The notes beneath the pieces are model-generated. The model was not told where the DNA came from, searched no databases, and saw nothing but the letters and a program-made list of their open reading frames with translations. A stretch of 64,000 bases of DNA from Conyzicola lurida (GTDB taxonomy: Bacteria > Actinomycetota > Actinomycetes > Actinomycetales > Microbacteriaceae). The DNA is taken from NCBI RefSeq assembly GCF_014204935.1, contig NZ_JACHMJ010000001.1, forward strand, positions 2,294,001 to 2,358,000. The letters are read 5' to 3'. The position numbers were made by a program, and so were the translations under genes. Positions 1-64,000 of this stretch are shown one piece after another (the stretch's first letter is position 1; the number at the start of each line of letters is the position of its first letter).

Positions 1-633
1 GGTCTCGGGGTCGACCGTCTCGAGCAGCTGCGCGTACTCGTTGTAGGTCATCGCCTGTGCGGCGTCGATGTCGCCGGAGAGCAGCGCGTTCATGTCGAAG
101 TTCTGCGACACGACCGAGACCTCGTCGGTCACGCCCGCCTTGTTGAGGCCGGCGTAGAGCTCCCACTCGTTGCCGTAGCCCCAGCTGCCGATGGTCTTGC
201 CGGCCAGGTCGGCCGCGGTCTCGATGCCGGAGTCGGCGAACGCGACCTGCAGCGTGGCCGAGCGCTCGAAGATCTGCGCGACGTTGGTGATGTTCGCGCC
301 GTTCTCGATCGAGCCGAGCACCTTGGGCACCCAGGAGATCGCGTAGTCGACGTCGCCGCTCGCGAGGGCGTCCTGCGGCACGATGTCGCCGCCGCCCTGG
401 ATGATCTCGACGTCGAGCCCCTCGTCTTCGTAGTAGCCCTCGGCGGCGGCCGCGTAGTAGCCGGCGAACTGCGCCTGCGTGAGCCACTGGAGCTGGAGCT
501 TGACCGGGGTGAGGTCCGAATCGCCGGAGGCCGTCTCCTCGGCAGGTTCGCTGGCGCTGCAACCGGACAGGACGAGTGCGCTGACTGCCGCGGCAGCGGC
601 GAGCCCGTAGGTAAAACGCTTACTGTGCTTCAC
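1..633 (-). CDS. ABC transporter substrate-binding lipoprotein, NMT1/THI5-like (3' end outside window)
   Basis: Extracellular solute-binding lipoprotein of an NMT1/THI5-type importer; about 210 residues are visible and the C-terminus runs off the window. The start is a GTG at 633 with AAGGAGG 7 bases upstream. A lysine/arginine-containing n-region, a hydrophobic stretch and the lipobox LSGC (Cys near residue 25) follow. The mature part contains KLQLQWL...[12 protein letters not shown] and [12 protein letters not shown], typical of this family, which binds pyrimidine-like, thiamine-precursor, riboflavin or alkanesulfonate-like ligands. It is the last visible gene of the minus-strand operon that starts at 6612, 90 bases after the permease at 724-1494. 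With dihydropyrimidinase in the operon, a pyrimidine, hydantoin or related cyclic amide is a reasonable inferred ligand. Confidence 0.85.
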
Positions 634-723
634 GTGGTGCCTCCTTGTGTGGGTGCTGTCTCTTGGTGCGGTTCTTTGTTCGGCCTCCTCGGCGCCGTCG
701 GCGAGTGGTCGTCTGTGGGGCCC

Positions 724-1494
724 TCAGGCCGGTCGGTGCCGGGTGAAGACGCGTTCGATCGCCAGGGTGGCGCCGAAGAAGATCAGGCCGACGATGATGG
801 CGCCGACCACGAAAGCCCAGGCCCGGGCGTAGTTGCTGCCGGATGCCGCGGTCGTGATGAACGACCCGATACCCGAGCGCGGTCCCCCGAAATACTCCGA
901 GACGATGGCGGAGATCACCGCGAGCGACGACGCGATGCGGAGCCCGGTGAAGACGAACGGGAGGGCGTTCGGGATGGTGACGGTGCGCGCTGTCTGCCAG
1001 CCGGTCGCGGCGTAGGCGCGCATGAGGTCGCGCTGCACGGGCCGCACCTGGCGGAGGCCGCGCAGGCTGTTGATGAACACCGGCACGAACACGGCGATCG
1101 CGGCGACGATGACCCGGGCGATCTCGATGCTCGCGCCGAACATCGTGTAGAGCACGGGCGCGAGGGCGACGATCGGCACGACCGCGATGGCCGCCACCAC
1201 GGGGGCGAACATCTCGTCGAGCACGCGCACGAACGCGGCGACGACGGCTGCGACGACGCCGAGCAGCGATCCGATCAGCAGACCGAGGAGGGCGTTCGTG
1301 CCGGTGACGAGGCTGGCGGCTACGATGCTCGGCAGCAGGGCTCCGAACTCCTCGAGGATGGCGAGCGGGCTGGGAAGCAGGAACGCCGGGATGTCGCCGA
1401 CGACGACGGCCAGCTGCCAGACGACGAGCAGCGCGACGAACAGGGCGACCGGCGGGAGCACGCGCGTGACGAAGGAGTTGCCCACCGTGATCAT
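724..1494 (-). CDS. ABC transporter permease (BPD_transp_1, SsuC/TauC-like)
   Basis: Inner-membrane permease of 256 residues, about six membrane segments, of the nitrate/sulfonate/NMT1 importer class. The EAA-like loop is visible as [20 protein letters not shown] around residues 165-185. Its ATG at 1494 overlaps the TGA of the upstream ATPase as ATGA, which fixes the start and implies translational coupling. A longer open frame continues upstream but runs inside the ATPase gene in another frame. It pairs with the second permease at 2318-3211 to form a heterodimeric channel served by the ATPase between them. The ligand cannot be read from the permease. Confidence 0.85.
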
Positions 1495-2321
1495 CGGAGA
1501 TCCACCCCCACGGTGGGCGCTTCGGCTCCGTGCAGCGCCTCGCGCACCTTCGTGACCGCCTCGAAGAAGTCCCTCTCTTCGCGCAGGTCTTCTCCGCGGT
1601 CGGCGGCGGCGCCGAGCCTCACGTCGACGATGTCGCGGATGCGCCCGGGCCGCGGCGACATCACGACGACACGGTCGGAGAGGAACACGGCCTCGGGGAT
1701 CGAGTGCGTGACGAAGACGACCGCGGCACCCGTCTCGGCGGTGATACGCACGAGCTCGAGCTGCATGTGCTCGCGCGTCATCTCGTCGAGGGCGCCGAAC
1801 GGTTCGTCCATCAGCAGCAGCCGCGGCTGCTCGGCGATGGAGCGCGCGATCGCGACGCGCTGCTGCATGCCGCCCGAGAGCTGGTCGGGGAAGTGCCCGG
1901 CGAAGTCGCTGAGCCCGACGAGGGCGATGAGCTCCGCGGCTCGCTTCGCGCGGGCCGCCTTGCCGACGCCGTGCAGCTCGAGCGGCAGTTCGATGTTGGC
2001 GGTCACCGTGCGCCACGGCAGCAGGCCGGCCTGCTGGAAGGCGATGCCGTACTCCTGGTCGATGCGCGCCTGCCGCGCGGTCTTGCCGAAGACCTCGATG
2101 GTGCCGGCGGTCGGGGTGTCAAGGTCGGCGATGAGCCGCAGCAGTGTGCTCTTACCGCAGCCCGACGGGCCGATGAGCGAGACGAACTCGCCGGGCGCCA
2201 CCGTGAGGCTCACGTCGCTGAGCGCGGTGACCGTGTTCTTCTTGGCCGTGAAGACGCGGTCGACCGAGGTGACCTGGACCGCGGCGGGCCCTTCGACGAG
2301 CTCTGGGACCGAAACACTCAT
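1491..2321 (-). CDS. ABC transporter ATP-binding protein (SsuB/TauB-like)
   Basis: Cytoplasmic ATPase of 276 residues for the importer. Walker [10 protein letters not shown] is at residues 51-59, the Q-loop is near 96, the signature LSGGMQQR is at 148-155, Walker B LLLMDEPF is at 168-175, and the switch His is in VTHSIPEA. The start ATG at 2321 overlaps the upstream permease stop as ATGA. The N-terminal residues PELVEGPA are encoded by a copy of the dispersed CTTCGACAGGCTCAG-type repeat found elsewhere in the window, so the first 13 or so residues look like a repeat-derived extension before the conserved domain. It sits between the two permease genes in a tightly overlapping operon. Confidence 0.9.
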
Positions 2322-3211
2322 GCGTGTACCTCCGCGCGACGGTACCGGCCGAAAGCCAGTCCGAGTAGGGCGACGAGACCGGCGGCCACGAGGCCGAGCA
2401 CGATCGCGCCGAAGATGGGCGCCCACGGCTTTGCCGGGTCGCTGGATGCGAAGTTTGCGAATTCGAGGATCATGCGCCCGATGCCGCCGGGCAGCCCGAT
2501 CGACACCTCGGCGACGACCGTGCCGACGACCGCGTTCGCCGCGCCGAGCCGCAGGGCGGGCAGCAGGTAGGGAACGCTCGCCGGCAGCCGCAGGTGGATG
2601 AGCGTGCGGAACCGGCTGGCGGCGTACGAGTGCATGAGTTCGGTGTGGATGACGTCGGGTGACTGCAGACCGCGCAGGGCGCCGACGGCGATGGGGAAGA
2701 ACGCGAGGTAGGAGGCGATCACGGCCACCGACATCCAGTTCTCCCATTCGAACGACCCGAACTCGAGCTTCGACCCCCAGCCCTTCACGAGCGGGGCGAG
2801 CGCGATGAGAGGCACGGTCTGGCTCAGGATGACGAGCGGCAGCACCGCGGACTCGGCGATGCGGAAGCGCTGCATCAGCAGGGCGAGCGCGAAGCCGACG
2901 ACGAGGGCGATGAGTAGCCCGGCCGCCGCCACGCCGAGGCTGAACAGGGCGGCGAGGGTGACGGCGAGCCAGAGCGGCTGGGCGTTCGTCGCGCCGGTGA
3001 TCGGGTCGGCCAGCCGGGCGAACATCTCCCAGACGTGCGGCATGGCGAGGTCGCTCGTGCGCGGCAGGAGGCGCAGCCCCGAGTTGCGCACGCCCTCCTC
3101 GGCGCCGACGACCCAGCCGTCGACCGGGCCGAGCGCCTTGTACAGCTCCCAGACCACGGCGACCAGCAGCACGGCGAGCGCGCCGAGCAGGAAGGGACGG
3201 AGCCTGGTCAC
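2318..3211 (-). CDS. ABC transporter permease, second subunit
   Basis: Permease of 297 residues with an N-terminal membrane segment, a soluble stretch of about 60 residues, then a BPD_transp_1 domain. The EAA-loop-like segment [20 protein letters not shown] lies around residues 195-215. Start is GTG at 3211, sharing one base with the TAG of the LLM flavoprotein gene upstream; the 3' end overlaps the ATPase start as ATGA. Having two different permeases suggests a heterodimeric channel, as in thiamine-precursor and pyrimidine importers of the NMT1 class. Confidence 0.85.
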
Positions 3212-4227
3212 TATGCCTTCGCCACGATGTGCTCGCGGAGGGCCGGGATGACCGTCTCCCCGTAGACGCGCATCGTCTCCTCTTTGTTGTCGTGCTGCAG
3301 GTATCCGGCGAACTGGTCGACGCCGAGCTCCTTGAGCGCCTTGAGCTTCTCGATGTGTTGGTCGGCCGTGCCGAGCAGGCAGAACCGGTCGACGATCTCG
3401 TCGGGCACGAAGTTCGCGTGGCTGTTGCCCGCGCGGCCGTGCTCGTTGTAGTCGTAGCCCTCGCGGCCCTTGATGTAGTCGGTGAGCGCCTTGGGAACCG
3501 CCGAGCCCTCGCCGTACTTCGCGACGATGTCGGCCACGTGGTTGCCGACCATGCCTCCGAACCAGCGGTTCTGGTCGCGCATGTGCGTCCAGTCGTCGCC
3601 CACGTACATGGGGGCGGCGACGCAGAACTTGACGGCGAGCGGGTCACGGCCGGCGGCATCGGCCGCTCTACGCACCGTCGCGATCATCCACTCCGCGACA
3701 TCCAGATCGGCCATCTGGAGAATGAAGCCGTCGCCCACCTCGCCCGTGAGTTTGAGCGCGAGCGGTCCGTAGGCGGCCACCCAGACGTCGAGCGTCGAGC
3801 CGGTGCTCCACGGGAACTGCAGCGTCGCGCCGTTGTACTCGACCGACCGCGAGTTCGCGAGCTCGCGGATGACATGGATGGACTCGCGCAGGTCCTTCAG
3901 GGTGGTCGGCTTGCCGTTGGTCACCCGCACGGCCGAGTCGCCGCGGCCGATCCCGCAGATGGTGCGGTTGCCGTACATCTCGTTGAGAGTGGCATAGGTG
4001 GATGCCGTGACCGTCCAGTCGCGAGTGGCGGGGTTCGTCACCATGGGGCCGACGATCACGCGCCGGGTCTCGGCGAGGATCTGGCTGTAGATCACGTAGG
4101 GCTCCTGCCAGAGCAGGTGCGAGTCGAAGGTCCAGACGTGGCTGAACCCGTGCTGCTCGGCCAGCTTGGCGAGCGCGACCGTGCGCGAGGCCGGCGGGTT
4201 GGTCTGCAGTACTGCTCCGAAGTCCAT
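3211..4227 (-). CDS. LLM-class flavin/F420-dependent oxidoreductase (TIGR03842-like)
   Basis: Luciferase-like monooxygenase fold, 338 residues. The N-terminus MDFGAVLQTNPPASR and the segment HVWTFDSHLLWQEPYVIYS match what I recall of the TIGR03842 family of predicted F420-dependent oxidoreductases, often found beside dihydropyrimidinase. I chose the ATG at 4227 because AAAGAG precedes it and family members begin MDFG; an in-frame ATG at 4245 would add six residues. It lies between dihydropyrimidinase (30 bases upstream) and the importer genes. Its reaction is unknown to me. Reduction or oxidation of a cyclic pyrimidine or amide with F420 is an inference, helped by the presence of F420 biosynthesis genes at 12.8-15.4 kb. 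Confidence 0.85.
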   Translation of the reverse strand: MDFGAVLQTNPPASRTVALAKLAEQHGFSHVWTFDSHLLWQEPYVIYSQILAETRRVIVGPMVTNPATRDWTVTASTYATLNEMYGNRTICGIGRGDSAVRVTNGKPTTLKDLRESIHVIRELANSRSVEYNGATLQFPWSTGSTLDVWVAAYGPLALKLTGEVGDGFILQMADLDVAEWMIATVRRAADAAGRDPLAVKFCVAAPMYVGDDWTHMRDQNRWFGGMVGNHVADIVAKYGEGSAVPKALTDYIKGREGYDYNEHGRAGNSHANFVPDEIVDRFCLLGTADQHIEKLKALKELGVDQFAGYLQHDNKEETMRVYGETVIPALREHIVAKA

Positions 4228-4256
4228 GGTGCTCTTTCTTGTCATTCCCGATGCTC

Positions 4257-5690
4257 TTAGATCAGGTACTGCGACAGCCCGCGCTTGAAGTACTTGCCGT
4301 CGCCCTTGGTGCCGATGTACTGGTTGTCGTCGACGATGACCTTGCCGCGGGAGATCACGGTGTCGACGTGGCCGTCGATCTCGTAGCCCTCCCAGGCGGA
4401 GTAGTCCATGTTCATGTGGTGCGTCTTGCCGACGCCGATCGACGTGTGGCCGTTCGGGTCGTAGACGACGACGTCGCCGTCGGCCCCCGGCTGGATGACG
4501 CCCTTCTTGCCGTAGAACCCGAACATGCGGGCCGGAGTGGTCGAGGTGAGCTCGACCCAGCGCGACAGCGAGATGTGGCCGTCGACGACGCCCTGGTACA
4601 TCAGGTCCATGCGGTGTTCCACCGAGCCGATGCCGTTCGGGATCTTGGAGAAGTCGGTCAGACCCATGTCCTTCTGGCCCTTCATGCAGAACGGGCAGTG
4701 GTCGGTGGAGACCATCTGGATGTCGTTGGTGCGCAGCGCCTGCCACATGTGGTGCTGGTGGCCCTCGCCGCGCGACCGCAGCGGCGTCGAACACACCCAC
4801 TTGGCGCCCTCGAAGTCGCCCCATTCCTCGCTCGACGCGCCGAGGTTGTCCTCGAGCGAGAGGTAGAGGTACTGGGGGCAGGTCTCGCCGAAGACGTTCT
4901 GCCCGTTGTCGCGGGCGACCGCGATCTGGTCGACGGCCTGCTTCGCGCTCACGTGCACGACGTACAGCGGGGCGCCGGTGAGGTTGGCGAGCATGATCGC
5001 GCGGTGCGTCGCCTCCTCCTCGGCCTGCCACGGACGGGTCAGCCCGTGGTTGTACGGCGAGGTGTTGCCGGCCGCGATGGCCTGGGCCACGAGCAGGTCG
5101 ATGACGCTGCCGTTCTCGGCGTGCATCATCATGAGCGCGCCGTTCGACGCGCCCTTCTGCATCGCCTTCACGATCTGGCCGTCGTCGGAGAGGAAGACGC
5201 CCTTGTAGGCCATGAACATCTTGAAGCTCGTGACGCCCTCGTCGATGAGCTCGTCCATCGCGACCAGCGACTCGTCCTGCACGTCGGAGAGAATCTGGTG
5301 GAAGCCGTAGTCGATGGCGCAGTTGCCCGCGGCCTTCGCCTGCCAGGCGTTGTAGCGCTCGACCGGGTTGTCGCCCGGGTACTGCACGACGAAGTCGACG
5401 ATGCTCGTGGTGCCGCCCCACGCCGCGGCACGGGTGCCGGTCTCGAAGGTGTCGGACGCGAAGGTGCCGCCGAAGGGCATCTCCATGTGCGTGTGGGCGT
5501 CGATGCCGCCCGGGATGACGTACTTGCCGGTCGCGTCGATGACGGTGTCGACGTTCGCCTCGAGGTCGTAGCCCAGCAGGGTGGATCCGGGGGCGAGCAC
5601 CGCGGCGATGGTCTCGCCGTCGATGAGCACGTCGGCCATCCCGGTGCCGGTCGCATTGACGACGAGGCCGTTCTTGATGAGAGTCTTCAT
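4257..5690 (-). CDS. hydA: Dihydropyrimidinase / hydantoinase
   Basis: Cyclic amidohydrolase of 477 residues that opens dihydrouracil, dihydrothymine or hydantoins to N-carbamoyl amino acids. Visible binuclear-metal residues are HTH at 66-68, the carbamylated Lys in SFKMFMAYKG (Lys157), His190 in HAEN, His246 in HVSAK and Asp330 in STDHCPF. Length is normal for the family. ATG at 5690 follows AAGGA with 6 bases spacing. Upstream, across an inverted repeat, lies the nitrilase-fold enzyme that would hydrolyse its N-carbamoyl product; downstream lie the LLM flavoprotein and importer. The order fits reductive pyrimidine or hydantoin catabolism. The exact substrate is not determined by the sequence. 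Confidence 0.93.
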   Translation of the reverse strand: MKTLIKNGLVVNATGTGMADVLIDGETIAAVLAPGSTLLGYDLEANVDTVIDATGKYVIPGGIDAHTHMEMPFGGTFASDTFETGTRAAAWGGTTSIVDFVVQYPGDNPVERYNAWQAKAAGNCAIDYGFHQILSDVQDESLVAMDELIDEGVTSFKMFMAYKGVFLSDDGQIVKAMQKGASNGALMMMHAENGSVIDLLVAQAIAAGNTSPYNHGLTRPWQAEEEATHRAIMLANLTGAPLYVVHVSAKQAVDQIAVARDNGQNVFGETCPQYLYLSLEDNLGASSEEWGDFEGAKWVCSTPLRSRGEGHQHHMWQALRTNDIQMVSTDHCPFCMKGQKDMGLTDFSKIPNGIGSVEHRMDLMYQGVVDGHISLSRWVELTSTTPARMFGFYGKKGVIQPGADGDVVVYDPNGHTSIGVGKTHHMNMDYSAWEGYEIDGHVDTVISRGKVIVDDNQYIGTKGDGKYFKRGLSQYLI

Positions 5691-5711
5691 TGGCTGTCCT
5701 TCCTCGGGTCG

Positions 5712-5751
5712 CTGAGCCTGTCGAAGCGGCGGTGCCCTTCGACAGGCTCAG
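5712..5751. repeat. Dispersed inverted repeat, copy 1 (CTGAGCCTGTCGAAG / CTTCGACAGGCTCAG)
   Basis: Perfect 15-bp arms at 5712-5726 and 5737-5751 separated by 10 bases, between the stop of the nitrilase gene and the ribosome binding site of hydA. The same unit recurs at four other intergenic sites and in coding regions. Confidence 0.9.
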
Positions 5752-5763
5752 GGAACGCTGGTG

Positions 5764-6612
5764 CTACGGCTTGGGAATGCTCGTGTACGAGTCCGGGCGA
5801 CGGTCGCGGTAGAACTGCCAGTCGTCGCGCATCTCCTGCACCATGTCGAGCTCGAGGTCGCGGATCAGCAGCTCTTCCTCGCTGCCCGACCCCCGCTCGC
5901 CGACGAAGTTGCCGCGCGGGTCGATCACCTGGCTGGTGCCGTAGAAGTCGACGGCGAGCTCGCCGTACTCGTTGTCCTCGCGGCCGACCCGGTTGGGCTG
6001 CAGCACGAAGTAGCCGTTGGCGACGGCCGCCGCGGGACCCTCGACCTCCCACAGTCGGTTCGACAGCCCGGGCTTGGTGGCGTTCGGGTTGAAGACGATG
6101 TGGGCTCCGTTCAGCCCCAGCTCGCGCCATCCCTCGGGAAAATGACGGTCGTAACAGATGTACATGCCGATCTTGCCGACCGAGGTGTCGAAGACGGGGT
6201 AGCCGAGGTTGCCGGGGCGGAAGTAGAACTTCTCCCAGAACCGGTCGAGGTGCGGGAGGTGGTGCTTGCGGTACTTGCCGAGGATGGTGCCGTCGACTTC
6301 GACCAGCACGGTGGTGTTGTAGTACACGCCCGTGATGTCTTCCTCGTAGATCGGGAGGACCATCACGATACCCAGCTCTTTGGCGAGCGCCGCGAACCGC
6401 TGCACGATGGGGCCGTCGGCCTGCTCGGCGTAGCGGTAGTACTTCTTGTCTTCGGTGATGCCGAAGTACGGGCCGTAGAAGAGTTCCTGGAAGCAGATGA
6501 CCTGGGCGCCGGCGGCCGCTGCATCGCGGGCGAACTGCTCGTGCTTGGCGAGCATCGACTCCTTGTCGCCGGTCCACGTGGTCTGGGTGATTGCTGCGCG
6601 TACGACTGTCAT
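5764..6612 (-). CDS. Nitrilase-superfamily amidohydrolase (beta-ureidopropionase / N-carbamoyl amidase-like)
   Basis: Carbon-nitrogen hydrolase of 282 residues. The catalytic set is Glu43 (FQELFYGPYFG), Lys116 (GKYRKHHLP) and Cys153 (YICYDRHFPE). Motifs resemble eukaryotic-type beta-ureidopropionase and N-carbamoylputrescine amidase. Placed first in an operon with dihydropyrimidinase, its likely job is cleavage of N-carbamoyl-beta-alanine or a related ureido acid to amino acid, ammonia and CO2. ATG at 6612 follows GGAGG with 7 bases spacing. It is divergent from the MocR regulator at 6713, so the shared 100-bp region probably carries the control sites. Confidence 0.9.
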   Translation of the reverse strand: MTVVRAAITQTTWTGDKESMLAKHEQFARDAAAAGAQVICFQELFYGPYFGITEDKKYYRYAEQADGPIVQRFAALAKELGIVMVLPIYEEDITGVYYNTTVLVEVDGTILGKYRKHHLPHLDRFWEKFYFRPGNLGYPVFDTSVGKIGMYICYDRHFPEGWRELGLNGAHIVFNPNATKPGLSNRLWEVEGPAAAVANGYFVLQPNRVGREDNEYGELAVDFYGTSQVIDPRGNFVGERGSGSEEELLIRDLELDMVQEMRDDWQFYRDRRPDSYTSIPKP

Positions 6613-6630
6613 GCGATACCTCCAGAAGGG

Positions 6631-6698
6631 CTTACGTTTTGTTATTATTCGCGGTAAACATTTCTCTTACGTTTCGGTTTGTGACGCTGGCGTAAAAC
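6631..6698. promoter_or_regulatory. Candidate operator array between nitrilase operon and MocR gene
   Basis: Three copies of a short motif in the divergent intergenic region: CTTACGTTTTG at 6631-6641, CTTACGTTTCG at 6666-6676 (35 bp apart, same face), and an inverted GCGTAAAAC at 6690-6698. MocR/GntR aminotransferase-like regulators commonly bind paired direct or inverted repeats next to their own gene, so these are the likeliest sites. Seen by eye only. Confidence 0.55.
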
Positions 6699-6712
6699 CT
6701 ACGGGGGTTCGT

Positions 6713-8050
6713 ATGAAGTCGGTAGCCCTGGCCGTGGACGAGGCCACGCCGAGCGGTATCGCCGGTGCGATCGCCCGTCTGATCAACTCCGGAGACCTCG
6801 CTCCGGGCGACCGGCTGCCCACCGTGCGGGAGCTCGCGATCGATCTCGGCGTGAGCCCGGCGACCGTGAGCCACGCCTGGCAGGCCCTCGCCGGCGTGGG
6901 CCTCATCGTCTCGCGCGGCCGCAGCGGCACCTTCGTGCGCGCCGAGCGCACCGCGTGGCTGCCGCCGCGGTCGCGGGGTCTCGCCGAGCCCAGGCACACC
7001 GTCGCCCGCCTCGACCTCTCCACGGGCACGCCCGACACCGCGCTGCTGCCCGACATCGGACCGGCGCTCTCGCGCGTGCCCAGCCACGCCAGCACCGCGA
7101 ACTACTACGACCTGCCCGTGCTGCCCGAGCTCGAGCGCGTGCTGCGCGCCTCCTGGCCGTACCCGGTCGACACCATCACGGTCGTCGACGGGGCGATGGA
7201 CGCGATCTCGCGCACCCTCGACCTCGTGCTGCGCTACGGCGACCGTGTCGTCGTCGAGAACCCGGGCTTCCCGCCGCTGTTCGACTTGCTCGAGCACTAC
7301 GGCGTCGAGCGCCTGCCGGTCGAGGTGGACGAGTTCGGCATCCGTCCCGAGTCGCTCGCCGAGGCGCTCAAATCCTCCCCCGCCGCCATCGTGCTGCAGC
7401 CCCGCACCCACAACCCCGCCGGTGTCTCGCTCTCCGACGGGCGGGCGCGCGAACTGTCGCGGCTGATCGGCTCGATGCGCACGGCCGACGCGACCGTGGT
7501 CATCGAGGACGACCACTCGGGCGAGATCTCGACGAGCGACGACGTCAGCCTCGGCAGCTACCTTCCCGAGCGGGTCGTGCACATCCGCAGCTTCTCCAAG
7601 TCGCACGGCCCCGACCTGCGCATCGCCGCGGTCGGCGGCCCGCGCGAGCTGATCGACCGGCTCGTCGCCCGCCGTATCCTCGGCCCCGGCTGGACCTCGC
7701 GCATGCTGCAGACCGTGCTGCACGACCTGCTCACCAACGACCAGACCGTCGCCGCGGTGCACGCCGCCCGCGCCGCCTACCGCTCGCGGCAGGTCGCGCT
7801 CGTCGCCTCTCTGGCCGACCACGGTGTCGTGATGCCGGTGCCCGACGGCATCAACCTGTGGCTACGGGTCGAGGACGAGCGCAACGCGGTCGTGCAGCTG
7901 GCCGCCGCGGGAATCAGGGTGGCCGCGGGCACCCCGTTCGTCGCGGGACCGACGCCCGAGGGCGGCCAGTTCGTGCGCGTCACCGCCGGCCTCGTGCGTG
8001 ACGAGGTCGACTCGGTCGGCGCACTGCTGGCGTCGGCCACGCGGGCCTGA
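6713..8050 (+). CDS. MocR-type GntR regulator with aminotransferase domain (PdxR/GabR-like)
   Basis: 445 residues: an N-terminal GntR winged helix (about residues 8-75, with GDRLPTVRELAIDLGVSPATVSHAWQ) fused to a fold-type I aminotransferase domain. The expected PLP lysine lies in RSFSKSHGPDLRIAAVGG near residue 294, and the PLP-phosphate and Asp region is VVIEDDHSG. Start ATG at 6713; a longer frame reads back into the divergent gene and is rejected. Divergent orientation and the motif array at 6631-6698 suggest it controls the dihydropyrimidinase operon, sensing PLP adducts or an amino product such as beta-alanine. The ligand is inferred. Confidence 0.9.
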   Translation: MKSVALAVDEATPSGIAGAIARLINSGDLAPGDRLPTVRELAIDLGVSPATVSHAWQALAGVGLIVSRGRSGTFVRAERTAWLPPRSRGLAEPRHTVARLDLSTGTPDTALLPDIGPALSRVPSHASTANYYDLPVLPELERVLRASWPYPVDTITVVDGAMDAISRTLDLVLRYGDRVVVENPGFPPLFDLLEHYGVERLPVEVDEFGIRPESLAEALKSSPAAIVLQPRTHNPAGVSLSDGRARELSRLIGSMRTADATVVIEDDHSGEISTSDDVSLGSYLPERVVHIRSFSKSHGPDLRIAAVGGPRELIDRLVARRILGPGWTSRMLQTVLHDLLTNDQTVAAVHAARAAYRSRQVALVASLADHGVVMPVPDGINLWLRVEDERNAVVQLAAAGIRVAAGTPFVAGPTPEGGQFVRVTAGLVRDEVDSVGALLASATRA

Positions 8051-8056
8051 CCGTCC

Positions 8057-10396
8057 TCAGGGCTGCTTGCGCCAGCGGGCACCCACCGCGAACCAGCTGG
8101 CAAGAATGGATGTCGGAGCCAGCGCCGCCCGCACCCGCACCCCGCGCCCGACGCCGTCGCGGAGCGCGTCCAGCACGCCGCGCACCTCGGCCACGGTGAC
8201 CGGCTCCTCCGCGCGCACGGTGGCAGCGCCGCCCCCGGCCCGCGCGTAGGACTCGCGTTCGACCGCCTCGCGCAGCCGCTCGAGCACGGCGAGCGCGGCC
8301 GGGTCCTCCACCGGCGACCCGCCGATGGGGCCGGTCGCGGCGAATGCCGGGTCGTCGCGTGAGGCGGCAAGGCGGGCGGCGAACTCGCGCGGCGTCTCCG
8401 CGTCGGTGAGCGTCCAGCCGAGATCGAGCGCGGTGTCGCGCAGCTCGTCCCAGGCCCCCAGCACCGATGCCCCGCCGTCGACGGTGCGCAGCCGCGACCG
8501 CCGGCGCAGCACGCGGGCGAACGCGGGTACGAGCAGCAGCACGAGCAGGGCGAGGCCCGTCGCGCCGAGCACGACCGCGTTCCAGTTGACCCCCGCCTGC
8601 GTCTGGCCGGTGGGAACGCTGCCGCTGTCGAGCCGGTCGTCCCCGAGGTCCTGGGCCGCGTCGGTGGGGGCCGGCGTCGCCACCGACTCGTCGATGTCGG
8701 GCGTCGCCGGGTCGTCGACCGCGGCCGACGAATACTCGGGGATGTTGTTGCGGCTCACCGTGGGTTCGAACCGCGTCCAGCCGACGCCCGCGAAGTAGAG
8801 CTCGGGCCAGGCGTGCAGCTCGTCGGTGGTGACCCGGAACGTCTGGCCGCCGGTGGACGCGTTGTCGACCTCCGCGCCCGTCGTGAAGCCGACCGCGATG
8901 CGGGCCGGGATGCCGAGGGTGCGGGCCATGGCTGCCATCGCCGACGAGAAGTGCACGCAGTAGCCGCTCTTGGCCTCGAGGAATTCGGCGATGATCTCCG
9001 CGCCCGTGCCGTCGTAGCCCTCGTCGACCGGCGCCTCCTCCGAGTAGACGAAGTCGCCGCCGCGGAAGTAGCTCTGCAGCGCCATCGCCCGGTCGTAGTT
9101 GTTGGTCGCGCCCGCCGTCACGGCGAGCGCGGTCTCCGCCACGACCGCGGGCAGAGTGGGCGGCACCGCGAGGTAGCGCTCGAGTTCGGGGGTCACGACG
9201 GGGTCGGCCGCGCGCAGCTGGTCGCTCGTGGGGTCGGCCGTCTCTGTCGTGACCGTGTACACCTGTCCGCGCACGGTCGCGCGTTCGGAGCGCACGTTGA
9301 GCGTCTCTTCGTCCCACACCCAGCGTCCGACGAGACCCTCGACGGCCCGGGGCGCGTAGGGCACGGGCAGCCAGCGGCCGCGCACGTTGCCCACGGTGAT
9401 CGTCGCCTCGCTCTCCACCACGGCGACGTCGGGGCTCCGGCCCGGCGCCGCGGGGATCGCTTCCGGGTCGTTGTCGCCCGAGCCGGTCACCACGGTGGGC
9501 GCCCACGCGTCGTCGCCGAACTCCTCGAGCGTCGTCATGCGCAGGTACTGCCGGTCGGCCGCGGTGGTCGTGTAGGTGAGCGCCACGACGGGGGCGTCGC
9601 GCCGCAGGTCGTCGCCGAGGTCGATAATCGGGTTCAGCCCGGTGGCGTAGCCGTCACCCAGCGCCGCGGATTCCACGGGCAGCACGGGCGGCAGGGCCAG
9701 CGGCAGCACGAGACCGGCGACGAGCGCGCCCGCGGCGATGCCGAATGCCACGCCCGGCTGGCTGCGCGGCGAGGTCACGTAGACGATGACCAGCCAGGCC
9801 GCCGCCGCGAAGAGGAAGTAGAGCGGGTCGCTGAACGCGGGGTCGATGAATCCCGGCACGGCCACGATGGCCAGGAGCGGCACGCCCGTGAGCGCGGGGG
9901 TGTGCGCCGGGAACGAGAACGTGTCGGCGGCGATGGCGACGACCCCTGCCCCGAGCGCGAGCAGGAAGAGGATGCCGGGCACGGCTTCGGCGGGCACTCC
10001 CTGCTCCTGGATGGAGATGCTCCCCCGCGTGATCAGCTGCCCGAACGCGCCGACCGTGTCGAAGGTCGGGATGATGCCGACGATCGCGGTCTCGGAGGCG
10101 AAGAACAGGGTGAGCAGAACGAGCAGCGCCGCGGCCCCCACCGCGGTGGGCAGCAGGGTGCGGCGGGTGACCGCGCGCACGGCGGCGATGGTCGCGAGCA
10201 CGATGAGGGCGATGCCTCCCGAGACGAGCCACCAGTAGGTGCCGTCGAGCAGCTGGTGCAGCCCGCCGAGGGCGATCAGCACCGCTCCCGCGATGGCCGC
10301 GCTCGTGCGCACACTCCCGGTGCTGTCACGCTGCACCCGGGTGGGCGGGGGCGTGCGCGGGCCGACGCGGGGCGGCGCGACGAGGGTGTCAACCAT
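8057..10396 (-). CDS. Transglutaminase-domain membrane protein (TgpA/DUF3488-like), intact triad
   Basis: 779 residues. About seven membrane segments occupy residues 30-240, then an extracytoplasmic transglutaminase-like domain with SGYCVHFSSAMAAMARTLGIPAR (split here: Cys near 480) and ELHAWPELYF (His near 526), followed by GWTRFEPT, a linker, another membrane segment near 610 and a cytoplasmic DUF4129-like tail. All catalytic positions expected for the fold are present, with the actinobacterial FEPT variant. ATG at 10396 overlaps the DUF58 stop by 8 bases. Third gene of a MoxR-DUF58-TgpA operon, a common trio thought to assemble or modify envelope proteins. A paralogue lacking the active site lies at 38315-40639. 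Confidence 0.88.
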   Translation of the reverse strand: MVDTLVAPPRVGPRTPPPTRVQRDSTGSVRTSAAIAGAVLIALGGLHQLLDGTYWWLVSGGIALIVLATIAAVRAVTRRTLLPTAVGAAALLVLLTLFFASETAIVGIIPTFDTVGAFGQLITRGSISIQEQGVPAEAVPGILFLLALGAGVVAIAADTFSFPAHTPALTGVPLLAIVAVPGFIDPAFSDPLYFLFAAAAWLVIVYVTSPRSQPGVAFGIAAGALVAGLVLPLALPPVLPVESAALGDGYATGLNPIIDLGDDLRRDAPVVALTYTTTAADRQYLRMTTLEEFGDDAWAPTVVTGSGDNDPEAIPAAPGRSPDVAVVESEATITVGNVRGRWLPVPYAPRAVEGLVGRWVWDEETLNVRSERATVRGQVYTVTTETADPTSDQLRAADPVVTPELERYLAVPPTLPAVVAETALAVTAGATNNYDRAMALQSYFRGGDFVYSEEAPVDEGYDGTGAEIIAEFLEAKSGYCVHFSSAMAAMARTLGIPARIAVGFTTGAEVDNASTGGQTFRVTTDELHAWPELYFAGVGWTRFEPTVSRNNIPEYSSAAVDDPATPDIDESVATPAPTDAAQDLGDDRLDSGSVPTGQTQAGVNWNAVVLGATGLALLVLLLVPAFARVLRRRSRLRTVDGGASVLGAWDELRDTALDLGWTLTDAETPREFAARLAASRDDPAFAATGPIGGSPVEDPAALAVLERLREAVERESYARAGGGAATVRAEEPVTVAEVRGVLDALRDGVGRGVRVRAALAPTSILASWFAVGARWRKQP

Positions 10397-11675
10397 GACC
10401 GCGCTCCGACCTCGCGAAGAGGGAGCGCCCGTAGGACTCGCCGCCCGCACCCTCGTCGTCGAGCGCCGCCGCCCAGACCTCGGCGGCGTCGTCCGTCGAG
10501 TGTGCCGCGACGCAGTGCCAGCCCGCGCGGGACAGGGTCTCGAACGCGGCCGAGCCGGGTTCGTCGACGAGGATGGCGACGCCGTGCTCGTTGGGGGCAC
10601 GTTGGCCGACGATCCAGCGCAGCGTGTCGGCGGTCGGCGCGGAGACGACGGCGAAGATCGGGCCGTGCTGGTCGAGCTCGGCGACCGACGGCGGGGCGTC
10701 GTGCCGGCCGACCACGAGCGCGACGCGGGCGAGGCTGGTGAGGAATTCCACGTCGTGCCCGGTGCCACCGCCGGCCTCGAGCGGGGCGACGAGCTGGGCG
10801 GGCGCGGTCTCGCGCAGGTGAAGCTGGAACCCGGCGCTGACCAGGTGCACGCCGAGCGAGGCCACCATGCCGAGAGCCCATTCGAAGGCGTCGGATGTCG
10901 CATACCCGTCGTCGCGCGTGTCGACGACGAGCCGCGCGGTCGGAAAGCTGCTCTCCTCCTCCTGCCTCACCATGAGGTCGCCGTGCCGGGCCGTGGCGCG
11001 CCAGTGCACCCGGCGCAGCGCGTCGCCCCGCCGGTACTCGCGCGTCATCAGGTCGTCGTTGTTGCCGGCCGTGTTGCGGCGGCTCGCCCGCACGGATCCG
11101 TCGCCCCCGGCGAGCGAGAACCCGCTGCCCGCGAGCGGCGTGATTCGCGGCGCGACGATGAGCTGTCGTGAGTCGCCGAGCACGGTCTGCCGGGTGGAGA
11201 GGCCGAAGGGGTCGGCCCGCTCGACCGCGACCGGGCCGATCTCGACGATCCCCCGACGCGGCGGGTGCAACACGTACTCGAGCCGGGCGGTGCCGCGGGA
11301 GGAATAGCGGGCGGAGGGAAGCCCCGCGAGCCGCGCGGGCTCGGTGGCTCCGGGTTCCCACGGCAGCCGGTCGCTCCACTCGGCGGCGGAACTGCGCCCG
11401 ACGGTGCCGTTCGTCACGTCGATCGTGACGGTGACAGGGCTGCCGACCGAGACGACGTCGACCGAGAACCGCCGCGCGGCCGTCAACCGCGGCGCACGGT
11501 AGCGCACGAGCAGCAGGCAGAGCCCGACGAGCGCCGCCAGCAGGCAGGCGACGAAGCGGAACTGCTCGTTACCCAGCGAGTACGCCGCGATCACCAGCAC
11601 CACGGCGCTGCCGAGGATCGCCCACCCTCTCGCGGTGATCCTCGTAGCCCGCCGACGTGTGCCGCGCCGCGCCAT
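10389..11675 (-). CDS. DUF58 domain-containing membrane protein
   Basis: 428 residues with two N-terminal membrane segments (about 17-60) and a vWA-like DUF58 domain. The hallmark region MTREYRRGDALRRVHWRATARHGDL lies near residues 210-235 (split: REYRRGD, then VHWRATAR). These proteins work with MoxR AAA+ ATPases. ATG at 11675 is 3 bases from the MoxR stop, so the three genes are co-transcribed. No metal-coordinating MIDAS motif is obvious by eye. Confidence 0.88.
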   Translation of the reverse strand: MARRGTRRRATRITARGWAILGSAVVLVIAAYSLGNEQFRFVACLLAALVGLCLLLVRYRAPRLTAARRFSVDVVSVGSPVTVTIDVTNGTVGRSSAAEWSDRLPWEPGATEPARLAGLPSARYSSRGTARLEYVLHPPRRGIVEIGPVAVERADPFGLSTRQTVLGDSRQLIVAPRITPLAGSGFSLAGGDGSVRASRRNTAGNNDDLMTREYRRGDALRRVHWRATARHGDLMVRQEEESSFPTARLVVDTRDDGYATSDAFEWALGMVASLGVHLVSAGFQLHLRETAPAQLVAPLEAGGGTGHDVEFLTSLARVALVVGRHDAPPSVAELDQHGPIFAVVSAPTADTLRWIVGQRAPNEHGVAILVDEPGSAAFETLSRAGWHCVAAHSTDDAAEVWAAALDDEGAGGESYGRSLFARSERGHG

Positions 11676-11678
11676 CCG

Positions 11679-12719
11679 TCAGCCCGCGTGCCCCGCGAGC
11701 CCGCCGGCGCCGAGCGGAACCGGGGTCTGCGCCACGATCCGGGCGATGATCTCCGCGACGCTCGCCCGCGCGACCCCGCCGGAACGGTTGGCGGCGATGA
11801 GGCGGTGGGCGAGCACGGGGGCGACGATCGCGTTGATGTCGTCGGGCAGCACGAACTCGCGGCCGTCGAGGGCGGCGCGTACCTTGGCGGCACGCACGAG
11901 CTGCAGGGTGGCGCGGGGGCTGGCGCCGAGTCGCAGTTCGGGGTCGGTGCGGGTGGCCTGCGAGAGACGCACGACGTACTGCTCGACGGCCTGGCTGACG
12001 AACACGTTGCGCGCGGTGTGGATCATGGCGGAGAGCTGCTGGCCGGAGACGACCGGCACGACGTCTTCGAGCGGGCTGCGGGTCTCGCGCGAGCGCAGCA
12101 TCGCGATCTCGGCTGAGGAGTCGGGGTAGCCCATCGAGATGCGCGCCATAAAGCGGTCGCGCTGCGCCTCGGGCAGGGCGTAGGTGCCCTCCATCTCGAT
12201 GGGGTTCTGCGTGGCGACGACGGTGAACGGCGAGGCCAGCGCGTAGGTCGTGCCATCGACCGTGACCTGCTTCTCCTCCATGCACTCGAGCAGGGCGGAC
12301 TGGGTCTTCGGGCTGGCCCGGTTGATCTCGTCGCCGATGACGAGGTTGGCGAACACGGGGCCGGGCTTGAACTCGAACTCCCGGTCGGCCTGGTTGTAGA
12401 TCGAGACACCGGTGATGTCGGAGGGCAGCAGGTCGGGGGTGAACTGGATGCGCGAGACCGAGCAGTCGAGGCTCTTGGCCAGCGCGCGGGCCAGCATGGT
12501 CTTGCCGACCCCGGGAACGTCTTCGATGAGCAGGTGGCCCTCGGCGAGGATGACGGTGAGCGCCATCTCGACGGCCTCGCGCTTGCCGTCGATCACCGTC
12601 TCGACGGAACCGATGATCGCGCGGCTCGAGCGGAAGAACTCCTCGATCGAGAGCGTCTCGTGATCGACGTCGGAGGCCGCTTCGTGCCCGGGTTCGAACC
12701 TCGCCGCAATGCTGTTCAC
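11679..12719 (-). CDS. MoxR-family AAA+ ATPase
   Basis: About 346 residues. Walker A GVGKT is at 70-74 (counted from the GTG at 12719), with RIQFTPDLLPSDITG, Walker B NLVIGDEINRASPKTQ and sensor ATQNPIEMEGTYALPEAQ following. First gene of the MoxR-DUF58-TgpA operon and divergent from cofD. The start is uncertain: GTG 12719 gives MNSIAARFEPG; GTG 12743 adds eight residues (KFCHTRS-type) that look less like coding sequence. Neither has a clear ribosome binding site. A second MoxR gene is at 41972-42940. Confidence 0.88.
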   Translation of the reverse strand: MNSIAARFEPGHEAASDVDHETLSIEEFFRSSRAIIGSVETVIDGKREAVEMALTVILAEGHLLIEDVPGVGKTMLARALAKSLDCSVSRIQFTPDLLPSDITGVSIYNQADREFEFKPGPVFANLVIGDEINRASPKTQSALLECMEEKQVTVDGTTYALASPFTVVATQNPIEMEGTYALPEAQRDRFMARISMGYPDSSAEIAMLRSRETRSPLEDVVPVVSGQQLSAMIHTARNVFVSQAVEQYVVRLSQATRTDPELRLGASPRATLQLVRAAKVRAALDGREFVLPDDINAIVAPVLAHRLIAANRSGGVARASVAEIIARIVAQTPVPLGAGGLAGHAG

Positions 12720-12822
12720 GCTACGAGTGTGGCAGAACTTCACTACCGGTCGTACTGGGAGTTGACCCCATCTATGAACCTCCGATGAATGCTAGGGTGG
12801 GGCCCCGTCAGCCACGGCGACG

Positions 12823-12828
12823 TATCGT
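12823..12828 (+). promoter_or_regulatory. Leaderless -10 box of cofD (TATCGT, 6 bases before GTG)
   Basis: TATCGT ends at 12828 and the GTG is at 12835, so transcription would begin at the start codon. The same spacing recurs before about ten other genes in the window. Confidence 0.6.
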
Positions 12829-12834
12829 GGACCG

Positions 12835-13782
12835 GTGAAGATAACCGTGCTTTCCGGCGGCGTCGGCGGCGCCCGTTTCCTCCGCGGTGTGCGTGAGCAC
12901 GCGCGCGGCATCCCCGAGGCCGAGATCACCGCTGTGGTCAACACCGGCGACGACATGTGGCTCACGAGCCTGCGCATCGCGCCCGACCTCGACTCGATCA
13001 TGTACACGCTCGCGGGCGAGAACGACGAGGAGCGCGGCTGGGGCCGGGTCGGCGAGACCGAGCGGGTGAGCGGCGAACTGCGCGCGTACGGCATCGGCTG
13101 GCCGTGGTTCACCCTCGGCGACCTCGACATCGGCACCCACCTCGCCCGCACCGACCTGCTGCGGTCGGGCATGCCGCTGAGCGCGGTCACCGACCGCATC
13201 ACCTCGCGCTGGGACCTCGGCGTGCACCTCATCCCCGCAACCGACGACGAGGTGGAGACGCACGTCACGGTCGAGGGCGGCGAGCTGCACTTCCAGGAAT
13301 GGTGGACGAAGCACCGCGCCACCGTTCCCGCGCTCGGCTTCGTGCAGCACTACGTCGAGAACTCGACCCCCGCGCCCGGCGTGCTCGCGGCGATCGCCGA
13401 CGCCGACGTGGTGCTGATCGCCCCGTCGAACCCCGTCGTCTCGATCGGCACGATCCTCGGCATCCCCGGCATCCGCGCGGCGGTCGCCGCGACCTCCGCC
13501 CGCGTCGTCGGCGTCTCGCCGATCATCGCCGGGGCGGTCGTGCGCGGCATGGCCGACGCCTGCCTGACCGCCATCGGTGTGGAGACCTCCGCCGAGGCGG
13601 TCGGCCTGCACTACGGCGCCCGGTCGGCCGGCGGCATCCTCGATGCCTGGCTCATCGACGAGACGGATGCTGCGGCTGTCCCGGCGCTCGAGGCCGCGGG
13701 CATCGCGGCCCGCGCCGTACCGCTTTGGATGCGTGACCCCGCGACGAGCGCGCAGCTCGCCGCCGACGCCCTGGCCCTGTAG
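12835..13782 (+). CDS. cofD: 2-phospho-L-lactate / phosphoenolpyruvate transferase of F420 biosynthesis (CofD/FbiA)
   Basis: 315 residues. Joins the phospho-acid carried by a GDP-linked donor to the riboflavin-like precursor Fo, giving (dehydro)F420-0. Key motifs: GGVGGAR at 8-14, NTGDD at 36-40, GDLDIGTH around 95-102, and APSNPVVSIGTIL around 196-208. GTG start at 12835 with no Shine-Dalgarno and a TATCGT box 6 bases upstream, so probably leaderless. Convergent with the cofC-cofE genes. In actinobacteria the donor is usually made from phosphoenolpyruvate; the sequence alone does not settle PEP versus phospholactate. Confidence 0.95.
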   Translation: MKITVLSGGVGGARFLRGVREHARGIPEAEITAVVNTGDDMWLTSLRIAPDLDSIMYTLAGENDEERGWGRVGETERVSGELRAYGIGWPWFTLGDLDIGTHLARTDLLRSGMPLSAVTDRITSRWDLGVHLIPATDDEVETHVTVEGGELHFQEWWTKHRATVPALGFVQHYVENSTPAPGVLAAIADADVVLIAPSNPVVSIGTILGIPGIRAAVAATSARVVGVSPIIAGAVVRGMADACLTAIGVETSAEAVGLHYGARSAGGILDAWLIDETDAAAVPALEAAGIAARAVPLWMRDPATSAQLAADALAL

Positions 13783-13805
13783 CCCCGGCGCTCGCCACCG
13801 TCGCC

Positions 13806-13877
13806 CGACAGGACCGATCGGGCCCGACGCCCGCTCGACAGGACGGATCGGCGTGTCGGGCGGGCCGCATCCTGTCG
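13806..13877. repeat. Direct repeat plus large hairpin between convergent cofD and cofC
   Basis: CGACAGGACCGATCGG at 13806-13821 recurs as CGACAGGACGGATCGG at 13836-13851 (30-bp period), and TCCTGTCG at 13870-13877 is an inverted partial copy. A stem forms between GCCCGAC (13822-13828) and GTCGGGC (13855-13861), extended by GCC/GGC. It may act as a two-way transcription block, but there is no U-tract. Confidence 0.5.
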
Positions 13878-13897
13878 ACCGCAGGGGGCGCGCGAAC

Positions 13898-14656
13898 CTA
13901 GCCCAGAACCTCGGCCGTGAACCGTCCCACGCGCGGCGCGAGGTCGGCGAGCTGCTGCGGGGTGTCGACGTCGCGGCGCAGGCCGGAATCGGCGTCGACC
14001 GCCAGCTCGACGTAGCCCGCGGCGGCGTGCGCTGCCCGTGAGCCGGCGCCGAACGCGGTCGCGTGCACGGCCCCGTCGGCCGCCGCGATGAGCGCCGTGC
14101 CGGTGCCGTCGGCGTCGGGCACCATCGAGAGCTCGTGCGCGGTGGCCGCGGCGAGCGCGGCGGCGAGTTCCGCGGGCTGCAGCGCGGGCAGGTCGCCGAG
14201 CAGCACGGCCACTCCCCTGCCCGGGGCGCCGAGGTCGGTGGCGACGTCGAGCCCGTCGGCGATCGCGGCGGCGAGCCCCGACGGCTGCTCCTCGATCACG
14301 ACGAACGCGCCGAGGTCGTCGAACGCCGGCGCCGCTTCCGCGGTCGTCACGACGAGCACCAGGACGACGGATGCCGCGGCGAGCGCAGCCGCGACCGTGT
14401 CGAGCGCGAGCGCCTGGGCCAGGGCAGCGCGGTCGGGGTGGCCGTCGCCGAGACGCGACTTCGCCTCCCCGGTTCCCTTCACGGGGATGACGACGATCCA
14501 CTCGCGCGTGGGTTCCGCGACGTGGGTCTCGCGGACGGGCTTGCCGGTGCGGCGGATACCGGTATCGCGGGGCCGCGACTCGAACTGCTCGACGGCCGCG
14601 CGCTCGATCTCCGAGCGGGCGGACTGGCGGGAGGTGGGGAAGTGCGATTCGGTCAC
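13898..14656 (-). CDS. cofC: 2-phospho-L-lactate / PEP guanylyltransferase of F420 biosynthesis (CofC/FbiD)
   Basis: 252 residues. Nucleotidyltransferase that activates phospholactate or PEP with GTP for CofD. Motifs visible: [18 protein letters not shown] (residues 53-70), [28 protein letters not shown] and [12 protein letters not shown]; the DLPAL and DGTGT boxes are the most telling. Start GTG 14656 overlaps the cofE stop as GTGA, which supports it, but this leaves an unusual 50-residue charged N-terminal extension before the conserved domain. Part of the operon LLM-cofE-cofC. Confidence 0.9.
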
Positions 14657-15417
14657 TGCGCCTCCTCCGGCGCCGCCGCGAGCCCCGCCGCGTACCCTTC
14701 GGCGAACGCCTCCGCGGCACCGAGCCGGAACATGTCGGCTTCCGCGCGACGGATGAGCACGCGGGCGCCGGGCGCATCCGCGTCGAGGAGCCGGCCCAGC
14801 CCGCGGACGACCGCGACGGGCAGCCCGCCGCTCTTGCCCTTGACCAGGTCGGCCGCCGCGGCGATCTCGTCGCCGACGGCGGGAAGGGTGACGTCGAGCC
14901 GGCGACCGTGCGAGTCGAGGGTGCCGCGCAGGTCGTCGAGCAGGCGCACGCCGCTCGAGCCGATCGTGACGTCGGTCTGCCCCTCGCGCCAGGCGCGGCC
15001 GAGCGTGTCGGTGATGACGATGCCGATGCGGATGCCGAAGCGCTCCTGGAGCGCGGCGCGCAGCCGGGCGGCGCTCGCGTCGGGGTCGACCGGCAGCAGG
15101 AGCACGGTGCCGTCGGCGGTGTTGCTCGAGTCGACGCCCGCCGCCGCGGCGACCATGCCGAGACGGTTCTCGACGATGCGCGTGACCCCGCCCGGGTGCG
15201 CCCGGGTCGCGACGACGCGCACGGTCTCGTCGGTGATCGCCTGCTCGCGGTCGGCGGCCTGCACGATGCGGCCCTCGGCCTTCGAGATGATCTTGCTGGT
15301 GACCGCGAGGATGTCGCCGTCGGCGAGCAGCCCGTCGAGGGCGTCGCCGAGGATCTGCGCGAGGTCGCTGGTCGGAGAGATTTCGGGGATGCCCGCCGCG
15401 GCGTAGACGGAGAGCAT
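14653..15417 (-). CDS. cofE: Coenzyme F420-0:L-glutamate ligase (CofE)
   Basis: 254 residues. Adds gamma-linked glutamates to F420-0 using GTP. Visible: [17 protein letters not shown] (35-51), [15 protein letters not shown] (95-109), [15 protein letters not shown] (127-141) and [14 protein letters not shown]. Only the CofE domain is present; the nitroreductase-like C-terminal domain of mycobacterial FbiB is absent. ATG 15417 overlaps the LLM stop by one base (TGATG), and its own stop overlaps cofC as GTGA. Confidence 0.95.
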
Positions 15418-16418
15418 CAGCGCACGAGTTTCGGGAGGACGTCGCGGCCGAACACGTCGATCCACTCGCGCTGGTTGCGTCCGACGTTGTGCAGGTAGAT
15501 GCGGTCGAAGCCGAGGTCGACGTAGCGCTGGATGTGCGCGCGGTGCACCTCGGGGTCGGAGTCGACGATCATGCGTCCGTCGAAGTCCTCGGGGCGCACG
15601 AGTTTGGCGAGCTGTTCGAGTTCGAAGGGCGAGCGGATGTCGCTCTTGGGGAACCGCATCCCGCCGTTGGGCCACTCGACCAAGGCGTTGCGCATGGCTT
15701 CCTCGGTGGTCGGCGCCCAGCTGAGGTGCAGCTGCAGCACGCGCGGCATCGTCGACGGGTCCTTGCCGGCGTCGCGGGCGCCCTCGTCGAACTTCGCGAA
15801 CAGTCCGGCGATCTTCTCGATCGGCGCTCCCACGGTGATGAGGCCGTCGACGGTGCGTCCGGCGCGCTTGGCCGTGACCGGTCCCGCGGTAGCCACGAGG
15901 ATCTCCGGCGCGACATCCGGCATCGTCCACAGCCGGGTCGACTCGAGCTTGAAGAATTGACCGCTGTGTTTGACGTCTTTGCCGGCGAGGGACGCGGCGA
16001 AGAGCTTCTTGATCACGTCGACCGCCTCGAACATACGGTTGATGCGCTCGGGCGCCTCCGGCCAGTACTGCCCGACGATGTGCTCGTTGAGGGCCTCGCC
16101 GGAGCCGATGCCCAACCAGTGACGGCCCGGGAACATCGCGGCCAGGGTCGCGCTCGCCTGGGCGACCATCGCCGGGTGGTACCGGAACGTCGGCGCGGTG
16201 ACACCGGGACCCATGTCGCCCGTAGTGCGTTCGCCGATCGCGGAGAGCACGTTCCAGACGAACGAGCTCTGACCCTGCTGCGGCACCCAGGGCTGGAAGT
16301 GGTCGGCGGCCATCACGCCCGAGAAACCGTGCGCTTCAGCGTAGACGGCGAGATCGACGGCTTCCCTCGGGTGGAACTGCTCGAGCATCGCGGCGTAGCC
16401 GACCTGCAAACCTGTCAT
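15417..16418 (-). CDS. F420-dependent LLM oxidoreductase, FGD/TIGR03557-like
   Basis: 333 residues, luciferase-like fold. The N-terminus [22 protein letters not shown], the AADHFQPW motif (residues 37-44) and the [12 protein letters not shown] segment (about 105-116) match the F420-dependent glucose-6-phosphate dehydrogenase-like group; the AADHF His is the one used for catalysis in FGD. First gene of the operon with cofE and cofC, so the cofactor and one of its users are made together. Whether it oxidises glucose-6-phosphate or another substrate is not decided by sequence. Start ATG 16418; no clear ribosome binding site. Confidence 0.88.
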
Positions 16419-16492
16419 CCATCGATTCTCGCACCTCTGTATTTCGTCCGGATCTCACCGGGCACAAACCGCGACGAAGTGTAACGTGGGGA

Positions 16493-16513
16493 GAACGAGC
16501 GTTCCGGTAGTCT
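16493..16513 (+). promoter_or_regulatory. TetR gene -10 box and overlapping short palindrome
   Basis: GAACG-AG-CGTTC (16493-16504) is followed by TAGTCT (16508-16513), which is 6 bases before the ATG at 16520; the mRNA would be leaderless. The palindrome could be an autoregulatory TetR site for the divergent TetR and F420 operons. Arms are only 5 bp, so this is tentative. Confidence 0.4.
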
Positions 16514-16519
16514 GAGCGG

Positions 16520-17101
16520 ATGTCCAGTGAGTTGCTCGTCGAGAAGCGCCCGTCCCAGGCGCGGCAGCGGCTTTTGGCCACGGCGTCCGACCTGTTCTAC
16601 CGCGAGGGAATCCACGCGGTCGGCGTCGACCGCGTCGTCGTCACCGCCGCGGTCACCCGGGCGACGTTCTACCGGCACTTCCCGAGCAAAGAGGACCTCG
16701 TGCTGGCCTACCTCGCCCGTGAGGACGCCGACATGCGGGCCGCCGTCGCCCCCATCCTCGCCGAAGACACCGCCGACGACGCACTGCTCGAGATCCTGAT
16801 CCAGATCGTCGCCGACGACATCACCCTGCACCACACCCGCGGCTGCCCGTTCATCAACGCGGCCGCCGAGTACCCCGACCCGCAGAGCCCGGTGCGCGTC
16901 TTGATCGCCGGCCACCGCGAGTGGACCCGCGCGACCCTGAGCTTCGCGCTCGAGACCGCCGGTCGAGCCGACTACGAGACGCGCGCCGGCACCCTCGTGT
17001 TGCTGCGCGACGCCGCGTTCGTGGGCAGCTATCTCGATACGCCCGAAACCGTGCGCGAGACCTTCGTCGCCACCGCGCGCGCGGTCGCGGGCCTCGGCTA
17101 G
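16520..17101 (+). CDS. TetR-family transcriptional regulator
   Basis: 193 residues. N-terminal helix-turn-helix around 17-62 (RQRLLATASDLFYREGIHAVGVDRV, split here, and VTRATFYRHFPSKEDLV) and a C-terminal ligand domain with the RGCPFINAAAEYPD segment typical of one TetR subgroup. Divergent from the LLM-cofE-cofC operon with 101 bp between, so local control is plausible. Leaderless by its -10 position. Ligand unknown. Confidence 0.9.
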   Translation: MSSELLVEKRPSQARQRLLATASDLFYREGIHAVGVDRVVVTAAVTRATFYRHFPSKEDLVLAYLAREDADMRAAVAPILAEDTADDALLEILIQIVADDITLHHTRGCPFINAAAEYPDPQSPVRVLIAGHREWTRATLSFALETAGRADYETRAGTLVLLRDAAFVGSYLDTPETVRETFVATARAVAGLG

Positions 17102-17111
17102 CGGGCACACC

Positions 17112-17927
17112 GTGCGCACCGCCCCGGCAGCGTTCCTCGCCGCCGCGCTCGTGCTGCTCGCCGGCTGTTCCGCGTCGCCGCAGTCGAGCACCGACGTCTC
17201 TCTTCCGCCGGCTGGCGCTGTCGTCGACTACCAGCTCGGCGGCGGCTACGAACCGGCCGACGGCGTCGGCGGTGTCGCTCGCGACAGCACCGACATCCCC
17301 GCTCCCGGGCTGTACTCGGTCTGCTACATCAACGGCTTCCAGACGCAGCCCGCCGACCGCGACCTCTGGCTCGACGACCGCGCAGACCTCGTGCTCACCG
17401 GTACGGGCGGCGAACCGGTCATCGACGAGAACTGGCCCGACGAACTGATTCTCGACACCTCGTCCGACGACAAGCGCGATCGCATCGCCGGCTTCACGAC
17501 CGAGGTCTTCGCCGGCTGCGCCGATGCGGGCTTCGACGCCGTCGAGATCGACAACCTCGACTCGTACACGCGCTCCGACGGCGCGCTCACCGACGACGAC
17601 GCGATCGCCCTCGCCACGCTCTACGCCGAGAGCGCCCACGCCCTGGGTCTGGCCATCGCGCAGAAGAACGCGGTCGAACTCGGGACCCGCGGGCGCGACG
17701 ACGCGGGCTTCGACTTCGCCGTCGCCGAGGAGTGCCAGCGCTTCGACGAGTGCGACCGCTACACCGAGGTGTACGGCGAGCACGTCATCGACATCGAGTA
17801 CACCGACGACCTGCTCGGCGAGTTCGCCGACGTCTGCGCCGATCCGCAGGTGCCGGCCTCGACGATCCTGCGCGACCGCGACCTCACGACACCGGACAGC
17901 CCCGAGTACGTGTTCGAGAGCTGCTAG
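17112..17927 (+). CDS. GH114-like (endo-alpha-1,4-polygalactosaminidase family) lipoprotein
   Basis: 271 residues. Signal peptide with lipobox LAGC (Cys at 19), then a TIM-barrel-like domain with YQLGGGY, GLYSVCYINGFQTQP, GFDAVEIDNLDSYTRSDG and AQKNAVEL; the EIDNLD segment holds the expected acidic catalytic residues. This matches the DUF297/GH114 family acting on galactosaminogalactan-type polymers. It starts 10 bases after the TetR gene, so it may be co-transcribed. Function is by family resemblance only. Confidence 0.75.
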   Translation: MRTAPAAFLAAALVLLAGCSASPQSSTDVSLPPAGAVVDYQLGGGYEPADGVGGVARDSTDIPAPGLYSVCYINGFQTQPADRDLWLDDRADLVLTGTGGEPVIDENWPDELILDTSSDDKRDRIAGFTTEVFAGCADAGFDAVEIDNLDSYTRSDGALTDDDAIALATLYAESAHALGLAIAQKNAVELGTRGRDDAGFDFAVAEECQRFDECDRYTEVYGEHVIDIEYTDDLLGEFADVCADPQVPASTILRDRDLTTPDSPEYVFESC

Positions 17928-17939
17928 CCGGGCGAACGG

Positions 17940-18731
17940 CTAGTCGAGCGAGTCGATCCCGCGCAGTTTGGCGAGCAGGTCGGCCTTGTTCAACCGCGAG
18001 TAGCCCGTGACACCGGTCGCGCCCGCGTGGCTGCGCAGCGCGACCATGGTCCACGACTCCGACGGCTCGGTACTCGCGCGCACGGCCGAGGTGCCGGTGC
18101 GGCGGGGCGTGCGGGCGGATGACGCGGGAGCACGCTTCGCGACCGGGATGCTCGGCAGCGCCGCTGCCTTCTTCGCGGTGGACTTCTTCGCCCCGACGGT
18201 CTGTGCGGCGGCGGGCTTCTTCGCGGCAACCGGCTTCGCCACGACCTCGGTCGCGACAACCGGCGTCTTCGCGGCAGCCGTTTTCTTGGAGACCACAGCC
18301 GGCTTCGCGGCCTTCAGCTTCGCGGTCGCATCGGCGGCGGCAGCGGCGAGTTCCGCCGCGAGCTCCCGCTCTTTCGCCACCGCCTTCTCGGCGCGCCTGG
18401 CTTCCTTCGCCGCGAGCTTCTCGGCGATCTCCTTCGCCTTGGTCAGCTGCTTCTTCACGAGCGCGCGCTCCTGCTTCAGCTCCTTCTTCGCCTTCGCCGC
18501 GGCCTTCTCGGCCTCTTTGCGCTCGGCCTTTTTCGCGGCCTTCTTGGCCAGGGCGGTGTCCTCGGCGATCGCCTTCTTCAGGAACTTGGCCTCGGCCTTG
18601 CGGTCGGCCTTCTCCTGAGCCTTCTTGACGGCCTTGAGCGCGGCCTTCTCGGCGGCGGCCTTCTGCGCTTTTTCGAGAGCCTTCTTCTCGGCCTTCTTGT
18701 CGGGCTTGGTTGACGGGGTCTTCGACGACAC
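17940..18731 (-). CDS. Lys/Ala-rich, histone H1-like protein with C-terminal SAP/Rho-N-like motif
   Basis: 263 residues. Residues about 5-130 are a highly charged KAEKKA-type helical stretch, likely coiled coil; 130-200 are AAAK/PVAAKK-type repeats as in histone H1 tails; the last 35 residues (WTMVALRSHAGATGVTGYS then RLNKADLLAKL) resemble a SAP or Rho-N nucleic-acid-binding helix pair. I chose GTG 18731 because AAGGAG lies 6 bases upstream; GTG 18749 would include that ribosome site as coding. Probably nucleoid- or RNA-associated; no specific function assigned. Confidence 0.7.
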   Translation of the reverse strand: MSSKTPSTKPDKKAEKKALEKAQKAAAEKAALKAVKKAQEKADRKAEAKFLKKAIAEDTALAKKAAKKAERKEAEKAAAKAKKELKQERALVKKQLTKAKEIAEKLAAKEARRAEKAVAKERELAAELAAAAADATAKLKAAKPAVVSKKTAAAKTPVVATEVVAKPVAAKKPAAAQTVGAKKSTAKKAAALPSIPVAKRAPASSARTPRRTGTSAVRASTEPSESWTMVALRSHAGATGVTGYSRLNKADLLAKLRGIDSLD

Positions 18732-18850
18732 GGTGCGCTCCTTGTCCACGGCGCGGTCCAGCGCCTGAATCGCTCCATTATCTCGCGACGTGCGCGGAGG
18801 ACGGTGGACGTAGGTTGCGCGTCGCGTAAACGACGGCTGAACTCAGCGGC

Positions 18851-19339
18851 CTACTCGACGCGCTGCTGCAGGTAGTTGGCGACGGCCGGCGGCACGTACG
18901 GCGCCACGTCTCCGCCGAGCGCCGACACCTGGCGGACGAGCGAGCTCGACACGTGGGTGTGCGCGGGGTTCGGCAGCATAAAGATCGTCTCGACGCCGGC
19001 GAGGTCGCGGTTGACGATCGCCATCGGCGTCTCGTAGGCGACGTCGATCTGCGAACGGATTCCCTTGACCAGGACGCTGGCTCCGACATCCGTGCAGTAG
19101 TCGACGAGCAGTCCGACGCTCCAGCTGGTGACGATGATGTTCGACGGCAGGTCGGCCTCGGCAACCGATTTCTCGATCAGCGAGACGCGCTGCGCGATCG
19201 GCAGCAGCGCGGTCTTGCCCGGGTTGTGCACCACGAGCACGTGCAACTCGTCGAAGAGGCGGGCGGCCCGCCCGATGACGTCGAGGTGGCCCAGCGTGAC
19301 GGGGTCGAACGATCCAGGAACAACGGCGATCCTCTTCAT
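18851..19339 (-). CDS. coaD: Pantetheine-phosphate adenylyltransferase
   Basis: 162 residues, normal length. Catalyses the penultimate step of coenzyme A synthesis. [15 protein letters not shown] has the TxGH nucleotide motif (Thr15-His18); [12 protein letters not shown] and SSSLVRQ (131-137) are the other family signatures. ATG 19339 lies 6 bases after a TAGGGT box. In many actinobacteria coaD follows rsmD and recG; here rsmD is separated and reversed. Confidence 0.96.
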
Positions 19340-19345
19340 CCCCTC

Positions 19346-19351
19346 ACCCTA
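19346..19351 (-). promoter_or_regulatory. -10 box of coaD (TAGGGT, 6 bases before ATG)
   Basis: The spacing predicts a leaderless mRNA; the GAGGGG between box and ATG could alternatively serve as a weak ribosome site if transcription started further upstream. Confidence 0.5.
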
Positions 19352-19362
19352 GCCGGTGAACG

Positions 19363-20286
19363 TTACCGTCCCGTTACCGGCGCGGAAGTCTGCAGCGCCG
19401 CCTCGGCCACGTAGGCGTCGAGCACGACCCGCACCGCGAGCCGCGCCGCCCGGTCCGGACGCAGCAGCGCCTCGATGTGCCGCCCGGCGCGCACGTCGGT
19501 GAGCGGCAGCAGCCGGTACCGCCCCGCGGCCCGGCCGAGCGAGGTGTGCCGTGGCAGCAGCGCGACGCCGTGCCCGGTTGCCACCAAGTTCTCGATGAGC
19601 GGGAGGTGCGTCGAACGGTGGATGACGCGGGCCGGCGTCCCGGCCGCGACGGCCATCGCGGCGAGCACCCGGTCGATCGGGTAGTCGACCGGCACCCCGA
19701 TCCAGTCCTCGCCGATGACGTCGGCGACCGTCACCCTCTCGCGCCCGGCAAGCCGGTGCCCGAGCGAGACGCCCACGTCGAGCGGCTCGCGCACGAGCGG
19801 AACGACGCGCAGCACCGACGGTGCGGGCGGCAGTACGTCGTCGGAGCGGTGCGCGATCACGATGTCGTAGTCGGCGGTGAGGTCGGCGAAGTCGTCCTGC
19901 GAGACGTCCTGGTCGTCGAACTCGACCCGGATCCCGGGGTACTCCGTGATGCGGGTGAGCATGCCGGGCACGAACAACTCGGACGCGGACTGGAACGACG
20001 CCACGCGCACCACTCCTGTGGCGCCGCCGCGGTAGGCGTCCCAGGTCGCCTCGGCCTCGGCGATCGCGGTCGAGATGCGCACGGAACTCTCGGCGAGGGC
20101 GGTGCCGGCGTCGGTCAGCCGCACGCCGCGACCGACCCGTTCCACCAGCACGACGCCGACCTGCCGCTGCAGCGTCCGGAGCTGTTGGGAGACGGCGCTC
20201 GGCGATTTGCCGAGGGCGAGGGCCACCTCCGTGATGCTGCCGCGGTCGGCCAGTTCCCGGAGAAGAGCGAGCTGTGCGACATCCAT
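19363..20286 (-). CDS. LysR-family transcriptional regulator
   Basis: 307 residues. Winged helix at 1-60 (ADRGSITEVALALGKSPSAVSQQLRTLQ, with the recognition helix at SPSAVSQQL), followed by a periplasmic-binding-like effector domain. Divergent from the EamA transporter with 71 bp between, the usual arrangement for a LysR protein controlling its neighbour. TAGACT lies 6 bases before the ATG. Confidence 0.9.
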   Translation of the reverse strand: MDVAQLALLRELADRGSITEVALALGKSPSAVSQQLRTLQRQVGVVLVERVGRGVRLTDAGTALAESSVRISTAIAEAEATWDAYRGGATGVVRVASFQSASELFVPGMLTRITEYPGIRVEFDDQDVSQDDFADLTADYDIVIAHRSDDVLPPAPSVLRVVPLVREPLDVGVSLGHRLAGRERVTVADVIGEDWIGVPVDYPIDRVLAAMAVAAGTPARVIHRSTHLPLIENLVATGHGVALLPRHTSLGRAAGRYRLLPLTDVRAGRHIEALLRPDRAARLAVRVVLDAYVAEAALQTSAPVTGR

Positions 20287-20292
20287 GAAGGG

Positions 20293-20327
20293 AGTCTACA
20301 AAGTCGATGCATCATCCGGGCGTAGAC
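20293..20327. promoter_or_regulatory. LysR/EamA intergenic control region
   Basis: Minus-strand -10 TAGACT (20298-20293) for the LysR gene, overlapped by the inverted repeat GTCTAC (20294-20299) / GTAGAC (20322-20327). The 8-bp palindrome GATGCATC (20306-20313) lies between the arms. Geometry suits autoregulation by LysR. Confidence 0.4.
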
Positions 20328-20357
20328 CTTCATCGTGATCTGGGCGAGCATGGGGAC

Positions 20358-21269
20358 ATGCTGCTCCGCCACCGCCTCCTCGCCGTCCTCGTCGCCGTCC
20401 TCTGGGGCGTCAACTTCCCGGCGACGGCCCTCGCGCTCGAACACTTCCCGCCGTTGTTCATGGTGGCGCTGCGGTTCGCGATCATCGCCGTGCCGACGAT
20501 CATCTTCATCCCGCGGCCGAAGATCCCGCTGCGCTGGCTCATCGCCGTCGGATTCGGCATCGGCACCATGCAGTTCGCGTTCCTCTACCTCGGAATGGCC
20601 GCCGGTATGCCGAGCGGTCTCGCCTCGATCGTGCTGCAGGCCTCCGCGCCGTTCACCGTGATCATCGCCGGCATCTGGCTGCGCGAGCGCATCACGTCGC
20701 GGCAGGCGGTCGGCATCGCGATCGCGGTGCTCGGCCTCGCCGCGATCGCCGTGCACCGCTCGCAGGTCGCCGCGCTGCTGCCGGTCGTGCTCACCCTCTG
20801 CGGCGCGCTCGGCTGGGCGATCGGCAACGTCTCGACCCGCCGCGCCCAGGCGCCGAACGCGCTGCACCTGACCCTGTGGATGTCGGTGGTGCCGGTCGTG
20901 CCGATGCTGATCCTGTCGCTGTTGATCGAGGGTCCCGCCCGGATCGGCGACAGTCTCGCGACATCCTTCACTCCCGAGGCTCTGCCGGCCGTTCTCGGAC
21001 TGCTCTACGTGATCCTGATCGCCACTGTGGTCGGCTACAGCATCTGGAACAACCTGCTGTCGGTCTACCCGTCGAGCACGGTCGCGCCGTTCTCGATGCT
21101 CGTGCCCGTGGTGGGCGTGCTCGCCTCGTGGATCGCGTTCGGCCAGCTCATCGACGGCGTCGAACTCGTCGCGGGCGGCGCGGTCGTGGCCGGGGTGCTC
21201 GTCGCGAGCTACCGGCGGCGGGTGCGCGAGGCGTCTGCCGAGCTGGCGCTCACGGTTCCCGCCGCCTGA
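20358..21269 (+). CDS. EamA/DMT-family transporter
   Basis: 303 residues with ten predicted membrane segments forming two EamA repeats (LLAVLVAVLWGVNFPATALA at the start; GALGWAIGNVSTRRA opens the second half). Drug/metabolite exporters of this type move amino acids or small metabolites. ATG at 20358 is chosen because the LysR-divergent region lies upstream and residues before it are hydrophilic noise. Substrate unknown; likely regulated by the adjacent LysR protein. Confidence 0.88.
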   Translation: MLLRHRLLAVLVAVLWGVNFPATALALEHFPPLFMVALRFAIIAVPTIIFIPRPKIPLRWLIAVGFGIGTMQFAFLYLGMAAGMPSGLASIVLQASAPFTVIIAGIWLRERITSRQAVGIAIAVLGLAAIAVHRSQVAALLPVVLTLCGALGWAIGNVSTRRAQAPNALHLTLWMSVVPVVPMLILSLLIEGPARIGDSLATSFTPEALPAVLGLLYVILIATVVGYSIWNNLLSVYPSSTVAPFSMLVPVVGVLASWIAFGQLIDGVELVAGGAVVAGVLVASYRRRVREASAELALTVPAA

Positions 21270-21273
21270 ACGC

Positions 21274-23448
21274 TCAGCTCTTCGAGAGGAAGGCTTCCGC
21301 TTCGGCGTCGAGCCGGCGGGCGAGCGCCTCGGCCAGGTCGGGGTAGTCGACGAGCTGCGGGTCGACCTCGAGCACCGCGGACGCGAGCTCTCTCGCCTCG
21401 GCGATGAGCGCGCCATCCTTCACCACCCGCAGCAGCCGCAGGCTGGAGCGGCCGCCCGACTGAGTGGTGCCGAGCACGTCGCCCTCCTGGCGCAGTTCGA
21501 GGTCCTTCTGGGCGAGCTCGAAACCGTCGAGAGTGGATGCCACGGCCTCGACGCGTTCTCTGGCCAGCGTGCCGTCTTCGGCGTGGGTCACGAACAGGCA
21601 GACGCTCGGCACGCCACCGCGACCGACACGGCCGCGCAGCTGGTGCAGCTGGGAGACGCCGAAGCGGTCGGCGTCGAGGATCACCATGGTGCTCGCGTTC
21701 GGCACGTCGACGCCGACCTCGATCACCGTGGTGGCGACGAGGATGTCGATGCGGCCGGCGGCGAAGGCCTGCATCACGCCGTCCTTCTCCTCGCTCGGCA
21801 TACGGCCGTGCAGCACCTCGAGGCGGAGACCGGCGAGCGCCGGGTGGGCTCGCAGTTCGGCGGCGGTCTCGGTGACGTTGGCGATCTTCTGCGCCTGCTT
21901 CGAACCCGGGGCGCCGGCGGCCGAAGGCTCGGCGACCTCGGCGCCCGGCTCCACCTCCTCCACCTCTTTCGCGTCGATCGCGGGGCAGACCACGAAGACC
22001 TGGCGGCCCTGGGCGATCTCCTCGGCGGCGCGCGACCAGACCCGGTCGTAGAGCGGTTTGTTCCAGACCACGAAGCTCTTGATCGGCACGCGGCCGCCGG
22101 GCAGCTCGGCGATCGTGGAGATGTCGAGGTCGCCGAACACCGTCATCGCCACGGTGCGCGGGATCGGCGTCGCGGTCAGCACGAGCACGTGCGGCGGGGT
22201 CGTGCCTTTGAGCCGGAGGGCCTCGCGCTGGTCGACGCCGAAGCGGTGCTGCTCGTCGACCACGACGAGACCGAGGTCGAAGAAGCCGACGTTGTCGCTG
22301 AGCAGGGCGTGGGTACCGACCACGATGCGGGCCGAACCCGAGACAGCGGCGAGCAGCGCCTTGCGCTTCTCGGCGACGGGGAGCTGCCCGGTGATGAGCA
22401 CGGGCCGCAGCCGCGCGGCGAGATCGGGCCCGAGCGTCTTGACGATCGAGCGGAAGTGCTGCTGCGCGAGCACCTCGGTGGGCGCGAGCAGCGCGGACTG
22501 GCCGCCCGACTCGGCGACGGCGAGCATGGCCCGCAGAGCGACGAGCGTCTTGCCGGAACCCACCTCGCCCTGCACGAGCCGGTTCATCGGCGTGCCGGAC
22601 TGCAGGTCGCCCGCGACCTCCTGGCCGACGCGCTGTTGGTCGCCGGTCAGGGTGAACGGCAGGGCCGCGTCGAACCCGGCGAGCAGGCCGCCGGCCGCGC
22701 GCGGGGTCGAGGCGACCGACCGCAGCTTGGCGCGCTGCTGCAGCAGCGCAGCCTGCAGCACAAATGCCTCCTGGAAGCGCAGCGCTTTGCGCGCGCCGGC
22801 CCACTCGGCGTCGGTCGACGGCCGGTGGATGCTCTGCACCGCGCGCTCGTAGCTCATCAGCTTGCGGCGCGTGCGGATGGCGGCGGGCACCGGGTCGGTG
22901 AGCGGCGGCAGGGTGTCGAGCACCACGGAGACCGCCTTCTGGATCTGCCAGCTGGTCATCGACGCGGTCGCCGGGTAGACCGGCACGAGGGTCTCGAGGA
23001 ACGCGCGCGTCGCCTCTCCCCCGTCGCCGAGGTCGGCGGCGTCGAACAGCTCGTAGTCGGGGTGGGTGAGCTGCAGCGCTCCGCGGTACTCGCCGATCTT
23101 GCCGGCGAAGATGCCGCGCACGCCGGGCACGAGCTCCTCTTTGCGGAACGCCTGGTTGAAGAAGGTGAGCGACAGTATGCCCTTGCCGTCGCTGATCTTG
23201 ACCTCGAGGATCGACCCCTTGCGCGCCTGCATCGACCGCTGGCTCACTGACAGCACCTCGGCGACGATCGTGACGTTCTCGTCGAGCGGCAGGTGGGTGA
23301 GTTCGGTCAGTTCTCCCCGCCGGATGTAGCGGCGCGGGTAGTGGCTGAGGAGATCGCCCACGGTCTGGAGCTTGAGGCCCTTCGCGAGGGCGGCGCTCGT
23401 GCGGGGACCGAGCGCTTTCTTGAGCGGCTCGTCGAGCGGGGAGGTCAC
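21274..23448 (-). CDS. recG: ATP-dependent DNA helicase RecG
   Basis: 724 residues. Branch-migrating helicase that regresses stalled forks. N-terminal wedge/OB domain (about 1-150), Walker A GEVGSGKT at 294-301, DEQHRFG at 398-404 (DEQH form of the DEAH box), TATPIPRT, and the helicase C-terminal motif QLRGRVGRGG. An Ala/Glu-rich insert (EVEEVEPGAEVAEPSAAGAP) interrupts the region after FVVCPAID near residue 500. GTG start with TAATCT 6 bases upstream, probably leaderless. Convergent with the EamA gene, 4 bases apart. Confidence 0.96.
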   Translation of the reverse strand: MTSPLDEPLKKALGPRTSAALAKGLKLQTVGDLLSHYPRRYIRRGELTELTHLPLDENVTIVAEVLSVSQRSMQARKGSILEVKISDGKGILSLTFFNQAFRKEELVPGVRGIFAGKIGEYRGALQLTHPDYELFDAADLGDGGEATRAFLETLVPVYPATASMTSWQIQKAVSVVLDTLPPLTDPVPAAIRTRRKLMSYERAVQSIHRPSTDAEWAGARKALRFQEAFVLQAALLQQRAKLRSVASTPRAAGGLLAGFDAALPFTLTGDQQRVGQEVAGDLQSGTPMNRLVQGEVGSGKTLVALRAMLAVAESGGQSALLAPTEVLAQQHFRSIVKTLGPDLAARLRPVLITGQLPVAEKRKALLAAVSGSARIVVGTHALLSDNVGFFDLGLVVVDEQHRFGVDQREALRLKGTTPPHVLVLTATPIPRTVAMTVFGDLDISTIAELPGGRVPIKSFVVWNKPLYDRVWSRAAEEIAQGRQVFVVCPAIDAKEVEEVEPGAEVAEPSAAGAPGSKQAQKIANVTETAAELRAHPALAGLRLEVLHGRMPSEEKDGVMQAFAAGRIDILVATTVIEVGVDVPNASTMVILDADRFGVSQLHQLRGRVGRGGVPSVCLFVTHAEDGTLARERVEAVASTLDGFELAQKDLELRQEGDVLGTTQSGGRSSLRLLRVVKDGALIAEARELASAVLEVDPQLVDYPDLAEALARRLDAEAEAFLSKS

Positions 23449-23454
23449 GATTCC

Positions 23455-23460
23455 AGATTA
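23455..23460 (-). promoter_or_regulatory. Leaderless -10 box of recG (TAATCT, 6 bases before GTG)
   Basis: TAATCT reads on the minus strand from 23460 to 23455; the GTG begins at 23448. Confidence 0.55.
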
Positions 23461-23466
23461 CGCGGA

Positions 23467-23522
23467 TTGAGCCTGTCGGAATCAGGGTCGGAGGGGTTGG
23501 TGGATTTCGACACGCTCGATCC
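23467..23522. repeat. Dispersed inverted repeat, degenerate copy 2
   Basis: TTGAGCCTGTCGGAAT-type left arm near 23467 and ATTTCGACACGCTCGATCC right arm ending at 23522, with a longer spacer and several mismatches. It lies between corA (stop at 23531) and recG and is the most decayed intergenic copy. Confidence 0.7.
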
Positions 23523-23530
23523 GCCGGCTG

Positions 23531-24652
23531 CTACAGCCAGTGCCGCTTGCGGAACACCGCGAACAACGTGCCGCCCACCGCGACCATCAGCAGCAACGCA
23601 GCCGGGTAGCCGAACGCCCAGTCGAGCTCGGGCATCAACGCGAAGTTCATGCCGTAGATGCCGGTGACGAGCGTCGGCGCGAAGAAGATGGCCGCCCAGG
23701 CCGAGATCTTGCGCGCCTCCTCCGCCTGCCGGTTGCTCGACTCGGTGATCTTCTGCATGTCGTCGTTCTGCCGCTGGGCCACGAGGGTGGCGTTCACGGT
23801 GAGGATGTCGCGCAGCAGGATGCGGAACTCCTCGATGCGCTCCGTCACATGCGTCACGTGGTCGGCGACGTCGCGCAGGTACTGCTGCAGGTCGACCGCG
23901 ATCGAGTACTTGTCGAAGCCGCTGGAAATCTGGTCGAGGATGCCGATGAGCGGCTGGGCGGCGCGCTGGAAGTCGATGACCTCGCGGGAGAGCTCGTAGA
24001 TGCGCCGGGAGACCCGCGGGTCCCCGTCGAACACCTGCGTCTCGATCTCGTCGATGTCCTTCGCGATGCCCGCGACGACGGGCGCGTAGCCGTCGACCAC
24101 GGCGTCGAGGATCGCGTAGAGCACCGCTTCGGTGCCTCGCGCGAGCAGGTCGGGCGATTCCTCGAGCCGGGACCGCACGAGCGACAGGTCGGGCGATTCC
24201 GAGTGGCGCACCGTGATGACGAAGTTCGGGCCGATGAAGATGTGGAGTTCGCCGAATTCGACCTCTTCCGCGTCGTCGAGGTAGCGCGCCGCGCGCAGCA
24301 CGACGAACAGCGTCTCGCCGTAGCGCTCGAGTTTGGGGCGCTGGTGGGCGAGAACCGCGTCCTCGACCGCGAGCTCGTGCAACCCGAACTGGCCGGCGAG
24401 CGAGGTGAGTTCGTCGATCGACGGCCGGTACAGGCCGATCCACGCCATCGAGTCGGCGTGGTGGTCGAGGGCGAGGTACGTGGTGTCGAGGGAGGTGGGC
24501 GTCTCGACGCGGCATCCGTCTCTGTAGATGGCGTTATTGACCAGGCTGGAGCGTGCGGAAGCCGGTTCGTCGGCGAACAGCTCGGGCTCGGCGGCCGGCG
24601 TCGGCTTGCTGCGCGAGAGCCCGCGGAACGGCTTGCGGAAATCGGGGGACAT
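23531..24652 (-). CDS. corA: CorA-family magnesium/cobalt transport protein
   Basis: 373 residues. Large cytoplasmic domain, long helix, then two C-terminal membrane segments with the selectivity motif YGMNF near residue 336 and a basic FRKRHWL end. CorA proteins are pentameric Mg2+ channels. TACCGT is 7 bases before the ATG. Downstream of the dispersed repeat copy 3. Confidence 0.93.
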   Translation of the reverse strand: MSPDFRKPFRGLSRSKPTPAAEPELFADEPASARSSLVNNAIYRDGCRVETPTSLDTTYLALDHHADSMAWIGLYRPSIDELTSLAGQFGLHELAVEDAVLAHQRPKLERYGETLFVVLRAARYLDDAEEVEFGELHIFIGPNFVITVRHSESPDLSLVRSRLEESPDLLARGTEAVLYAILDAVVDGYAPVVAGIAKDIDEIETQVFDGDPRVSRRIYELSREVIDFQRAAQPLIGILDQISSGFDKYSIAVDLQQYLRDVADHVTHVTERIEEFRILLRDILTVNATLVAQRQNDDMQKITESSNRQAEEARKISAWAAIFFAPTLVTGIYGMNFALMPELDWAFGYPAALLLMVAVGGTLFAVFRKRHWL

Positions 24653-24659
24653 GCGTCAC

Positions 24660-24665
24660 ACGGTA
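24660..24665 (-). promoter_or_regulatory. Leaderless -10 box of corA (TACCGT, 7 bases before ATG)
   Basis: The stretch TACCGTGTGACGCATG is nearly identical to that before thiL (TACCGTGTGAAGCATG), including the spacer. Confidence 0.55.
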
Positions 24666-24678
24666 CGCCGTCCGGTCG

Positions 24679-24720
24679 CTGAGCTTGTCGAAGCGCGCGG
24701 TGGCCCTTCGACAAGCTCAG
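24679..24720. repeat. Dispersed inverted repeat, copy 3
   Basis: Perfect 15-bp arms CTGAGCTTGTCGAAG (24679-24693) and CTTCGACAAGCTCAG (24706-24720), extended outward by CGGTC / GGACCG with one mismatch. It lies between the acyl-CoA dehydrogenase stop and corA. Confidence 0.9.
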
Positions 24721-24731
24721 GGACCGACTAC

Positions 24732-26444
24732 CTACAGCTCGAACGCGTACCCGTTCGACTCGCGCACCGCCGCGCCGATCTTCTTCGTGACGGCGTCGGC
24801 GTTCACCTCGAGCGAGCGCAGGTCGCGGCCCACCTGGCGCGCCGAGCTGTCGCAGAACTCGGCGGCGACCGTGATCTCCGCGGCCGTCGCGGGGGCGCCG
24901 TCACGGGCACGCGTCGCGGTGGCCCGGCTGATGACCGCCACCTGCGCGTAGATCCCGGATGCGGCATCCGCCAGTCTCTTCTGCATGAGTTGTTTCTCCT
25001 GCACCTTCTTGCCGTGCTTGCGCAGCGACCACTCGGCGCGGTCGCGCAGGCGCGCCACCTGCTCGGCGACGGCGGAGACCTGCTTGGCGAGCACGGGATC
25101 CGCGCCGGCGAGCTTCTCGGGGCGCAGCGCACGGTTGACCCGCTCGGCGACGTAGGGCGCGAGCACGCCGATCGCCTTGCCGGGGGCGCCCACGGTGAGC
25201 GAGCGCACGTCGGGCAGACCGTCGCTCAGCGCCTTGATGCCGTTGAGAGCCACGTAGGCGCGCATCACGTCGTTGGCGCCCTCGAAGATCGGGAAGATAC
25301 GGAAGTCGCGGAGTGCCTTGGAGAGCGGGTGGTCGTTCATAAACGCGGTGCCGCCGTGCACCTGGAACGCCTTGTTGAGCGCCTTCCAGCCGACGTCGCT
25401 CGCGACCACCTTGGTCATCGCGGACTCGAGCGAGAAGTCGGCGACGCCGCGGTCGACGAGGCCGGTGGTGAGGTACGACATCGATTCGAGGCCGTAGATC
25501 TGCGTGTTCATCCACGCGGCCTTCTCTTCGACCATCTCGAAATCGATGAGCTTGCGGTCGAACTGCGTGCGCTCGTTCGCGTGGTCGAGGGTGTAGCCGA
25601 GGAAGGCTTTCATGCCGCCTGCGATCGAGGTACCCATCGACATCCGGCCGTTGTTGAGCGTGTTCATCGCAATGCGGAACCCGTCGCCCGGCTCGCCGAG
25701 CAGGTTCTCGGCCGGCACGCGCACGTTGTCGAAGTGCACGCGCTGCAGGTTGTTGGCGCGAAGGCCGAGGGTGTCGAAGCGGGGCCCGGTGCTGAGGCCC
25801 TCCGTGCCCTTCTCGACCACGAGCGCGACGTGGCCGAGGTCGCTGCGGGCGAAGACCGTGAGCACGTCCTTCGAGCCATTGCCGATCCAGCGCTTCTCGC
25901 CGTTGAGAATCCAGCTGCCGTCGCTCTGACGCTCGGCCCAGGTCTCGAGGTTGTAGGCGTCGCTGCCCACGTTCGGTTCGGTGAGCACGAAGGCGGCGAG
26001 CTTGCGGCCCGCGGCGAGGTCGGGCAGCCAACGGGCCTTCTGGTCGTCGGTGCCGTAGAGGTAGATCGGCTTCGTGCCGATGGACTGGTGCACGCCCATC
26101 ACCACGGCGAGGGCGCCGTCGGCGCGGCCGAACTCCTCCATCACCCGGCAGTACCCGGTCTGGCTGAGGCCCTGTCCGCCATACTGCTCGTCGACGAACA
26201 GCCCGAGCAGGCCGCGTTCGCCGAGGTCGCGGATCGTGTCGTCGCCGACCCAGCGCTGTTCCTCGGCCTTCCACGGGTCGTAGGTCCCGGTCAGGTACTC
26301 GCGCGCGCTCGCGGCGAGTGAGTGCACCTTGACCCGCTCCTCGCCGTCCAGGAGGGGGTACGGCATCACGAGCTCGGAGTGCGTGTTGCCGAGGAAGAGC
26401 GCTTTGGTGAAGGAGGGCTTGGGGGTTCGATCAACGCTGGCCAT
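24732..26444 (-). CDS. Acyl-CoA dehydrogenase (VLCAD-like, long C-terminal extension)
   Basis: 570 residues, longer than the usual 380-400. Residues about 30-430 carry the acyl-CoA dehydrogenase fold: VLTEPNVGSDA, NGEKRWIGNG, MSMGTSIAGGMKA and the catalytic-Glu region FEGANDVMR near 405. The last 150 residues are helical, as in mitochondrial VLCAD/ACAD9, and include KKVQEKQLMQKRLAD. Catalyses FAD-dependent alpha,beta-desaturation of acyl-CoA in fatty-acid oxidation. It stands alone, divergent from rsmD; no beta-oxidation partners are nearby. Confidence 0.9.
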   Translation of the reverse strand: MASVDRTPKPSFTKALFLGNTHSELVMPYPLLDGEERVKVHSLAASAREYLTGTYDPWKAEEQRWVGDDTIRDLGERGLLGLFVDEQYGGQGLSQTGYCRVMEEFGRADGALAVVMGVHQSIGTKPIYLYGTDDQKARWLPDLAAGRKLAAFVLTEPNVGSDAYNLETWAERQSDGSWILNGEKRWIGNGSKDVLTVFARSDLGHVALVVEKGTEGLSTGPRFDTLGLRANNLQRVHFDNVRVPAENLLGEPGDGFRIAMNTLNNGRMSMGTSIAGGMKAFLGYTLDHANERTQFDRKLIDFEMVEEKAAWMNTQIYGLESMSYLTTGLVDRGVADFSLESAMTKVVASDVGWKALNKAFQVHGGTAFMNDHPLSKALRDFRIFPIFEGANDVMRAYVALNGIKALSDGLPDVRSLTVGAPGKAIGVLAPYVAERVNRALRPEKLAGADPVLAKQVSAVAEQVARLRDRAEWSLRKHGKKVQEKQLMQKRLADAASGIYAQVAVISRATATRARDGAPATAAEITVAAEFCDSSARQVGRDLRSLEVNADAVTKKIGAAVRESNGYAFEL

Positions 26445-26524
26445 GCATCCGATTGTGTGGAACGTGCGGCCCCTGCGCCAACGGTTTGTCGAATGCCTAC
26501 TACGGATGCCGCGTGGAATCCCGG

Positions 26525-26530
26525 TACCGT
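26525..26530 (+). promoter_or_regulatory. Leaderless -10 box of rsmD (TACCGT, 7 bases before ATG)
   Basis: TACCGT ends at 26530, ATG is at 26538; no Shine-Dalgarno is visible upstream. Confidence 0.55.
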
Positions 26531-26537
26531 TGGGGCA

Positions 26538-27113
26538 ATGACCCGCATCATCTCCGGTTTCGCCGGCTCCCTCACGCTCGCCGTGCCCGCCACCGGCACC
26601 CGTCCCACGAGCGACCGGGTCCGCGAAGCGATCTTCTCCGCGCTCGACGCCCGCGGCGCTCTCGACGGCTCCCGGGTGCTCGACCTGTACGCGGGCACCG
26701 GGTCGCTCGGGCTCGAGGCCGCATCACGCGGCGCCGCCTCTGTCGTGCTGGTGGAAAAGGGGCAGGCGGCGGTGAAGGCCTGCCGGGCCAACGCGTCGCT
26801 GCTGCTCCGCGCCGCGCCGCGCACCGGCGCCCCGCGCATCGACGTCTCGGGCCAGTCGGTCGACGGGTTCCTCGCGCCGTCGCGCGACAGCTGGGACGTG
26901 GTCTTCATCGACCCGCCGTACGACCTCGGCGAGACCGAGCTGGCTGGGATGCTGGCGCTGCTCGCTCCGCGTCTCGCGCCGGACGCGACCGTCGTGCTCG
27001 AACGCAGCTCGCGGAGCCCCGAGCCGGTGCTGCCCGAGGGCCTCGAGATCGACCGCCGCAAGGACTACGGCGACACGACGCTGTGGTGGTTGGGTACCCC
27101 GTCGGCCGACTAG
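26538..27113 (+). CDS. rsmD: 16S rRNA (guanine966-N2)-methyltransferase
   Basis: 191 residues. MTRIISGFAG then RPTSDRVREAIFSAL is the family N-terminus; the SAM loop is LYAGTGSLGLE (50-60) and the catalytic motif DPPY is at 125-128. It methylates G966 of 16S rRNA in the assembled small subunit. An upstream in-frame extension to 26322 is rejected because it reads through the divergent promoter region. Confidence 0.93.
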   Translation: MTRIISGFAGSLTLAVPATGTRPTSDRVREAIFSALDARGALDGSRVLDLYAGTGSLGLEAASRGAASVVLVEKGQAAVKACRANASLLLRAAPRTGAPRIDVSGQSVDGFLAPSRDSWDVVFIDPPYDLGETELAGMLALLAPRLAPDATVVLERSSRSPEPVLPEGLEIDRRKDYGDTTLWWLGTPSAD

Positions 27114-27117
27114 CGGA

Positions 27118-27153
27118 TTGAGCTTGTCGAAATCAGGGTTTCGACCAGCTCAA
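27118..27153. repeat. Dispersed inverted repeat, copy 4 (contains thiL stop codon)
   Basis: TTGAGCTTGTCGAAA (27118-27132) and TTTCGACCAGCTCAA (27139-27153), one mismatch. The TGA of the right arm on the minus strand is the thiL stop codon (27152-27150). Lies between convergent rsmD and thiL. Confidence 0.88.
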
Positions 27154-28124
27154 CCCGCCTGGCCGCTCCACTGCTCGTACGGGTCCCAGCCGCCGCGCTT
27201 CTCGTAGTGCAGGCCGTCGACCAGTACGCCCTCACCCGCCACGACCGTGCCGATCTGGCGGAATCCCCCGGGCAGCGCGGTGCCGGGCGGGAAGGTCGCG
27301 AGCAGCGAGTGGTCCTCTCCCCCGTCGAGCGCCTCCCGGGAGCCGACCGCCACGGACGAGAGCGCGAGCGCGACACCGCTGGCCGCGGCGAGGCGTCGGG
27401 CGTCGAGCGCGAGTCCGTCGCTGAGGTCGAGCATGGCGGTGGCCCCGGCGACAGCGGCGAGGACGCCGTCGGAGATCGGAGGCGACGGCGCGAGCTGCGC
27501 GGCCACGAGAGCCGCGTCGGTGCCGCGGAGCGCGGCGGCGGCCGCGGCATCCGGACGCCCGTCGACGACGGCACGCTCGAACAGCAGCCGGAGCCCGGCA
27601 GCGGCGGCGCCGAGCACGCCGGAAACCGCGACGACGTCGCCGACGCGCGCGCCCGAGCGCAGGACGGGTCCGCGGGTGGCGAGGTCGCCGAACGCCGTGA
27701 CCGCGATCGTGAGGGTGTCGGAGACCGAGAGGTCGCCGCCGACGACGCCGCAGCCGGGGGCGAGCGCGAGGCAGGCGTCGCGCAGTCCGTCGGCGATGCC
27801 CTCGAGCAGCGAGACCGGCGAGTCCGCGGGTGCCGCGATCGCGACGACGAGCGCGGTCGGGGTCGCGCCCATGGCGGCCACGTCGGCGAGGTTGGAGGCC
27901 GCGGCCTTCCAGCCGAGGTCGTGCGGGGTCGACCAGGCGAGCCGGAAGTCGGGGCCGTGGATCATCATGTCCGTCGTGACGACGAAGCGGCCGTCGGGCG
28001 CGGACATCACGGCGGAGTCGTCGCCGGGCCCGACGAGGGCGTAGTCGGAGGCGGGGAGGCGCGGGAAGATGCGCGCGAGGGTGGCGGACTCCCCGATGCC
28101 GCGCAGAGTATCGGGTTGCGTCAT
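27150..28124 (-). CDS. thiL: Thiamine-monophosphate kinase
   Basis: 324 residues. Phosphorylates thiamine monophosphate to the diphosphate. AIR-synthase-like fold with GPGDDSAV at 32-39, TTDMMIHGPDF, GWKAAASNLADVAAMGA (72-88) and GGDLSVSD (about 128). ATG 28124 lies 7 bases after TACCGT. Its promoter overlaps that of the divergent DUF3515 gene. The C-terminal stop lies in a dispersed repeat. Confidence 0.95.
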   Translation of the reverse strand: MTQPDTLRGIGESATLARIFPRLPASDYALVGPGDDSAVMSAPDGRFVVTTDMMIHGPDFRLAWSTPHDLGWKAAASNLADVAAMGATPTALVVAIAAPADSPVSLLEGIADGLRDACLALAPGCGVVGGDLSVSDTLTIAVTAFGDLATRGPVLRSGARVGDVVAVSGVLGAAAAGLRLLFERAVVDGRPDAAAAAALRGTDAALVAAQLAPSPPISDGVLAAVAGATAMLDLSDGLALDARRLAAASGVALALSSVAVGSREALDGGEDHSLLATFPPGTALPGGFRQIGTVVAGEGVLVDGLHYEKRGGWDPYEQWSGQAG

Positions 28125-28131
28125 GCTTCAC

Positions 28132-28141
28132 ACGGTAGCCT
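28132..28141. promoter_or_regulatory. Overlapping divergent leaderless -10 boxes of thiL and DUF3515 gene
   Basis: Only 23 bp separate the two start codons. Minus-strand TACCGT occupies 28137-28132, 7 bases from the thiL ATG; plus-strand TAGCCT occupies 28136-28141, 6 bases from the GTG. The two hexamers share bases 28136-28137, so the two polymerase sites must exclude each other. Confidence 0.6.
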
Positions 28142-28147
28142 GAACCG

Positions 28148-28675
28148 GTGAAAACCCCGCTCCGCCGTTCCGTCCTCCAGCTCGCCGCCGTCAGCCTGAT
28201 CGCCCTCGGCGCCCTGACGGGATGCGCGCAGACGGTGGCGCTCGAACCGGCGAAGTTCGCAAGCGACGAGGGGTGCGCCGAGGTCATGGTGCGCCTGCCC
28301 GACACGGTGAGCGACCTGGCACTGCGCGAGACCAACGCGCAGGGAACCGGCGCGTGGGGTAGCCCGGCCTCGGTGCTGCTGCGCTGCGGCGTGGAGGTGC
28401 CCGACCCGACCTCGACCCTGCCGTGCGTGCTGGTCGACGACGTCTACTGGCTGCGGGACGACTCCGAGGCACCGAACTACATCTTCACGACCTACGGGCG
28501 CGAGCCGGCCACCGAGGTGATCGTCAACCGCGATGTCACCTCGCCCGGCCCGGCGCTGTTCGACCTGGTCGGTGCGGTCGGCGCGACCACCGAGGTGGGT
28601 GCCTGCACCGAGATCGAGGACAGCCTGGGCGCCGACACGGTGACGCCCGAGGCGACGCCGACGCCCGCGGGTTGA
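28148..28675 (+). CDS. DUF3515 lipoprotein
   Basis: 175 residues. Lipobox LTGC with Cys near residue 26, then a DUF3515 domain (APNYIFTTYGREPATEV and the GCAEVMVRLP start). Four cysteines after the lipobox could form disulfides. Family members are small actinobacterial cell-surface lipoproteins of unknown role, often found between ddl and thiL. Here it is reversed relative to both. Stop TGA at 28673-28675 belongs to repeat copy 5. Confidence 0.85.
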   Translation: MKTPLRRSVLQLAAVSLIALGALTGCAQTVALEPAKFASDEGCAEVMVRLPDTVSDLALRETNAQGTGAWGSPASVLLRCGVEVPDPTSTLPCVLVDDVYWLRDDSEAPNYIFTTYGREPATEVIVNRDVTSPGPALFDLVGAVGATTEVGACTEIEDSLGADTVTPEATPTPAG

Positions 28676-28716
28676 GCTTGTCGAGACCGGACTAGGCCGG
28701 GTTTCGACAGGCTCAA
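28672..28716. repeat. Dispersed inverted repeat, copy 5 (contains DUF3515 stop codon)
   Basis: TTGAGCTTGTCGAGA (28672-28686) and TTTCGACAGGCTCAA (28702-28716), flanked by CGGG/CCCG. It lies between the convergent DUF3515 and ddl genes and supplies the DUF3515 stop. Confidence 0.88.
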
Positions 28717-28730
28717 CCCGCCGGGGCTAG

Positions 28731-29861
28731 CTAGCCGCGCGGCCCGTCGAGCCCGACGAGCTTGCCGGCGATGCCACCGGCTGCACGGAGCGCCGCGCCC
28801 GAGCCGAAACCGGACGCGGGCGTCACGACACGGCGGTCACGGGCCTCGACGAGCGCGTCCTTGAGCACGGTGGCGGCGGGCGCCTGCGGTGCCCAGAGGT
28901 AGAGCGACATGGCGCCGGGGATCGAGTTGACCTCGTTGACGAACAGTTCGCCGTTCGACTCGTCGAGCAGCAGGTCGACGCGCACGACGCCGGTGAGTCC
29001 GGTGACCTCGGCGACGCGCGTCGCGAGCTCGGCGGCGAGGGTCGCCACGGCGTCGGGCACGTTGGCCGGGAACTCGCGCGGCGCGCTCGTGAGCCCGACC
29101 TCGCTGCCGGCACCGCCGGAGAGGTATTTGTCGGCGTAGGAGTAGAGCCCGTTCTCCGCGTTGACGCGGATCGGCTTCTCCAGCGCCGTCACCGCGAGCT
29201 GCGGGAAGGTACGGAAGCCGATGTTCAGGTCGACGAGTTCGGGACGGTACGGCTCGACGACGGCTCCCGCGCGGAGGTGTGCCGATGCGCTGGCGACGGC
29301 CCTGGCGGCATCCACGTCTTCGACGATCTCGATACCGATCGACGAACCGCCGAAACGCGGCTTCACGATGTACGGGCCGGGGAACGACGGCGCGTGCGTG
29401 GCGGAGAGCAGTTCGCGACGCAGCGTCGGGATGCCGGCGACCTCCATGAGCCCGCCGAACGCGAGCTTGTCCATGCCGACGGCGCCCGCGAAGAGTGTCG
29501 AGCCGGTGGCGGGGATGCCGAGCAGCGTGAACAGGGCGGCAGCTCCGCCACCCTCGCCGAGACCGCCGTGCAGCGTGAGCAGCACCGCGGAGATGTCCAG
29601 CGCGCGCTTCTTGACGTAGAGCCCGGTGTCGCCGGAGACGCGCACGTCGACGGCCTTCGAGCCCTTGGGCACGCCCGTCAGGTAGTCCTTGGCCTCGGTG
29701 CCGGCCGGCACGAGCCACCATTCGCCGTTCGGCGCCCAGTAGATCGGCAGCACGGCCTCGCCGCTCGCGGTGAGAACACGCTCCGACTGCAGACCGGTGA
29801 GAATCGAAATCTCATGCTCGGGCGACGGCCCGCCAAACAGCACTGCCCAGGGAGAACTCAC
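28731..29861 (-). CDS. ddl: D-alanine-D-alanine ligase-like protein (divergent)
   Basis: 376 residues, ATP-grasp ligase. Visible: AVLFGGPSPEHEISI at the N-terminus (Glu of EHEIS), LHGGLGEGGGAAALF, IVKPRFGGSSIGIE (ATP site), SYADKYLSGG (omega-loop), VVRVDLLLDES and NEVNSIPGAMSLY. The last differs from the usual NT(I/M)PG plus Thr/Ser/Met ending, so specificity may differ from housekeeping Ddl. Start set at GTG 29861; a TTG at 29894 would add 11 residues. It follows the membrane Mur ligase by 60 bases, which suggests the pair makes and attaches a dipeptide. Confidence 0.8.
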   Translation of the reverse strand: MSSPWAVLFGGPSPEHEISILTGLQSERVLTASGEAVLPIYWAPNGEWWLVPAGTEAKDYLTGVPKGSKAVDVRVSGDTGLYVKKRALDISAVLLTLHGGLGEGGGAAALFTLLGIPATGSTLFAGAVGMDKLAFGGLMEVAGIPTLRRELLSATHAPSFPGPYIVKPRFGGSSIGIEIVEDVDAARAVASASAHLRAGAVVEPYRPELVDLNIGFRTFPQLAVTALEKPIRVNAENGLYSYADKYLSGGAGSEVGLTSAPREFPANVPDAVATLAAELATRVAEVTGLTGVVRVDLLLDESNGELFVNEVNSIPGAMSLYLWAPQAPAATVLKDALVEARDRRVVTPASGFGSGAALRAAGGIAGKLVGLDGPRG

Positions 29862-29921
29862 GCGTGACCATCCAAAAGATCGAGTCAGCCGCAACTAGTT
29901 ACTGCTGGCCCGTGCGGCTGG

Positions 29922-31469
29922 TTACGGGTAGTGGTCCGGCAGATCGTTCTCATAGAGGATAACGCCTCGGTCGCCGGCCTGATCGAGCGCCGCAGCGACG
30001 GCCTCGGTTCTGGTATCGAAAGTTCTCACCGGGTTCGGCCCGCCGGCGGCTCCCTTGACGAGGGCGGCACGGTTCACCCGGGCGATGGCGAAGAGATGGC
30101 CGCCGAGGGCAGCGACGGATGCCGCGAACGCCTCGTTCCGCGCCGCCTGCACGTGTCCCAGCTCGACCATGCCGGGCGTCACGACGACGAGCGGGCCGCC
30201 GCGTTCCGCGGCGATCACGGCCGCACCCTGGAGTGCGCGCTCCGATCCGACGGGGTTCGAGTTGTAGGTGTCGTCGATGACCACGACGCCGCTCGCGGCC
30301 TGCTGCACCTCGGCGCGGTGCGGCGAGTCGGGCAGCGCCGACAGCCGGTCGGCGATCTTCGCGAGCGGGATGTCGAGGGCGCGGGCGATGCCGATCGCGA
30401 CCGCGAGGTTGACGGCGTGGCCGACTCCGGGCACGTGGATCGGCGCCGTGGCGACGGTGGTGCCCTCGATGACGGTGACCGTGCCGGCGTCCGCGTCGAC
30501 CATGACGTCGGCGTCGGTGCCGGGACGCGTCGACACGGTGATGACGGTCTTGCCCTCGACGCGGCAGCGCTCGGCGAGACCGGCGAGTTCGACCTCGTCG
30601 ATCGGCAGCACGACGATGCGGGCCTTCTCGGTGATCTCGGACTTGGCCTGGAAGATGACCTCGCGGCTGCCCATGCGGGCCAGGTGCGCCTCGCCGATGG
30701 TGGTGATCGCGGCGATGTCGGGCGGGAAGCTCTCGCTCAGCTCGCGGATCTCGCCGCGGCCGTAGACGCCCATCTCGGCGATGAAAACTTCGGTTCCCGG
30801 GATGACGCGGTTGTTGACCGCGCTCGAGAGACCCATCAGGTTGTTGAAGCTCGCGGGGCTCGCGACGACGGCGAAGCTCGACGCGAGCACGTGCGCGACG
30901 TAGCCCTTGGTCGAGGTCTTGCCGTAGGAACCGGTGATTGCGACGATCGTCGGCCTGACCTGCTGCAGGCGTTTGCGGGCGCTCAGCATGTACTTGCGCG
31001 ACAGCCGCTTCTCGACGGGCTTCATGATGACGAGTGCCAGGTCGGTGATCGGGGCCAGCGCGAGCACGGTGAGCGCGATGCCGGCGGGGCCGACGAGCAG
31101 CGTCAGCGCCGCACCGACGACGAGCACCAGCGCCGCCCAGACGCCGGTGAGGCGCTTGAGGCGGTCGGTCCAGGCGAGCTTCGCGCTCGTGCCGCGGATC
31201 CCGAGGCCGATCGGCAGGAAGCTCAGCAGCAGCACGACGAGGGGCGCGAGGAACTGCACGGCCGGCACGAGGATGGCGACCGCGATGAGGACCACCGCGA
31301 CGGCGAGCAGCACGGCGTTGGTGACGCGCACGGTCACCCAGAGCCAGGCGAGGCGGGTGACCCACGGCGCGATGTAGTGTTCGCGCTGCGCGACGCGCAG
31401 CCACTTGGCTGCGCCGACGACGGCCGCGTAGACCCCGACGACGATCGAGGCGATGAGGACGATGGTCAT
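29922..31469 (-). CDS. Membrane-anchored Mur ligase family protein (MurF-like catalytic domains)
   Basis: 515 residues. Five hydrophobic segments occupy residues 1-150 (about 3-21, 46-68, 70-90, 108-126, 128-148). A Mur ligase central domain follows with the P-loop ITGSYGKTSTKG (178-189), FNNLMGLSSAVNN, EMGVYGRGEI and ITTIGEAHLARMGS, then a C-terminal domain with DDTYNSNP. The UDP-binding N-terminal domain of true MurF is replaced by the membrane region, so the acceptor may be lipid-linked or otherwise unusual. ATG 31469 overlaps the hydrolase stop as ATGA; ddl-like gene follows. Confidence 0.85.
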   Translation of the reverse strand: MTIVLIASIVVGVYAAVVGAAKWLRVAQREHYIAPWVTRLAWLWVTVRVTNAVLLAVAVVLIAVAILVPAVQFLAPLVVLLLSFLPIGLGIRGTSAKLAWTDRLKRLTGVWAALVLVVGAALTLLVGPAGIALTVLALAPITDLALVIMKPVEKRLSRKYMLSARKRLQQVRPTIVAITGSYGKTSTKGYVAHVLASSFAVVASPASFNNLMGLSSAVNNRVIPGTEVFIAEMGVYGRGEIRELSESFPPDIAAITTIGEAHLARMGSREVIFQAKSEITEKARIVVLPIDEVELAGLAERCRVEGKTVITVSTRPGTDADVMVDADAGTVTVIEGTTVATAPIHVPGVGHAVNLAVAIGIARALDIPLAKIADRLSALPDSPHRAEVQQAASGVVVIDDTYNSNPVGSERALQGAAVIAAERGGPLVVVTPGMVELGHVQAARNEAFAASVAALGGHLFAIARVNRAALVKGAAGGPNPVRTFDTRTEAVAAALDQAGDRGVILYENDLPDHYP

Positions 31470-32203
31470 GACTGGATCTCCGTGCTGAGTTCGAGGAGTT
31501 CGGCGCGCACCGCGTCGCGCAGGGCGCCCTCCATGAGATGGCCGGCACCGGCGACGGTGCGGAAGCGTGCGCCTCTGATGAGCTGGCTGGCGGCGAGGCC
31601 GGCGTCGGCGGGAGCTGCCGTGTCGTTCTCCCCCCACACCATGCGCACGGGCGCGGTGATGCGCGCGAGGTCGTCGTCGTAGTTCTCGCCGACGACGCGC
31701 ACGAGGATGTCGCGCATCACGCCCTGGGCGGCGAGGTAGTCGGCCGACCCGCGCTTCTGGCGCTGCTTCTCGAGCACCGACTTCGGCAGCAGGCCCTTTT
31801 TCGCGAGCGAACGCACGATGCGGAAGGACAGGGCGGGCGTCGGCGCGGCGGTGAGTCGCACGAGCGGCACACCGGTGAGCACGAGACCGCTCACGTATTG
31901 CGGGTACTTGGCCGCGAGGCGTACGGCGACGCGTCCGCCGAACGAGTGGCCGACGAGGATGACGGGACCGAACGACGAGATCGCGGCGGCGACCTCCTCC
32001 GCGTAGTCCTCGCTCCCCCACGCCGTCGGCGGCTCGGCGGTGACCCCGAAGCCGGGGAAGTGGATCGACACGGCGTCCTGGCCGTCGACGATGGCGGAGA
32101 AGTCGGCGGCGGAACGCATCCAGCCGGGCAGGGCCACGACGGTCGGCGGGGTCGCTCCGGTCTTCTCGGCGAGGAGTCGCCCGTCGGCGAGAGCGGTGAT
32201 CAC
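31466..32203 (-). CDS. Alpha/beta-hydrolase
   Basis: 245 residues. Nucleophile elbow GHSFGGRVA (Ser near 92 counted from GTG 32203), oxyanion region LPGWMRSA, and the late His in GAGHLMEG; an acidic residue is plausible in WGENDTAAP. Start GTG 32203 has AGGGAG upstream and lies 4 bases after gpsA. A longer frame to 32251 overlaps gpsA. Co-transcribed with the membrane Mur ligase and ddl-like gene; substrate unknown. Confidence 0.8.
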   Translation of the reverse strand: MITALADGRLLAEKTGATPPTVVALPGWMRSAADFSAIVDGQDAVSIHFPGFGVTAEPPTAWGSEDYAEEVAAAISSFGPVILVGHSFGGRVAVRLAAKYPQYVSGLVLTGVPLVRLTAAPTPALSFRIVRSLAKKGLLPKSVLEKQRQKRGSADYLAAQGVMRDILVRVVGENYDDDLARITAPVRMVWGENDTAAPADAGLAASQLIRGARFRTVAGAGHLMEGALRDAVRAELLELSTEIQS

Positions 32204-32207
32204 GGGT

Positions 32208-33251
32208 CTACTCTCCCTGGGGCATCGGATCGGTGGTGAGGTGCGGAGCAATGTCGCGCGGGTTCAGCGTACCGGCGAGCACGCCGGCGACCTGCGACAC
32301 GATCGGCATTTCGACACCCTTGGCGAGGGCGAGTTCGAGCACCGGTCCGACGGAGGACAGGCCCTCGGCGGTCTGGTTCATCTGCTTCACGACGTCGGTA
32401 AAGGTGTAGCCCTGGCCGAGCAGGCGTCCGGCCGTGTTGTTGCGCGACAGCGACGACTCGCAGGTGGCGATGAGGTCGCCGAGGCCCGCGAGGCCGGAGA
32501 GCGTCTCGGGACGGGCGCCGTACGCGACGGCGAAGTCGGTCATCTCGACGAGACCGCGGGTGATGATCGAGGCCTTGGTGTTCTCGCCGTAGCCGACACC
32601 GTCGACGATGCCGATCGCGACGGCGATGAGGTTCTTCAGCACGCCGCCGAACTCGGTGCCGATGACGTCGGTGTTGACGAACGACCGGAAGTACGGGTTG
32701 GTCGCGGTCATCGCGACCAGCGTGGCATTCTCGAGGCTGCGCGACGAGACGACGGCCGCGGTGGGCTGTTCCTTCGCGATCTCGAGCGCGAGATTGGGGC
32801 CGGAGACCACGGCGATGCGGTCGGCGTCGATGCCGAGCACCTGCTCGATAACCTCGCTCATGCGCAGGCCGGTGCCCTTCTCGACACCCTTCATCAGCGA
32901 GACGACGATGGCGTCGGCGGGGATCAGCTCGCGCACGGCCTCGAGGTTGGCGCGCAGCGACTGGCTCGGCACCGAGAGGAAGACCTGCTCGGCGCCCTCC
33001 AGAACGAGGGGCAGGCTCGCGCTCGCGGTGACCCGCTCGGGCAGGTTGATGCCCGGCAGGTAGTCGCTGTTGCGGTTCGACTCGGTGATCTCGCGGGCGA
33101 GCTCGGGGCGACGGGCCCAGACCGCGACATCCGCACCGCCGTCGGCGAGGATCTTGGAAAAGGTGGTTCCCCACGAACCCGCGCCGAGGACGGCGACTTT
33201 ACGGGCCTTCGCATCGAGGGTGAGGGTGTCGAGCGCGTCGCTACTGTTCAA
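32208..33251 (-). CDS. gpsA: Glycerol-3-phosphate dehydrogenase [NAD(P)+]
   Basis: 347 residues. Makes sn-glycerol-3-phosphate for phospholipids. NAD(P) motif GAGSWGT at 23-29, the PSQSLR segment, the catalytic-Lys region GGVLKNLIAVAIGIVDG, and the substrate region LAGLGDLIATC. Start must be TTG 33251, overlapping plsC by 11 bases; no ATG or GTG is available before the dinucleotide motif. Functionally paired with plsC upstream. Confidence 0.93.
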   Translation of the reverse strand: MNSSDALDTLTLDAKARKVAVLGAGSWGTTFSKILADGGADVAVWARRPELAREITESNRNSDYLPGINLPERVTASASLPLVLEGAEQVFLSVPSQSLRANLEAVRELIPADAIVVSLMKGVEKGTGLRMSEVIEQVLGIDADRIAVVSGPNLALEIAKEQPTAAVVSSRSLENATLVAMTATNPYFRSFVNTDVIGTEFGGVLKNLIAVAIGIVDGVGYGENTKASIITRGLVEMTDFAVAYGARPETLSGLAGLGDLIATCESSLSRNNTAGRLLGQGYTFTDVVKQMNQTAEGLSSVGPVLELALAKGVEMPIVSQVAGVLAGTLNPRDIAPHLTTDPMPQGE

Positions 33252-33993
33252 AACGGCCGGTGTCTTTCTGGTTGTGTTTCGCAGGATCCCAGCGTTCGGC
33301 CGGGGCCTTCTCGCCGCGCAACTGTTCGAAGAGTTCGGTGATGGCGGTCATGAGGATGTCGGTGGCCTCGGCCATCGCGACGGAATCGTGAACGCGGCCG
33401 GCGTACGCCGAGAGGTCGACGGGCTCGCCGAAGCGCACGTGGATGGTCTTGCGGGGGAAGACGCTGATCTTCTTCGCGTACCGCGGCATCACCAGCTGGG
33501 TGCCCCAGTGGGCGGCCGGGATGACGGGGATGCCCTGCTCGAGCGCCGTGCGCACGGCGCCGGTCTTGCCGCGCATCGGCCACAGGTCGGGGTCGCGCGT
33601 GAGCGATCCCTCGGGGTAGATGACGACGGCGAGGCCCTGGTCGGCGATCTGCTTGGCCGCGGCGAGCGGGTTCGAGCGCTTGCCCGACCCGGCACGCTCG
33701 ACCGGCACCTGGCCGGACGCGCGCAGCAGCGCGCCCACGACGGGCACCTCGAACAGCGACGCCTTCGCGAGGTACCGGGGCATACGCCCGATCTTCCACA
33801 TCGCGACGCCGATCACCAGCGGGTCGATCTCGCTGTAGTGGTTCGGTGCGAGCACGAACGCGCCGGACCCCGGCACGTTCTCCACACCGGTGAGCTTGAA
33901 CTTCGCGATCGCGCTCATCGGAGGCACGGCAATGCCGGCGAGGAGCCGGAAGATGGGTGTCTTCTCGTTCTCCGCCGGTCGATCAGCGGCCAC
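33241..33993 (-). CDS. 1-acyl-sn-glycerol-3-phosphate acyltransferase (PlsC-like)
   Basis: 250 residues. The acyltransferase HX4D motif is NHYSEID (His52, Asp57); the substrate motif PEGSLTRD is near 126-133, followed by PVIPAAHWGTQ. Transfers the second acyl chain in phosphatidic acid synthesis. GTG 33993 lies 2 bases after the murA stop. The run murA-plsC-gpsA is conserved in many actinobacteria. Confidence 0.92.
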   Translation of the reverse strand: MAADRPAENEKTPIFRLLAGIAVPPMSAIAKFKLTGVENVPGSGAFVLAPNHYSEIDPLVIGVAMWKIGRMPRYLAKASLFEVPVVGALLRASGQVPVERAGSGKRSNPLAAAKQIADQGLAVVIYPEGSLTRDPDLWPMRGKTGAVRTALEQGIPVIPAAHWGTQLVMPRYAKKISVFPRKTIHVRFGEPVDLSAYAGRVHDSVAMAEATDILMTAITELFEQLRGEKAPAERWDPAKHNQKDTGRFEQ

Positions 33994-33995
33994 GC

Positions 33996-35363
33996 TTAGC
34001 CCTCGTAGACGAAGTCGGCTCCGAGCGCGTCAAGCTTGTCGATGAAGTGCTCGTAGCCGCGGCTGATGATGCCCACATTGCTGATGGTCGACTGACCCTC
34101 CGCGGTGAGGGCGGCGATCAGGTGACTGAAGCCACCCCGCAGGTCGGGAACGCGGATGTCGGCGCCGTGCAGTTTCGTCGGGCCCGTGATCACCGCCGCC
34201 TGCTCGAGCGGGCGACGGGGAACGCGGCGCGTGACGGACTCGAGGCCGTCCTTGTGCACGACGATGTCAGCGCCCATCTCGATGAGCGCGTCGGTGAAGC
34301 CGAAGCGGTTCTCGTAGACGGTCTCGTGCACGACGGAGATGCCGTGCGCCTTGGTCAGCGCGACGATGAGCGGCTGCTGCCAGTCGGTCATGAAGCCGGG
34401 GTGCACGTCGGTCTCGACGACGACGGGCTTGAGGTCTCCACCGGGGTGGTAGAACCGGATGCCGTCTTCGTGGATGTCGAACGCGCCGCCGACCTTGCGG
34501 AAGATGTTGAGGAAGTTCATCAGCTCGGCCTGCTTGGCGCCGCCGACGAAGATGTCGCCTTCGGTGGCGAGTGCGGCCGAAGCCCAGCTCGCTGCCTCGT
34601 TGCGGTCGAACAGAGCGCGGTGGTTGTAGCCCTCGAGCTTGTCGACACCCTCGATGAAGATCACGCGGTTGGGCTCGACGTTGATGATCGCGCCCATCTT
34701 CTGCAGGATCGCGATGAGGTCCATGATCTCGGGCTCGATGGCCGCGTTCTTGAGCTCGGTGACTCCCGACGCGCGCACGGCGGTGAGCAGGACCTGCTCG
34801 GTCGCGCCGACGCTCGGGTAGGGCAGCTCGATCTCGGCACCCTTGAGGCCGTTCGGTGCGGTGAGGCGGATGCCCTCGTAGCTCTTGTCGACGATGGCAC
34901 CGAAGGCGCGCAGGGCGTCGAGGTGGAAGTCGATCGGGCGGTCGCCGATGCGGCAGCCGCCGAGGTCGGGGATGAGCGCTTCGCCGAGACGGTGCAGCAG
35001 CGGTCCGCAGAACAAGATGGGGATGCGGCTGGAACCGGCGAGGGCGTCGATCTTGGAGAAGTGCGCGCGCTCGACGTTGCTCGGGTCGAACGTGAGCTCG
35101 CCCTCTGCCGTCTTCGTGACCGAGACGCCGTACGCCTCGAGCATTCCCGTGACGACTCCGACATCGCTGATGTCGGGGACGTCCTTGAGGACCGAGGGGC
35201 TCTCCGCGAGGAGGGCGGCGACCATGGCCTTCGTCGCGAGGTTCTTCGCGCCGCGGACCTCGATGCGACCACGCAGCGGTTTTCCGCCGTTGATCACGAT
35301 TTTGTCGGACTTGAGTCCGACCCTCTCACCTGCCTTATGGGCATCCTGCACAAGAGAATTCAT
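33996..35363 (-). CDS. murA: UDP-N-acetylglucosamine 1-carboxyvinyltransferase
   Basis: 455 residues, about 30 longer than Gram-negative MurA. First committed step of peptidoglycan synthesis. KNLATKAMVAALLAE (the Lys-Asn pair of the active site, 40-41), LGGCRIGDRPIDFH with the catalytic Cys at 137 (the fosfomycin target position), and the late ALTAEGQS region. ATG 35363 with GAAGG about 8 bases upstream. It follows leuD after 61 bases. Confidence 0.95.
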   Translation of the reverse strand: MNSLVQDAHKAGERVGLKSDKIVINGGKPLRGRIEVRGAKNLATKAMVAALLAESPSVLKDVPDISDVGVVTGMLEAYGVSVTKTAEGELTFDPSNVERAHFSKIDALAGSSRIPILFCGPLLHRLGEALIPDLGGCRIGDRPIDFHLDALRAFGAIVDKSYEGIRLTAPNGLKGAEIELPYPSVGATEQVLLTAVRASGVTELKNAAIEPEIMDLIAILQKMGAIINVEPNRVIFIEGVDKLEGYNHRALFDRNEAASWASAALATEGDIFVGGAKQAELMNFLNIFRKVGGAFDIHEDGIRFYHPGGDLKPVVVETDVHPGFMTDWQQPLIVALTKAHGISVVHETVYENRFGFTDALIEMGADIVVHKDGLESVTRRVPRRPLEQAAVITGPTKLHGADIRVPDLRGGFSHLIAALTAEGQSTISNVGIISRGYEHFIDKLDALGADFVYEG

Positions 35364-35410
35364 TCACGCACCTTCACTGCTAATAACGCGCCGTTCGCGC
35401 GGGCTGTGCT

Positions 35411-35436
35411 TATTTGGCGGGCTTTTATTTGGCGGG
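35411..35436. repeat. 15-bp-period duplication at the leuD 3' end
   Basis: TATTTGGCGGG occurs at 35411-35421 and 35426-35436. On the minus strand this duplicates the codons Pro-Ala-Lys-stop, so the leuD terminus is followed in frame by a second copy of the same ending. Downstream (minus) a short CGCGC/GCGCG stem precedes TTATT, a weak terminator candidate. Confidence 0.5.
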
Positions 35437-36036
35437 GAGGGTCAGTGGTCGCCAGCTTTCGCGGCGAGCTTCGAACTCCGTTATGCGCGCTTCGTCGCGC
35501 AACGTCAACCCAATGTCATCCAGGCCTTCGAGCAAGCGCCACCGAGTATAGTCATCGATCTCGAAAGCGACGGTCAGGTCCGCGATGCGGATCTCACGCG
35601 CCACGAGATCGACGGCAATCTCGATTCCGGGCTGGGCGTCGATGAGCGCCCAGATCTTTTCCACGTCCGGCTCGCCCACCTGGGCCGCGAGCAGCCCCTG
35701 CTTGCCGGAGTTGCCGCGGAAGATGTCTCCGAAGCGGGAGCTGATGACGGCCTGGAACCCGTAGTCGCGCAGCGCCCAGACGGCGTGCTCGCGGCTGGAT
35801 CCGGTGCCGAAGTCGGGGCCGGCGATGAGCACGCGGGCTCCGGTGACGGGTTCCGCCGCGAACGGCGGTGTGTTCAGGACGAACTCGGGGTCTTGGCGCC
35901 ATCCATAGAACAGGGCGTCGTCGAAGCCCGTCTTGGTGACGCGCTTGAGGAAGACGGCCGGGATGATCTGGTCGGTGTCGATGTTCGACCGCTTGATCGG
36001 CACGGCGATGCCGGTGACGGTGGTGATCTTGTCCAT
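35425..36036 (-). CDS. leuD: 3-isopropylmalate dehydratase small subunit
   Basis: 203 residues. Swivelling domain of isopropylmalate isomerase. [15 protein letters not shown] (19-33), [17 protein letters not shown] (73-89) and [12 protein letters not shown] are diagnostic. ATG 36036 overlaps the leuC stop by one base (TAATG), so the subunits are translationally coupled. Confidence 0.96.
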
Positions 36037-37520
36037 TACGCCGTGACCTCCGTGCTCGTCGCTTCGACGGGCTCGGCGACCGTCTCGTCGTTCTCCAGAT
36101 CCCAGGGCGACGACAGCGTGCCGCGCACCGCGGTGGCGGCGGCGACGAGCGGCGACACGAGGTGTGTGCGGCCGCCCTTGCCCTGGCGTCCCTCGAAGTT
36201 GCGGTTCGAGGTGGAGGCGCAGCGTTCGCCGGGGGCGAGCTGGTCGGGGTTCATTCCGAGACACATCGAGCAGCCGGCGAAACGCCACTCGGCGCCGAAC
36301 TCCTTGACGATCTGGTCGATGCCCTCGGCCTCGGCCTCGATGCGCACGCGGGCGCTGCCCGGCACGACCATGACGCGAACGCCGTCGGCCTTCTTTTTGC
36401 CCTTGATGATCGAGGCGAAGGCGCGCAGGTCTTCGATGCGGCTGTTGGTGCAGGAACCCATGAACACCGCATCGACCTTGATGTCTTTCATGGGGGTGCC
36501 GGCGGCGATGTCCATGTACTCGAGCGCGCGCTCGGCGGCCGAACGCTCGTTCGGGTCGTCGATGTCGAGCGGGTTCGGTACCGGCTCGCTCAGCGACACG
36601 CCCTGCCCCGGGTTGGTGCCCCAGGTGACGAACGGCTCGAGGGTGTCGGCGTCGAGGAAGACCTCGGCGTCGAACACGGCGTCGTCGTCGGTCGCCAGGG
36701 TGTCCCAGTAGGCGACGGCGTCGTCCCAGTCCTGGCCGGTCGGGGCGTGCGGGCGGCCGAACAGGTAGTCGTACGTGGTCTGGTCGGGCGCGACCATTCC
36801 GGCGCGGGCGCCGGCCTCGATCGACATGTTGCAGATCGTCATGCGCCCCTCCATGGAGAGGGCGCGGATGGCGCTGCCGCGGAATTCGAGCACGTAGCCC
36901 TGTCCGCCGCCGGTGCCGATCTGCGCGATCACCGCGAGGATGATGTCTTTCGCGGTCACGCCGGGACGCAGGGTGCCCTCGACCGTGATGGCCATCGTCT
37001 TGAATGCCTTGAGCGGCAGCGTCTGCGTGGCGAGCACGTGCTCGACCTCGCTCGTGCCGATGCCGAACGCCATCGCGCCGAAGGCTCCGTGGGTCGAGGT
37101 GTGCGAGTCGCCGCAGACCACGGTGATGCCGGGCATGGTCAGACCGAGCTGCGGGCCGACGACGTGCACGATGCCCTGCTCGATGTCGCCGAGCGAGTGC
37201 AGGCGCACACCGAACTCCGCGGCGTTGTTGCGCAGGGTCTGGATCTGGGTGCGGCTCGTCAGGTCGGCGATCGGCTTGTCGATGGCGAGCGTCGGGGTGT
37301 TGTGGTCCTCGGTGGCGATCGTCAGGTCGAGACGCCGTACCGGGCGGCCGGCCTGGCGCAGTCCGTCGAAGGCCTGCGGGCTGGTGACCTCGTGCACGAG
37401 GTGCAGGTCGATGTAGATGAGGTCGGGGGTGCCGTCCTCGCCCTTGACGACCAGGTGGTCGTCCCAGACCTTTTCGGCCAGCGTTCGAGGCCGCACGGCC
37501 TCGGGAGTTTGTGTTGTCAT
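36036..37520 (-). CDS. leuC: 3-isopropylmalate dehydratase large subunit
   Basis: 494 residues. Binds the 4Fe-4S cluster through Cys in GSCTNSR (near 355) and in GCSMCLGMN (near 417 and 420). [16 protein letters not shown] and [13 protein letters not shown] are further signatures. The last 20 or so residues ([14 protein letters not shown]) lie beyond the conserved domain and are partly encoded by a copy of the dispersed repeat at 36062-36076. A leucine-rich leader peptide and hairpin precede the gene. ATG 37520, with AGGACCG upstream. Confidence 0.96.
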
Positions 37521-37566
37521 TTGAGCGGTCCTTCAGGTTTTCGAGTGATCAGCCAACGAAAGAACT

Positions 37567-37605
37567 CCGCGACGAGGAGGGCCGTAAGACTAGGCCTCGT
37601 CGCGG
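37567..37605 (-). promoter_or_regulatory. Attenuator-like hairpin in the leuC leader
   Basis: Perfect 11-bp inverted repeat: CCGCGACGAGG (37567-37577) with CCTCGTCGCGG (37595-37605), 17-base loop. On the minus strand the first arm overlaps the last codons of the leader peptide and its TAG lies in the loop; the second arm is followed by AGTTCTTTCGTT, moderately U-rich. A ribosome stalled on the Leu codons would sit about 10 bases upstream of the stem, the arrangement expected for leucine attenuation. Inferred, not tested. Confidence 0.65.
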
Positions 37606-37637
37606 CAACGAAGGAGAACGAGCCGCTCGAAATGCAT
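37590..37637 (-). CDS. leuCD leader peptide (MHFERLVLLRCRDEA)
   Basis: Fifteen codons, ATG 37637 to TAG 37590. The peptide MHFERLVLLRCRDEA has three Leu and one Val in a four-residue run (codons 6-9). TACTCT lies exactly 6 bases upstream of the ATG, the leaderless spacing used by other genes here, so the peptide would be the first thing translated from the transcript. The reading frame ends inside the hairpin that precedes leuC (47 bases between hairpin end and leuC ATG). Too short to be found by ORF length. Confidence 0.65.
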   Translation of the reverse strand: MHFERLVLLRCRDEA

Positions 37638-37643
37638 TCCCCG

Positions 37644-37649
37644 AGAGTA
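37644..37649 (-). promoter_or_regulatory. -10 box of the leu leader transcript (TACTCT)
   Basis: Minus strand, TACTCT from 37649 to 37644, then 6 bases to the leader-peptide ATG. No good -35 is visible 17 bases upstream. Confidence 0.5.
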
Positions 37650-37712
37650 CCACCCGATCGGGGCCGCCGCCGGTAGGCGACGTGCCGCGACATCGCGCCG
37701 CGGAGCGTGCTA

Positions 37713-38318
37713 TTACCTCTCGAGGCGGAGCACGTAGTCGCCGAGTTCGACGGCTGCGCCATCCCGGATCTGCACTCTTTCGCCGGGGACGACCTCGACG
37801 GGCGCGCCCTCGGTGACGACGTACACGCCGTTCGTGGAGTCGAGGTCGCTCACCCAGACCGCGTCGTCGTCGAGCTCGAGCAGCGCGTGCGTCTTCGACA
37901 CCGAGCGGGTCTCGTCGGCGAGTGCGACGAGCCCGGCGTCGGGCCAGCGGTCGGATGCCGCGGGGTTGCGTCCCAGGAGCAGGGTACCGGTGACCGGGAT
38001 CGCGTCGCCGGTCGGGGGTACCAGTCGCCAGGGCTGTGGCAACGTGACCGGGTTGGTCTCGGCGGCGGACGCTTCGACGGGCTCAGCGACCGGCTCGGGG
38101 ACCGGCTCGACGGCCGGCAGCACCGGCGCCGCCCCGATCACCGTCGGCACGAAGACCACGTCGTCGAGCGGGCGCTCCACGGGCGCCGTGACCGTCACCG
38201 GTTCCACGGTGATGCCCGGCGGCAGGTCGATGAACCCGGCCTCCTCCTCGTCGAGAGGCGAGGGCACCGGCGCCGCGGGGATCCCGGGCGGCGGCATCGC
38301 GATGAAGTCGTCGCTCAC
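37713..38318 (-). CDS. FHA-domain protein, end of PFNA-like operon
   Basis: 201 residues. N-terminal proline/acid-rich linker (1-95), including PEPVAEPVEASAAE encoded by a dispersed-repeat copy at 38072-38086, then a C-terminal FHA domain: LLLGRNPAASD, VSKTHALLELDDD, DLDSTNGVYVV. FHA domains bind phospho-threonine. GTG 38318 overlaps the transglutaminase-like gene stop as GTGA. Likely reads the phosphorylation state set by the kinase and phosphatase at 49-53 kb. Confidence 0.88.
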   Translation of the reverse strand: MSDDFIAMPPPGIPAAPVPSPLDEEEAGFIDLPPGITVEPVTVTAPVERPLDDVVFVPTVIGAAPVLPAVEPVPEPVAEPVEASAAETNPVTLPQPWRLVPPTGDAIPVTGTLLLGRNPAASDRWPDAGLVALADETRSVSKTHALLELDDDAVWVSDLDSTNGVYVVTEGAPVEVVPGERVQIRDGAAVELGDYVLRLER

Positions 38319-40639
38319 GTCGACCGCTTCCGTCGGCGGATGCGGTACCGGCTCGCGATGCGGCGCAGGCGCGTGGCCGAGCCGCGGGCGACCGCGACGG
38401 CGGCGAGGGCCTCGTTCCAGACCAGGTCGGTGCGTTCCGGCTCGACCTCGGCGCCGCCGAAGACCGCTTCGTCGGTCTGCGCGGCGAGCGCCGTGAGCCC
38501 GGTCGGCTGTCCGGCGGGCAGCTGCGCCTCGAGGCCGCGCGCCACCACGAGCCGGGTGCCGCGGCCGCCCACCGCGTAGCCGAGTTCGGCGTAGCGGTCG
38601 ACGAGCTCTTCCCAGGCCCCGGCCACGCGGTCGTGGACCGCGCCGTCGGTGCGGCGCTTGCGGGCTCGCCGTCCCTTGATCAGCGCGACGACGAGCAGAG
38701 GGATGAAGATGATCAGCGCCGGGATGAGCACGCTGTAGCCGACGACCCACACCCAGCCCGGGATCACGAACGCGTCGCCGTTGTCGTCCTCGTCGGTCTC
38801 GTCGAGTTCGACCGGCGTCAGCAGGTCGTCTTCCTCGTTGTCGGCACGCGGCGGCTGGCGCACCTGCGGCTGTGGTTCGCTCTGCGGCTTGGGGACCTGC
38901 GCCTGCGGGATGTCGGTCTCCTCGGGCGTCGGGTTGAACGCCACCCAGCCGACGTCGTCGAACGCGACCTCGACCCAGGCGGTGACGTCGTCGCCGGTGA
39001 CCGTGACAGCCCCGCCGTCTTCCGGGATTTCGGGAGCGAAGCCCATCACGACGCGGGCCGGGTAGCCGAAGCTGCGCGCCATCAGCGCGAACGCCGACGC
39101 GTACTGCTCTTGGTCGCCGATGAGCTGCACGCGCGTGAGCAGCTCGGTGACGCGGTCGGCACCGTGCCCGGCGCGTGACGGCTGCGAGTCGGACTCCCGG
39201 CCGTGGCTGAGGAATCCGTTCTCGGTGAGCGCCAGCTGGATCGCCTGCAGCTGGGCCATCGGGGTGGCCGCGTCGGCCGCGAACTCCTGGGCCTTGGACG
39301 TCACGATGTCGGGCGACCCGGTCACGGGCGGCAGCTCGACCGCGGCGACGCTGGTCTCGTCCAGGTCGGCCGGCGTGAGCACCTTCTGTTCCACGGCGTC
39401 GAGCTCGTACGAGTCGCCCGCGCTCAGCCCCGTGGTCAGCACGGCGGTGCCCGTCGAGCGGTTGTAGCGCACGCTGTCCGCTTCCGACACGGCGTCGCCG
39501 CCGGTGAACGCGAGGTCCGTCAGGTAACCGACGCTCGGCACCCACACGTCGTCGTAGGCGCCGATCGTGATGGTGACGTTGTCGCGTTCCTCGGGGGTGA
39601 TGAAGGTCTGCGCCGGGATCCGGCGGCCGACGAGCGCGAAGGAGCCCGACCCGTCGGTGGCGGTCTCGGGGCCGGTGACGGTCCACAGTTTGCCGGTGAA
39701 CGAGTCGAGCGTGGCGAGGCGGACGACATCGCCGGGCTTGAGCCCGCTGACGGTGAAGAGCTCGTCGTCGGTGACCTGTTTCGTGTAGTGCCGGAACCCG
39801 CTCAGCGGACTCGGGTACTGCAGCGGGTCGAACGGTGGCTCGATCTCCTCGCGCAGCACGAAGCGCTCGTCGTTGGCCGGCGCGAACCAGAAGCCCGCTC
39901 CCCCGCCGACGACCACGGCGCCCGCGACGATGGCCGCGGTGCCGGCCAGCTTGCGGTTGCGCAGGCGCTGCGCACCGCCCTGCGCGACCGAGGCCACGGT
40001 GGGGCGGCGCCAGCCCAGCCAGACGAGCGCGAGGATCGCGAAGACGACCCCGCGCAGCCCGGCCTGATACGGCTGGTCGGTGCCGATCAGGATGCTCGCG
40101 AGGTAGAGCGCGACCGGCCCGACGAGCGCGATGCCGAAGCGCCACGCGGTGCGGGGGCGGCCGGCGATCCAGCGGGTGGCGAGCGTGGTCGAGACCAGTG
40201 CGACGAGCCAGGTGGCGAGGTACGGCACGACGGCGATGTACTGCGGGGCGCCGATGGGCGTGCGCAGCGTGACGATGTCGGTCCAGCCGAAGACGCTGCC
40301 GACGGCGATGCTGGCGAGCGACTGCAGGGTCGGCAGCACACCGAAGACCGCCTGGCCCTGCACGGCGAAGGCCGAGCCGAAGACGAAGTAGGCGACGACG
40401 GCGACGAGCACGGTGACGAGTGCGCCGAGCCGGAACATCGACGAGAGGATGCCGGTGGCGGCACCCAGCACGAGGCCGCCGACCCCCGCGAGCAGGAACG
40501 AGTAGCCGCCGAACGACGGTTCGAAACCGACGACGCCGAGCGCGACCAGCACGAGCAGCACCGCAATGTCGGCCCAGGTGCGCGGCGTCGGGCGGCGGAT
40601 ACCGGTGCCGGCGGGTGCGGCCGACGTGGTGGCGCTCAC
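38315..40639 (-). CDS. Transglutaminase-fold membrane protein lacking catalytic residues (pseudoenzyme)
   Basis: 774 residues with TgpA topology: six or so membrane segments (20-260), an extracytoplasmic transglutaminase-like domain, a DNEEDD-rich acidic linker, a membrane segment near 650 and a cytoplasmic tail. Aligned on the shared MAR-x-x-G-x-PAR core, the catalytic Cys of the paralogue at 8057-10396 is replaced by Gln in GDQEQYASAF, and the catalytic His by Thr in DDVTAWVEVAF. I see no cysteine anywhere in the translation. It keeps the fold signature GYPARVVMGF and VGWVAFNPTP. GTG 40639 overlaps DUF58 stop as GTGA. It may be a structural or binding partner rather than an enzyme. Confidence 0.88.
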   Translation of the reverse strand: MSATTSAAPAGTGIRRPTPRTWADIAVLLVLVALGVVGFEPSFGGYSFLLAGVGGLVLGAATGILSSMFRLGALVTVLVAVVAYFVFGSAFAVQGQAVFGVLPTLQSLASIAVGSVFGWTDIVTLRTPIGAPQYIAVVPYLATWLVALVSTTLATRWIAGRPRTAWRFGIALVGPVALYLASILIGTDQPYQAGLRGVVFAILALVWLGWRRPTVASVAQGGAQRLRNRKLAGTAAIVAGAVVVGGGAGFWFAPANDERFVLREEIEPPFDPLQYPSPLSGFRHYTKQVTDDELFTVSGLKPGDVVRLATLDSFTGKLWTVTGPETATDGSGSFALVGRRIPAQTFITPEERDNVTITIGAYDDVWVPSVGYLTDLAFTGGDAVSEADSVRYNRSTGTAVLTTGLSAGDSYELDAVEQKVLTPADLDETSVAAVELPPVTGSPDIVTSKAQEFAADAATPMAQLQAIQLALTENGFLSHGRESDSQPSRAGHGADRVTELLTRVQLIGDQEQYASAFALMARSFGYPARVVMGFAPEIPEDGGAVTVTGDDVTAWVEVAFDDVGWVAFNPTPEETDIPQAQVPKPQSEPQPQVRQPPRADNEEDDLLTPVELDETDEDDNGDAFVIPGWVWVVGYSVLIPALIIFIPLLVVALIKGRRARKRRTDGAVHDRVAGAWEELVDRYAELGYAVGGRGTRLVVARGLEAQLPAGQPTGLTALAAQTDEAVFGGAEVEPERTDLVWNEALAAVAVARGSATRLRRIASRYRIRRRKRST

Positions 40640-41967
40640 GAGCTCACCCCGCGCACGAGTCGGTTGAGGTCGTCGAGGTCGCCGATCGTGATGACGGTGA
40701 GCCCGGCGACGGAGGATATCCTCGGCTGCGCGCCGAGTTCGACATGGAAGGCGACCTGGCTGGTGTCCTGGCCGAAGAGCGTCTCGACGCTGCGGTACTC
40801 GAGGGTGGTCATTTTCGAGCCGCCGATCATCATCACGACGCTCGGGGCCGGCAGGCGCTTGGTCAGCTCGCGGGCGAACTCGCGCACGGTCGGGTAGACC
40901 TTGCCGACGGGTTCGACCCGCGACGACGAGTCGAGCATCGAGGTCACCGACTGGGTGCGCCAGACGCCGCGCTCGCTGACGATGTTCATCTGCACGCCGT
41001 CGCGGATCACCTGGGCGGCGATCGACGCGGTCACCGAGATGGCCAGCTCGAACTCCTCCTCGGAGGCGTAGAGGTCTTCACGCGAGGTGTGGATCATCGT
41101 GAGCTGCGAGCGGCGCGTCTCGTTGAACTGGCGCACCATGAGCTGGCCGATGCGCGCGGACGTGCGCCAGTGCACGTAGCGCCTGTCGTCGCCCGGCACG
41201 TACGGGCGCAGCGCGTGGAACGCGATGTCGTTGTTGGTGATGGTCTTCGAGACCTGGCCCTCGAGGTCTCGCACGAGGCCCGCGGCCGTGGGCAGCAGCC
41301 GCACGGTGCGCGGGTGCACGAACAGGTCGACCGCGTCGGCCCACTTCAGCGAGCGGCGCAGGATGCCCAGCTGGTCGCCACGCACCGATTCGGCGGGCCC
41401 GGCGACGATCACGGCGCGCTTGTTGGTGGGCACGGCGAAGAGTTCCTCGTGCTCGTCCTTCGGCTTCATCGCCGGCAGCTGGAACTCGGCGATGCCCTTG
41501 CCGACCGGCAGTTCCATGCGCGTGCCCGACAGCGGCCGCGCGCCGACGTTGGTGACGAGCATGCGGCCCATCGCCCGGTCGCCGACGACGACGCGGCGCG
41601 GGTTGAGCTCGACGAAGACCCCGTACGACGCGCGCCCGAACAGGAACGCGGCACTGAGCACGACCGCCGCAAGGAGCACGGTGCCGAGATAGGTGAACTC
41701 CTGCCAACCGAACACGGCGCTCAGCACGAGCGAGACGACGGCGAACAGCAGCACGAGCCAGCCGGTGGGGGTGACGACGCCGACCACGGGGGCGACACGG
41801 GTCCAGACCTTCGACCAGAGCTTGGCCGCTGGCGGCCGGATGACGCGGCCGGCAGCACCCGCGACCGAGCGGGCTCCGCGGCCCACGCCGGCGGCGCGCG
41901 CGGTCGCCGAAGCGCGCACGTTCGCCGCGGCGCGCGGGCGCTTCGTCTTCTCGGTCGTCGTCGTCAC
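40636..41967 (-). CDS. DUF58 domain-containing membrane protein (PFNA-like cluster)
   Basis: 443 residues. A basic N-terminus (TEKTKRPRAAANVRAS) of about 60 residues, two membrane segments (68-110), then DUF58 with FHALRPYVPGDDRRYVHWRT near 255-275. Compared with the paralogue at 10389-11675 it has a longer basic cytoplasmic head. GTG 41967 lies 4 bases after the MoxR stop; overlap GTGA with the transglutaminase-like gene. Confidence 0.88.
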   Translation of the reverse strand: MTTTTEKTKRPRAAANVRASATARAAGVGRGARSVAGAAGRVIRPPAAKLWSKVWTRVAPVVGVVTPTGWLVLLFAVVSLVLSAVFGWQEFTYLGTVLLAAVVLSAAFLFGRASYGVFVELNPRRVVVGDRAMGRMLVTNVGARPLSGTRMELPVGKGIAEFQLPAMKPKDEHEELFAVPTNKRAVIVAGPAESVRGDQLGILRRSLKWADAVDLFVHPRTVRLLPTAAGLVRDLEGQVSKTITNNDIAFHALRPYVPGDDRRYVHWRTSARIGQLMVRQFNETRRSQLTMIHTSREDLYASEEEFELAISVTASIAAQVIRDGVQMNIVSERGVWRTQSVTSMLDSSSRVEPVGKVYPTVREFARELTKRLPAPSVVMMIGGSKMTTLEYRSVETLFGQDTSQVAFHVELGAQPRISSVAGLTVITIGDLDDLNRLVRGVSS

Positions 41968-41971
41968 GGGG

Positions 41972-42940
41972 TTACGCGGCGCGGTACGCGGGCGGCTCGA
42001 TGTCGACGAGGATGCGGCTCACGACGTCCTCGGCCTTGACCCCGGCGAACTCGCTCTCGGGGTCGAGGATGATGCGGTGAGCGAGCACGTTGACGGCGAG
42101 GTCGCGCACGTCGTCGGGGGTCGCGTAGGTGCGGCCCTGCGTGAGCGCCCAGGTCTTGATCGCCCGGGCGAGCGCCATGGCGCCGCGCATGCTGACCCCG
42201 AGGATCACGTCGCGGTGCGCGCGCGTGGCCTCGACGATGTCGTTGAGGTAGTTCATGACCGACTCGTCGACGAAGACCTCGGAGGCGAGCGCCGACATCG
42301 CGACGATCGACTCGGGCTTGATGATCGGCGAGACGAGCGACGCGCGGGCGCGGGTGCCGGAGTCCATCAGCAGCGACACGGCGATCTTGCTGTCGGGATA
42401 GCCGAGAGTGGTCTTGATCAGGAACCGGTCGAGCTGCGCCTCCGGCAGCTTGTAGGTTCCGGCCTGCTCCACCGGGTTCTGCGTGGCGATCACGAGGAAC
42501 GGGGCGCCGACGGAGTGGCCCTCGCCGTCGATCGTCACGACGCCCTCCTCCATGACCTCGAGCAACGCGCTCTGGGTTTTCGGGCTGGCGCGGTTGATCT
42601 CGTCCGCAAGCACGATGGAGGCGAAAATCGGCCCCTTGTGGAACTCGAAGCGGCCCTTGCCCTGGTCGAAGATCTGCACGCCGGTGACGTCGGAGGGCAG
42701 CAGGTCGGGGGTGAACTGGATGCGCGACGTCGTGCCGTCGAGCGTGTTGGCGAGGGCCTTGGCGAGCACCGTCTTGCCCGTGCCGGGGTAGTCCTCGAGC
42801 AGCACGTGGCCGTCGGAGACGAGCGCGGTCAGCACGAGCCGGATCACGTGGTCCTTGCCCATGATCGCCTTGTCGACGTTGGCGACGAGCTTCTGGAACG
42901 CGTCGGCGAACCAGGTCGCCTGTTCCTGGGTTACTGGCAC
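41972..42940 (-). CDS. MoxR-family AAA+ ATPase (PFNA-like cluster)
   Basis: 322 residues. Walker A PGTGKT around 52-57, RIQFTPDLLPSDVTGVQ, Walker B SIVLADEINRASPKTQ, sensor ATQNPVEQAGTYKLPEAQLDRF. Start GTG 42940 is chosen because GGAGA lies 7 bases upstream; the longer TTG 42964 start would include that site and nearly abut the previous stop. Together with DUF58 it is expected to act as a chaperone-like complex, possibly on the giant surface protein encoded just upstream. Confidence 0.9.
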   Translation of the reverse strand: MPVTQEQATWFADAFQKLVANVDKAIMGKDHVIRLVLTALVSDGHVLLEDYPGTGKTVLAKALANTLDGTTSRIQFTPDLLPSDVTGVQIFDQGKGRFEFHKGPIFASIVLADEINRASPKTQSALLEVMEEGVVTIDGEGHSVGAPFLVIATQNPVEQAGTYKLPEAQLDRFLIKTTLGYPDSKIAVSLLMDSGTRARASLVSPIIKPESIVAMSALASEVFVDESVMNYLNDIVEATRAHRDVILGVSMRGAMALARAIKTWALTQGRTYATPDDVRDLAVNVLAHRIILDPESEFAGVKAEDVVSRILVDIEPPAYRAA

Positions 42941-42957
42941 TTGGGTGTCTCCATTTC

Positions 42958-45900
42958 TTACCAACTCGTCGTGTTGGAGGTGGTTCCGTTGATGACGACC
43001 TTCTTGCCGCCGCCACGGATGTTGTAGCAGCCGAGGTCGCCCGAGAAGTCGCCGTTCGAGTCGAAGCGCAGCAAGGTCACCTTGTCGGAGCGGTACTTGC
43101 TCGGGTAGAACTCGCTGCCCTCGTGGTAGCAGTTGCCCACGAACTGGGCGTTCGGCTCGAAGTTACGCGCCTCGACGTGGTAGTGCTGCGAGCCGGGATA
43201 GCCGTAGTTGACCGCGGGGCCGCCCTCGGAGACGGTGATCTCGGGCTCGGCGGGCGGCGGCGGAGGGGGCGGCGGCTGGGTCACGGTCGTGGTGCCCGAC
43301 GACACCCCCGGCCCGTCGCCGCTGGCGTTGCGCGCGTACACGGTGAGGGAGCGGTCGCCGCCGTTGTCGTCGACCTCGATGCTGGCCGAGAGACCGGTCG
43401 TCGTTCCGCTCTGCCCGCTGTTGGTGCTCCACACGTACTCGAGACCGTCCCCCGCGGCATCCGGGGTCGCATTCGCCGGCGCCGTCCAGTTCCAGGTGAG
43501 GGTCATCGGCCCCTCTCCCCCGGCGGGCGTCGAGACGCTCTGCGGCGCGGTCGGGATCGGCTGGGTGAACACCGTCAGCACGTTCGAGGTGCCGGACGGC
43601 CCGCGCTTGCCGCCGTCGTTGCGGGCGCTCACGGTGATGGTGAACTCGCCGGCATTCTCGGCGAACGTGGCCGAGGTTCCCGTGGTCGAGCCGCTCTTGC
43701 CCGAGTTCGTGGTCCAGTCGTAGGTCGTGGTGCCGCCGGTACCGCCGACGGCGGGCCAGGTCGCGGTGATGTTCGCCGTCGCCCACTTGTCACCGGTGGT
43801 GAGGCTCGGGGTGACCTGCGCGGGTGTGCCGTACGGGGTCACCTGGTCGCTGTTCTGCGACCATGCTCCGGGGCCGTGCTCGTTGACCGCCCGCGCGGAG
43901 AACGTGTAGGGCGTGCCGTTGACGAGACCGGAGATCGTGCAGGCGGCACCCGCGACGCAGGTCGTCGGGACGGCCGCTGCCGGGGTCGTACGTACCTCGT
44001 AGGAGGTGATCGGCTTGCCGTTGGCGGCGGGCGCGATGAAGCGGAACGTGGCCGACTGGTCGCCGCCGACCGCGCTGTTGCCGTCCCTCGTGGGTTTTGC
44101 CACGGGGTCGGGCACGTCGCTCACCACGAGCGTCATGGTGCCGTTGACGTACCTGTCTTTGTCTTCGGTGGCGTCGCGCACCGTGTAGACGACTTCGATG
44201 ACGCCGCTCTTCAGTGCCGGGTTCGGTTGCACGGTCACGGTGGAGGCGGTGTGCGAGATCGTCGCCGGTTCTCCGGTGTTCTGTACGACGGCGTCGACGA
44301 TCACGAGCGGTTCGTTCGTCGTCTGGTACGGGTTCGAGTCGTTCGAGAGAACGTTCGCCTTCACGGCACCGTCGCCGCGCTGGGTCTCGAGCACGTCGGT
44401 CACCGCGACCGCGAGCGGCTTCGACGAGCCGACGACGGTCACGTTGATCTGTCCGGGCACCTCGAAGCGGTCCCAGCGCAGGGTGACGTTGAGCGTGTAG
44501 GTGGAGCCCTTCTTCGCGTTGCGCGGCGTGCTCATGGTCAGCTGCGATCCGCTCAGGCTCGCCGAGAGGCCGGCTGTCGCGCCCACGAGGTCGGAGTAGG
44601 TGACCTCCTGCAGGATCTGCGGGTTCGGGTGGCCGGTCGACGCCCTCAGGTCGATGACCGTGGTCTCGCCCAGCTCGACCTGCGGGCTCGGCGTCGTGAA
44701 CTCGGGCGGCGTATCGCGGAACTCGGGGTCGCCGACGATGATGTTGAGCCGCAGGTTGGCCGAGATGCCCTTGGGATCCTCGGCCGAGTCGCCGTCGAAC
44801 ACGCGGAAGTTGATCGCCGCGGGGCCGCGGTAGTCCGGCGGCGGGGTGAAGCGCAGGGTGTCTTGGTCGACATAGCTGGGGTCGCCGTTGCCCTGCACCG
44901 CGCTCACGGTCGACGAGTCGGGGATCCAGGCGTCACGGCCGGAGGGGACCACGACGATGTCGGAGAGGTTCCACTCCTTCGTCTCGTTCATGTTGACGTA
45001 CTGGATCGGCAGGGCAGGGTCGATGATCGGCGGATCGTCGAAGCTCTCCTTGACCGCGGCGGGAACGAGGATGAACGCCATCGCGCTCAGGTCGTCGGCC
45101 TCGTTGGTGACGCGGTAGGCGATGGCCTGGCGTGTGGCGCCGGGCGTGACCTGCACTGTGCCGTTGGTTTCGAGCAGCGCGCCGGCGCCGGCGTTCGGTC
45201 CCTCGAGGGTGACGACGAGGTCTTCGGTCGCTCCGGCCGGGTTGAAGGCGAAGCCGTCGAACAGGTCCACCGTCAACGAGTCCTTGCCGGCGATCTCCTT
45301 CGGCGTGATCGGCAGGTCCTTCGCCGAGGGCGGCACGAGCGGGGCCTCGGCACTGACCTGGACGAGCACGTAGCTCATCGACTTGCCGCCGCGGTCGTTG
45401 GTGAGTTCGTAGCGCAGCGAGAACGACTGCTCCTCGTCGGGCGCGGTGACGACGAGGTACTGGCCGCTGACGACCTTCGCCTCGACGCCGTCCGGAACGT
45501 CGACGAGCGTCTTCGAGACCTTGAGCACCGCGCCCTGCGGGTCGGAGTCGTTCGCGGTGAGGTCGACCTGCGCGATGCGGCCGGGCCGGATCGACACGGC
45601 GTCGGGGACGGCGCTCGGGTCGCTGAGTTCGGGCGGTGGCGGGATGACGCCGATCTTGATTTCCGCCTCGCCCGTTCCGCCGAAGGAGTCGTACACCTGG
45701 TAGCTGAAGGTGTCCGTTCCCGTCGCCGCGTCCGACGCCTCGTAGACGAAGTAGTCGTTGCCCGACTCGATGATCGTGCCGAGTGCCGGGTTGGTCGGGA
45801 ACGTGTTCAGCTGCACCGAGTCGCCGTCGGGGTCGATGCCGTTGAGCGGCAGGTCGACGCGGATGTTGCCGCCCGTGAGCACGCGCGCGACGAGCGGCTG

Positions 45901-48561
45901 CGGCACGGGGTCGCGGTTGCCCTCGGTGTCGAGGTCGGTGACGGTGAAGACCGCGGTGGCGGTCGCCGTCTCGTTGAAGGGGTCGAGCACGCGGTAGTCG
46001 ACGCGGTACTCGCCCGGTTCCTCGGGCGCCTGGAAGCGCATGACGTTGTCGCTGATGAAGGCGAGCCCGGCGGCCGGCGGAGTGACGAGCGTGGTGTCCA
46101 GCGTCATCGTGGTGTCGTCGGGGTGGAAGTCGTTGGCCAGCACGTCGAGCGCGGTGATGTCGCCGACCCGCACCTTGGCGGTGTCGTTCGCGGCCACGGG
46201 CGGCTGGTGTTTGGTGAGCGCGGGAACGGGCACGACCGTGACGCCCGCGGCGGCCGAGCTGACGCCGTCGGAGATCGTGTAGCTGAAGTCGACCTGCTCG
46301 GTGAGGGCCGCGGGGCTCGTGATGCGGACGAGGGTGCTGCCCAAGAGCTCGACGACGAGTCCCTTGGCGGTGAGCTCGGGTGCGACATCCACCGACTGGA
46401 CGGCCAGCACGCGGCCGAGCGGGCTCACGTCGTTGGCCAGCACCGAGACCGTCACGGGGGCGTCGCCGCGCAGGTAGGCGGTGTCTTTCACCGCGACCGG
46501 CGGGATCTGGTCGTCGGCGGGGCGGGCGCGCACGTCGACGCGCACGAGGCCCACGCTGTTGTTGCCGCCGGCGGCGAGCGTGTACTTCAGGTAGTAGATG
46601 CCGGCCTTGGTCGAGGTGAACGTGATGGTGCTCAGGTCGGTGTTGAACGAGGCGGTGGCGCCGTCGCCCGGCTCCTCGATCGCGACGAGGGAGAGCTGCG
46701 CGCCGGAGGGCGACAGGTCGTTGAGCAGCGGCTCGACGACGGCGGTCTCGCCGACGAACACGGTGGCGAAGTCGGGCGTTCCCACCGGGTTGAGGGTGCC
46801 GGTCGGTTCGACCTTGACGGTGAGGGTGCCGGCGGTCGACGAGCCGTGGCCGTCGCTGACCTGGAAGTTGATCTCCTTCTCGCCCAGTTCCGACGTCTGG
46901 TGGGTGAAGGTGACGAAGCCGTCGGGGGTGAACCGCACGAGGTCGGCGCTGGTCGCGGCCGCGCCGACGAGGAACAGGTCGTCGCCGTCGGGGTCGCGGA
47001 AGTTGGTGAGCACGTTGTAGTTGATCGTCTGGTTGGCCTCGACGCTCACCCCGCTGTCGCGGATCGAGACGGGTGCCTCGTTGCTCTCCTCGGGCACGAC
47101 GCGGGCGGAGACCCGGGCCTGGTCGAGACCGCCACGGCCGTCGTCGATCGTGTAGCCGAAGGCGAGGGTGCCGACGAAGCCGGGTTCCGGCGTGAACTGG
47201 AGGGCGCGGCCTCCGTCGATCGGGTCGAGGCGTCCGCTGGCCTCGTTGATCGACTCGTAGGCCGAGATGACGAGCACGTCGCCGTCGGGGTCGGTGTCGT
47301 TGTCGAGAAGGGGTAGCACGGTCGTGCGGCCGGGGCGGATGCCGTAGTCGTCGTCGACCGCGGTCGGCGGGCGGTTGTTCTCGGTGCGCTCGGCGATGGT
47401 GTCTTCGAACGACTGGATGGCGGACTTGTCGTCGCCCTCCTCCTCGCTCTCCTGCTCCTCGGGCGGGGTGATGTCGTCCCAGTTGTCGACGAGGCGCATG
47501 TTCTCTTCGAGCAGCCAGGTGTTGCCGTTGTCGAGGTCGTTGAGGGCGATCACCGAGCGGTTGACGCGGAACTCGAGGGTGCTGCCGGCGGTGGGGTTCG
47601 GGATCTCGGAGACCTGCGACTGCTGGCCGTCGCAGACCTCGAGGTAGACCTGCGCGCCCGCCCAGGCGCCGTGGGAGCAGCCGTCGAGGTACACGGGCGA
47701 CGAGACCTGCTCCGGTCCTGTCACCGCCTTCTCGATCTTCGTCGACGAGGTGGTCATCTCGCCGTCGTCCAGGTCGACCGCGACGAGGGAGTCGCCGGTG
47801 GCGAGGAGTGCCGAGTCGTTCTCGTCGCTCACCTGCTGCAGCTTGAGAACCGGGGTGTCGCCGAGGTCGTACACCGTGGCGTCCTCGGTCACCAGCTCGT
47901 TCGTCGACTGGTCGAAAACGACCGCGCGGTCGCCGACCGCGGAGAGCTGGAACTCGCCGACAGCGGGGAAGGCGGTCTCGACGGGGGCGTCGGCGAGGGT
48001 CTCCATGCGGTACAGGGTCTTCTCGTCGGGCGAGACGGCGATGACGGCGCCGTCGTGCGTCACGACCGCGTGGCCGCCCTCGCCGAGCTTCAGCAGCGGC
48101 GGGGTCGACACGAAGTTGAACTGCAGGTCGCCGACGGCGGTGATGACCCACAGGTCGCCCTCGGGCGACATGATGGCGATGTTCGTTCCGCCGTAGTGGA
48201 TCTCGGCGCCCTTCGGCACGTCGATGGCGGAGGTGACCTCGGTGGTCGCGGGGCTCACCGACTCGAGCCGGCCCGCGTCGGGGTTGTGCAGGAACAGCGT
48301 GTCGCCGTCCTGCAGCACGTCGAAGTTGGGAGATCCGGCGACGACGGAGCCGTTGAGCTCGTCGATCTGCCGGTTGAGGCGGCCGCCGAGCAGCTCTTCG
48401 CCGTTGGTGACCCAGACGTCGCGCGAGGTCAGCTGCACGTCGGAGATCGGGAAGCCCGGGTGCAGCGCCGCCACCGCGAGCAGCGAACCCGAGAGCAGGG
48501 CGATGACGAGGGCCGAAGCCGTCGTCCTGTGGCGTTTCAGCCACCCGCCCACAGCCCTCAA
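42958..48561 (-). CDS. Giant multi-domain Ig-like/fibronectin type III surface protein (FN3-like of PFNA cluster)
   Basis: 1867 residues. Basic N-terminus (KRHR), one membrane anchor at about 14-34, then a beta-rich, propeller-like region (about 40-370) and an acidic linker (EEQESEEEGDD). From about residue 405 some eleven Ig/cadherin-like repeats follow, several with the hallmark LxNDxDPxGD. Fn3-like repeats begin near 1484 (SYEVRTTP, VNGTPYTFSARAVN), then a poly-proline stretch near 1765 and a C-terminal 95-residue domain with two Cys. No sorting motif; N-terminal anchoring would place the repeats outside. TTG 48561 with GGGGGA 6 bases upstream. First gene of the unit with MoxR, DUF58 and transglutaminase-fold genes. 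Confidence 0.88.
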   Translation of the reverse strand: MRAVGGWLKRHRTTASALVIALLSGSLLAVAALHPGFPISDVQLTSRDVWVTNGEELLGGRLNRQIDELNGSVVAGSPNFDVLQDGDTLFLHNPDAGRLESVSPATTEVTSAIDVPKGAEIHYGGTNIAIMSPEGDLWVITAVGDLQFNFVSTPPLLKLGEGGHAVVTHDGAVIAVSPDEKTLYRMETLADAPVETAFPAVGEFQLSAVGDRAVVFDQSTNELVTEDATVYDLGDTPVLKLQQVSDENDSALLATGDSLVAVDLDDGEMTTSSTKIEKAVTGPEQVSSPVYLDGCSHGAWAGAQVYLEVCDGQQSQVSEIPNPTAGSTLEFRVNRSVIALNDLDNGNTWLLEENMRLVDNWDDITPPEEQESEEEGDDKSAIQSFEDTIAERTENNRPPTAVDDDYGIRPGRTTVLPLLDNDTDPDGDVLVISAYESINEASGRLDPIDGGRALQFTPEPGFVGTLAFGYTIDDGRGGLDQARVSARVVPEESNEAPVSIRDSGVSVEANQTINYNVLTNFRDPDGDDLFLVGAAATSADLVRFTPDGFVTFTHQTSELGEKEINFQVSDGHGSSTAGTLTVKVEPTGTLNPVGTPDFATVFVGETAVVEPLLNDLSPSGAQLSLVAIEEPGDGATASFNTDLSTITFTSTKAGIYYLKYTLAAGGNNSVGLVRVDVRARPADDQIPPVAVKDTAYLRGDAPVTVSVLANDVSPLGRVLAVQSVDVAPELTAKGLVVELLGSTLVRITSPAALTEQVDFSYTISDGVSSAAAGVTVVPVPALTKHQPPVAANDTAKVRVGDITALDVLANDFHPDDTTMTLDTTLVTPPAAGLAFISDNVMRFQAPEEPGEYRVDYRVLDPFNETATATAVFTVTDLDTEGNRDPVPQPLVARVLTGGNIRVDLPLNGIDPDGDSVQLNTFPTNPALGTIIESGNDYFVYEASDAATGTDTFSYQVYDSFGGTGEAEIKIGVIPPPPELSDPSAVPDAVSIRPGRIAQVDLTANDSDPQGAVLKVSKTLVDVPDGVEAKVVSGQYLVVTAPDEEQSFSLRYELTNDRGGKSMSYVLVQVSAEAPLVPPSAKDLPITPKEIAGKDSLTVDLFDGFAFNPAGATEDLVVTLEGPNAGAGALLETNGTVQVTPGATRQAIAYRVTNEADDLSAMAFILVPAAVKESFDDPPIIDPALPIQYVNMNETKEWNLSDIVVVPSGRDAWIPDSSTVSAVQGNGDPSYVDQDTLRFTPPPDYRGPAAINFRVFDGDSAEDPKGISANLRLNIIVGDPEFRDTPPEFTTPSPQVELGETTVIDLRASTGHPNPQILQEVTYSDLVGATAGLSASLSGSQLTMSTPRNAKKGSTYTLNVTLRWDRFEVPGQINVTVVGSSKPLAVAVTDVLETQRGDGAVKANVLSNDSNPYQTTNEPLVIVDAVVQNTGEPATISHTASTVTVQPNPALKSGVIEVVYTVRDATEDKDRYVNGTMTLVVSDVPDPVAKPTRDGNSAVGGDQSATFRFIAPAANGKPITSYEVRTTPAAAVPTTCVAGAACTISGLVNGTPYTFSARAVNEHGPGAWSQNSDQVTPYGTPAQVTPSLTTGDKWATANITATWPAVGGTGGTTTYDWTTNSGKSGSTTGTSATFAENAGEFTITVSARNDGGKRGPSGTSNVLTVFTQPIPTAPQSVSTPAGGEGPMTLTWNWTAPANATPDAAGDGLEYVWSTNSGQSGTTTGLSASIEVDDNGGDRSLTVYARNASGDGPGVSSGTTTVTQPPPPPPPPAEPEITVSEGGPAVNYGYPGSQHYHVEARNFEPNAQFVGNCYHEGSEFYPSKYRSDKVTLLRFDSNGDFSGDLGCYNIRGGGKKVVINGTTSNTTSW

Positions 48562-48625
48562 GCGCTATCCCCCAGCAATGGTTGCCCCTCTGAATCCGAC
48601 CGCGAGTACAGGCCGGACGTGAAAC

Positions 48626-48681
48626 AACCTAACATGAGAGCCGTCTCATACCAGAGGCCGGAGATGGGCAGAACTACCCAT
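48626..48681 (-). promoter_or_regulatory. Promoter A: 18-bp near-palindrome plus extended -10 for the giant-protein operon
   Basis: Minus strand: ATGGGTAGTTCTGCCCAT (48681-48664), then exactly 32 bases, then TAGGTT (48631-48626) preceded by TG (extended -10, TGT-TAGGTT). No consensus -35 is visible, which suggests an activator. The motif overlaps the stop codon of the FHA-HTH gene. The same 18 bases and the same 32-base spacing occur at 53193-53248. Confidence 0.75.
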
Positions 48682-49408
48682 CACCGTCGGTCGCGGCGGC
48701 TTTGCTCGCGAGGTGCTCGGTGTCGTTGCGGTCGAGCAGGTAGAGGTCGTCCTGGCTCACGAGCCGCGTCGCGACGGCGTATTCGACAAGACGCAGGCGG
48801 CGGTTGGTGGCGAGGTTCCCCTTGCCGCCGCGGAGGCCCTGCACGCCGATCTTGTCGAGTTTGTCGCACACGTTGTCGAGCTTGCGGTTGAAGGTCGTCA
48901 TCGACCAGTGCAGGCGTTCGGCGGCGTCGGCGGAGGTCGGGATCTCGCCGCGGCCGGGGGACGACTGCCGCAGCACGTGTTCAGCGAGCGAGACGATGAG
49001 CAGCCGCTGCGTGCTGGTGAGCGGCACCGGTTCGATCGTCGTCGATCCCCCCGAGCTCGCGATCGCGGACGACGTGTTGTAGTAGTCGTCGCCCGAGTGG
49101 ATGGTGAACTCGTAGGTCGTGGAGCCGGCGCTGAACAGCACCTGCATCTGCGAGAAGACGATCGGCAGCTTGGCACCGGGTGCCAGCCAGGCCTGCACCT
49201 GTCCCGTGGCGTCCGTCACGGTCGCCGACAGCAGGTTGCCGACGTTCGCCAGCCACCACATGCCGAAATCCTCGTAGATGCGGAGGAAGCGGCGGTGCAG
49301 GTAGGGGTTGTCGTCGATGACGAGGTCGCTCTCGCGGCCGATGTGGAAGTCGTCGGGGTGCGCGACGTCGTACCACTCGCCGCAGAACTCGATTCGCAGG
49401 GGGTTCAT
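48674..49408 (-). CDS. FHA-like domain plus helix-turn-helix protein, probable cluster regulator
   Basis: 244 residues. N-terminal FHA-like domain (FHIGRESDLVIDDNPYLHRRFLRI, split: FHIGRES at 17-23, then the HRRF strand) and a C-terminal part (about 150-225) with a helix-turn-helix-like segment (SADAAERLHWSMTTFNRKL then DNVCDKLDKIGVQGLRGG). Such FHA-HTH proteins could couple phospho-peptide binding to transcription. It is the best local candidate to bind the 18-bp motif shared by both promoters of the locus. ATG 49408; weak ribosome site. A longer frame upstream reads repetitive DNA. Confidence 0.75.
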   Translation of the reverse strand: MNPLRIEFCGEWYDVAHPDDFHIGRESDLVIDDNPYLHRRFLRIYEDFGMWWLANVGNLLSATVTDATGQVQAWLAPGAKLPIVFSQMQVLFSAGSTTYEFTIHSGDDYYNTSSAIASSGGSTTIEPVPLTSTQRLLIVSLAEHVLRQSSPGRGEIPTSADAAERLHWSMTTFNRKLDNVCDKLDKIGVQGLRGGKGNLATNRRLRLVEYAVATRLVSQDDLYLLDRNDTEHLASKAAATDGDG

Positions 49409-49423
49409 ACGTTCACCACAGTG

Positions 49424-49472
49424 TTCGGGGAAGCAACGGTCTTCGGGCAGGCAACGGTCATTGGGGGAAGCA
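49424..49472. repeat. 18-bp tandem repeat between kinase and FHA-HTH genes
   Basis: Two and a half units: TTCGGGGAAGCAACGGTC (49424-49441), TTCGGGCAGGCAACGGTC (49442-49459), and a partial ATTGGGGGAAGCA to 49472. It covers the kinase stop and the short intergenic gap. Confidence 0.75.
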
Positions 49473-51086
49473 CTCCTCGAGGGCGTTGGCCGATGCCTTG
49501 GTGCCGCGCTTGACACTCACCTCGAGGCACACGGAGTCGCCGGGTGTGTAGTCCTTGATGACGATCACGCCGTCGTCGATCGCGCGCGACGCCTCGTCGG
49601 GCCGGTCGTAGCGTCGCCAGACGAACTCGTCGCCGTCGAGCGGGTCGGGGTTGATCACCGTGACCGTGAGGGTGGTGTCCCCGGGCACGACGCTGCCGAC
49701 CGTCGGCGTCGGGATCGTGTCGATCACGATGGCGTCGCCGCTGGCCCCGGGTGTCGGCCCGGCGGCGATGTCCTCGCCGTCTCCTCCGAGCAGGATGCCG
49801 GCCGTGACAGCCCCCGCGATGAGCACGGCCGCCGCGACGCCGCCCCAGACCAGCCACTTACCGCGACCGCGAGGAGGCGCTTCGGTGTCGGCGGCCGGTT
49901 CGACGGTCTCGGCCACGACGGGCGTGCGGCGCACGACCGTCGCCTCGTCCACCGGCTGCGCGGCGATGTTCTGCGGCGTGCGCACCACGGTCGAATCGCC
50001 GGCGGCCGCCGGTGCGTCGCTCCCTGGACGTGCGTCGAAAACGGGCGGCACGATCATCGGCGCGGCGGGCTGCGCGTCGATCGTCGCGACGGACCGGGCG
50101 CGCGTCGCGTCGGCGTCGTCCGCCTCGTCGCTGCGGTGCGGGGCCTCGATGAGCAGGTTCGGCACGTCGATCGCGGTGGGGCTGTAGCCGAGCTCGAGCT
50201 CCACGCGCTGCAGCGCCCGGGCGAAGTCGACGGCCGTGGCGAACCGGTCGTTGCGGTCGCTCGCCATGCCCTTCTGCAGCACGGCGACGAGCGACCGCGG
50301 AACGTCCTGGCGCGCCAACGGTGTGATCGCGCCGCGCTCGATGCGGCCGATGAGGTCGAGCGTGCCGTTCGATCGCCCGCGCACCTCGAAGGGCGTCTGC
50401 CCGGCGAGCACGGTGTAGATCGTGGCCGCGAGGGAGAACACGTCGCTGCGCACGTCGGGCTGCGGGTCGTCCTCGAACATCTCGGGCGGCGACCACGGCA
50501 CCGACATCCCGACGGAGGCGCTCTCGGTGCCCCCGGTTCCGGTCGCCGCGTCGGAGAGCGCGCTGGCGAGGGTGCCGGTGTGCACGGGCAGTTCGTCGTC
50601 GAGGGCGCTCGAGATGCCGAAGTCGGTTAGGGCGGGCCAGCCGTAGTCGTTGCCGAGCACGTTCGCGGGCTTGATGTCGCGGTGCAGGATTCCGGCCGAG
50701 TGCGCGGTCGCGACCGCGCTCGACAGGCGCACGCCGGTGCGCAGCGCGTCGGCGACCTGGAAGGTCTCCTGCTTGTAGCGCTCGGCGAGGCTCGGGCCCG
50801 AGCAGTACTCCATCACGAAGTACGGACGGTCGTCCGACGCGACGTCGGCGTGATAGATCGTGACGATGTACGGGTGCGCCGACAGCTGGGCCATCAGGTT
50901 GGCCTCGGCGACGAACGCGGCGCGGTTGGCACCGACGAGTTCCTCGGTCAGCAGCACCTTGACGGCGACGCGGCGGCGCGGCAGTTCCTGCTCGTAGAGG
51001 AAGACGTCAGAGAAGCCGCCCGATCCGAGCAGCCGCACAAAGGTGTATCCGGGCAGCTCGGGAGGCTGCGACGCGCTCCGTCTCAT
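49458..51086 (-). CDS. Membrane Ser/Thr protein kinase (PknB-like)
   Basis: 542 residues. Kinase domain 15-290: glycine loop GSGGFSDVFL, Lys43, catalytic loop HRDIKPAN (135-142), DFG (155-157), SPPEMF in place of the APE motif. A low-complexity linker with possible phospho-acceptor threonines (290-405) leads to a membrane segment (411-434) and an extracellular domain of about 105 residues with two Cys, not PASTA. ATG 51086 overlaps the FHA gene stop (TGATG). Signals from outside would be passed to the FHA proteins and reversed by the PP2C. Confidence 0.93.
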   Translation of the reverse strand: MRRSASQPPELPGYTFVRLLGSGGFSDVFLYEQELPRRRVAVKVLLTEELVGANRAAFVAEANLMAQLSAHPYIVTIYHADVASDDRPYFVMEYCSGPSLAERYKQETFQVADALRTGVRLSSAVATAHSAGILHRDIKPANVLGNDYGWPALTDFGISSALDDELPVHTGTLASALSDAATGTGGTESASVGMSVPWSPPEMFEDDPQPDVRSDVFSLAATIYTVLAGQTPFEVRGRSNGTLDLIGRIERGAITPLARQDVPRSLVAVLQKGMASDRNDRFATAVDFARALQRVELELGYSPTAIDVPNLLIEAPHRSDEADDADATRARSVATIDAQPAAPMIVPPVFDARPGSDAPAAAGDSTVVRTPQNIAAQPVDEATVVRRTPVVAETVEPAADTEAPPRGRGKWLVWGGVAAAVLIAGAVTAGILLGGDGEDIAAGPTPGASGDAIVIDTIPTPTVGSVVPGDTTLTVTVINPDPLDGDEFVWRRYDRPDEASRAIDDGVIVIKDYTPGDSVCLEVSVKRGTKASANALEECFPQ

Positions 51087-52261
51087 CAGTCCCCATCCGC
51101 TGTCGCGGTCTCTTCGACCGCGAATGTCACTCCGCCGCCCAGATCGACGATGGTTCCGACAATAACCGAGGTCGGCTCACCGGCGCGCAATTTCTGCGGT
51201 TCTTTCCCGGGCATCGCGATGGTCGTACCGTTGCGCGAGTGTAGGTCGGTGACCACGACGGTGCCGCCCTCGAGCGCGAACCGTACGTGGGTCCGGGAGA
51301 TGTCCTGGTCGGTGCCGCCGACGGTGAGCAGGCGCGGCATCTTGCCGCCGGGAACCTGGCTGACGCTCGGCGAGCGCCCGACCAGGATCGGCTGCGTGAG
51401 CGGTTCGCGCACGCCGGTCGAGAGCACGAGCGTCACGGCCGGTGCCTGAGGTGCCACGGGGGTGGCGGCGGGAGTGCCCGCGCCGCGCCGCCCGCGCAGC
51501 TTGGCGATGTCGGAGGTGAGAACGGTGTGCCCGTCGTGGTCGCCGGCGAGCCCGACGTCGTCGCTCTCGGGCTCGGGCGCTGCGGCGGGGACCGCGCGGA
51601 ACAGCGTGTCGCCGGTCAGCGTGTCGTCGAGCTCGACGACCGGCGCATCGGTCACGGTCGCCTCGACGTCGACCGCGAGCTCCTGCATGGGGTCGGGGTC
51701 GGGTGTCGTGACGGTTGTTACGACGGGGGTGGTCGGGGGTTCGGGCGCTTCGACGGGCTCAGCGACCGGGGCCGACGCAAGCACGGGCGCTTCCACGGGC
51801 TCAGCGACCTCAGCGCCCAGCGCCACCCCGCTCACCCACGCCGCACCGGCACCGAGCGGCAGCCCGAAGCCGAGCGCCGACGTCGCTCCCCCGACCACCA
51901 CGCGGGCGGAGGTGACGCCCTCGATGCCGCGCTCGATCCAGGTGGAGACTCCGGCGCCGCTGATCGTCTCCTCGCCGGAACGGTGGGCGACGACGACGGT
52001 CGCCTCCCCTCGCACGATCACGCGAACCGCGTCGCCGTCGCGGTCGAGCACGGCGAACGGCGGCGTCGCCGACAGGCCGCCGCTCGTGAGCAGATCGAGC
52101 ACGCGCTGCAGTCCGTCGGTGCCGCCGATGACCTCGTCGGCCGCGACGAGGAAGCTCTGGTCCGGCGAACCGCCGACGAGGAGCACGCGCGCGTCGGCGA
52201 CGACGGCGATCCACCCCCCGGCCGATGCCGGTTCGTAGGTCAGGCTCAACGCGGAAGTCAT
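51086..52261 (-). CDS. FHA-domain protein with long disordered linker
   Basis: 391 residues. N-terminal domain of about 150 residues of unknown fold (begins SLTYEPASAGGWIAVVAD), a Thr/Pro-rich linker, and a C-terminal FHA domain with ILVGRSPSVSQ, DISRTHVRFALEGG and DLHSRNGTTI (about 290-370). The linker holds two copies of AEPVEAP, each encoded by a dispersed-repeat copy (51748-51762 and 51790-51804), and the TDTL-type threonines around TLTGDTLF may be kinase targets. Overlaps PP2C stop as ATGA. Confidence 0.9.
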   Translation of the reverse strand: MTSALSLTYEPASAGGWIAVVADARVLLVGGSPDQSFLVAADEVIGGTDGLQRVLDLLTSGGLSATPPFAVLDRDGDAVRVIVRGEATVVVAHRSGEETISGAGVSTWIERGIEGVTSARVVVGGATSALGFGLPLGAGAAWVSGVALGAEVAEPVEAPVLASAPVAEPVEAPEPPTTPVVTTVTTPDPDPMQELAVDVEATVTDAPVVELDDTLTGDTLFRAVPAAAPEPESDDVGLAGDHDGHTVLTSDIAKLRGRRGAGTPAATPVAPQAPAVTLVLSTGVREPLTQPILVGRSPSVSQVPGGKMPRLLTVGGTDQDISRTHVRFALEGGTVVVTDLHSRNGTTIAMPGKEPQKLRAGEPTSVIVGTIVDLGGGVTFAVEETATADGD

Positions 52262-53145
52262 ACTCGCGGTCTCGTTTCTTCCAGCTGGTTGGCCATGGAC
52301 GACCGGTCGACGGTGTCCTCGCCGATGGGCGCCGGGTCTGGTCCGATCACGTCCGATTCCACCACAACCACCGTCACGTTGTCAGATCCGCCGGCCGCGA
52401 CCGCGGCGTTCACCAGCCGTTCGGCGAGCGTGATCGGCAGTCCGTCCGACTCGCGCAGCTCCTGGGCGTTGTGGAAAACGACGATGCGCGCGATCTCGTC
52501 GTCGCCGAGCTCCTTCGTGAGTCCGTCGGAGCAGAGCAGGAAGGTCTGGTGCCCCTTCGCCGGCAGCAGCCAGACGTCGGCCTCGACCTCGTCGTCGGCT
52601 CCGAGGGCGCGCGTGACGATGTTGCGGTCGGGGTGGCGCTCGGCCTCGCGCTTGGTGATGTGACCGAGGTCGACGAGTTCCTGCACGGCGGAGTGGTCGA
52701 CGCTCATCTGCGAGAGCGACCGGCCGTCCCAGCTGTAGGTGCGGGAGTCGCCGATGTTGAACGCCATCCAGTGGTAGTTGTCCTCGGCGCCGACGTCGAC
52801 GAAGGCGAGTCCGGTGAGGGTCGTGCCACTGATCGCGCCGAAGTCGGCCTCCGCGGTGAGGTCGAGCACGGCGTCGTTGGCGGCCCGGATCGTGTCGAGC
52901 ACGCGCTGCGGTGCCGCGGGCACGTCGGTCGGGAACGCAGCACCGAACGCGGCGACCGCCGCCTGGCTGGCCTTGTCGCCGAAGGAGTGTCCGCCCATGC
53001 CGTCGGCCACGACGAACATCGGTACCGAGGCGAGGTAGCTGTCCTCGTTGAGCTTGCGCACCGCCCCACGGTCGGAGTGCGCGGTGAACCGGAACTGCAC
53101 GGTGACATCGGCCAGCTCCACGTCACGCCGTACGTCGATAGACAT
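52258..53145 (-). CDS. PP2C-family Ser/Thr protein phosphatase (PstP/PrpC-like)
   Basis: 295 residues. Metal-binding motifs: RKLNEDSYL, VVADGMGGHSFGDKAS, GDSRTYSWDG, LLCSDGLTKEL and GGSDNVTVVVV. The catalytic domain has no membrane segment, so it is cytoplasmic. ATG 53145 preceded by GGTGGGA; the upstream extension to 53448 crosses the promoter and is rejected. First gene of the PP2C-FHA-kinase-FHA/HTH unit driven from promoter B. Confidence 0.93.
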   Translation of the reverse strand: MSIDVRRDVELADVTVQFRFTAHSDRGAVRKLNEDSYLASVPMFVVADGMGGHSFGDKASQAAVAAFGAAFPTDVPAAPQRVLDTIRAANDAVLDLTAEADFGAISGTTLTGLAFVDVGAEDNYHWMAFNIGDSRTYSWDGRSLSQMSVDHSAVQELVDLGHITKREAERHPDRNIVTRALGADDEVEADVWLLPAKGHQTFLLCSDGLTKELGDDEIARIVVFHNAQELRESDGLPITLAERLVNAAVAAGGSDNVTVVVVESDVIGPDPAPIGEDTVDRSSMANQLEETRPRV

Positions 53146-53192
53146 TCCCACCCAGCTTTCGCAGCCCATCCGCGCCGAGCGGCTTGCACCCC

Positions 53193-53248
53193 ACGCTAGC
53201 AAGGGCGCACCCGGGGGCACGCCACCGGGCATGGGCAGAACTACCCAT
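53193..53248 (-). promoter_or_regulatory. Promoter B: 18-bp near-palindrome plus extended -10 for the PP2C-kinase operon
   Basis: Minus strand: ATGGGTAGTTCTGCCCAT (53248-53231), exactly 32 bases, then TAGCGT (53198-53193) with TG extension (TGC-TAGCGT). Identical in motif and spacing to promoter A; CCGG also occurs at the same offset (bases 3-6) after the motif in both. Predicted start near 53186, giving a 5' UTR of about 40 bases. Confidence 0.75.
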
Positions 53249-53267
53249 GGCCCGCTCCGCCGCGGCC

Positions 53268-53915
53268 CTAGGCCGAGACGGAAACCTCGCCGAGACGCGT
53301 GATCACGAGGGAGCTCCCCCGCGGGCCGGCCACCCGGTCTGCCACGAAAGCGAGCCGGTCGGCCACCGCCTCGCGTTCGTCGCGCTCTTTCACCGAGTAC
53401 ACATTGCGCCACACTTTGCCCGCCCAGAGGATCGCCGCGATGGTCCACGACGTGTCGGGTTCGCCGAGCTCGTCGGCAGAACCGAGAACCACAGAATCGA
53501 GAGACCCCCGGATGCCGCGGAGCGCCGTCACTCCGTCGGGCAGCAGCGCCGCCGACGGTTTGGTCTCGGCGACCACGAACCCGAGAGCGACCAGCCGCGC
53601 GACCACCGGCGCGGAGGTGCCGAGGTTGCCGAGCGCCCAGGTGATGCCGCGCGGCTTGCGCTGCGCGGCGAGCACCGCGACGGCCTCGGGCGCGACGGTG
53701 GAGCCGGCCTCGACCACGAGGGTCTCGGGCTTTCCGCGGCGTGCGGTCGCGACATCCACCGTCTCTGAATCGAGCAGTTCGACCAGGGTCGCGGCGGCGA
53801 GGGCCTGCGACTCGGAGCCGTTGACCTTGCCGTTGCGCAGCAGTTCGCCGCCGACGGGCTCGTAGTGCAGCACCAGGTAGAGCTGCTCGGCGAGCGAGAG
53901 GGGGCTAGTGGGCAT
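53268..53915 (-). CDS. GPP34 (GOLPH3-like) family protein
   Basis: 215 residues. SLAEQLYLVLHYEPVGGELLRN at the N-terminus (split here: SLAEQLYLVLHY) and the ALAAATLVELLDSETVDV segment resemble the GPP34/GOLPH3 fold, found as small cytosolic proteins in actinobacteria and proposed to bind phosphoinositide-like lipids. ATG 53915 overlaps the terC-family gene stop by 11 bases, so it is the second gene of that operon. Function in bacteria is not established. Confidence 0.7.
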   Translation of the reverse strand: MPTSPLSLAEQLYLVLHYEPVGGELLRNGKVNGSESQALAAATLVELLDSETVDVATARRGKPETLVVEAGSTVAPEAVAVLAAQRKPRGITWALGNLGTSAPVVARLVALGFVVAETKPSAALLPDGVTALRGIRGSLDSVVLGSADELGEPDTSWTIAAILWAGKVWRNVYSVKERDEREAVADRLAFVADRVAGPRGSSLVITRLGEVSVSA

Positions 53916-54936
53916 CCGTGTCGTGCTTCTCGCTCGGGCCCGGTGCGACCGCCGGCGCCTTGGCGGCGTCGCGGCGGATTTTGATGAGGCTGGCACCGGT
54001 GGCGACGGCCATCGAGGCGAGGATCACGATGAGGGAGGTGAAGGTGTCGATCTCGGGCGCCCACTCGACGTGCTCGCCGCCGTTGATGAACGGCAGCTCG
54101 TTCTCGTGCAGGGCGTGGAAGAACAGCTTCACGCCGATGAAGGCGAGGATGAAGGCGATGCCGTACTTGAGGTAGACGAGGCGGTCGATGAGGTCGCCGA
54201 GCAGGAAGTACAGCTGGCGCAGACCCATCAGCGCGAAGATGTTGGCCGCGAAGACGATGAACGGGCTCTGCGTGATGCCGAAGATCGCGGGGATCGAGTC
54301 GAGGGCGAACACGATGTCGGTGGTTCCGATCGCGATGAAGACGATGAGGATCGGCGTGAAGATCTTCTTACCGTCGACGACCGTGCGGATCTTGGCGCCG
54401 TCGAAGTGGTCGGTGATCGCGATGCGCTTGCGCAGGAAGCCGATGAGCTTGTTCTCGGTCTCCTCTTCCTCGTCGTGGTTCGTGAAGGCCTGGTTGAAGG
54501 CCGTGTAGACGAGGAACAGGCCGAACAGGTAGAAGACGGCGCTGAACTGCTCGATGACGACGGCGCCGAGCATGATGAAGATTCCCCGGAAGATCAGCGC
54601 GAGGATGATCCCGACCATCAGCACTTCCTGCTGGTACTTCCTCGGTACCGAGAACCTCGCCATGATGATGACGAAGACGAAGAGGTTGTCGATCGAGAGG
54701 CTGTACTCGGTGAGCCAGCCGGCGACGAACTGCCCGGCGTGCTCGGCACCGCCCACGAAGTACATGACCACTGCGAACACCAGCGCGAGCCCGACGTAGA
54801 AGGTCACCCAGAGCGCCGATTCCTTCGTCGTCGGGATGTGCGGACGGCGGTACGCGAGCACGAGGTCGGCGATGATGATCGCGATGAGCACGGCGTACGA
54901 GGTGATCTCGAACGCGAGAGGAAGTTCAACGTCCAT
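53905..54936 (-). CDS. TerC-family integral membrane protein (Alx/MeeF-like, probable Mn2+ exporter)
   Basis: 343 residues, about nine membrane segments. The family's acidic intramembrane motifs are present: EYSLSIDNLFVF (77-88) and IVFALDSIPAIFGIT (about 208-222). A cytoplasmic loop EEEETENK separates the halves. TerC/Alx proteins export Mn2+ or metalate secreted enzymes, and a yybP-ykoY riboswitch upstream supports a manganese role. The Shine-Dalgarno is weak, as expected for riboswitch-controlled translation. Confidence 0.9.
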   Translation of the reverse strand: MDVELPLAFEITSYAVLIAIIIADLVLAYRRPHIPTTKESALWVTFYVGLALVFAVVMYFVGGAEHAGQFVAGWLTEYSLSIDNLFVFVIIMARFSVPRKYQQEVLMVGIILALIFRGIFIMLGAVVIEQFSAVFYLFGLFLVYTAFNQAFTNHDEEEETENKLIGFLRKRIAITDHFDGAKIRTVVDGKKIFTPILIVFIAIGTTDIVFALDSIPAIFGITQSPFIVFAANIFALMGLRQLYFLLGDLIDRLVYLKYGIAFILAFIGVKLFFHALHENELPFINGGEHVEWAPEIDTFTSLIVILASMAVATGASLIKIRRDAAKAPAVAPGPSEKHDTDAH

Positions 54937-54981
54937 AAGGGCGGGATCCGTTTCGGAAAAAGTATGTGGGCAGGAGGAAAC

Positions 54982-55106
54982 CCGAAAGTCTCTCCCGCGT
55001 CATAGGGCACCCGGGTCTCGCGGTGTCCGATAGCGCCACCGCGACCGGAGCCGCGGCGGTGGGGCTCGTGTTGACGATCACAGCGAGGTGGGATACTCCC
55101 CTTCGC
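54982..55106 (-). ncRNA. yybP-ykoY (manganese) riboswitch
   Basis: Minus-strand RNA of about 125 bases upstream of the TerC-family gene. It has the hallmark 5' element GCGAAGGGGAGTATCC (55106-55091), the GTGATCGTCAACACGAG segment after it, and the 3' closing element GAGAGACTTTCGG (ending 54982), where CGAAG pairs with CTTTCG to form P1. The class senses Mn2+ and often controls TerC proteins. Downstream, CCGAAA (54956-54951) is complementary to TTTCGG (54987-54982) of the P1 strand, a possible switch helix, and TTTTT lies just before it. This covers most of the 350-base gap 54937-55287. Confidence 0.82.
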
Positions 55107-55114
55107 AGAGCCTT

Positions 55115-55120
55115 ACGATA
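55115..55120 (-). promoter_or_regulatory. -10 box (TG-TATCGT) of the TerC transcript
   Basis: Extended -10 TGTATCGT on the minus strand. Transcription would start near 55108, one or two bases before the first riboswitch helix. Confidence 0.55.
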
Positions 55121-55287
55121 CAGGACTCCCAGCGTGCTCCACAGACAATCTGCGTCCGGTCGAAATCCCGACCAACCCGCATCCCCGCAGCCCGTCGACG
55201 CGTAGCCGGCATCCACCGGTCGGTGGAGCCGCGTCATCCGTCGACAGCATCTTGTCGCCGTCGCCCGGGGGCGAGCACACTGTGCGC

Positions 55288-55572
55288 ATGACGAACGACG
55301 ACCTGCGCCAGCTGGCCAAGCGCCGGCTCAGAGCGAAGCGCGATTTCTGGACCTTCATCGGCATCTGGGCTGCGGTCACGGTGCTGCTCGTCGCGATCTG
55401 GTTCTTCAGTTCGGGCGGCGACATCCGCGTGTACTTCTGGCCGATCTGGCCGTTCCTCGGCATGGGGATCGCCGCGGTCTTCATCGGGCTCGACGCCTAC
55501 GGGCCGAGCAGCCGGCAGATCACCGAGCAGGACATCGACAACGAGGTGCGCAGGATGACCAAGGGCCCGTAA
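55288..55572 (+). CDS. 2TM-domain small membrane protein
   Basis: 94 residues. Basic N-terminal helix (LRQLAKRRLRAKRDFW), two membrane segments (about 22-44 and 50-68) and a charged C-terminus (EQDIDNEVRRMTKGP). This is the 2TM-domain layout (PF13239-like). ATG 55288 chosen; a longer frame to 55252 has no better signal. Divergent from the TerC transcript; function unknown. Confidence 0.75.
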   Translation: MTNDDLRQLAKRRLRAKRDFWTFIGIWAAVTVLLVAIWFFSSGGDIRVYFWPIWPFLGMGIAAVFIGLDAYGPSSRQITEQDIDNEVRRMTKGP

Positions 55573-55589
55573 CTCGCCAGGGGCCGCAA

Positions 55590-56723
55590 CTAGACGAACG
55601 ACGCCTGGATCGCGACCGCGGCGGCACCCCGCGCCCATGCCGAGAAGCCCGCGCGGTCGACGATGATGCGCACGGGGGTGGCCTCGGGGTCGCGGTCGGC
55701 CCGCAGCGTCGCCACGACGAGGTCGAGCTTGGCGTCGGCGAGCGCGATCCCCTCGCCCGACAGCACGACGGTCTCGACCATTGCCAGATTGGCGGATGCC
55801 GCGATCAGACGTCCCAGCGCACGGGCCGCGGCGTCCACGACCGCGGTGGCCACCGGATCCCCGGCGATGGCGAGGTCGAGCAGTTCGTCGTACCCCACGT
55901 CGCGGCCGAGGCCGCCGCGCGCGCTCGCGCACATGCTCGGGATCGACAGCATCGCGGTCGAGCACCCGCGGTGGCCCTCGAAGCAGAGCGGTCCCGTGGG
56001 GTCGAGCGGGAAGTGCCCGCCCAGGCCGAGTCCGGTGTCGCTCGTGACGACGGGGTGGCCGTGGATGACGAGGCCGTAGCCCACACCGGCGCCGATCGTG
56101 ACGACCGCGAAGTTGTCGATCCCCTTGGCCTCGCCGAACCACTGCTCGGCGGCGGTGAGGGCGGTGACGTCGTTCTCCACGATCACGGGCACGCCGAGGG
56201 CGTCGCCCACCAGCGTTCCGAGGTCGACGCCTCGCCAGCCGAGGAACGGCGCACGGTCGGCCACGCTCGAACGGACGACCTTGCCGCCGAGGGTCACGCC
56301 GACGGAGGTGATCCCGTCGACTCCCCCGAGATCGGCGACGAGGTCGGCGATGGCGGCGATTACCCGCTCGGGAGTGTGGCGGTCCTCACCGTCGAGATCG
56401 ACCACGGCCGAGGCCAGCGGGGTGGCGCGCAGGTCGGTGGCGACACCGAAGACCTGGTCGGCGGTGATCTTCACACCGATGAACCGCTGCGAGTCGACAA
56501 GCACGTCGAGGGGTCTGGCCGGGCGGCCGAGTGCCCCGTCGTTGCTTCCGGGGGCATCGACGAATAGTCCGCGGTCGATGAAGGGCTTGCTCAACCGGGT
56601 GAGGCTGGCCGGCGAGAGGCCGAGCCGTTGGCCGAGTTCGGCGCGCGAGATCGGTCCGTGGATCAGCACCTCACGCGCGAGCTGGCGTGCCGGACCGGCG
56701 ACAGACGCCGTCTCGATCGTCAT
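55590..56723 (-). CDS. ROK-family transcriptional repressor
   Basis: 377 residues. N-terminal winged helix (ISRAELGQRLGLSPASLTRLSKP, split: ISRAELGQRLGLSPASL) and a sugar-kinase-like domain with VENDVTALTAAEQWFG and TIGAGVGYGLVIHG. The ROK zinc motif CxCGxxGC reads CFEGHRGC, so the second Cys is missing. A repressor rather than kinase is indicated by the HTH and divergence from the alpha-galactosidase operon. ATG 56723 with AGGGAG upstream. Inducer is probably an alpha-galactoside or galactose (inferred). Confidence 0.9.
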   Translation of the reverse strand: MTIETASVAGPARQLAREVLIHGPISRAELGQRLGLSPASLTRLSKPFIDRGLFVDAPGSNDGALGRPARPLDVLVDSQRFIGVKITADQVFGVATDLRATPLASAVVDLDGEDRHTPERVIAAIADLVADLGGVDGITSVGVTLGGKVVRSSVADRAPFLGWRGVDLGTLVGDALGVPVIVENDVTALTAAEQWFGEAKGIDNFAVVTIGAGVGYGLVIHGHPVVTSDTGLGLGGHFPLDPTGPLCFEGHRGCSTAMLSIPSMCASARGGLGRDVGYDELLDLAIAGDPVATAVVDAAARALGRLIAASANLAMVETVVLSGEGIALADAKLDLVVATLRADRDPEATPVRIIVDRAGFSAWARGAAAVAIQASFV

Positions 56724-56744
56724 TTTCGCTCCCTCGCACCCGCA

Positions 56745-56768
56745 ATATTTTCATTATGGACTAAATAT
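56745..56768. promoter_or_regulatory. Candidate ROK operator (ATATTT-N12-AAATAT)
   Basis: Inverted repeat ATATTT (56745-56750) / AAATAT (56763-56768) spans CATAAT (56758-56753, minus), a likely -10 of the ROK gene. AT-rich in a GC-rich background, as known NagC/Mlc-type sites are. Confidence 0.45.
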
Positions 56769-56816
56769 CAGCGATCAGCGCGGTGCTGCGCCCCTTGTCC
56801 GACGAATATCCCCCTC

Positions 56817-56845
56817 TTGACAGTCTCTTTTTTTCGTCGTAAAAA
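56817..56845 (+). promoter_or_regulatory. Sigma-70-type promoter of the alpha-galactosidase operon, leaderless
   Basis: Perfect -35 TTGACA (56817-56822), 17-base spacer containing seven T, -10 TAAAAA (56840-56845), then 6 bases to the ATG at 56852. The mRNA should begin at the start codon; no ribosome site is present. Confidence 0.7.
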
Positions 56846-56851
56846 TAAGCC

Positions 56852-58981
56852 ATGCAAAGAAGCGCGAGTGCCATTCACCTCCGGAACGGGGGCACCAGTG
56901 TCCTCCTCGACCTCGATACGGCGGGCACGCCCGCCGTCGTCTACTGGGGTGAGGACCTCGGCGAACTGGACTCCGACGAGATGACGGCGGTCGCGACAGC
57001 GTCGATCCCCCAGCGCGTCTCGGGTGGACTCGACATCCCCGCCCGGCTCACCGTGCTCCCTCAGGAGGCATTCGGCTGGCAGGGCACCCCGGGACTCACC
57101 GGCAGCCGCGAGGGGCGGTCTTTCTCCCCCGCCATCACCGCCGTGCAGCTCGACCACACGGCGACCGGTCTCCACCTCGAGGCCGCGGACGAGGAGGCGG
57201 GGCTCGCCCTGCGCCTCGACCTCGAGGTCGACGCCGCCGGACTGCTGCGCCAGACACTCACGCTGACCAACACGGGCGACGACGTGTACGAGCTCGGCGA
57301 CCTCTGCGTCACGTTCCCTCTTCCGTCGACCGCGACCGAGATCCTGGACACTACGGGGCGCCACCTCCGCGAGCGCACGCCGCAGCGGCACGCATTCACC
57401 ACCGGTCGGCACCAGCGCGAGAGCCGCAAGGGACGCCCCGGCGCCGACGCCACGCTGCTGCTGACCGCGGGCACCCCCGGATTCGGCTTCGAGCGCGGCC
57501 TCGTGCACGCGGTCCACCTCGCCTGGAGCGGCAACCACCGGCTCGCCGCGGAGCGCCTCGTCACCGGCGCGAGCGGGCTGCAGGCGGGCGAGCTGCTCGG
57601 CCACGGCGAGATCCGGCTCGCTCCGGGCGAGAGCTACACGACCCCTGCCGCGATCGGGTCCTGGGGCCACGGGCTCAACGAGCTCTCCGCCCGCTTCCAC
57701 CGCTCGCTGAGGGCACGCGAATCACACCCGTCGAGCGACAGGCCCGTGACCCTCAATACCTGGGAGGCCGTGTACTTCGACCACGACCTCGGGCGTCTCA
57801 CGGCATTGGCGGATGCCGCGGCCGGCGTCGGCGTCGAACGCTTCGTGCTCGACGACGGCTGGTTCCGCGGCCGACGCGACGACACCGCCGGTCTCGGCGA
57901 CTGGTACGTCGACGCCGACGTCTGGCCACACGGTCTCACGCCCCTAGTCGACCACGTGGCGTCGCTCGGCATGCAGTTCGGGCTGTGGGTGGAACCGGAG
58001 ATGGTGAACCCCGACTCCGACCTCGCGCGCGCCCACCCCGACTGGATCCTCCAGGCCGGCGGGCGGCTGCCCGTCGAGGGCCGGCAGCAGCAGGTGCTCG
58101 ACCTCTCCAACCCGGGGGCGTACGCCTACCTGCTCGAACGGCTGAACGCGCTGCTCGACGAATACCCGATCGGCTACCTCAAGTGGGACCACAATCGCGA
58201 ACTCACCGACGCCGGCAGCACGGTCACGGGCCGTCCCGCCGTGCACGAATCGACGACCGCTCTCTACCGCCTGCTCGACGAGCTGCGTGCCGGGCACCCG
58301 GGGCTCGAAATCGAGAGTTGCGCGTCCGGCGGAGCACGCGTCGACCTCGGCATCCTCGACCACACCGACCGTATCTGGACGAGCGACTGCATCGACCCGC
58401 TCGAGCGCCTCGAGAACCAGCGCTACACCGGACTTCTCGTGCCCTACGAACTGATGGGCGCCCACATCGGCGGGCCGCGGTCGCACGCCACCGGGCGTAG
58501 GCACGACCTCGCCTTCCGCGCCGGCGTCGCCCTGTTCGGCCACTTCGGCATCGAGTGGGACATCAGCGGGCTCGACGCCGCCGAGGCAGACGAGCTCGCC
58601 GCCTGGGTCGCCTTCCACAAGACCAACCGCCCGCTCTTCCACACCGGTACCGCTGTCTCGGTCGACCTGCCGGACGACTCGATGGACCTGCGCGGCGTCG
58701 TCGCCGCCGACCGGTCGCGGGCGCTGTTCGTCTTCGCACAGACCCGAGCGAGCGCGTCGTACCCCGCCGGCCCGATCACCTTCGCGGGCCTCGACGACGA
58801 GACGCGCTACTCCGTCCGTCTCTCCGCGAGCCCCGACACCGGAGCGACATCCGGCCAGTCGCCCTTGCTCTGGACTCAGCTTCCCCTCGTCCTCACCGGC
58901 CGGGCACTCCGCACCGTCGGAGTGCAGGCGCCGGTCCTCGTCCCAGAAAGACTCGCCGTCATCGACATCACCGCCGTCTGA
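56852..58981 (+). CDS. Alpha-galactosidase, GH36
   Basis: 709 residues, normal for GH36. Hydrolyses terminal alpha-galactosyl groups of melibiose, raffinose and related sugars. N-terminal beta-sandwich (1-290), TIM barrel with FVLDDGWFRGRR (331-342), GLWVEPEMVNPDSD, nucleophile Asp446 in YLKWDHNR and acid/base Asp512 in TSDCIDPLER. No signal peptide, so intracellular, consistent with uptake of intact oligosaccharide by the importer encoded downstream. Confidence 0.93.
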   Translation: MQRSASAIHLRNGGTSVLLDLDTAGTPAVVYWGEDLGELDSDEMTAVATASIPQRVSGGLDIPARLTVLPQEAFGWQGTPGLTGSREGRSFSPAITAVQLDHTATGLHLEAADEEAGLALRLDLEVDAAGLLRQTLTLTNTGDDVYELGDLCVTFPLPSTATEILDTTGRHLRERTPQRHAFTTGRHQRESRKGRPGADATLLLTAGTPGFGFERGLVHAVHLAWSGNHRLAAERLVTGASGLQAGELLGHGEIRLAPGESYTTPAAIGSWGHGLNELSARFHRSLRARESHPSSDRPVTLNTWEAVYFDHDLGRLTALADAAAGVGVERFVLDDGWFRGRRDDTAGLGDWYVDADVWPHGLTPLVDHVASLGMQFGLWVEPEMVNPDSDLARAHPDWILQAGGRLPVEGRQQQVLDLSNPGAYAYLLERLNALLDEYPIGYLKWDHNRELTDAGSTVTGRPAVHESTTALYRLLDELRAGHPGLEIESCASGGARVDLGILDHTDRIWTSDCIDPLERLENQRYTGLLVPYELMGAHIGGPRSHATGRRHDLAFRAGVALFGHFGIEWDISGLDAAEADELAAWVAFHKTNRPLFHTGTAVSVDLPDDSMDLRGVVAADRSRALFVFAQTRASASYPAGPITFAGLDDETRYSVRLSASPDTGATSGQSPLLWTQLPLVLTGRALRTVGVQAPVLVPERLAVIDITAV

Positions 58982-59014
58982 CCCACGGCACCCCCGAGCG
59001 CAAGGAGGCGCACA

Positions 59015-60355
59015 ATGCACGACCGAACCAGTTCCAGTCCCAGTTCCCGAGAACCACGGCCGGTGCGGCGCCGATGGCGCGTGTCCGTCGGTCTCGTCGC
59101 CGTGGCCGCCACCGCTGTCGCACTGTCGGGTTGTGCTCCGCAGGACGACGGCGTCGTCACGCTCAACTTCTTCCAGTTCAAGCCGGAGGCGGTGGGCAAC
59201 TTCACCGATATCGTGGCCGACTTCGAGGCGGCCAACCCCGACATCCGGGTCGTGCAGAACTCGGTGCCCGACCCGGACACCGCGATCCGCACGTTGCTCG
59301 TCAAGAACAAGGTGCCCGACGTGCTCACTCTCAACGTCAACGGCAACTACGGCGAACTCGCGCGCGCGTGCATTTTCGCCGATCTGGCCGACGAGCCGGT
59401 GGTCGACACCGTGAACCCCGCTGTTCAGCAGATCGTGCAGGACCTCGGTACCTGCACCGCCGACGGCGGCTCCGACGGCGACGAGATCAACGCCCTGCCG
59501 TTCGCCAGCAACGCCTCGGGGATCCTATACAACCCCGAGATCTTCGCGGCCAACGACGTCGAGGTGCCCACCACCTGGGACGAGCTCATCGCGGCCGCCG
59601 AGACGTTCCAAGCGAACGGGGTCGATCCCTTCTACTGCACCATGAAGGACGCCTGGACTGCCGGACCGGCGTTCGTGAACCTCGGCGGCACCCTCGCCCC
59701 CGAGGGCTTCTTCGACGACCTGCGGGCGGAGGGTTCCGACCTCGACAAAGTCTCGTTCTCGAAGGACTTCGACGAGTCGATGGCGAAGGAGGTCGAGCTC
59801 TTCTCCTACTGCCAGGACGACTTTGCGAGCCGCGATTACAACGCGGGTAATAAGGCGTTCGCCGAGGGCGCTTCTGCCATGTACCTGCAAGGCTCGTACG
59901 CGATCCCGGCGATCCGGGCCAACAACGCCGAGGCGCCGATCGGGTCGTTCCCCTACCCGGTGACCGACGACGCCGACGACCGCGTGGTGGTCTCGGGTGT
60001 CGACGTGGGCATCATGATCGGGCGCGACACCCCGCACGCGGCCGAGGCGCAGCGCTTCGTCGACTATCTGATGTCGCCCGACGTCGTGCAGGCCTACACC
60101 GAGGCGCAGAGCACCTTCTCGCCGTTGAAGAACGCCGAACCGAACGCCGACACCGCCCTCGCCGGGCTCGAGCCGTACTTCAGCGACGGCAAGATCATCG
60201 GCTTCATCGACCACCAGATCCCCGCGTCGATCCCGCTCGTCAACCTCCTGCAGTCGATGGTCATCTCCGGCGACTCCGAGGAGTTCCTCCGCGACCTCGA
60301 CTCCGAGTGGAGCAAGGTCGCCGCCCGTACCGCTACGCAAAGACAGGGCAAGTGA
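59015..60355 (+). CDS. Sugar ABC transporter substrate-binding lipoprotein
   Basis: 446 residues. Signal peptide with lipobox LSGC (Cys near 41), then an extracellular binding domain of the MalE/RafE/MsmE type (VTLNFFQFKPEAVGNF; AINALP-like NALPFASNASGILYN; EGASAMYLQGSYAIPA). ATG 59015 with AAGGAGG 6 bases upstream. Follows the alpha-galactosidase by 33 bases; likely binds alpha-galactosides. Confidence 0.92.
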   Translation: MHDRTSSSPSSREPRPVRRRWRVSVGLVAVAATAVALSGCAPQDDGVVTLNFFQFKPEAVGNFTDIVADFEAANPDIRVVQNSVPDPDTAIRTLLVKNKVPDVLTLNVNGNYGELARACIFADLADEPVVDTVNPAVQQIVQDLGTCTADGGSDGDEINALPFASNASGILYNPEIFAANDVEVPTTWDELIAAAETFQANGVDPFYCTMKDAWTAGPAFVNLGGTLAPEGFFDDLRAEGSDLDKVSFSKDFDESMAKEVELFSYCQDDFASRDYNAGNKAFAEGASAMYLQGSYAIPAIRANNAEAPIGSFPYPVTDDADDRVVVSGVDVGIMIGRDTPHAAEAQRFVDYLMSPDVVQAYTEAQSTFSPLKNAEPNADTALAGLEPYFSDGKIIGFIDHQIPASIPLVNLLQSMVISGDSEEFLRDLDSEWSKVAARTATQRQGK

Positions 60356-61233
60356 TGACTACCAGAAGCTTTACCCGCACCCCGCGCACCTTCTACTGGA
60401 TGGTCATGCCGGCCGTCGTGATCTTCTTCGGCCTGCACACCATCCCCGTGCTCTCGGGTATGTTCTTCAGCCTCACCAACTACGCCGGCTACGGCACGTG
60501 GGACTTCGTGGGCATCTCGAACTACATCAACCTGTTCCAGGACAGCCGCGTGCTCAGTTCGTACACCTTCACCTTCGGGTTCGCGATCGTCTCCACGATC
60601 CTCGTGAACGTGGTGGCACTGGCCATCGCGCTCGGCCTCAACGCGAAGATCAAGTTCAAGACCGCGTTCCGCGGGGTGTTCTTCATCCCCTACGTGCTCT
60701 CGATCCTCATCATCGGCTACGTGTTCAACTACCTGTTCGCGAACTCGTTCCCGGCGATCTTCACCTCGCTCGGGCTCGACGGCCTCTCGGGCAACATCCT
60801 CTCCGACCCGAACTTCGCCTGGGTCGGCATCGTGATCGTGACCGTGTGGCAGGCGGCGGCGTTCAACATCATCCTGTACATCGCGGGCCTGCAGACCATC
60901 CCGGCCGAGGTCTACGAGGCGGCGGGAATCGACGGCGCGAGTTCGTGGCGTCAGTTCCGCTCCATCACGTTCCCACTCATAGGCGCGTACTTCACCATCA
61001 ACATGGTGCTGTCGTTCAAGTCGTTCCTGCAGGTCTTCGACCAGATCGTCGCGTTGACGGCCGGTGGACCCGGAACATCGACCGAGTCGATCGCCATGGT
61101 CATCTACCGGGGCGGTTTCCAGGGCGGCGAGTACGGCTACCAGATGGCCAACGCCGTCATCTATCTGCTCGTCATCATCCTCGTGTCATTCGTCCAGCTG
61201 CGGTTCCTGCAGCGCAAGGAGGCGTCGATCTAA
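60355..61233 (+). CDS. Sugar ABC transporter permease (MalF/RafF-like)
   Basis: 292 residues, six membrane segments. EAA loop EVYEAAGIDGASSWRQFRSIT (split: EVYEAAGIDGASSWRQF, near 183-199). ATG 60355 overlaps the binding-protein stop as TGATG. Confidence 0.92.
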   Translation: MTTRSFTRTPRTFYWMVMPAVVIFFGLHTIPVLSGMFFSLTNYAGYGTWDFVGISNYINLFQDSRVLSSYTFTFGFAIVSTILVNVVALAIALGLNAKIKFKTAFRGVFFIPYVLSILIIGYVFNYLFANSFPAIFTSLGLDGLSGNILSDPNFAWVGIVIVTVWQAAAFNIILYIAGLQTIPAEVYEAAGIDGASSWRQFRSITFPLIGAYFTINMVLSFKSFLQVFDQIVALTAGGPGTSTESIAMVIYRGGFQGGEYGYQMANAVIYLLVIILVSFVQLRFLQRKEASI

Positions 61234-62142
61234 ATGTCCGCAACACTCGAGAACAACGAAGCTCTCACCACGACTGCCCGGGTGGCAGGCGACCGACCGC
61301 GTCGGCGCCGCCGTCTCGACGGCGGCAACGGCGGCATCAACGGGTGGCTCACGGCGCTCATCGCCGTCTGCGCGCTCACCGTGCTGATCCCGCTCTACTT
61401 CACCGTGGTCACGGCACTGAAGACACCGGACCAGCTCGGCGGCACCGGGTTCGAACTGCCCACGAGCATCCGTTGGGAGAACTTCGCCGACGCGTACCAG
61501 CTGACCAACTTCCCGCGGGCGCTGCTGAACACGGCGATCATCACGGTCGGCGCGGTCGTGCTCACCCTGCTCACTAACTCGCTCGTGGCCTACGCGATCG
61601 CACGCAACATGCACAAGAGATTCTTCAAGGGGCTGTACTTCTACTTCCTCGCGGCGATCTTCGTGCCGTTCCCGATCATCATGCTGCCGGTCGTCAAGGA
61701 GACCGCGCTGCTCGGAATCGACACCCCGGTCGGCCTCATCCTGCTGTACACGGTCTACGGGCTGTCGTTCAACATTTTCATCTTCGTGGCCTACATCAAT
61801 TCGATCCCGGTCGAATTGGAAGAGGCGGCAAGAATGGATGGCGCATCGACGTGGGGTGTCTTCCGCAAGGTGATCTTCCCCCTGCTCGCGCCGATGAACG
61901 CGACGGTCGGAATCCTCACCTGCGTCTGGGCGTGGAACGACTTTCTGCTGCCGCTCGTCGTGCTCTCCGATCCGTCGGCGCAGACGCTGCCGCTCGCGCA
62001 GTTCATCTTCCAAGGCCAGTTCAACACCAACTACACGGTCGCGTTCGCGTCATACCTGATGGCGCTCGCTCCCCTGCTCGTGGTCTACGTGGTTGCGCAG
62101 CGCTGGGTCGTCAGCGGGGTGATGCGCGGGTCGGTGAAGTAG
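61234..62142 (+). CDS. Sugar ABC transporter permease (MalG/RafG-like)
   Basis: 302 residues. A basic N-terminal tail (RPRRRRRLDGG), six membrane segments, EAA loop ELEEAARMDGASTWGVFRK near 188-206. ATG directly follows the previous stop; AAGGAGG lies inside the previous gene. No ATPase gene in the operon; a shared MsiK-type ATPase elsewhere is the usual actinobacterial solution (inferred). Confidence 0.92.
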   Translation: MSATLENNEALTTTARVAGDRPRRRRRLDGGNGGINGWLTALIAVCALTVLIPLYFTVVTALKTPDQLGGTGFELPTSIRWENFADAYQLTNFPRALLNTAIITVGAVVLTLLTNSLVAYAIARNMHKRFFKGLYFYFLAAIFVPFPIIMLPVVKETALLGIDTPVGLILLYTVYGLSFNIFIFVAYINSIPVELEEAARMDGASTWGVFRKVIFPLLAPMNATVGILTCVWAWNDFLLPLVVLSDPSAQTLPLAQFIFQGQFNTNYTVAFASYLMALAPLLVVYVVAQRWVVSGVMRGSVK

Positions 62143-62161
62143 CCTGCGGAACAGGGTTGCG

Positions 62162-62199
62162 GCCGACTATACAACCGGTCAACCGGTTGTATAGTCGGC
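62162..62199. promoter_or_regulatory. 38-bp palindrome, probable operator overlapping the SDR promoter
   Basis: Perfect 18-bp arms GCCGACTATACAACCGGT (62162-62179) and ACCGGTTGTATAGTCGGC (62182-62199), 2-base centre. It also contains a direct repeat CAACCGGT (62172-62179, 62180-62187). TATAGT (62190-62195) in the right arm can serve as a -10, so a bound repressor would cover the promoter. TTGTATA-type half sites are usual for GntR or LacI regulators. No U-tract follows, so a terminator is less likely. Confidence 0.7.
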
Positions 62200-62232
62200 T
62201 GTGAACCGCCCACCAATTCAAAGAGGAATTCC

Positions 62233-63072
62233 GTGACCGATCACCCCGTTTCCGTCCCGTCTACGCCGTCGTCCGCGTCCGTTCCCGGGTCAGTGACCAC
62301 GCCCGCGCCCGTGCCTGACTCCGGCCGCCTCGCCGGCAAGACGGCCCTGGTCACCGGCGCCGCCGCCGGAATCGGCCGGGGAGTCGCCGCCCGCTTCGCC
62401 GCGGAGGGTGCGCGGGTCGTTTTCTCGGACCGTGACGGAGCCGGTGCCGAAGCGGCCGCGGCCGAGAGCGAGAACTCCCGCGGCATCGCGCTCGACATCT
62501 CCGACGAGGCGAGCGTCAGCGGCGCGTTCACGGATCTCGCCGCGAGCGGCTGGACGCCCGACGTCGTCGTCGCGAACGCCGGCGTGCAACTGTTCGGCCA
62601 CGATGCGAAGGTCGCCGACCTCGACCTCGACGTCTGGCGCCGCACGATCGACATCAACCTCACCGGCACGTTCCTCACCGTCAAGCACGCGGTGCGCGCC
62701 ATGCTCGCCGCGGGCGGCGGGTCGATCATCCTCACCGGAAGCCCCACCGGCCTGAACGGAGAGGGCGCCGACTTCACCGCCTACAGCTCGTCGAAGGCCG
62801 GCATCCACGGTCTCGCCCGCACGGTCGCCGCGGCATACGCGGGCGAGAACATCCGCGTCAACACGGTGGTGCCCGCCTACACCGAGACCCCTCTCGTCTC
62901 CGCGATCACCTCCGACCCCGAGGCACGGGCCGCGATCATCGGCCGCATCCCGCTCGGCCGCGCCGGCTCCCCCGCCGACATCGAGGGCATCATGGTCTAC
63001 CTCGCCAGCGACGACGGCGCCTTCGCCACGGGCGCGCTCTTCGCCGTCGACGGCGGCATGACCACGCTGTGA
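62233..63072 (+). CDS. SDR-family NAD(P)-dependent oxidoreductase
   Basis: 279 residues. Ser/Pro/Thr-rich head of about 30 residues, then a Rossmann fold: TGAAAGIGRG (41-50), NAGVQ, and the catalytic Ser/Tyr-Lys in ILTGSPTG and YSSSKAG (Tyr near 183, Lys near 187). GTG 62233 with AAGAGGA upstream. First gene after the 38-bp palindrome, and coupled as GTGA to the next gene. A sugar or sugar-acid dehydrogenase is likely from context; substrate not determined. Confidence 0.88.
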   Translation: MTDHPVSVPSTPSSASVPGSVTTPAPVPDSGRLAGKTALVTGAAAGIGRGVAARFAAEGARVVFSDRDGAGAEAAAAESENSRGIALDISDEASVSGAFTDLAASGWTPDVVVANAGVQLFGHDAKVADLDLDVWRRTIDINLTGTFLTVKHAVRAMLAAGGGSIILTGSPTGLNGEGADFTAYSSSKAGIHGLARTVAAAYAGENIRVNTVVPAYTETPLVSAITSDPEARAAIIGRIPLGRAGSPADIEGIMVYLASDDGAFATGALFAVDGGMTTL

Positions 63073-64000
63073 CCTCGCACGCGATCTCGGACGCCGCCTG
63101 GGGCGAGGTCACGCCCGAACCCCTGGTCTGGTCGAGCGGCCCGTGGTCGCTCGAGTTGCGCGCGGACGAGATCGCCGACGTGCGCTTCGACGGCACCGTC
63201 GTGCTGCGCTCGGTGCGTGCCGTGGTGCGGGACCGCGACTGGGGCACGGCCCCGGCGGCGGTGACGGGCGTGGACGCGTCGGCGTCGGAGCTCGTCGTGC
63301 GCCTGAAGCACGTCGGCCTCGGCGCAGACTTCGACGGGGAGCTCCGTGTCGCCGCGGCATCCCGAAGCTCTTTTACGACGTTGGATGTCGCGTTCTCGAC
63401 GACCGCGAACGCCGACTTCTGGCGCAACCGCATCGGCCTCGTCGTGCTGCACCCGCCCGCCGTGGCGGGCACCCCGCTCGTCGTCGAGCACTCGGACGGC
63501 ACCGCGGACGAGACCCGCTTCCCGCTGTCGGTCAGCCCGCACCAGCCGGCGTTCGACATCGCGGCGCTTCACTGGATGGGCGACGGCGTCGAGTCGTCGC
63601 TCGTGTTCCGCGGCGACGTGTTCGAGATGGAGGACCAGCGCAACTGGACAGACGCCTCGTTCAAGACGTACAGCACGCCGCTGGCGCTGCCGTTCCCGGT
63701 GCTCGTGCCGAGCGGCACCGTGGTGGAGCAGTCGATCTCGCTGCGGGGCGCTCGTGTGGCGGCCGCTCCCGTCTCCCCCGTCGCCGAGCCCGTCACGCTC
63801 GTCGAAACGGGTCTCACCGTGCCCGAGTTCGCGGTCGGCGCGTCGACGGCGCCCGGTTCCGTTCCCGACGGTCTGGCGCTCCCGGCGACGCTGCTCGTCG
63901 AGGTCGACGCGTCCGCCTCGAACGCGTCGGCGGTGCTCGACCGGGCACGGGCGGAGGCGGACGGACGCCCCCTCGACGTCCGGGTCATCGCCGCCTCGTC
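63069..64000 (+). CDS. Large protein, D-apionate lactonase-like (3' end outside window)
   Basis: 310 codons visible, open to the window edge. GTG 63069 overlaps the SDR stop as GTGA. The visible part has a beta-sandwich-like start (LVWSSGPWSLELRADEIADV, split: LVWSSGPWSLELRADEI), FWRNRIGLVVLHPP (about 119-132), and FEMEDQRNWTDASFKTYSTP (split: EMEDQRNWTDASFKTY, near 185-200). I recall the last motif from D-apionate lactonase-type proteins of apiose catabolism; this is memory, not a search. If correct, the operon degrades apiose or a related sugar acid. Confidence 0.6.
   Translation, partial: MTSHAISDAAWGEVTPEPLVWSSGPWSLELRADEIADVRFDGTVVLRSVRAVVRDRDWGTAPAAVTGVDASASELVVRLKHVGLGADFDGELRVAAASRSSFTTLDVAFSTTANADFWRNRIGLVVLHPPAVAGTPLVVEHSDGTADETRFPLSVSPHQPAFDIAALHWMGDGVESSLVFRGDVFEMEDQRNWTDASFKTYSTPLALPFPVLVPSGTVVEQSISLRGARVAAAPVSPVAEPVTLVETGLTVPEFAVGASTAPGSVPDGLALPATLLVEVDASASNASAVLDRARAEADGRPLDVRVIAAS

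Follow-up and report, generated by a model that had tools for sequence, protein, structure and literature searches.

The closest described systems each share only part of the architecture discussed here. In Bifidobacterium, the PFNA operon has the gene order pkb2-fn3-aaa-duf58-tgm, with prpC and fha added in some species, and a second transcription start lies upstream of the PP2C gene prpC (PMC8430577). EspM is an FHA-HTH regulator of ESX-1 in mycobacteria, which represses whiB6 (PMC7002343, PMC11005418). The tra boxes are 18-bp dyads; those of class II are located at about -45 and overlap the -35 element (PMC3907764). For the motif strings and for the combination of WXG100, FHA domain, PP2C and promoter, nothing was found in print in the open-access literature.

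The locus considered here lies within a stretch of 64,000 nucleotides from Conyzicola lurida (the window) and has the order PP2C-FHA-kinase-reg-giant-MoxR-DUF58-TGM, reg being our name for the candidate regulator (Table 1). As in PFNA, a kinase, an Fn3 surface protein, MoxR, DUF58, transglutaminase, PP2C and FHA genes are found together; the predicted PP2C promoter also has a parallel there in the second start before prpC. The order from kinase to tgm is kept, except that reg is inserted after the kinase; PP2C and FHA come first instead of last. Neither an FHA-HTH regulator nor a type VII link is named in the available part of the PFNA report, from whose text the word 'promoter' is absent (PMC8430577). 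With EspM, reg shares an N-terminal FHA and a C-terminal HTH domain, though in predicted models only. A regulatory link to type VII secretion, as in EspM, is inferred solely from the boxes described below, which precede WXG100 and EssC-like operons. In contrast to EspM, reg has no NCBIfam match up to E 1, the EspM model NF052403 included, is shorter (244 versus 363 aa), and belongs to a kinase/PP2C operon, the palindromic box being present at several operons. TraR/LuxR class II systems are similar with respect to the 18-bp dyad and its predicted position at about -45 over the -35 element; GerE/LuxR-type domains are the highest-probability structural matches of the reg HTH, with E-values that are weak and not the lowest obtained. 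However, the N-terminal half of reg has an FHA fold and not an acyl-homoserine-lactone (autoinducer-binding) domain, Pfam recognises no GerE-type HTH in it, and the box system has a one-turn-shifted promoter subclass with a TG-extended -10. EssC-type type VII loci are matched by an FtsK/SpoIIIE ATPase with an FHA domain and by a WXG100 gene, both present in C. lurida. The ATPase falls short of the curated EssC cut-off (535.7 versus 778.4 bits, E 2.4e-160), which was passed by 5 of 289 family genomes.

Boxes and promoters

The initial annotation had placed an 18-base motif, ATGGGTAGTTCTGCCCAT, at two minus-strand positions of the window, upstream of a phosphatase-kinase unit and of a unit headed by a giant gene. 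Both copies are exact and lie at the coordinates given there, and the downstream genes are those named: PP2C, FHA, kinase and FHA/HTH in one case, a Big_9/Fn3 giant gene, MoxR, DUF58 and transglutaminase in the other. The motif is a palindrome, identical in both copies. That the window holds no further copy was confirmed up to three mismatches (100 shuffles gave none either); in the whole 3.64-Mb genome the exact motif occurs at these two places only, and the next-best match has two mismatches. Two further palindromes of the genome (134571 and 1238919, two mismatches) were taken as chance, because no -10 is found at the right spacing. At both window promoters exactly 32 bases separate box and -10, and TG occupies the extended position of each, as claimed. 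The CCGG seen at a common offset is a coincidence: among 148 family sites, just 2 to 3 show CCGG at these offsets, and it was rejected as a third promoter element. The gene of reg sits between the two boxes, inside the PP2C-FHA-kinase-reg operon, and its TAG stop (48674-48676) falls within box 1.

Table 1. Coordinates of the features in the window.
Feature	Position	Strand	Remark
Regulator box 2 (ATGGGTAGTTCTGCCCAT), upstream of PP2C operon	53231..53248	-	also at orthologous PP2C promoters
Predicted -10 TAGCGT of PP2C operon, TG-extended	53193..53198	-	32 bases after box 2
PP2C-type Ser/Thr phosphatase (Stp1-like)	52258..53145	-	NF033484, E 3e-58, under that model's cut-off
FHA-domain protein	51086..52261	-	PF00498
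Ser/Thr protein kinase, PknB-like catalytic domain	49458..51086	-	
reg, FHA + C-terminal helix-turn-helix, candidate regulator	48674..49408	-	predicted folds; co-occurs with box
Regulator box 1 (ATGGGTAGTTCTGCCCAT), upstream of giant gene	48664..48681	-	also at orthologous promoters
Predicted -10 TAGGTT of giant-gene operon, TG-extended	48626..48631	-	32 bases after box 1
Giant surface protein, tandem Big_9/cadherin-like repeats + one Fn3	42958..48561	-	start codon uncertain
MoxR-type AAA ATPase	41972..42964	-	AAA_3, AAA_lid_2
DUF58 protein	40636..41967	-	
Transglutaminase-fold protein	38315..40639	-	PF01841

The family-wide form of the box, ATGGGNAGNNCTNCCCAT, was deduced from relatives. Near reg loci it gave 81 matches with at most one mismatch, compared to 0-7 per palindromic shuffle (n = 20). 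For 165 distinct sites (330 strands), TANNNT was found at a distance d of 22 or 23 bases downstream of the box 61 + 56 = 117 times and at d = 32 or 33 15 + 5 = 20 times; elsewhere, about 0.5 occurrences per position were counted. With one assignment per site, 116 of the 165 belong to the 22/23 class and 20 to the 32/33 class. In 17 of the 165, no -10 was found at any distance tested. After thinning of similar contexts to 128 sites, the values for d = 22, 23, 32, and 33 were 43, 38, 14, and 5. The 32/33 class equals the 22/23 class plus one helical turn, and a TG-extended -10 is present in all 20 of its sites. The fixed spacing of 32 bases assumed initially is thus true for the window, whereas relatives mainly use 22/23; as 32/33 is a minority class, a strict 32-base rule was rejected. 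In 116 of 165 sites the box is centred at about -43.5/-44.5 from the predicted, not mapped, start, which corresponds to an 18-bp dyad in class II position. Four of six matches to TTGACA were found in 42 of 148 promoters (about 20 were expected from spacer shuffling); none of the 148 has a -35 with five or six matches.

The expectation that the box recurs at orthologous promoters was met in part. With at most two mismatches, it precedes the PP2C orthologues in 27 of 79 clusters and the giant-gene orthologues in 32 of 80, in 24 and 31 cases, respectively, with a -10 at 21-24 or 31-34; no box was found in the remaining 52 of 79 and 48 of 80. In an initial control at the same tolerance, 30 shuffles had means of 0.8-1.0 and single shuffles reached up to 17 matches. 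High-scoring shuffles were taken as resembling the motif, and the control was therefore redone with 40 palindromic shuffles having fewer than nine letters in common with the motif at any shift; the mean was about 0.2 and the maximum 2 (PP2C) and 7 (giant). Hence, the box is missing from the majority of orthologous promoters, yet its frequency is far above chance.

The genes 3' of the 148 sites with a -10 comprise 46 giant genes, 23 PP2C genes, 56 type VII genes, one zinc-ribbon gene, and 22 unassigned cases. In C. lurida itself, four further sites with d = 22/23 precede RDD-FHA/EssC-like genes, a 438-aa gene set, WXG100, and zinc-ribbon genes. Judged by these sequence data, the two palindromes serve as control sites in a small regulon, which is conserved in many relatives and includes type VII secretion genes. 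The proposal of the initial annotation that a dedicated regulator, probably an activator, ties kinase and surface genes together is supported with a regulon wider than assumed; DNA binding and the sign of regulation are unproven.

Co-occurrence of box and candidate regulator gene

In the Microbacteriaceae, 79 genomes contain both box and reg, one the box only, 32 reg only, and 187 neither (p = 1e-44). For the other families of the order the numbers are 53, 1, 31, and 145 (p = 8e-29). Thus, reg is carried by 79 of 80 and 53 of 54 box-positive genomes; the exact box was not found in 32 of 111 reg-positive genomes of the family and in 31 of 84 of the other families. In the two box-positive genomes without reg, the box was regarded as chance, since no -10 exists at the right distance. 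Among EssC-like genomes, the box occurs in 78 of 104 with reg and in 0 of 66 without reg; consequently, the idea that the box marks type VII secretion rather than reg was rejected. Co-occurrence cannot distinguish reg from its syntenic kinase/PP2C neighbours. Weak matches were left out of these counts: two at E 5e-4 in the family (G052, G150; 113 reduced to 111), nine outside it (E 5e-17 to 5e-4; G318, G502, and seven f16 genomes), none with a box, and 14 EssC-like matches weaker than 1e-100, none box-positive. The family samples differ, with 289 genomes in the EssC-like and 299 in the box survey.

Evidence from the wider phylum is sparse. Six of eight reg genomes outside the order have no site with at most one mismatch. 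In G643, a single site about 45 bp upstream of reg lacks a -10 at 22/23 and has TACGGT at 29; in G737, the single site precedes reg by 3.7 kb, and its -10 at d = 23 points away from the gene.

The reg protein (244 aa) has no match in Pfam up to E 10, GerE included, or in NCBIfam up to E 1. Its full-length model has a pTM of 0.51. The N-terminal half is predicted to adopt an FHA fold, with Rv1747 FHA-1 as the top PDB match. The C-terminal domain models as an HTH, for which the highest-probability Foldseek matches are VraR, spr1814, LiaR, and GerE. The GerE, LiaR, and VraR matches have a probability of 0.97-0.99 and a target TM-score of 0.71-0.81, with weak E-values of 0.35-0.62; E-values were lowest (0.22-0.28) for LysR-type and MntR domains, which have lower probability. 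At the sequence level, no PDB match of the HTH was better than E 0.7.

Proposed circuit and alternatives

We propose, with a probability of roughly three in four, that reg uses the 18-bp palindrome as its operator, activates its own operon among others, and takes its signal from the local Ser/Thr kinase/PP2C pair. Box, spacing, downstream genes, and co-occurrence with reg follow from the genomes; binding, activation, and phospho-control are inferred. A reg dimer would most likely bind the box via its LuxR/GerE-like C-terminal domain and activate transcription. At the usual site, centred at about -43.5/-44.5, a weak -35 would begin with the last T of the box, as expected for class II. At some PP2C and giant-gene promoters, including both of the window, the predicted site is moved upstream by one helical turn to about -53.5, and the TG-extended -10 would make up for the missing -35. 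The position of reg within the PP2C-FHA-kinase-reg operon makes positive autoregulation of the circuit probable; reg would also drive the giant Ig/Fn3-MoxR-DUF58-transglutaminase operon and, elsewhere in the genome, the type VII locus (RDD-FHA/EssC-like, WXG100) and the zinc-ribbon gene. The kinase/PP2C pair probably sets reg activity by phospho-threonine docking on the FHA domain.

Alternatively, reg could bind the box as a repressor, which blocks access of sigma at -35 until a phospho-peptide releases it. In the 22/23 class the box adjoins the -35 position, where an overlapping site could serve a repressor, -35-like matches are not absent given the 42 promoters mentioned above, and the functionally closest precedent, EspM, is a repressor of whiB6 (PMC7002343, PMC11005418). 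We nevertheless regard this as unlikely: the spacing fixed to one or two bases, the exact one-turn shift, and the TG-extended -10 of every shifted site are what an activator touching RNA polymerase would require, and no promoter has a -35 with five or six matches. Repressor sites are usually tolerant of position.

Still less probable is a reading in which the box is bound by a different DNA-binding protein, inherited together with the cluster, and reg acts as an adaptor or a target. Such a protein is not excluded by co-occurrence, which does not separate reg from syntenic neighbours, and the HTH of reg is unrecognised by sequence; but Pfam detected no HTH family in the other scanned cluster proteins of the window, whereas reg models as an HTH, and the association of box and reg holds in other families. 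A regulator merely accompanying the type VII system is excluded by the absence of the box from all 66 EssC-like genomes without reg. That the window copies are a chance pair or a recently copied promoter fragment of no wider meaning is suggested by their identity over 18 bases alone. This reading is refuted by conservation, as the motif, with fixed spacing, recurs across 30 of the 85 genera sampled in the family, whereas shuffled palindromes do not; furthermore, the two copies differ in their flanks and spacers.

Beyond the operator assignment, these data might describe a one-component switch that is widespread in actinobacteria and has no model in Pfam or NCBIfam, whose FHA domain reads the phospho-state set by kinase and PP2C of its own operon and whose LuxR-like HTH on the 18-bp box co-activates its own operon, the PFNA-type giant operon, and type VII secretion. 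We consider the chances of this generalisation to be even.

To our knowledge, the switching-on of PFNA-like surface clusters and of non-mycobacterial actinobacterial type VII systems is poorly understood. The box, the candidate regulator gene, and the fixed promoter geometry place surface cluster and type VII system under one predicted circuit; therefore, members of the regulon can be listed for every relative with a sequenced genome, and a single protein with a single DNA fragment is enough for a test. With the natural one-turn shift, the effects of activator position and of an extended -10 can be studied on existing promoters. If the model is true, Ser/Thr kinase signalling would in this case reach promoters directly through an FHA-HTH protein, and quorum-type activators would have a counterpart controlled by phosphothreonine, whose second promoter class is displaced by exactly one helical turn and rescued by an extended -10.

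Recurrence of the palindromic box

The 18-bp palindrome reported twice in the initial annotation was confirmed on the minus strand at both positions, upstream of the giant gene (box 1) and of the PP2C gene (box 2). The exact 18-mer occurs nowhere else in the 3.64 Mb genome; with up to three mismatches, no further match was found in the window, where 100 shuffles also gave none. The claimed gap of 32 bases to TAGCGT or TAGGTT holds at both sites, with TG before each. The CCGG at a shared offset is due to chance, as it is seen in 2-3 of 148 sites.

The minus-strand gene order is PP2C, FHA protein, Ser/Thr kinase, reg (an FHA protein with a C-terminal HTH, the candidate reader of the box), giant Big_9/cadherin-like/Fn3 protein, MoxR, DUF58, and transglutaminase. 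At the default cut-off, reg was matched in 113 of 299 Microbacteriaceae genomes. Two matches with E 5e-4 were removed, and up to 20 kb were taken around each of the 115 reg matches in the remaining 111 genomes. The best 80 named contigs with reg mostly bear the names of Microbacteriaceae genera. The giant gene follows reg in 80 of the 115 loci, an EssC-like gene stands close after reg instead in 20, and neither is present in 15.

A search of the 299 genomes with the 16-mer core (at most one mismatch) yielded 28 sites in 21 genomes, compared to 6 matches of the reversed control; 19 of the 28 also had both the A and the T that directly flank the query. In the 115 reg loci, 81 matches with at most one mismatch were obtained for the palindromic consensus ATGGGNAGNNCTNCCCAT, and 20 shuffled palindromes gave 0 to 7 each. 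Conservation at orthologous promoters, checked with up to two mismatches, is partial: 27 of 79 PP2C and 32 of 80 giant-gene promoters carry a box. The majority thus lacks a recognisable one, but the numbers are far above chance (40 shuffles: means of about 0.2, maxima of 2 for PP2C and 7 for the giant gene). That the box is a real element is near certain.

The distribution of the system is patchy: of the five other genomes sampled from the window's genus, four (G037, G111, G168, G219) lack both a reg match and an exact box. Upstream of the PP2C operon is a gene for GPP34 (Golgi phosphoprotein 3-like); among the first 60 reg loci compared by tblastn, it was found only in the window's own locus and in one other (L065). 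In one genome (G009), reg is present twice (L116, L162); the two genes are separated by about 4-5 kb and are 67% and 59% identical to reg of the window. Two loci (L104, L105) contain MoxR, DUF58, TGM, FHA, and reg; the kinase was not detected by tblastn with the window's kinase.

Boxes and neighbouring features in the C. lurida genome (window positions, or positions on contig C1)
Feature	Position	Strand	Bases from box to -10	Remark
Box 1	48681-48664	minus	32	exact 18-mer; contains the TAG stop of the preceding FHA/HTH gene
Box 2	53248-53231	minus	32	exact 18-mer
reg	48674-49408	minus		stop codon TAG (48674-48676) inside box 1; operator and coding end overlap
GPP34 gene	53268-53996			
Type VII-like locus (L208)	C1:3183394-3193067			outside the window
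Box	C1:3183394		23	before RDD-FHA and EssC-like ATPase
Box	C1:3189163		23	before 438-aa/membrane gene set
Box	C1:3192685		22	before WXG100 gene
Box	C1:3458013		22	1 mismatch; before small zinc-ribbon protein gene (L225 5674-6031)

Promoter geometry and downstream genes

The geometry was determined for 165 distinct sites (at most one mismatch, 330 strands) in loci fetched for reg or for the box. TANNNT started at a distance of 22 bases 61 times, 23 bases 56 times, 32 bases 15 times, and 33 bases five times; distances of 21 and 24 gave 6 and 5, and all others between 0 and 53 gave 0-2 each. Hence, the 32-base spacing proposed for relatives does occur (20 cases at 32/33), but 22/23 predominates (117 cases). 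After similar contexts had been thinned, which left 128 of 168 sites, the counts were 43, 38, 14, and 5 for 22, 23, 32, and 33. With one assignment per site, 116 fell at 22/23, 20 at 32/33, and 12 at 21, 24, 28 or 34; 17 of the 165 had no -10 at the tested distances.

With the -10 set as -12 to -7, the centre of the box falls near -43.5/-44.5 or -53.5/-54.5. For sites at 22/23, a -35 spaced by 17/18 begins with the final T of the box. Four-of-six matches to TTGACA were commoner than in shuffled spacers (42 of 148 promoters versus about 20); matches of five or more were absent from the 148. A TG-extended -10 is found in 20 of 20 cases at 32/33 versus 28 of 117 at 22/23.

Downstream genes were assigned by phmmer (E<=1e-3) among candidate ORFs starting at most 450 bases away. 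The 148 sites with a -10 precede a relative of the giant gene (46), PP2C (23), type VII genes (56) or a zinc-ribbon protein (1); 22 remained without assignment. The type VII genes are WXG100 (25 + 14), the 438-aa neighbour (12), a GFYGAD-type protein (4), and RDD-FHA (1). All 56 of their promoters are at 22/23; the shifted 32/33 class comprises only PP2C and giant-gene promoters (20 of 20). In C. lurida itself, the type VII-like locus has three boxes within 10 kb, with 1-2 mismatches and correctly spaced -10s. The small zinc-ribbon protein gene may be another member of the regulon.

Co-occurrence of box and reg

The exact consensus is present in 80 of the 299 family genomes, and 79 of these have reg (Fisher p=1e-44); the reversed control matched none. 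For the other families of Actinomycetales, reg was found in 53 of 54 box-positive genomes (p=8e-29), with the reversed control matching 2 of 248. These p-values overstate independence, as genomes and not independent events were counted. In the two genomes with a box only (G225, G438), reg was not matched even at E 10, in a search that lacked a positive control, and no -10 stands at a fitting distance from their boxes. Among the 170 of 289 genomes with an EssC-like match (E<=1e-100), the box occurs in 78 of 104 with reg versus 0 of 66 without.

A search of the phylum found reg matches in 14 genomes besides that of C. lurida, several of them of its own family or order. Eight genomes from outside the order were checked (G620, E 8e-4, was left out), and six had no site with at most one mismatch. 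In G643, the single site stands about 45 bp before reg and has no -10 at 22/23; the single site of G737 lies 3.7 kb upstream of reg, and its -10 at 23 bases faces away from reg. Both neighbourhoods are no more than suggestive.

The candidate reader and its possible mode of action

Neither Pfam (at E<=10) nor NCBIfam (at E<=1) gave a match for reg, which consequently does not match the EspM model. The full-length model (pLDDT 79.5, pTM 0.51) contains an FHA domain, whose top PDB match is Rv1747 FHA-1 (E 6.8e-6). For the C-terminal domain (pLDDT 87.5, pTM 0.80), the matches of highest probability (0.97-0.99) are the GerE/LuxR-type HTHs of VraR, spr1814, LiaR, and GerE, with weak E-values of 0.35-0.62; the lowest E-values (0.22-0.28) belong to LysR-type and MntR domains of lower probability. 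The stretch FNRKLDNVC, invariant or nearly so across 49 orthologs, is a probable recognition helix.

TraR has tra boxes that are dyads of 18 bp, with class II boxes at about -45 overlapping the -35 (PMC3907764); the reg box is alike in length, symmetry, and place. TraR is alike only in part; reg fails the sequence test for GerE. The same holds for EspM (PMC7002343, PMC11005418), whose sequence model reg fails, and for the PFNA operon (PMC8430577). Due to the tra-box-like length, symmetry, and place and the LuxR-like model, the simplest reading is that a reg dimer would bind the box next to sigma and activate transcription. A repressor at the same box fits less well, because the one-turn shift comes with an extended -10, which suits an activator better. 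Of the dedicated and probably activating regulator proposed initially, the regulator has gained support, reg being the likely reader of the box in view of the co-occurrence; its activating role, like the sign of regulation and the signal in general, is inferred.

As reg lies within a boxed operon, it is probably autoregulated. From the operon structure and the known behaviour of FHA domains we infer that the kinase/PP2C pair would control reg via its FHA domain.
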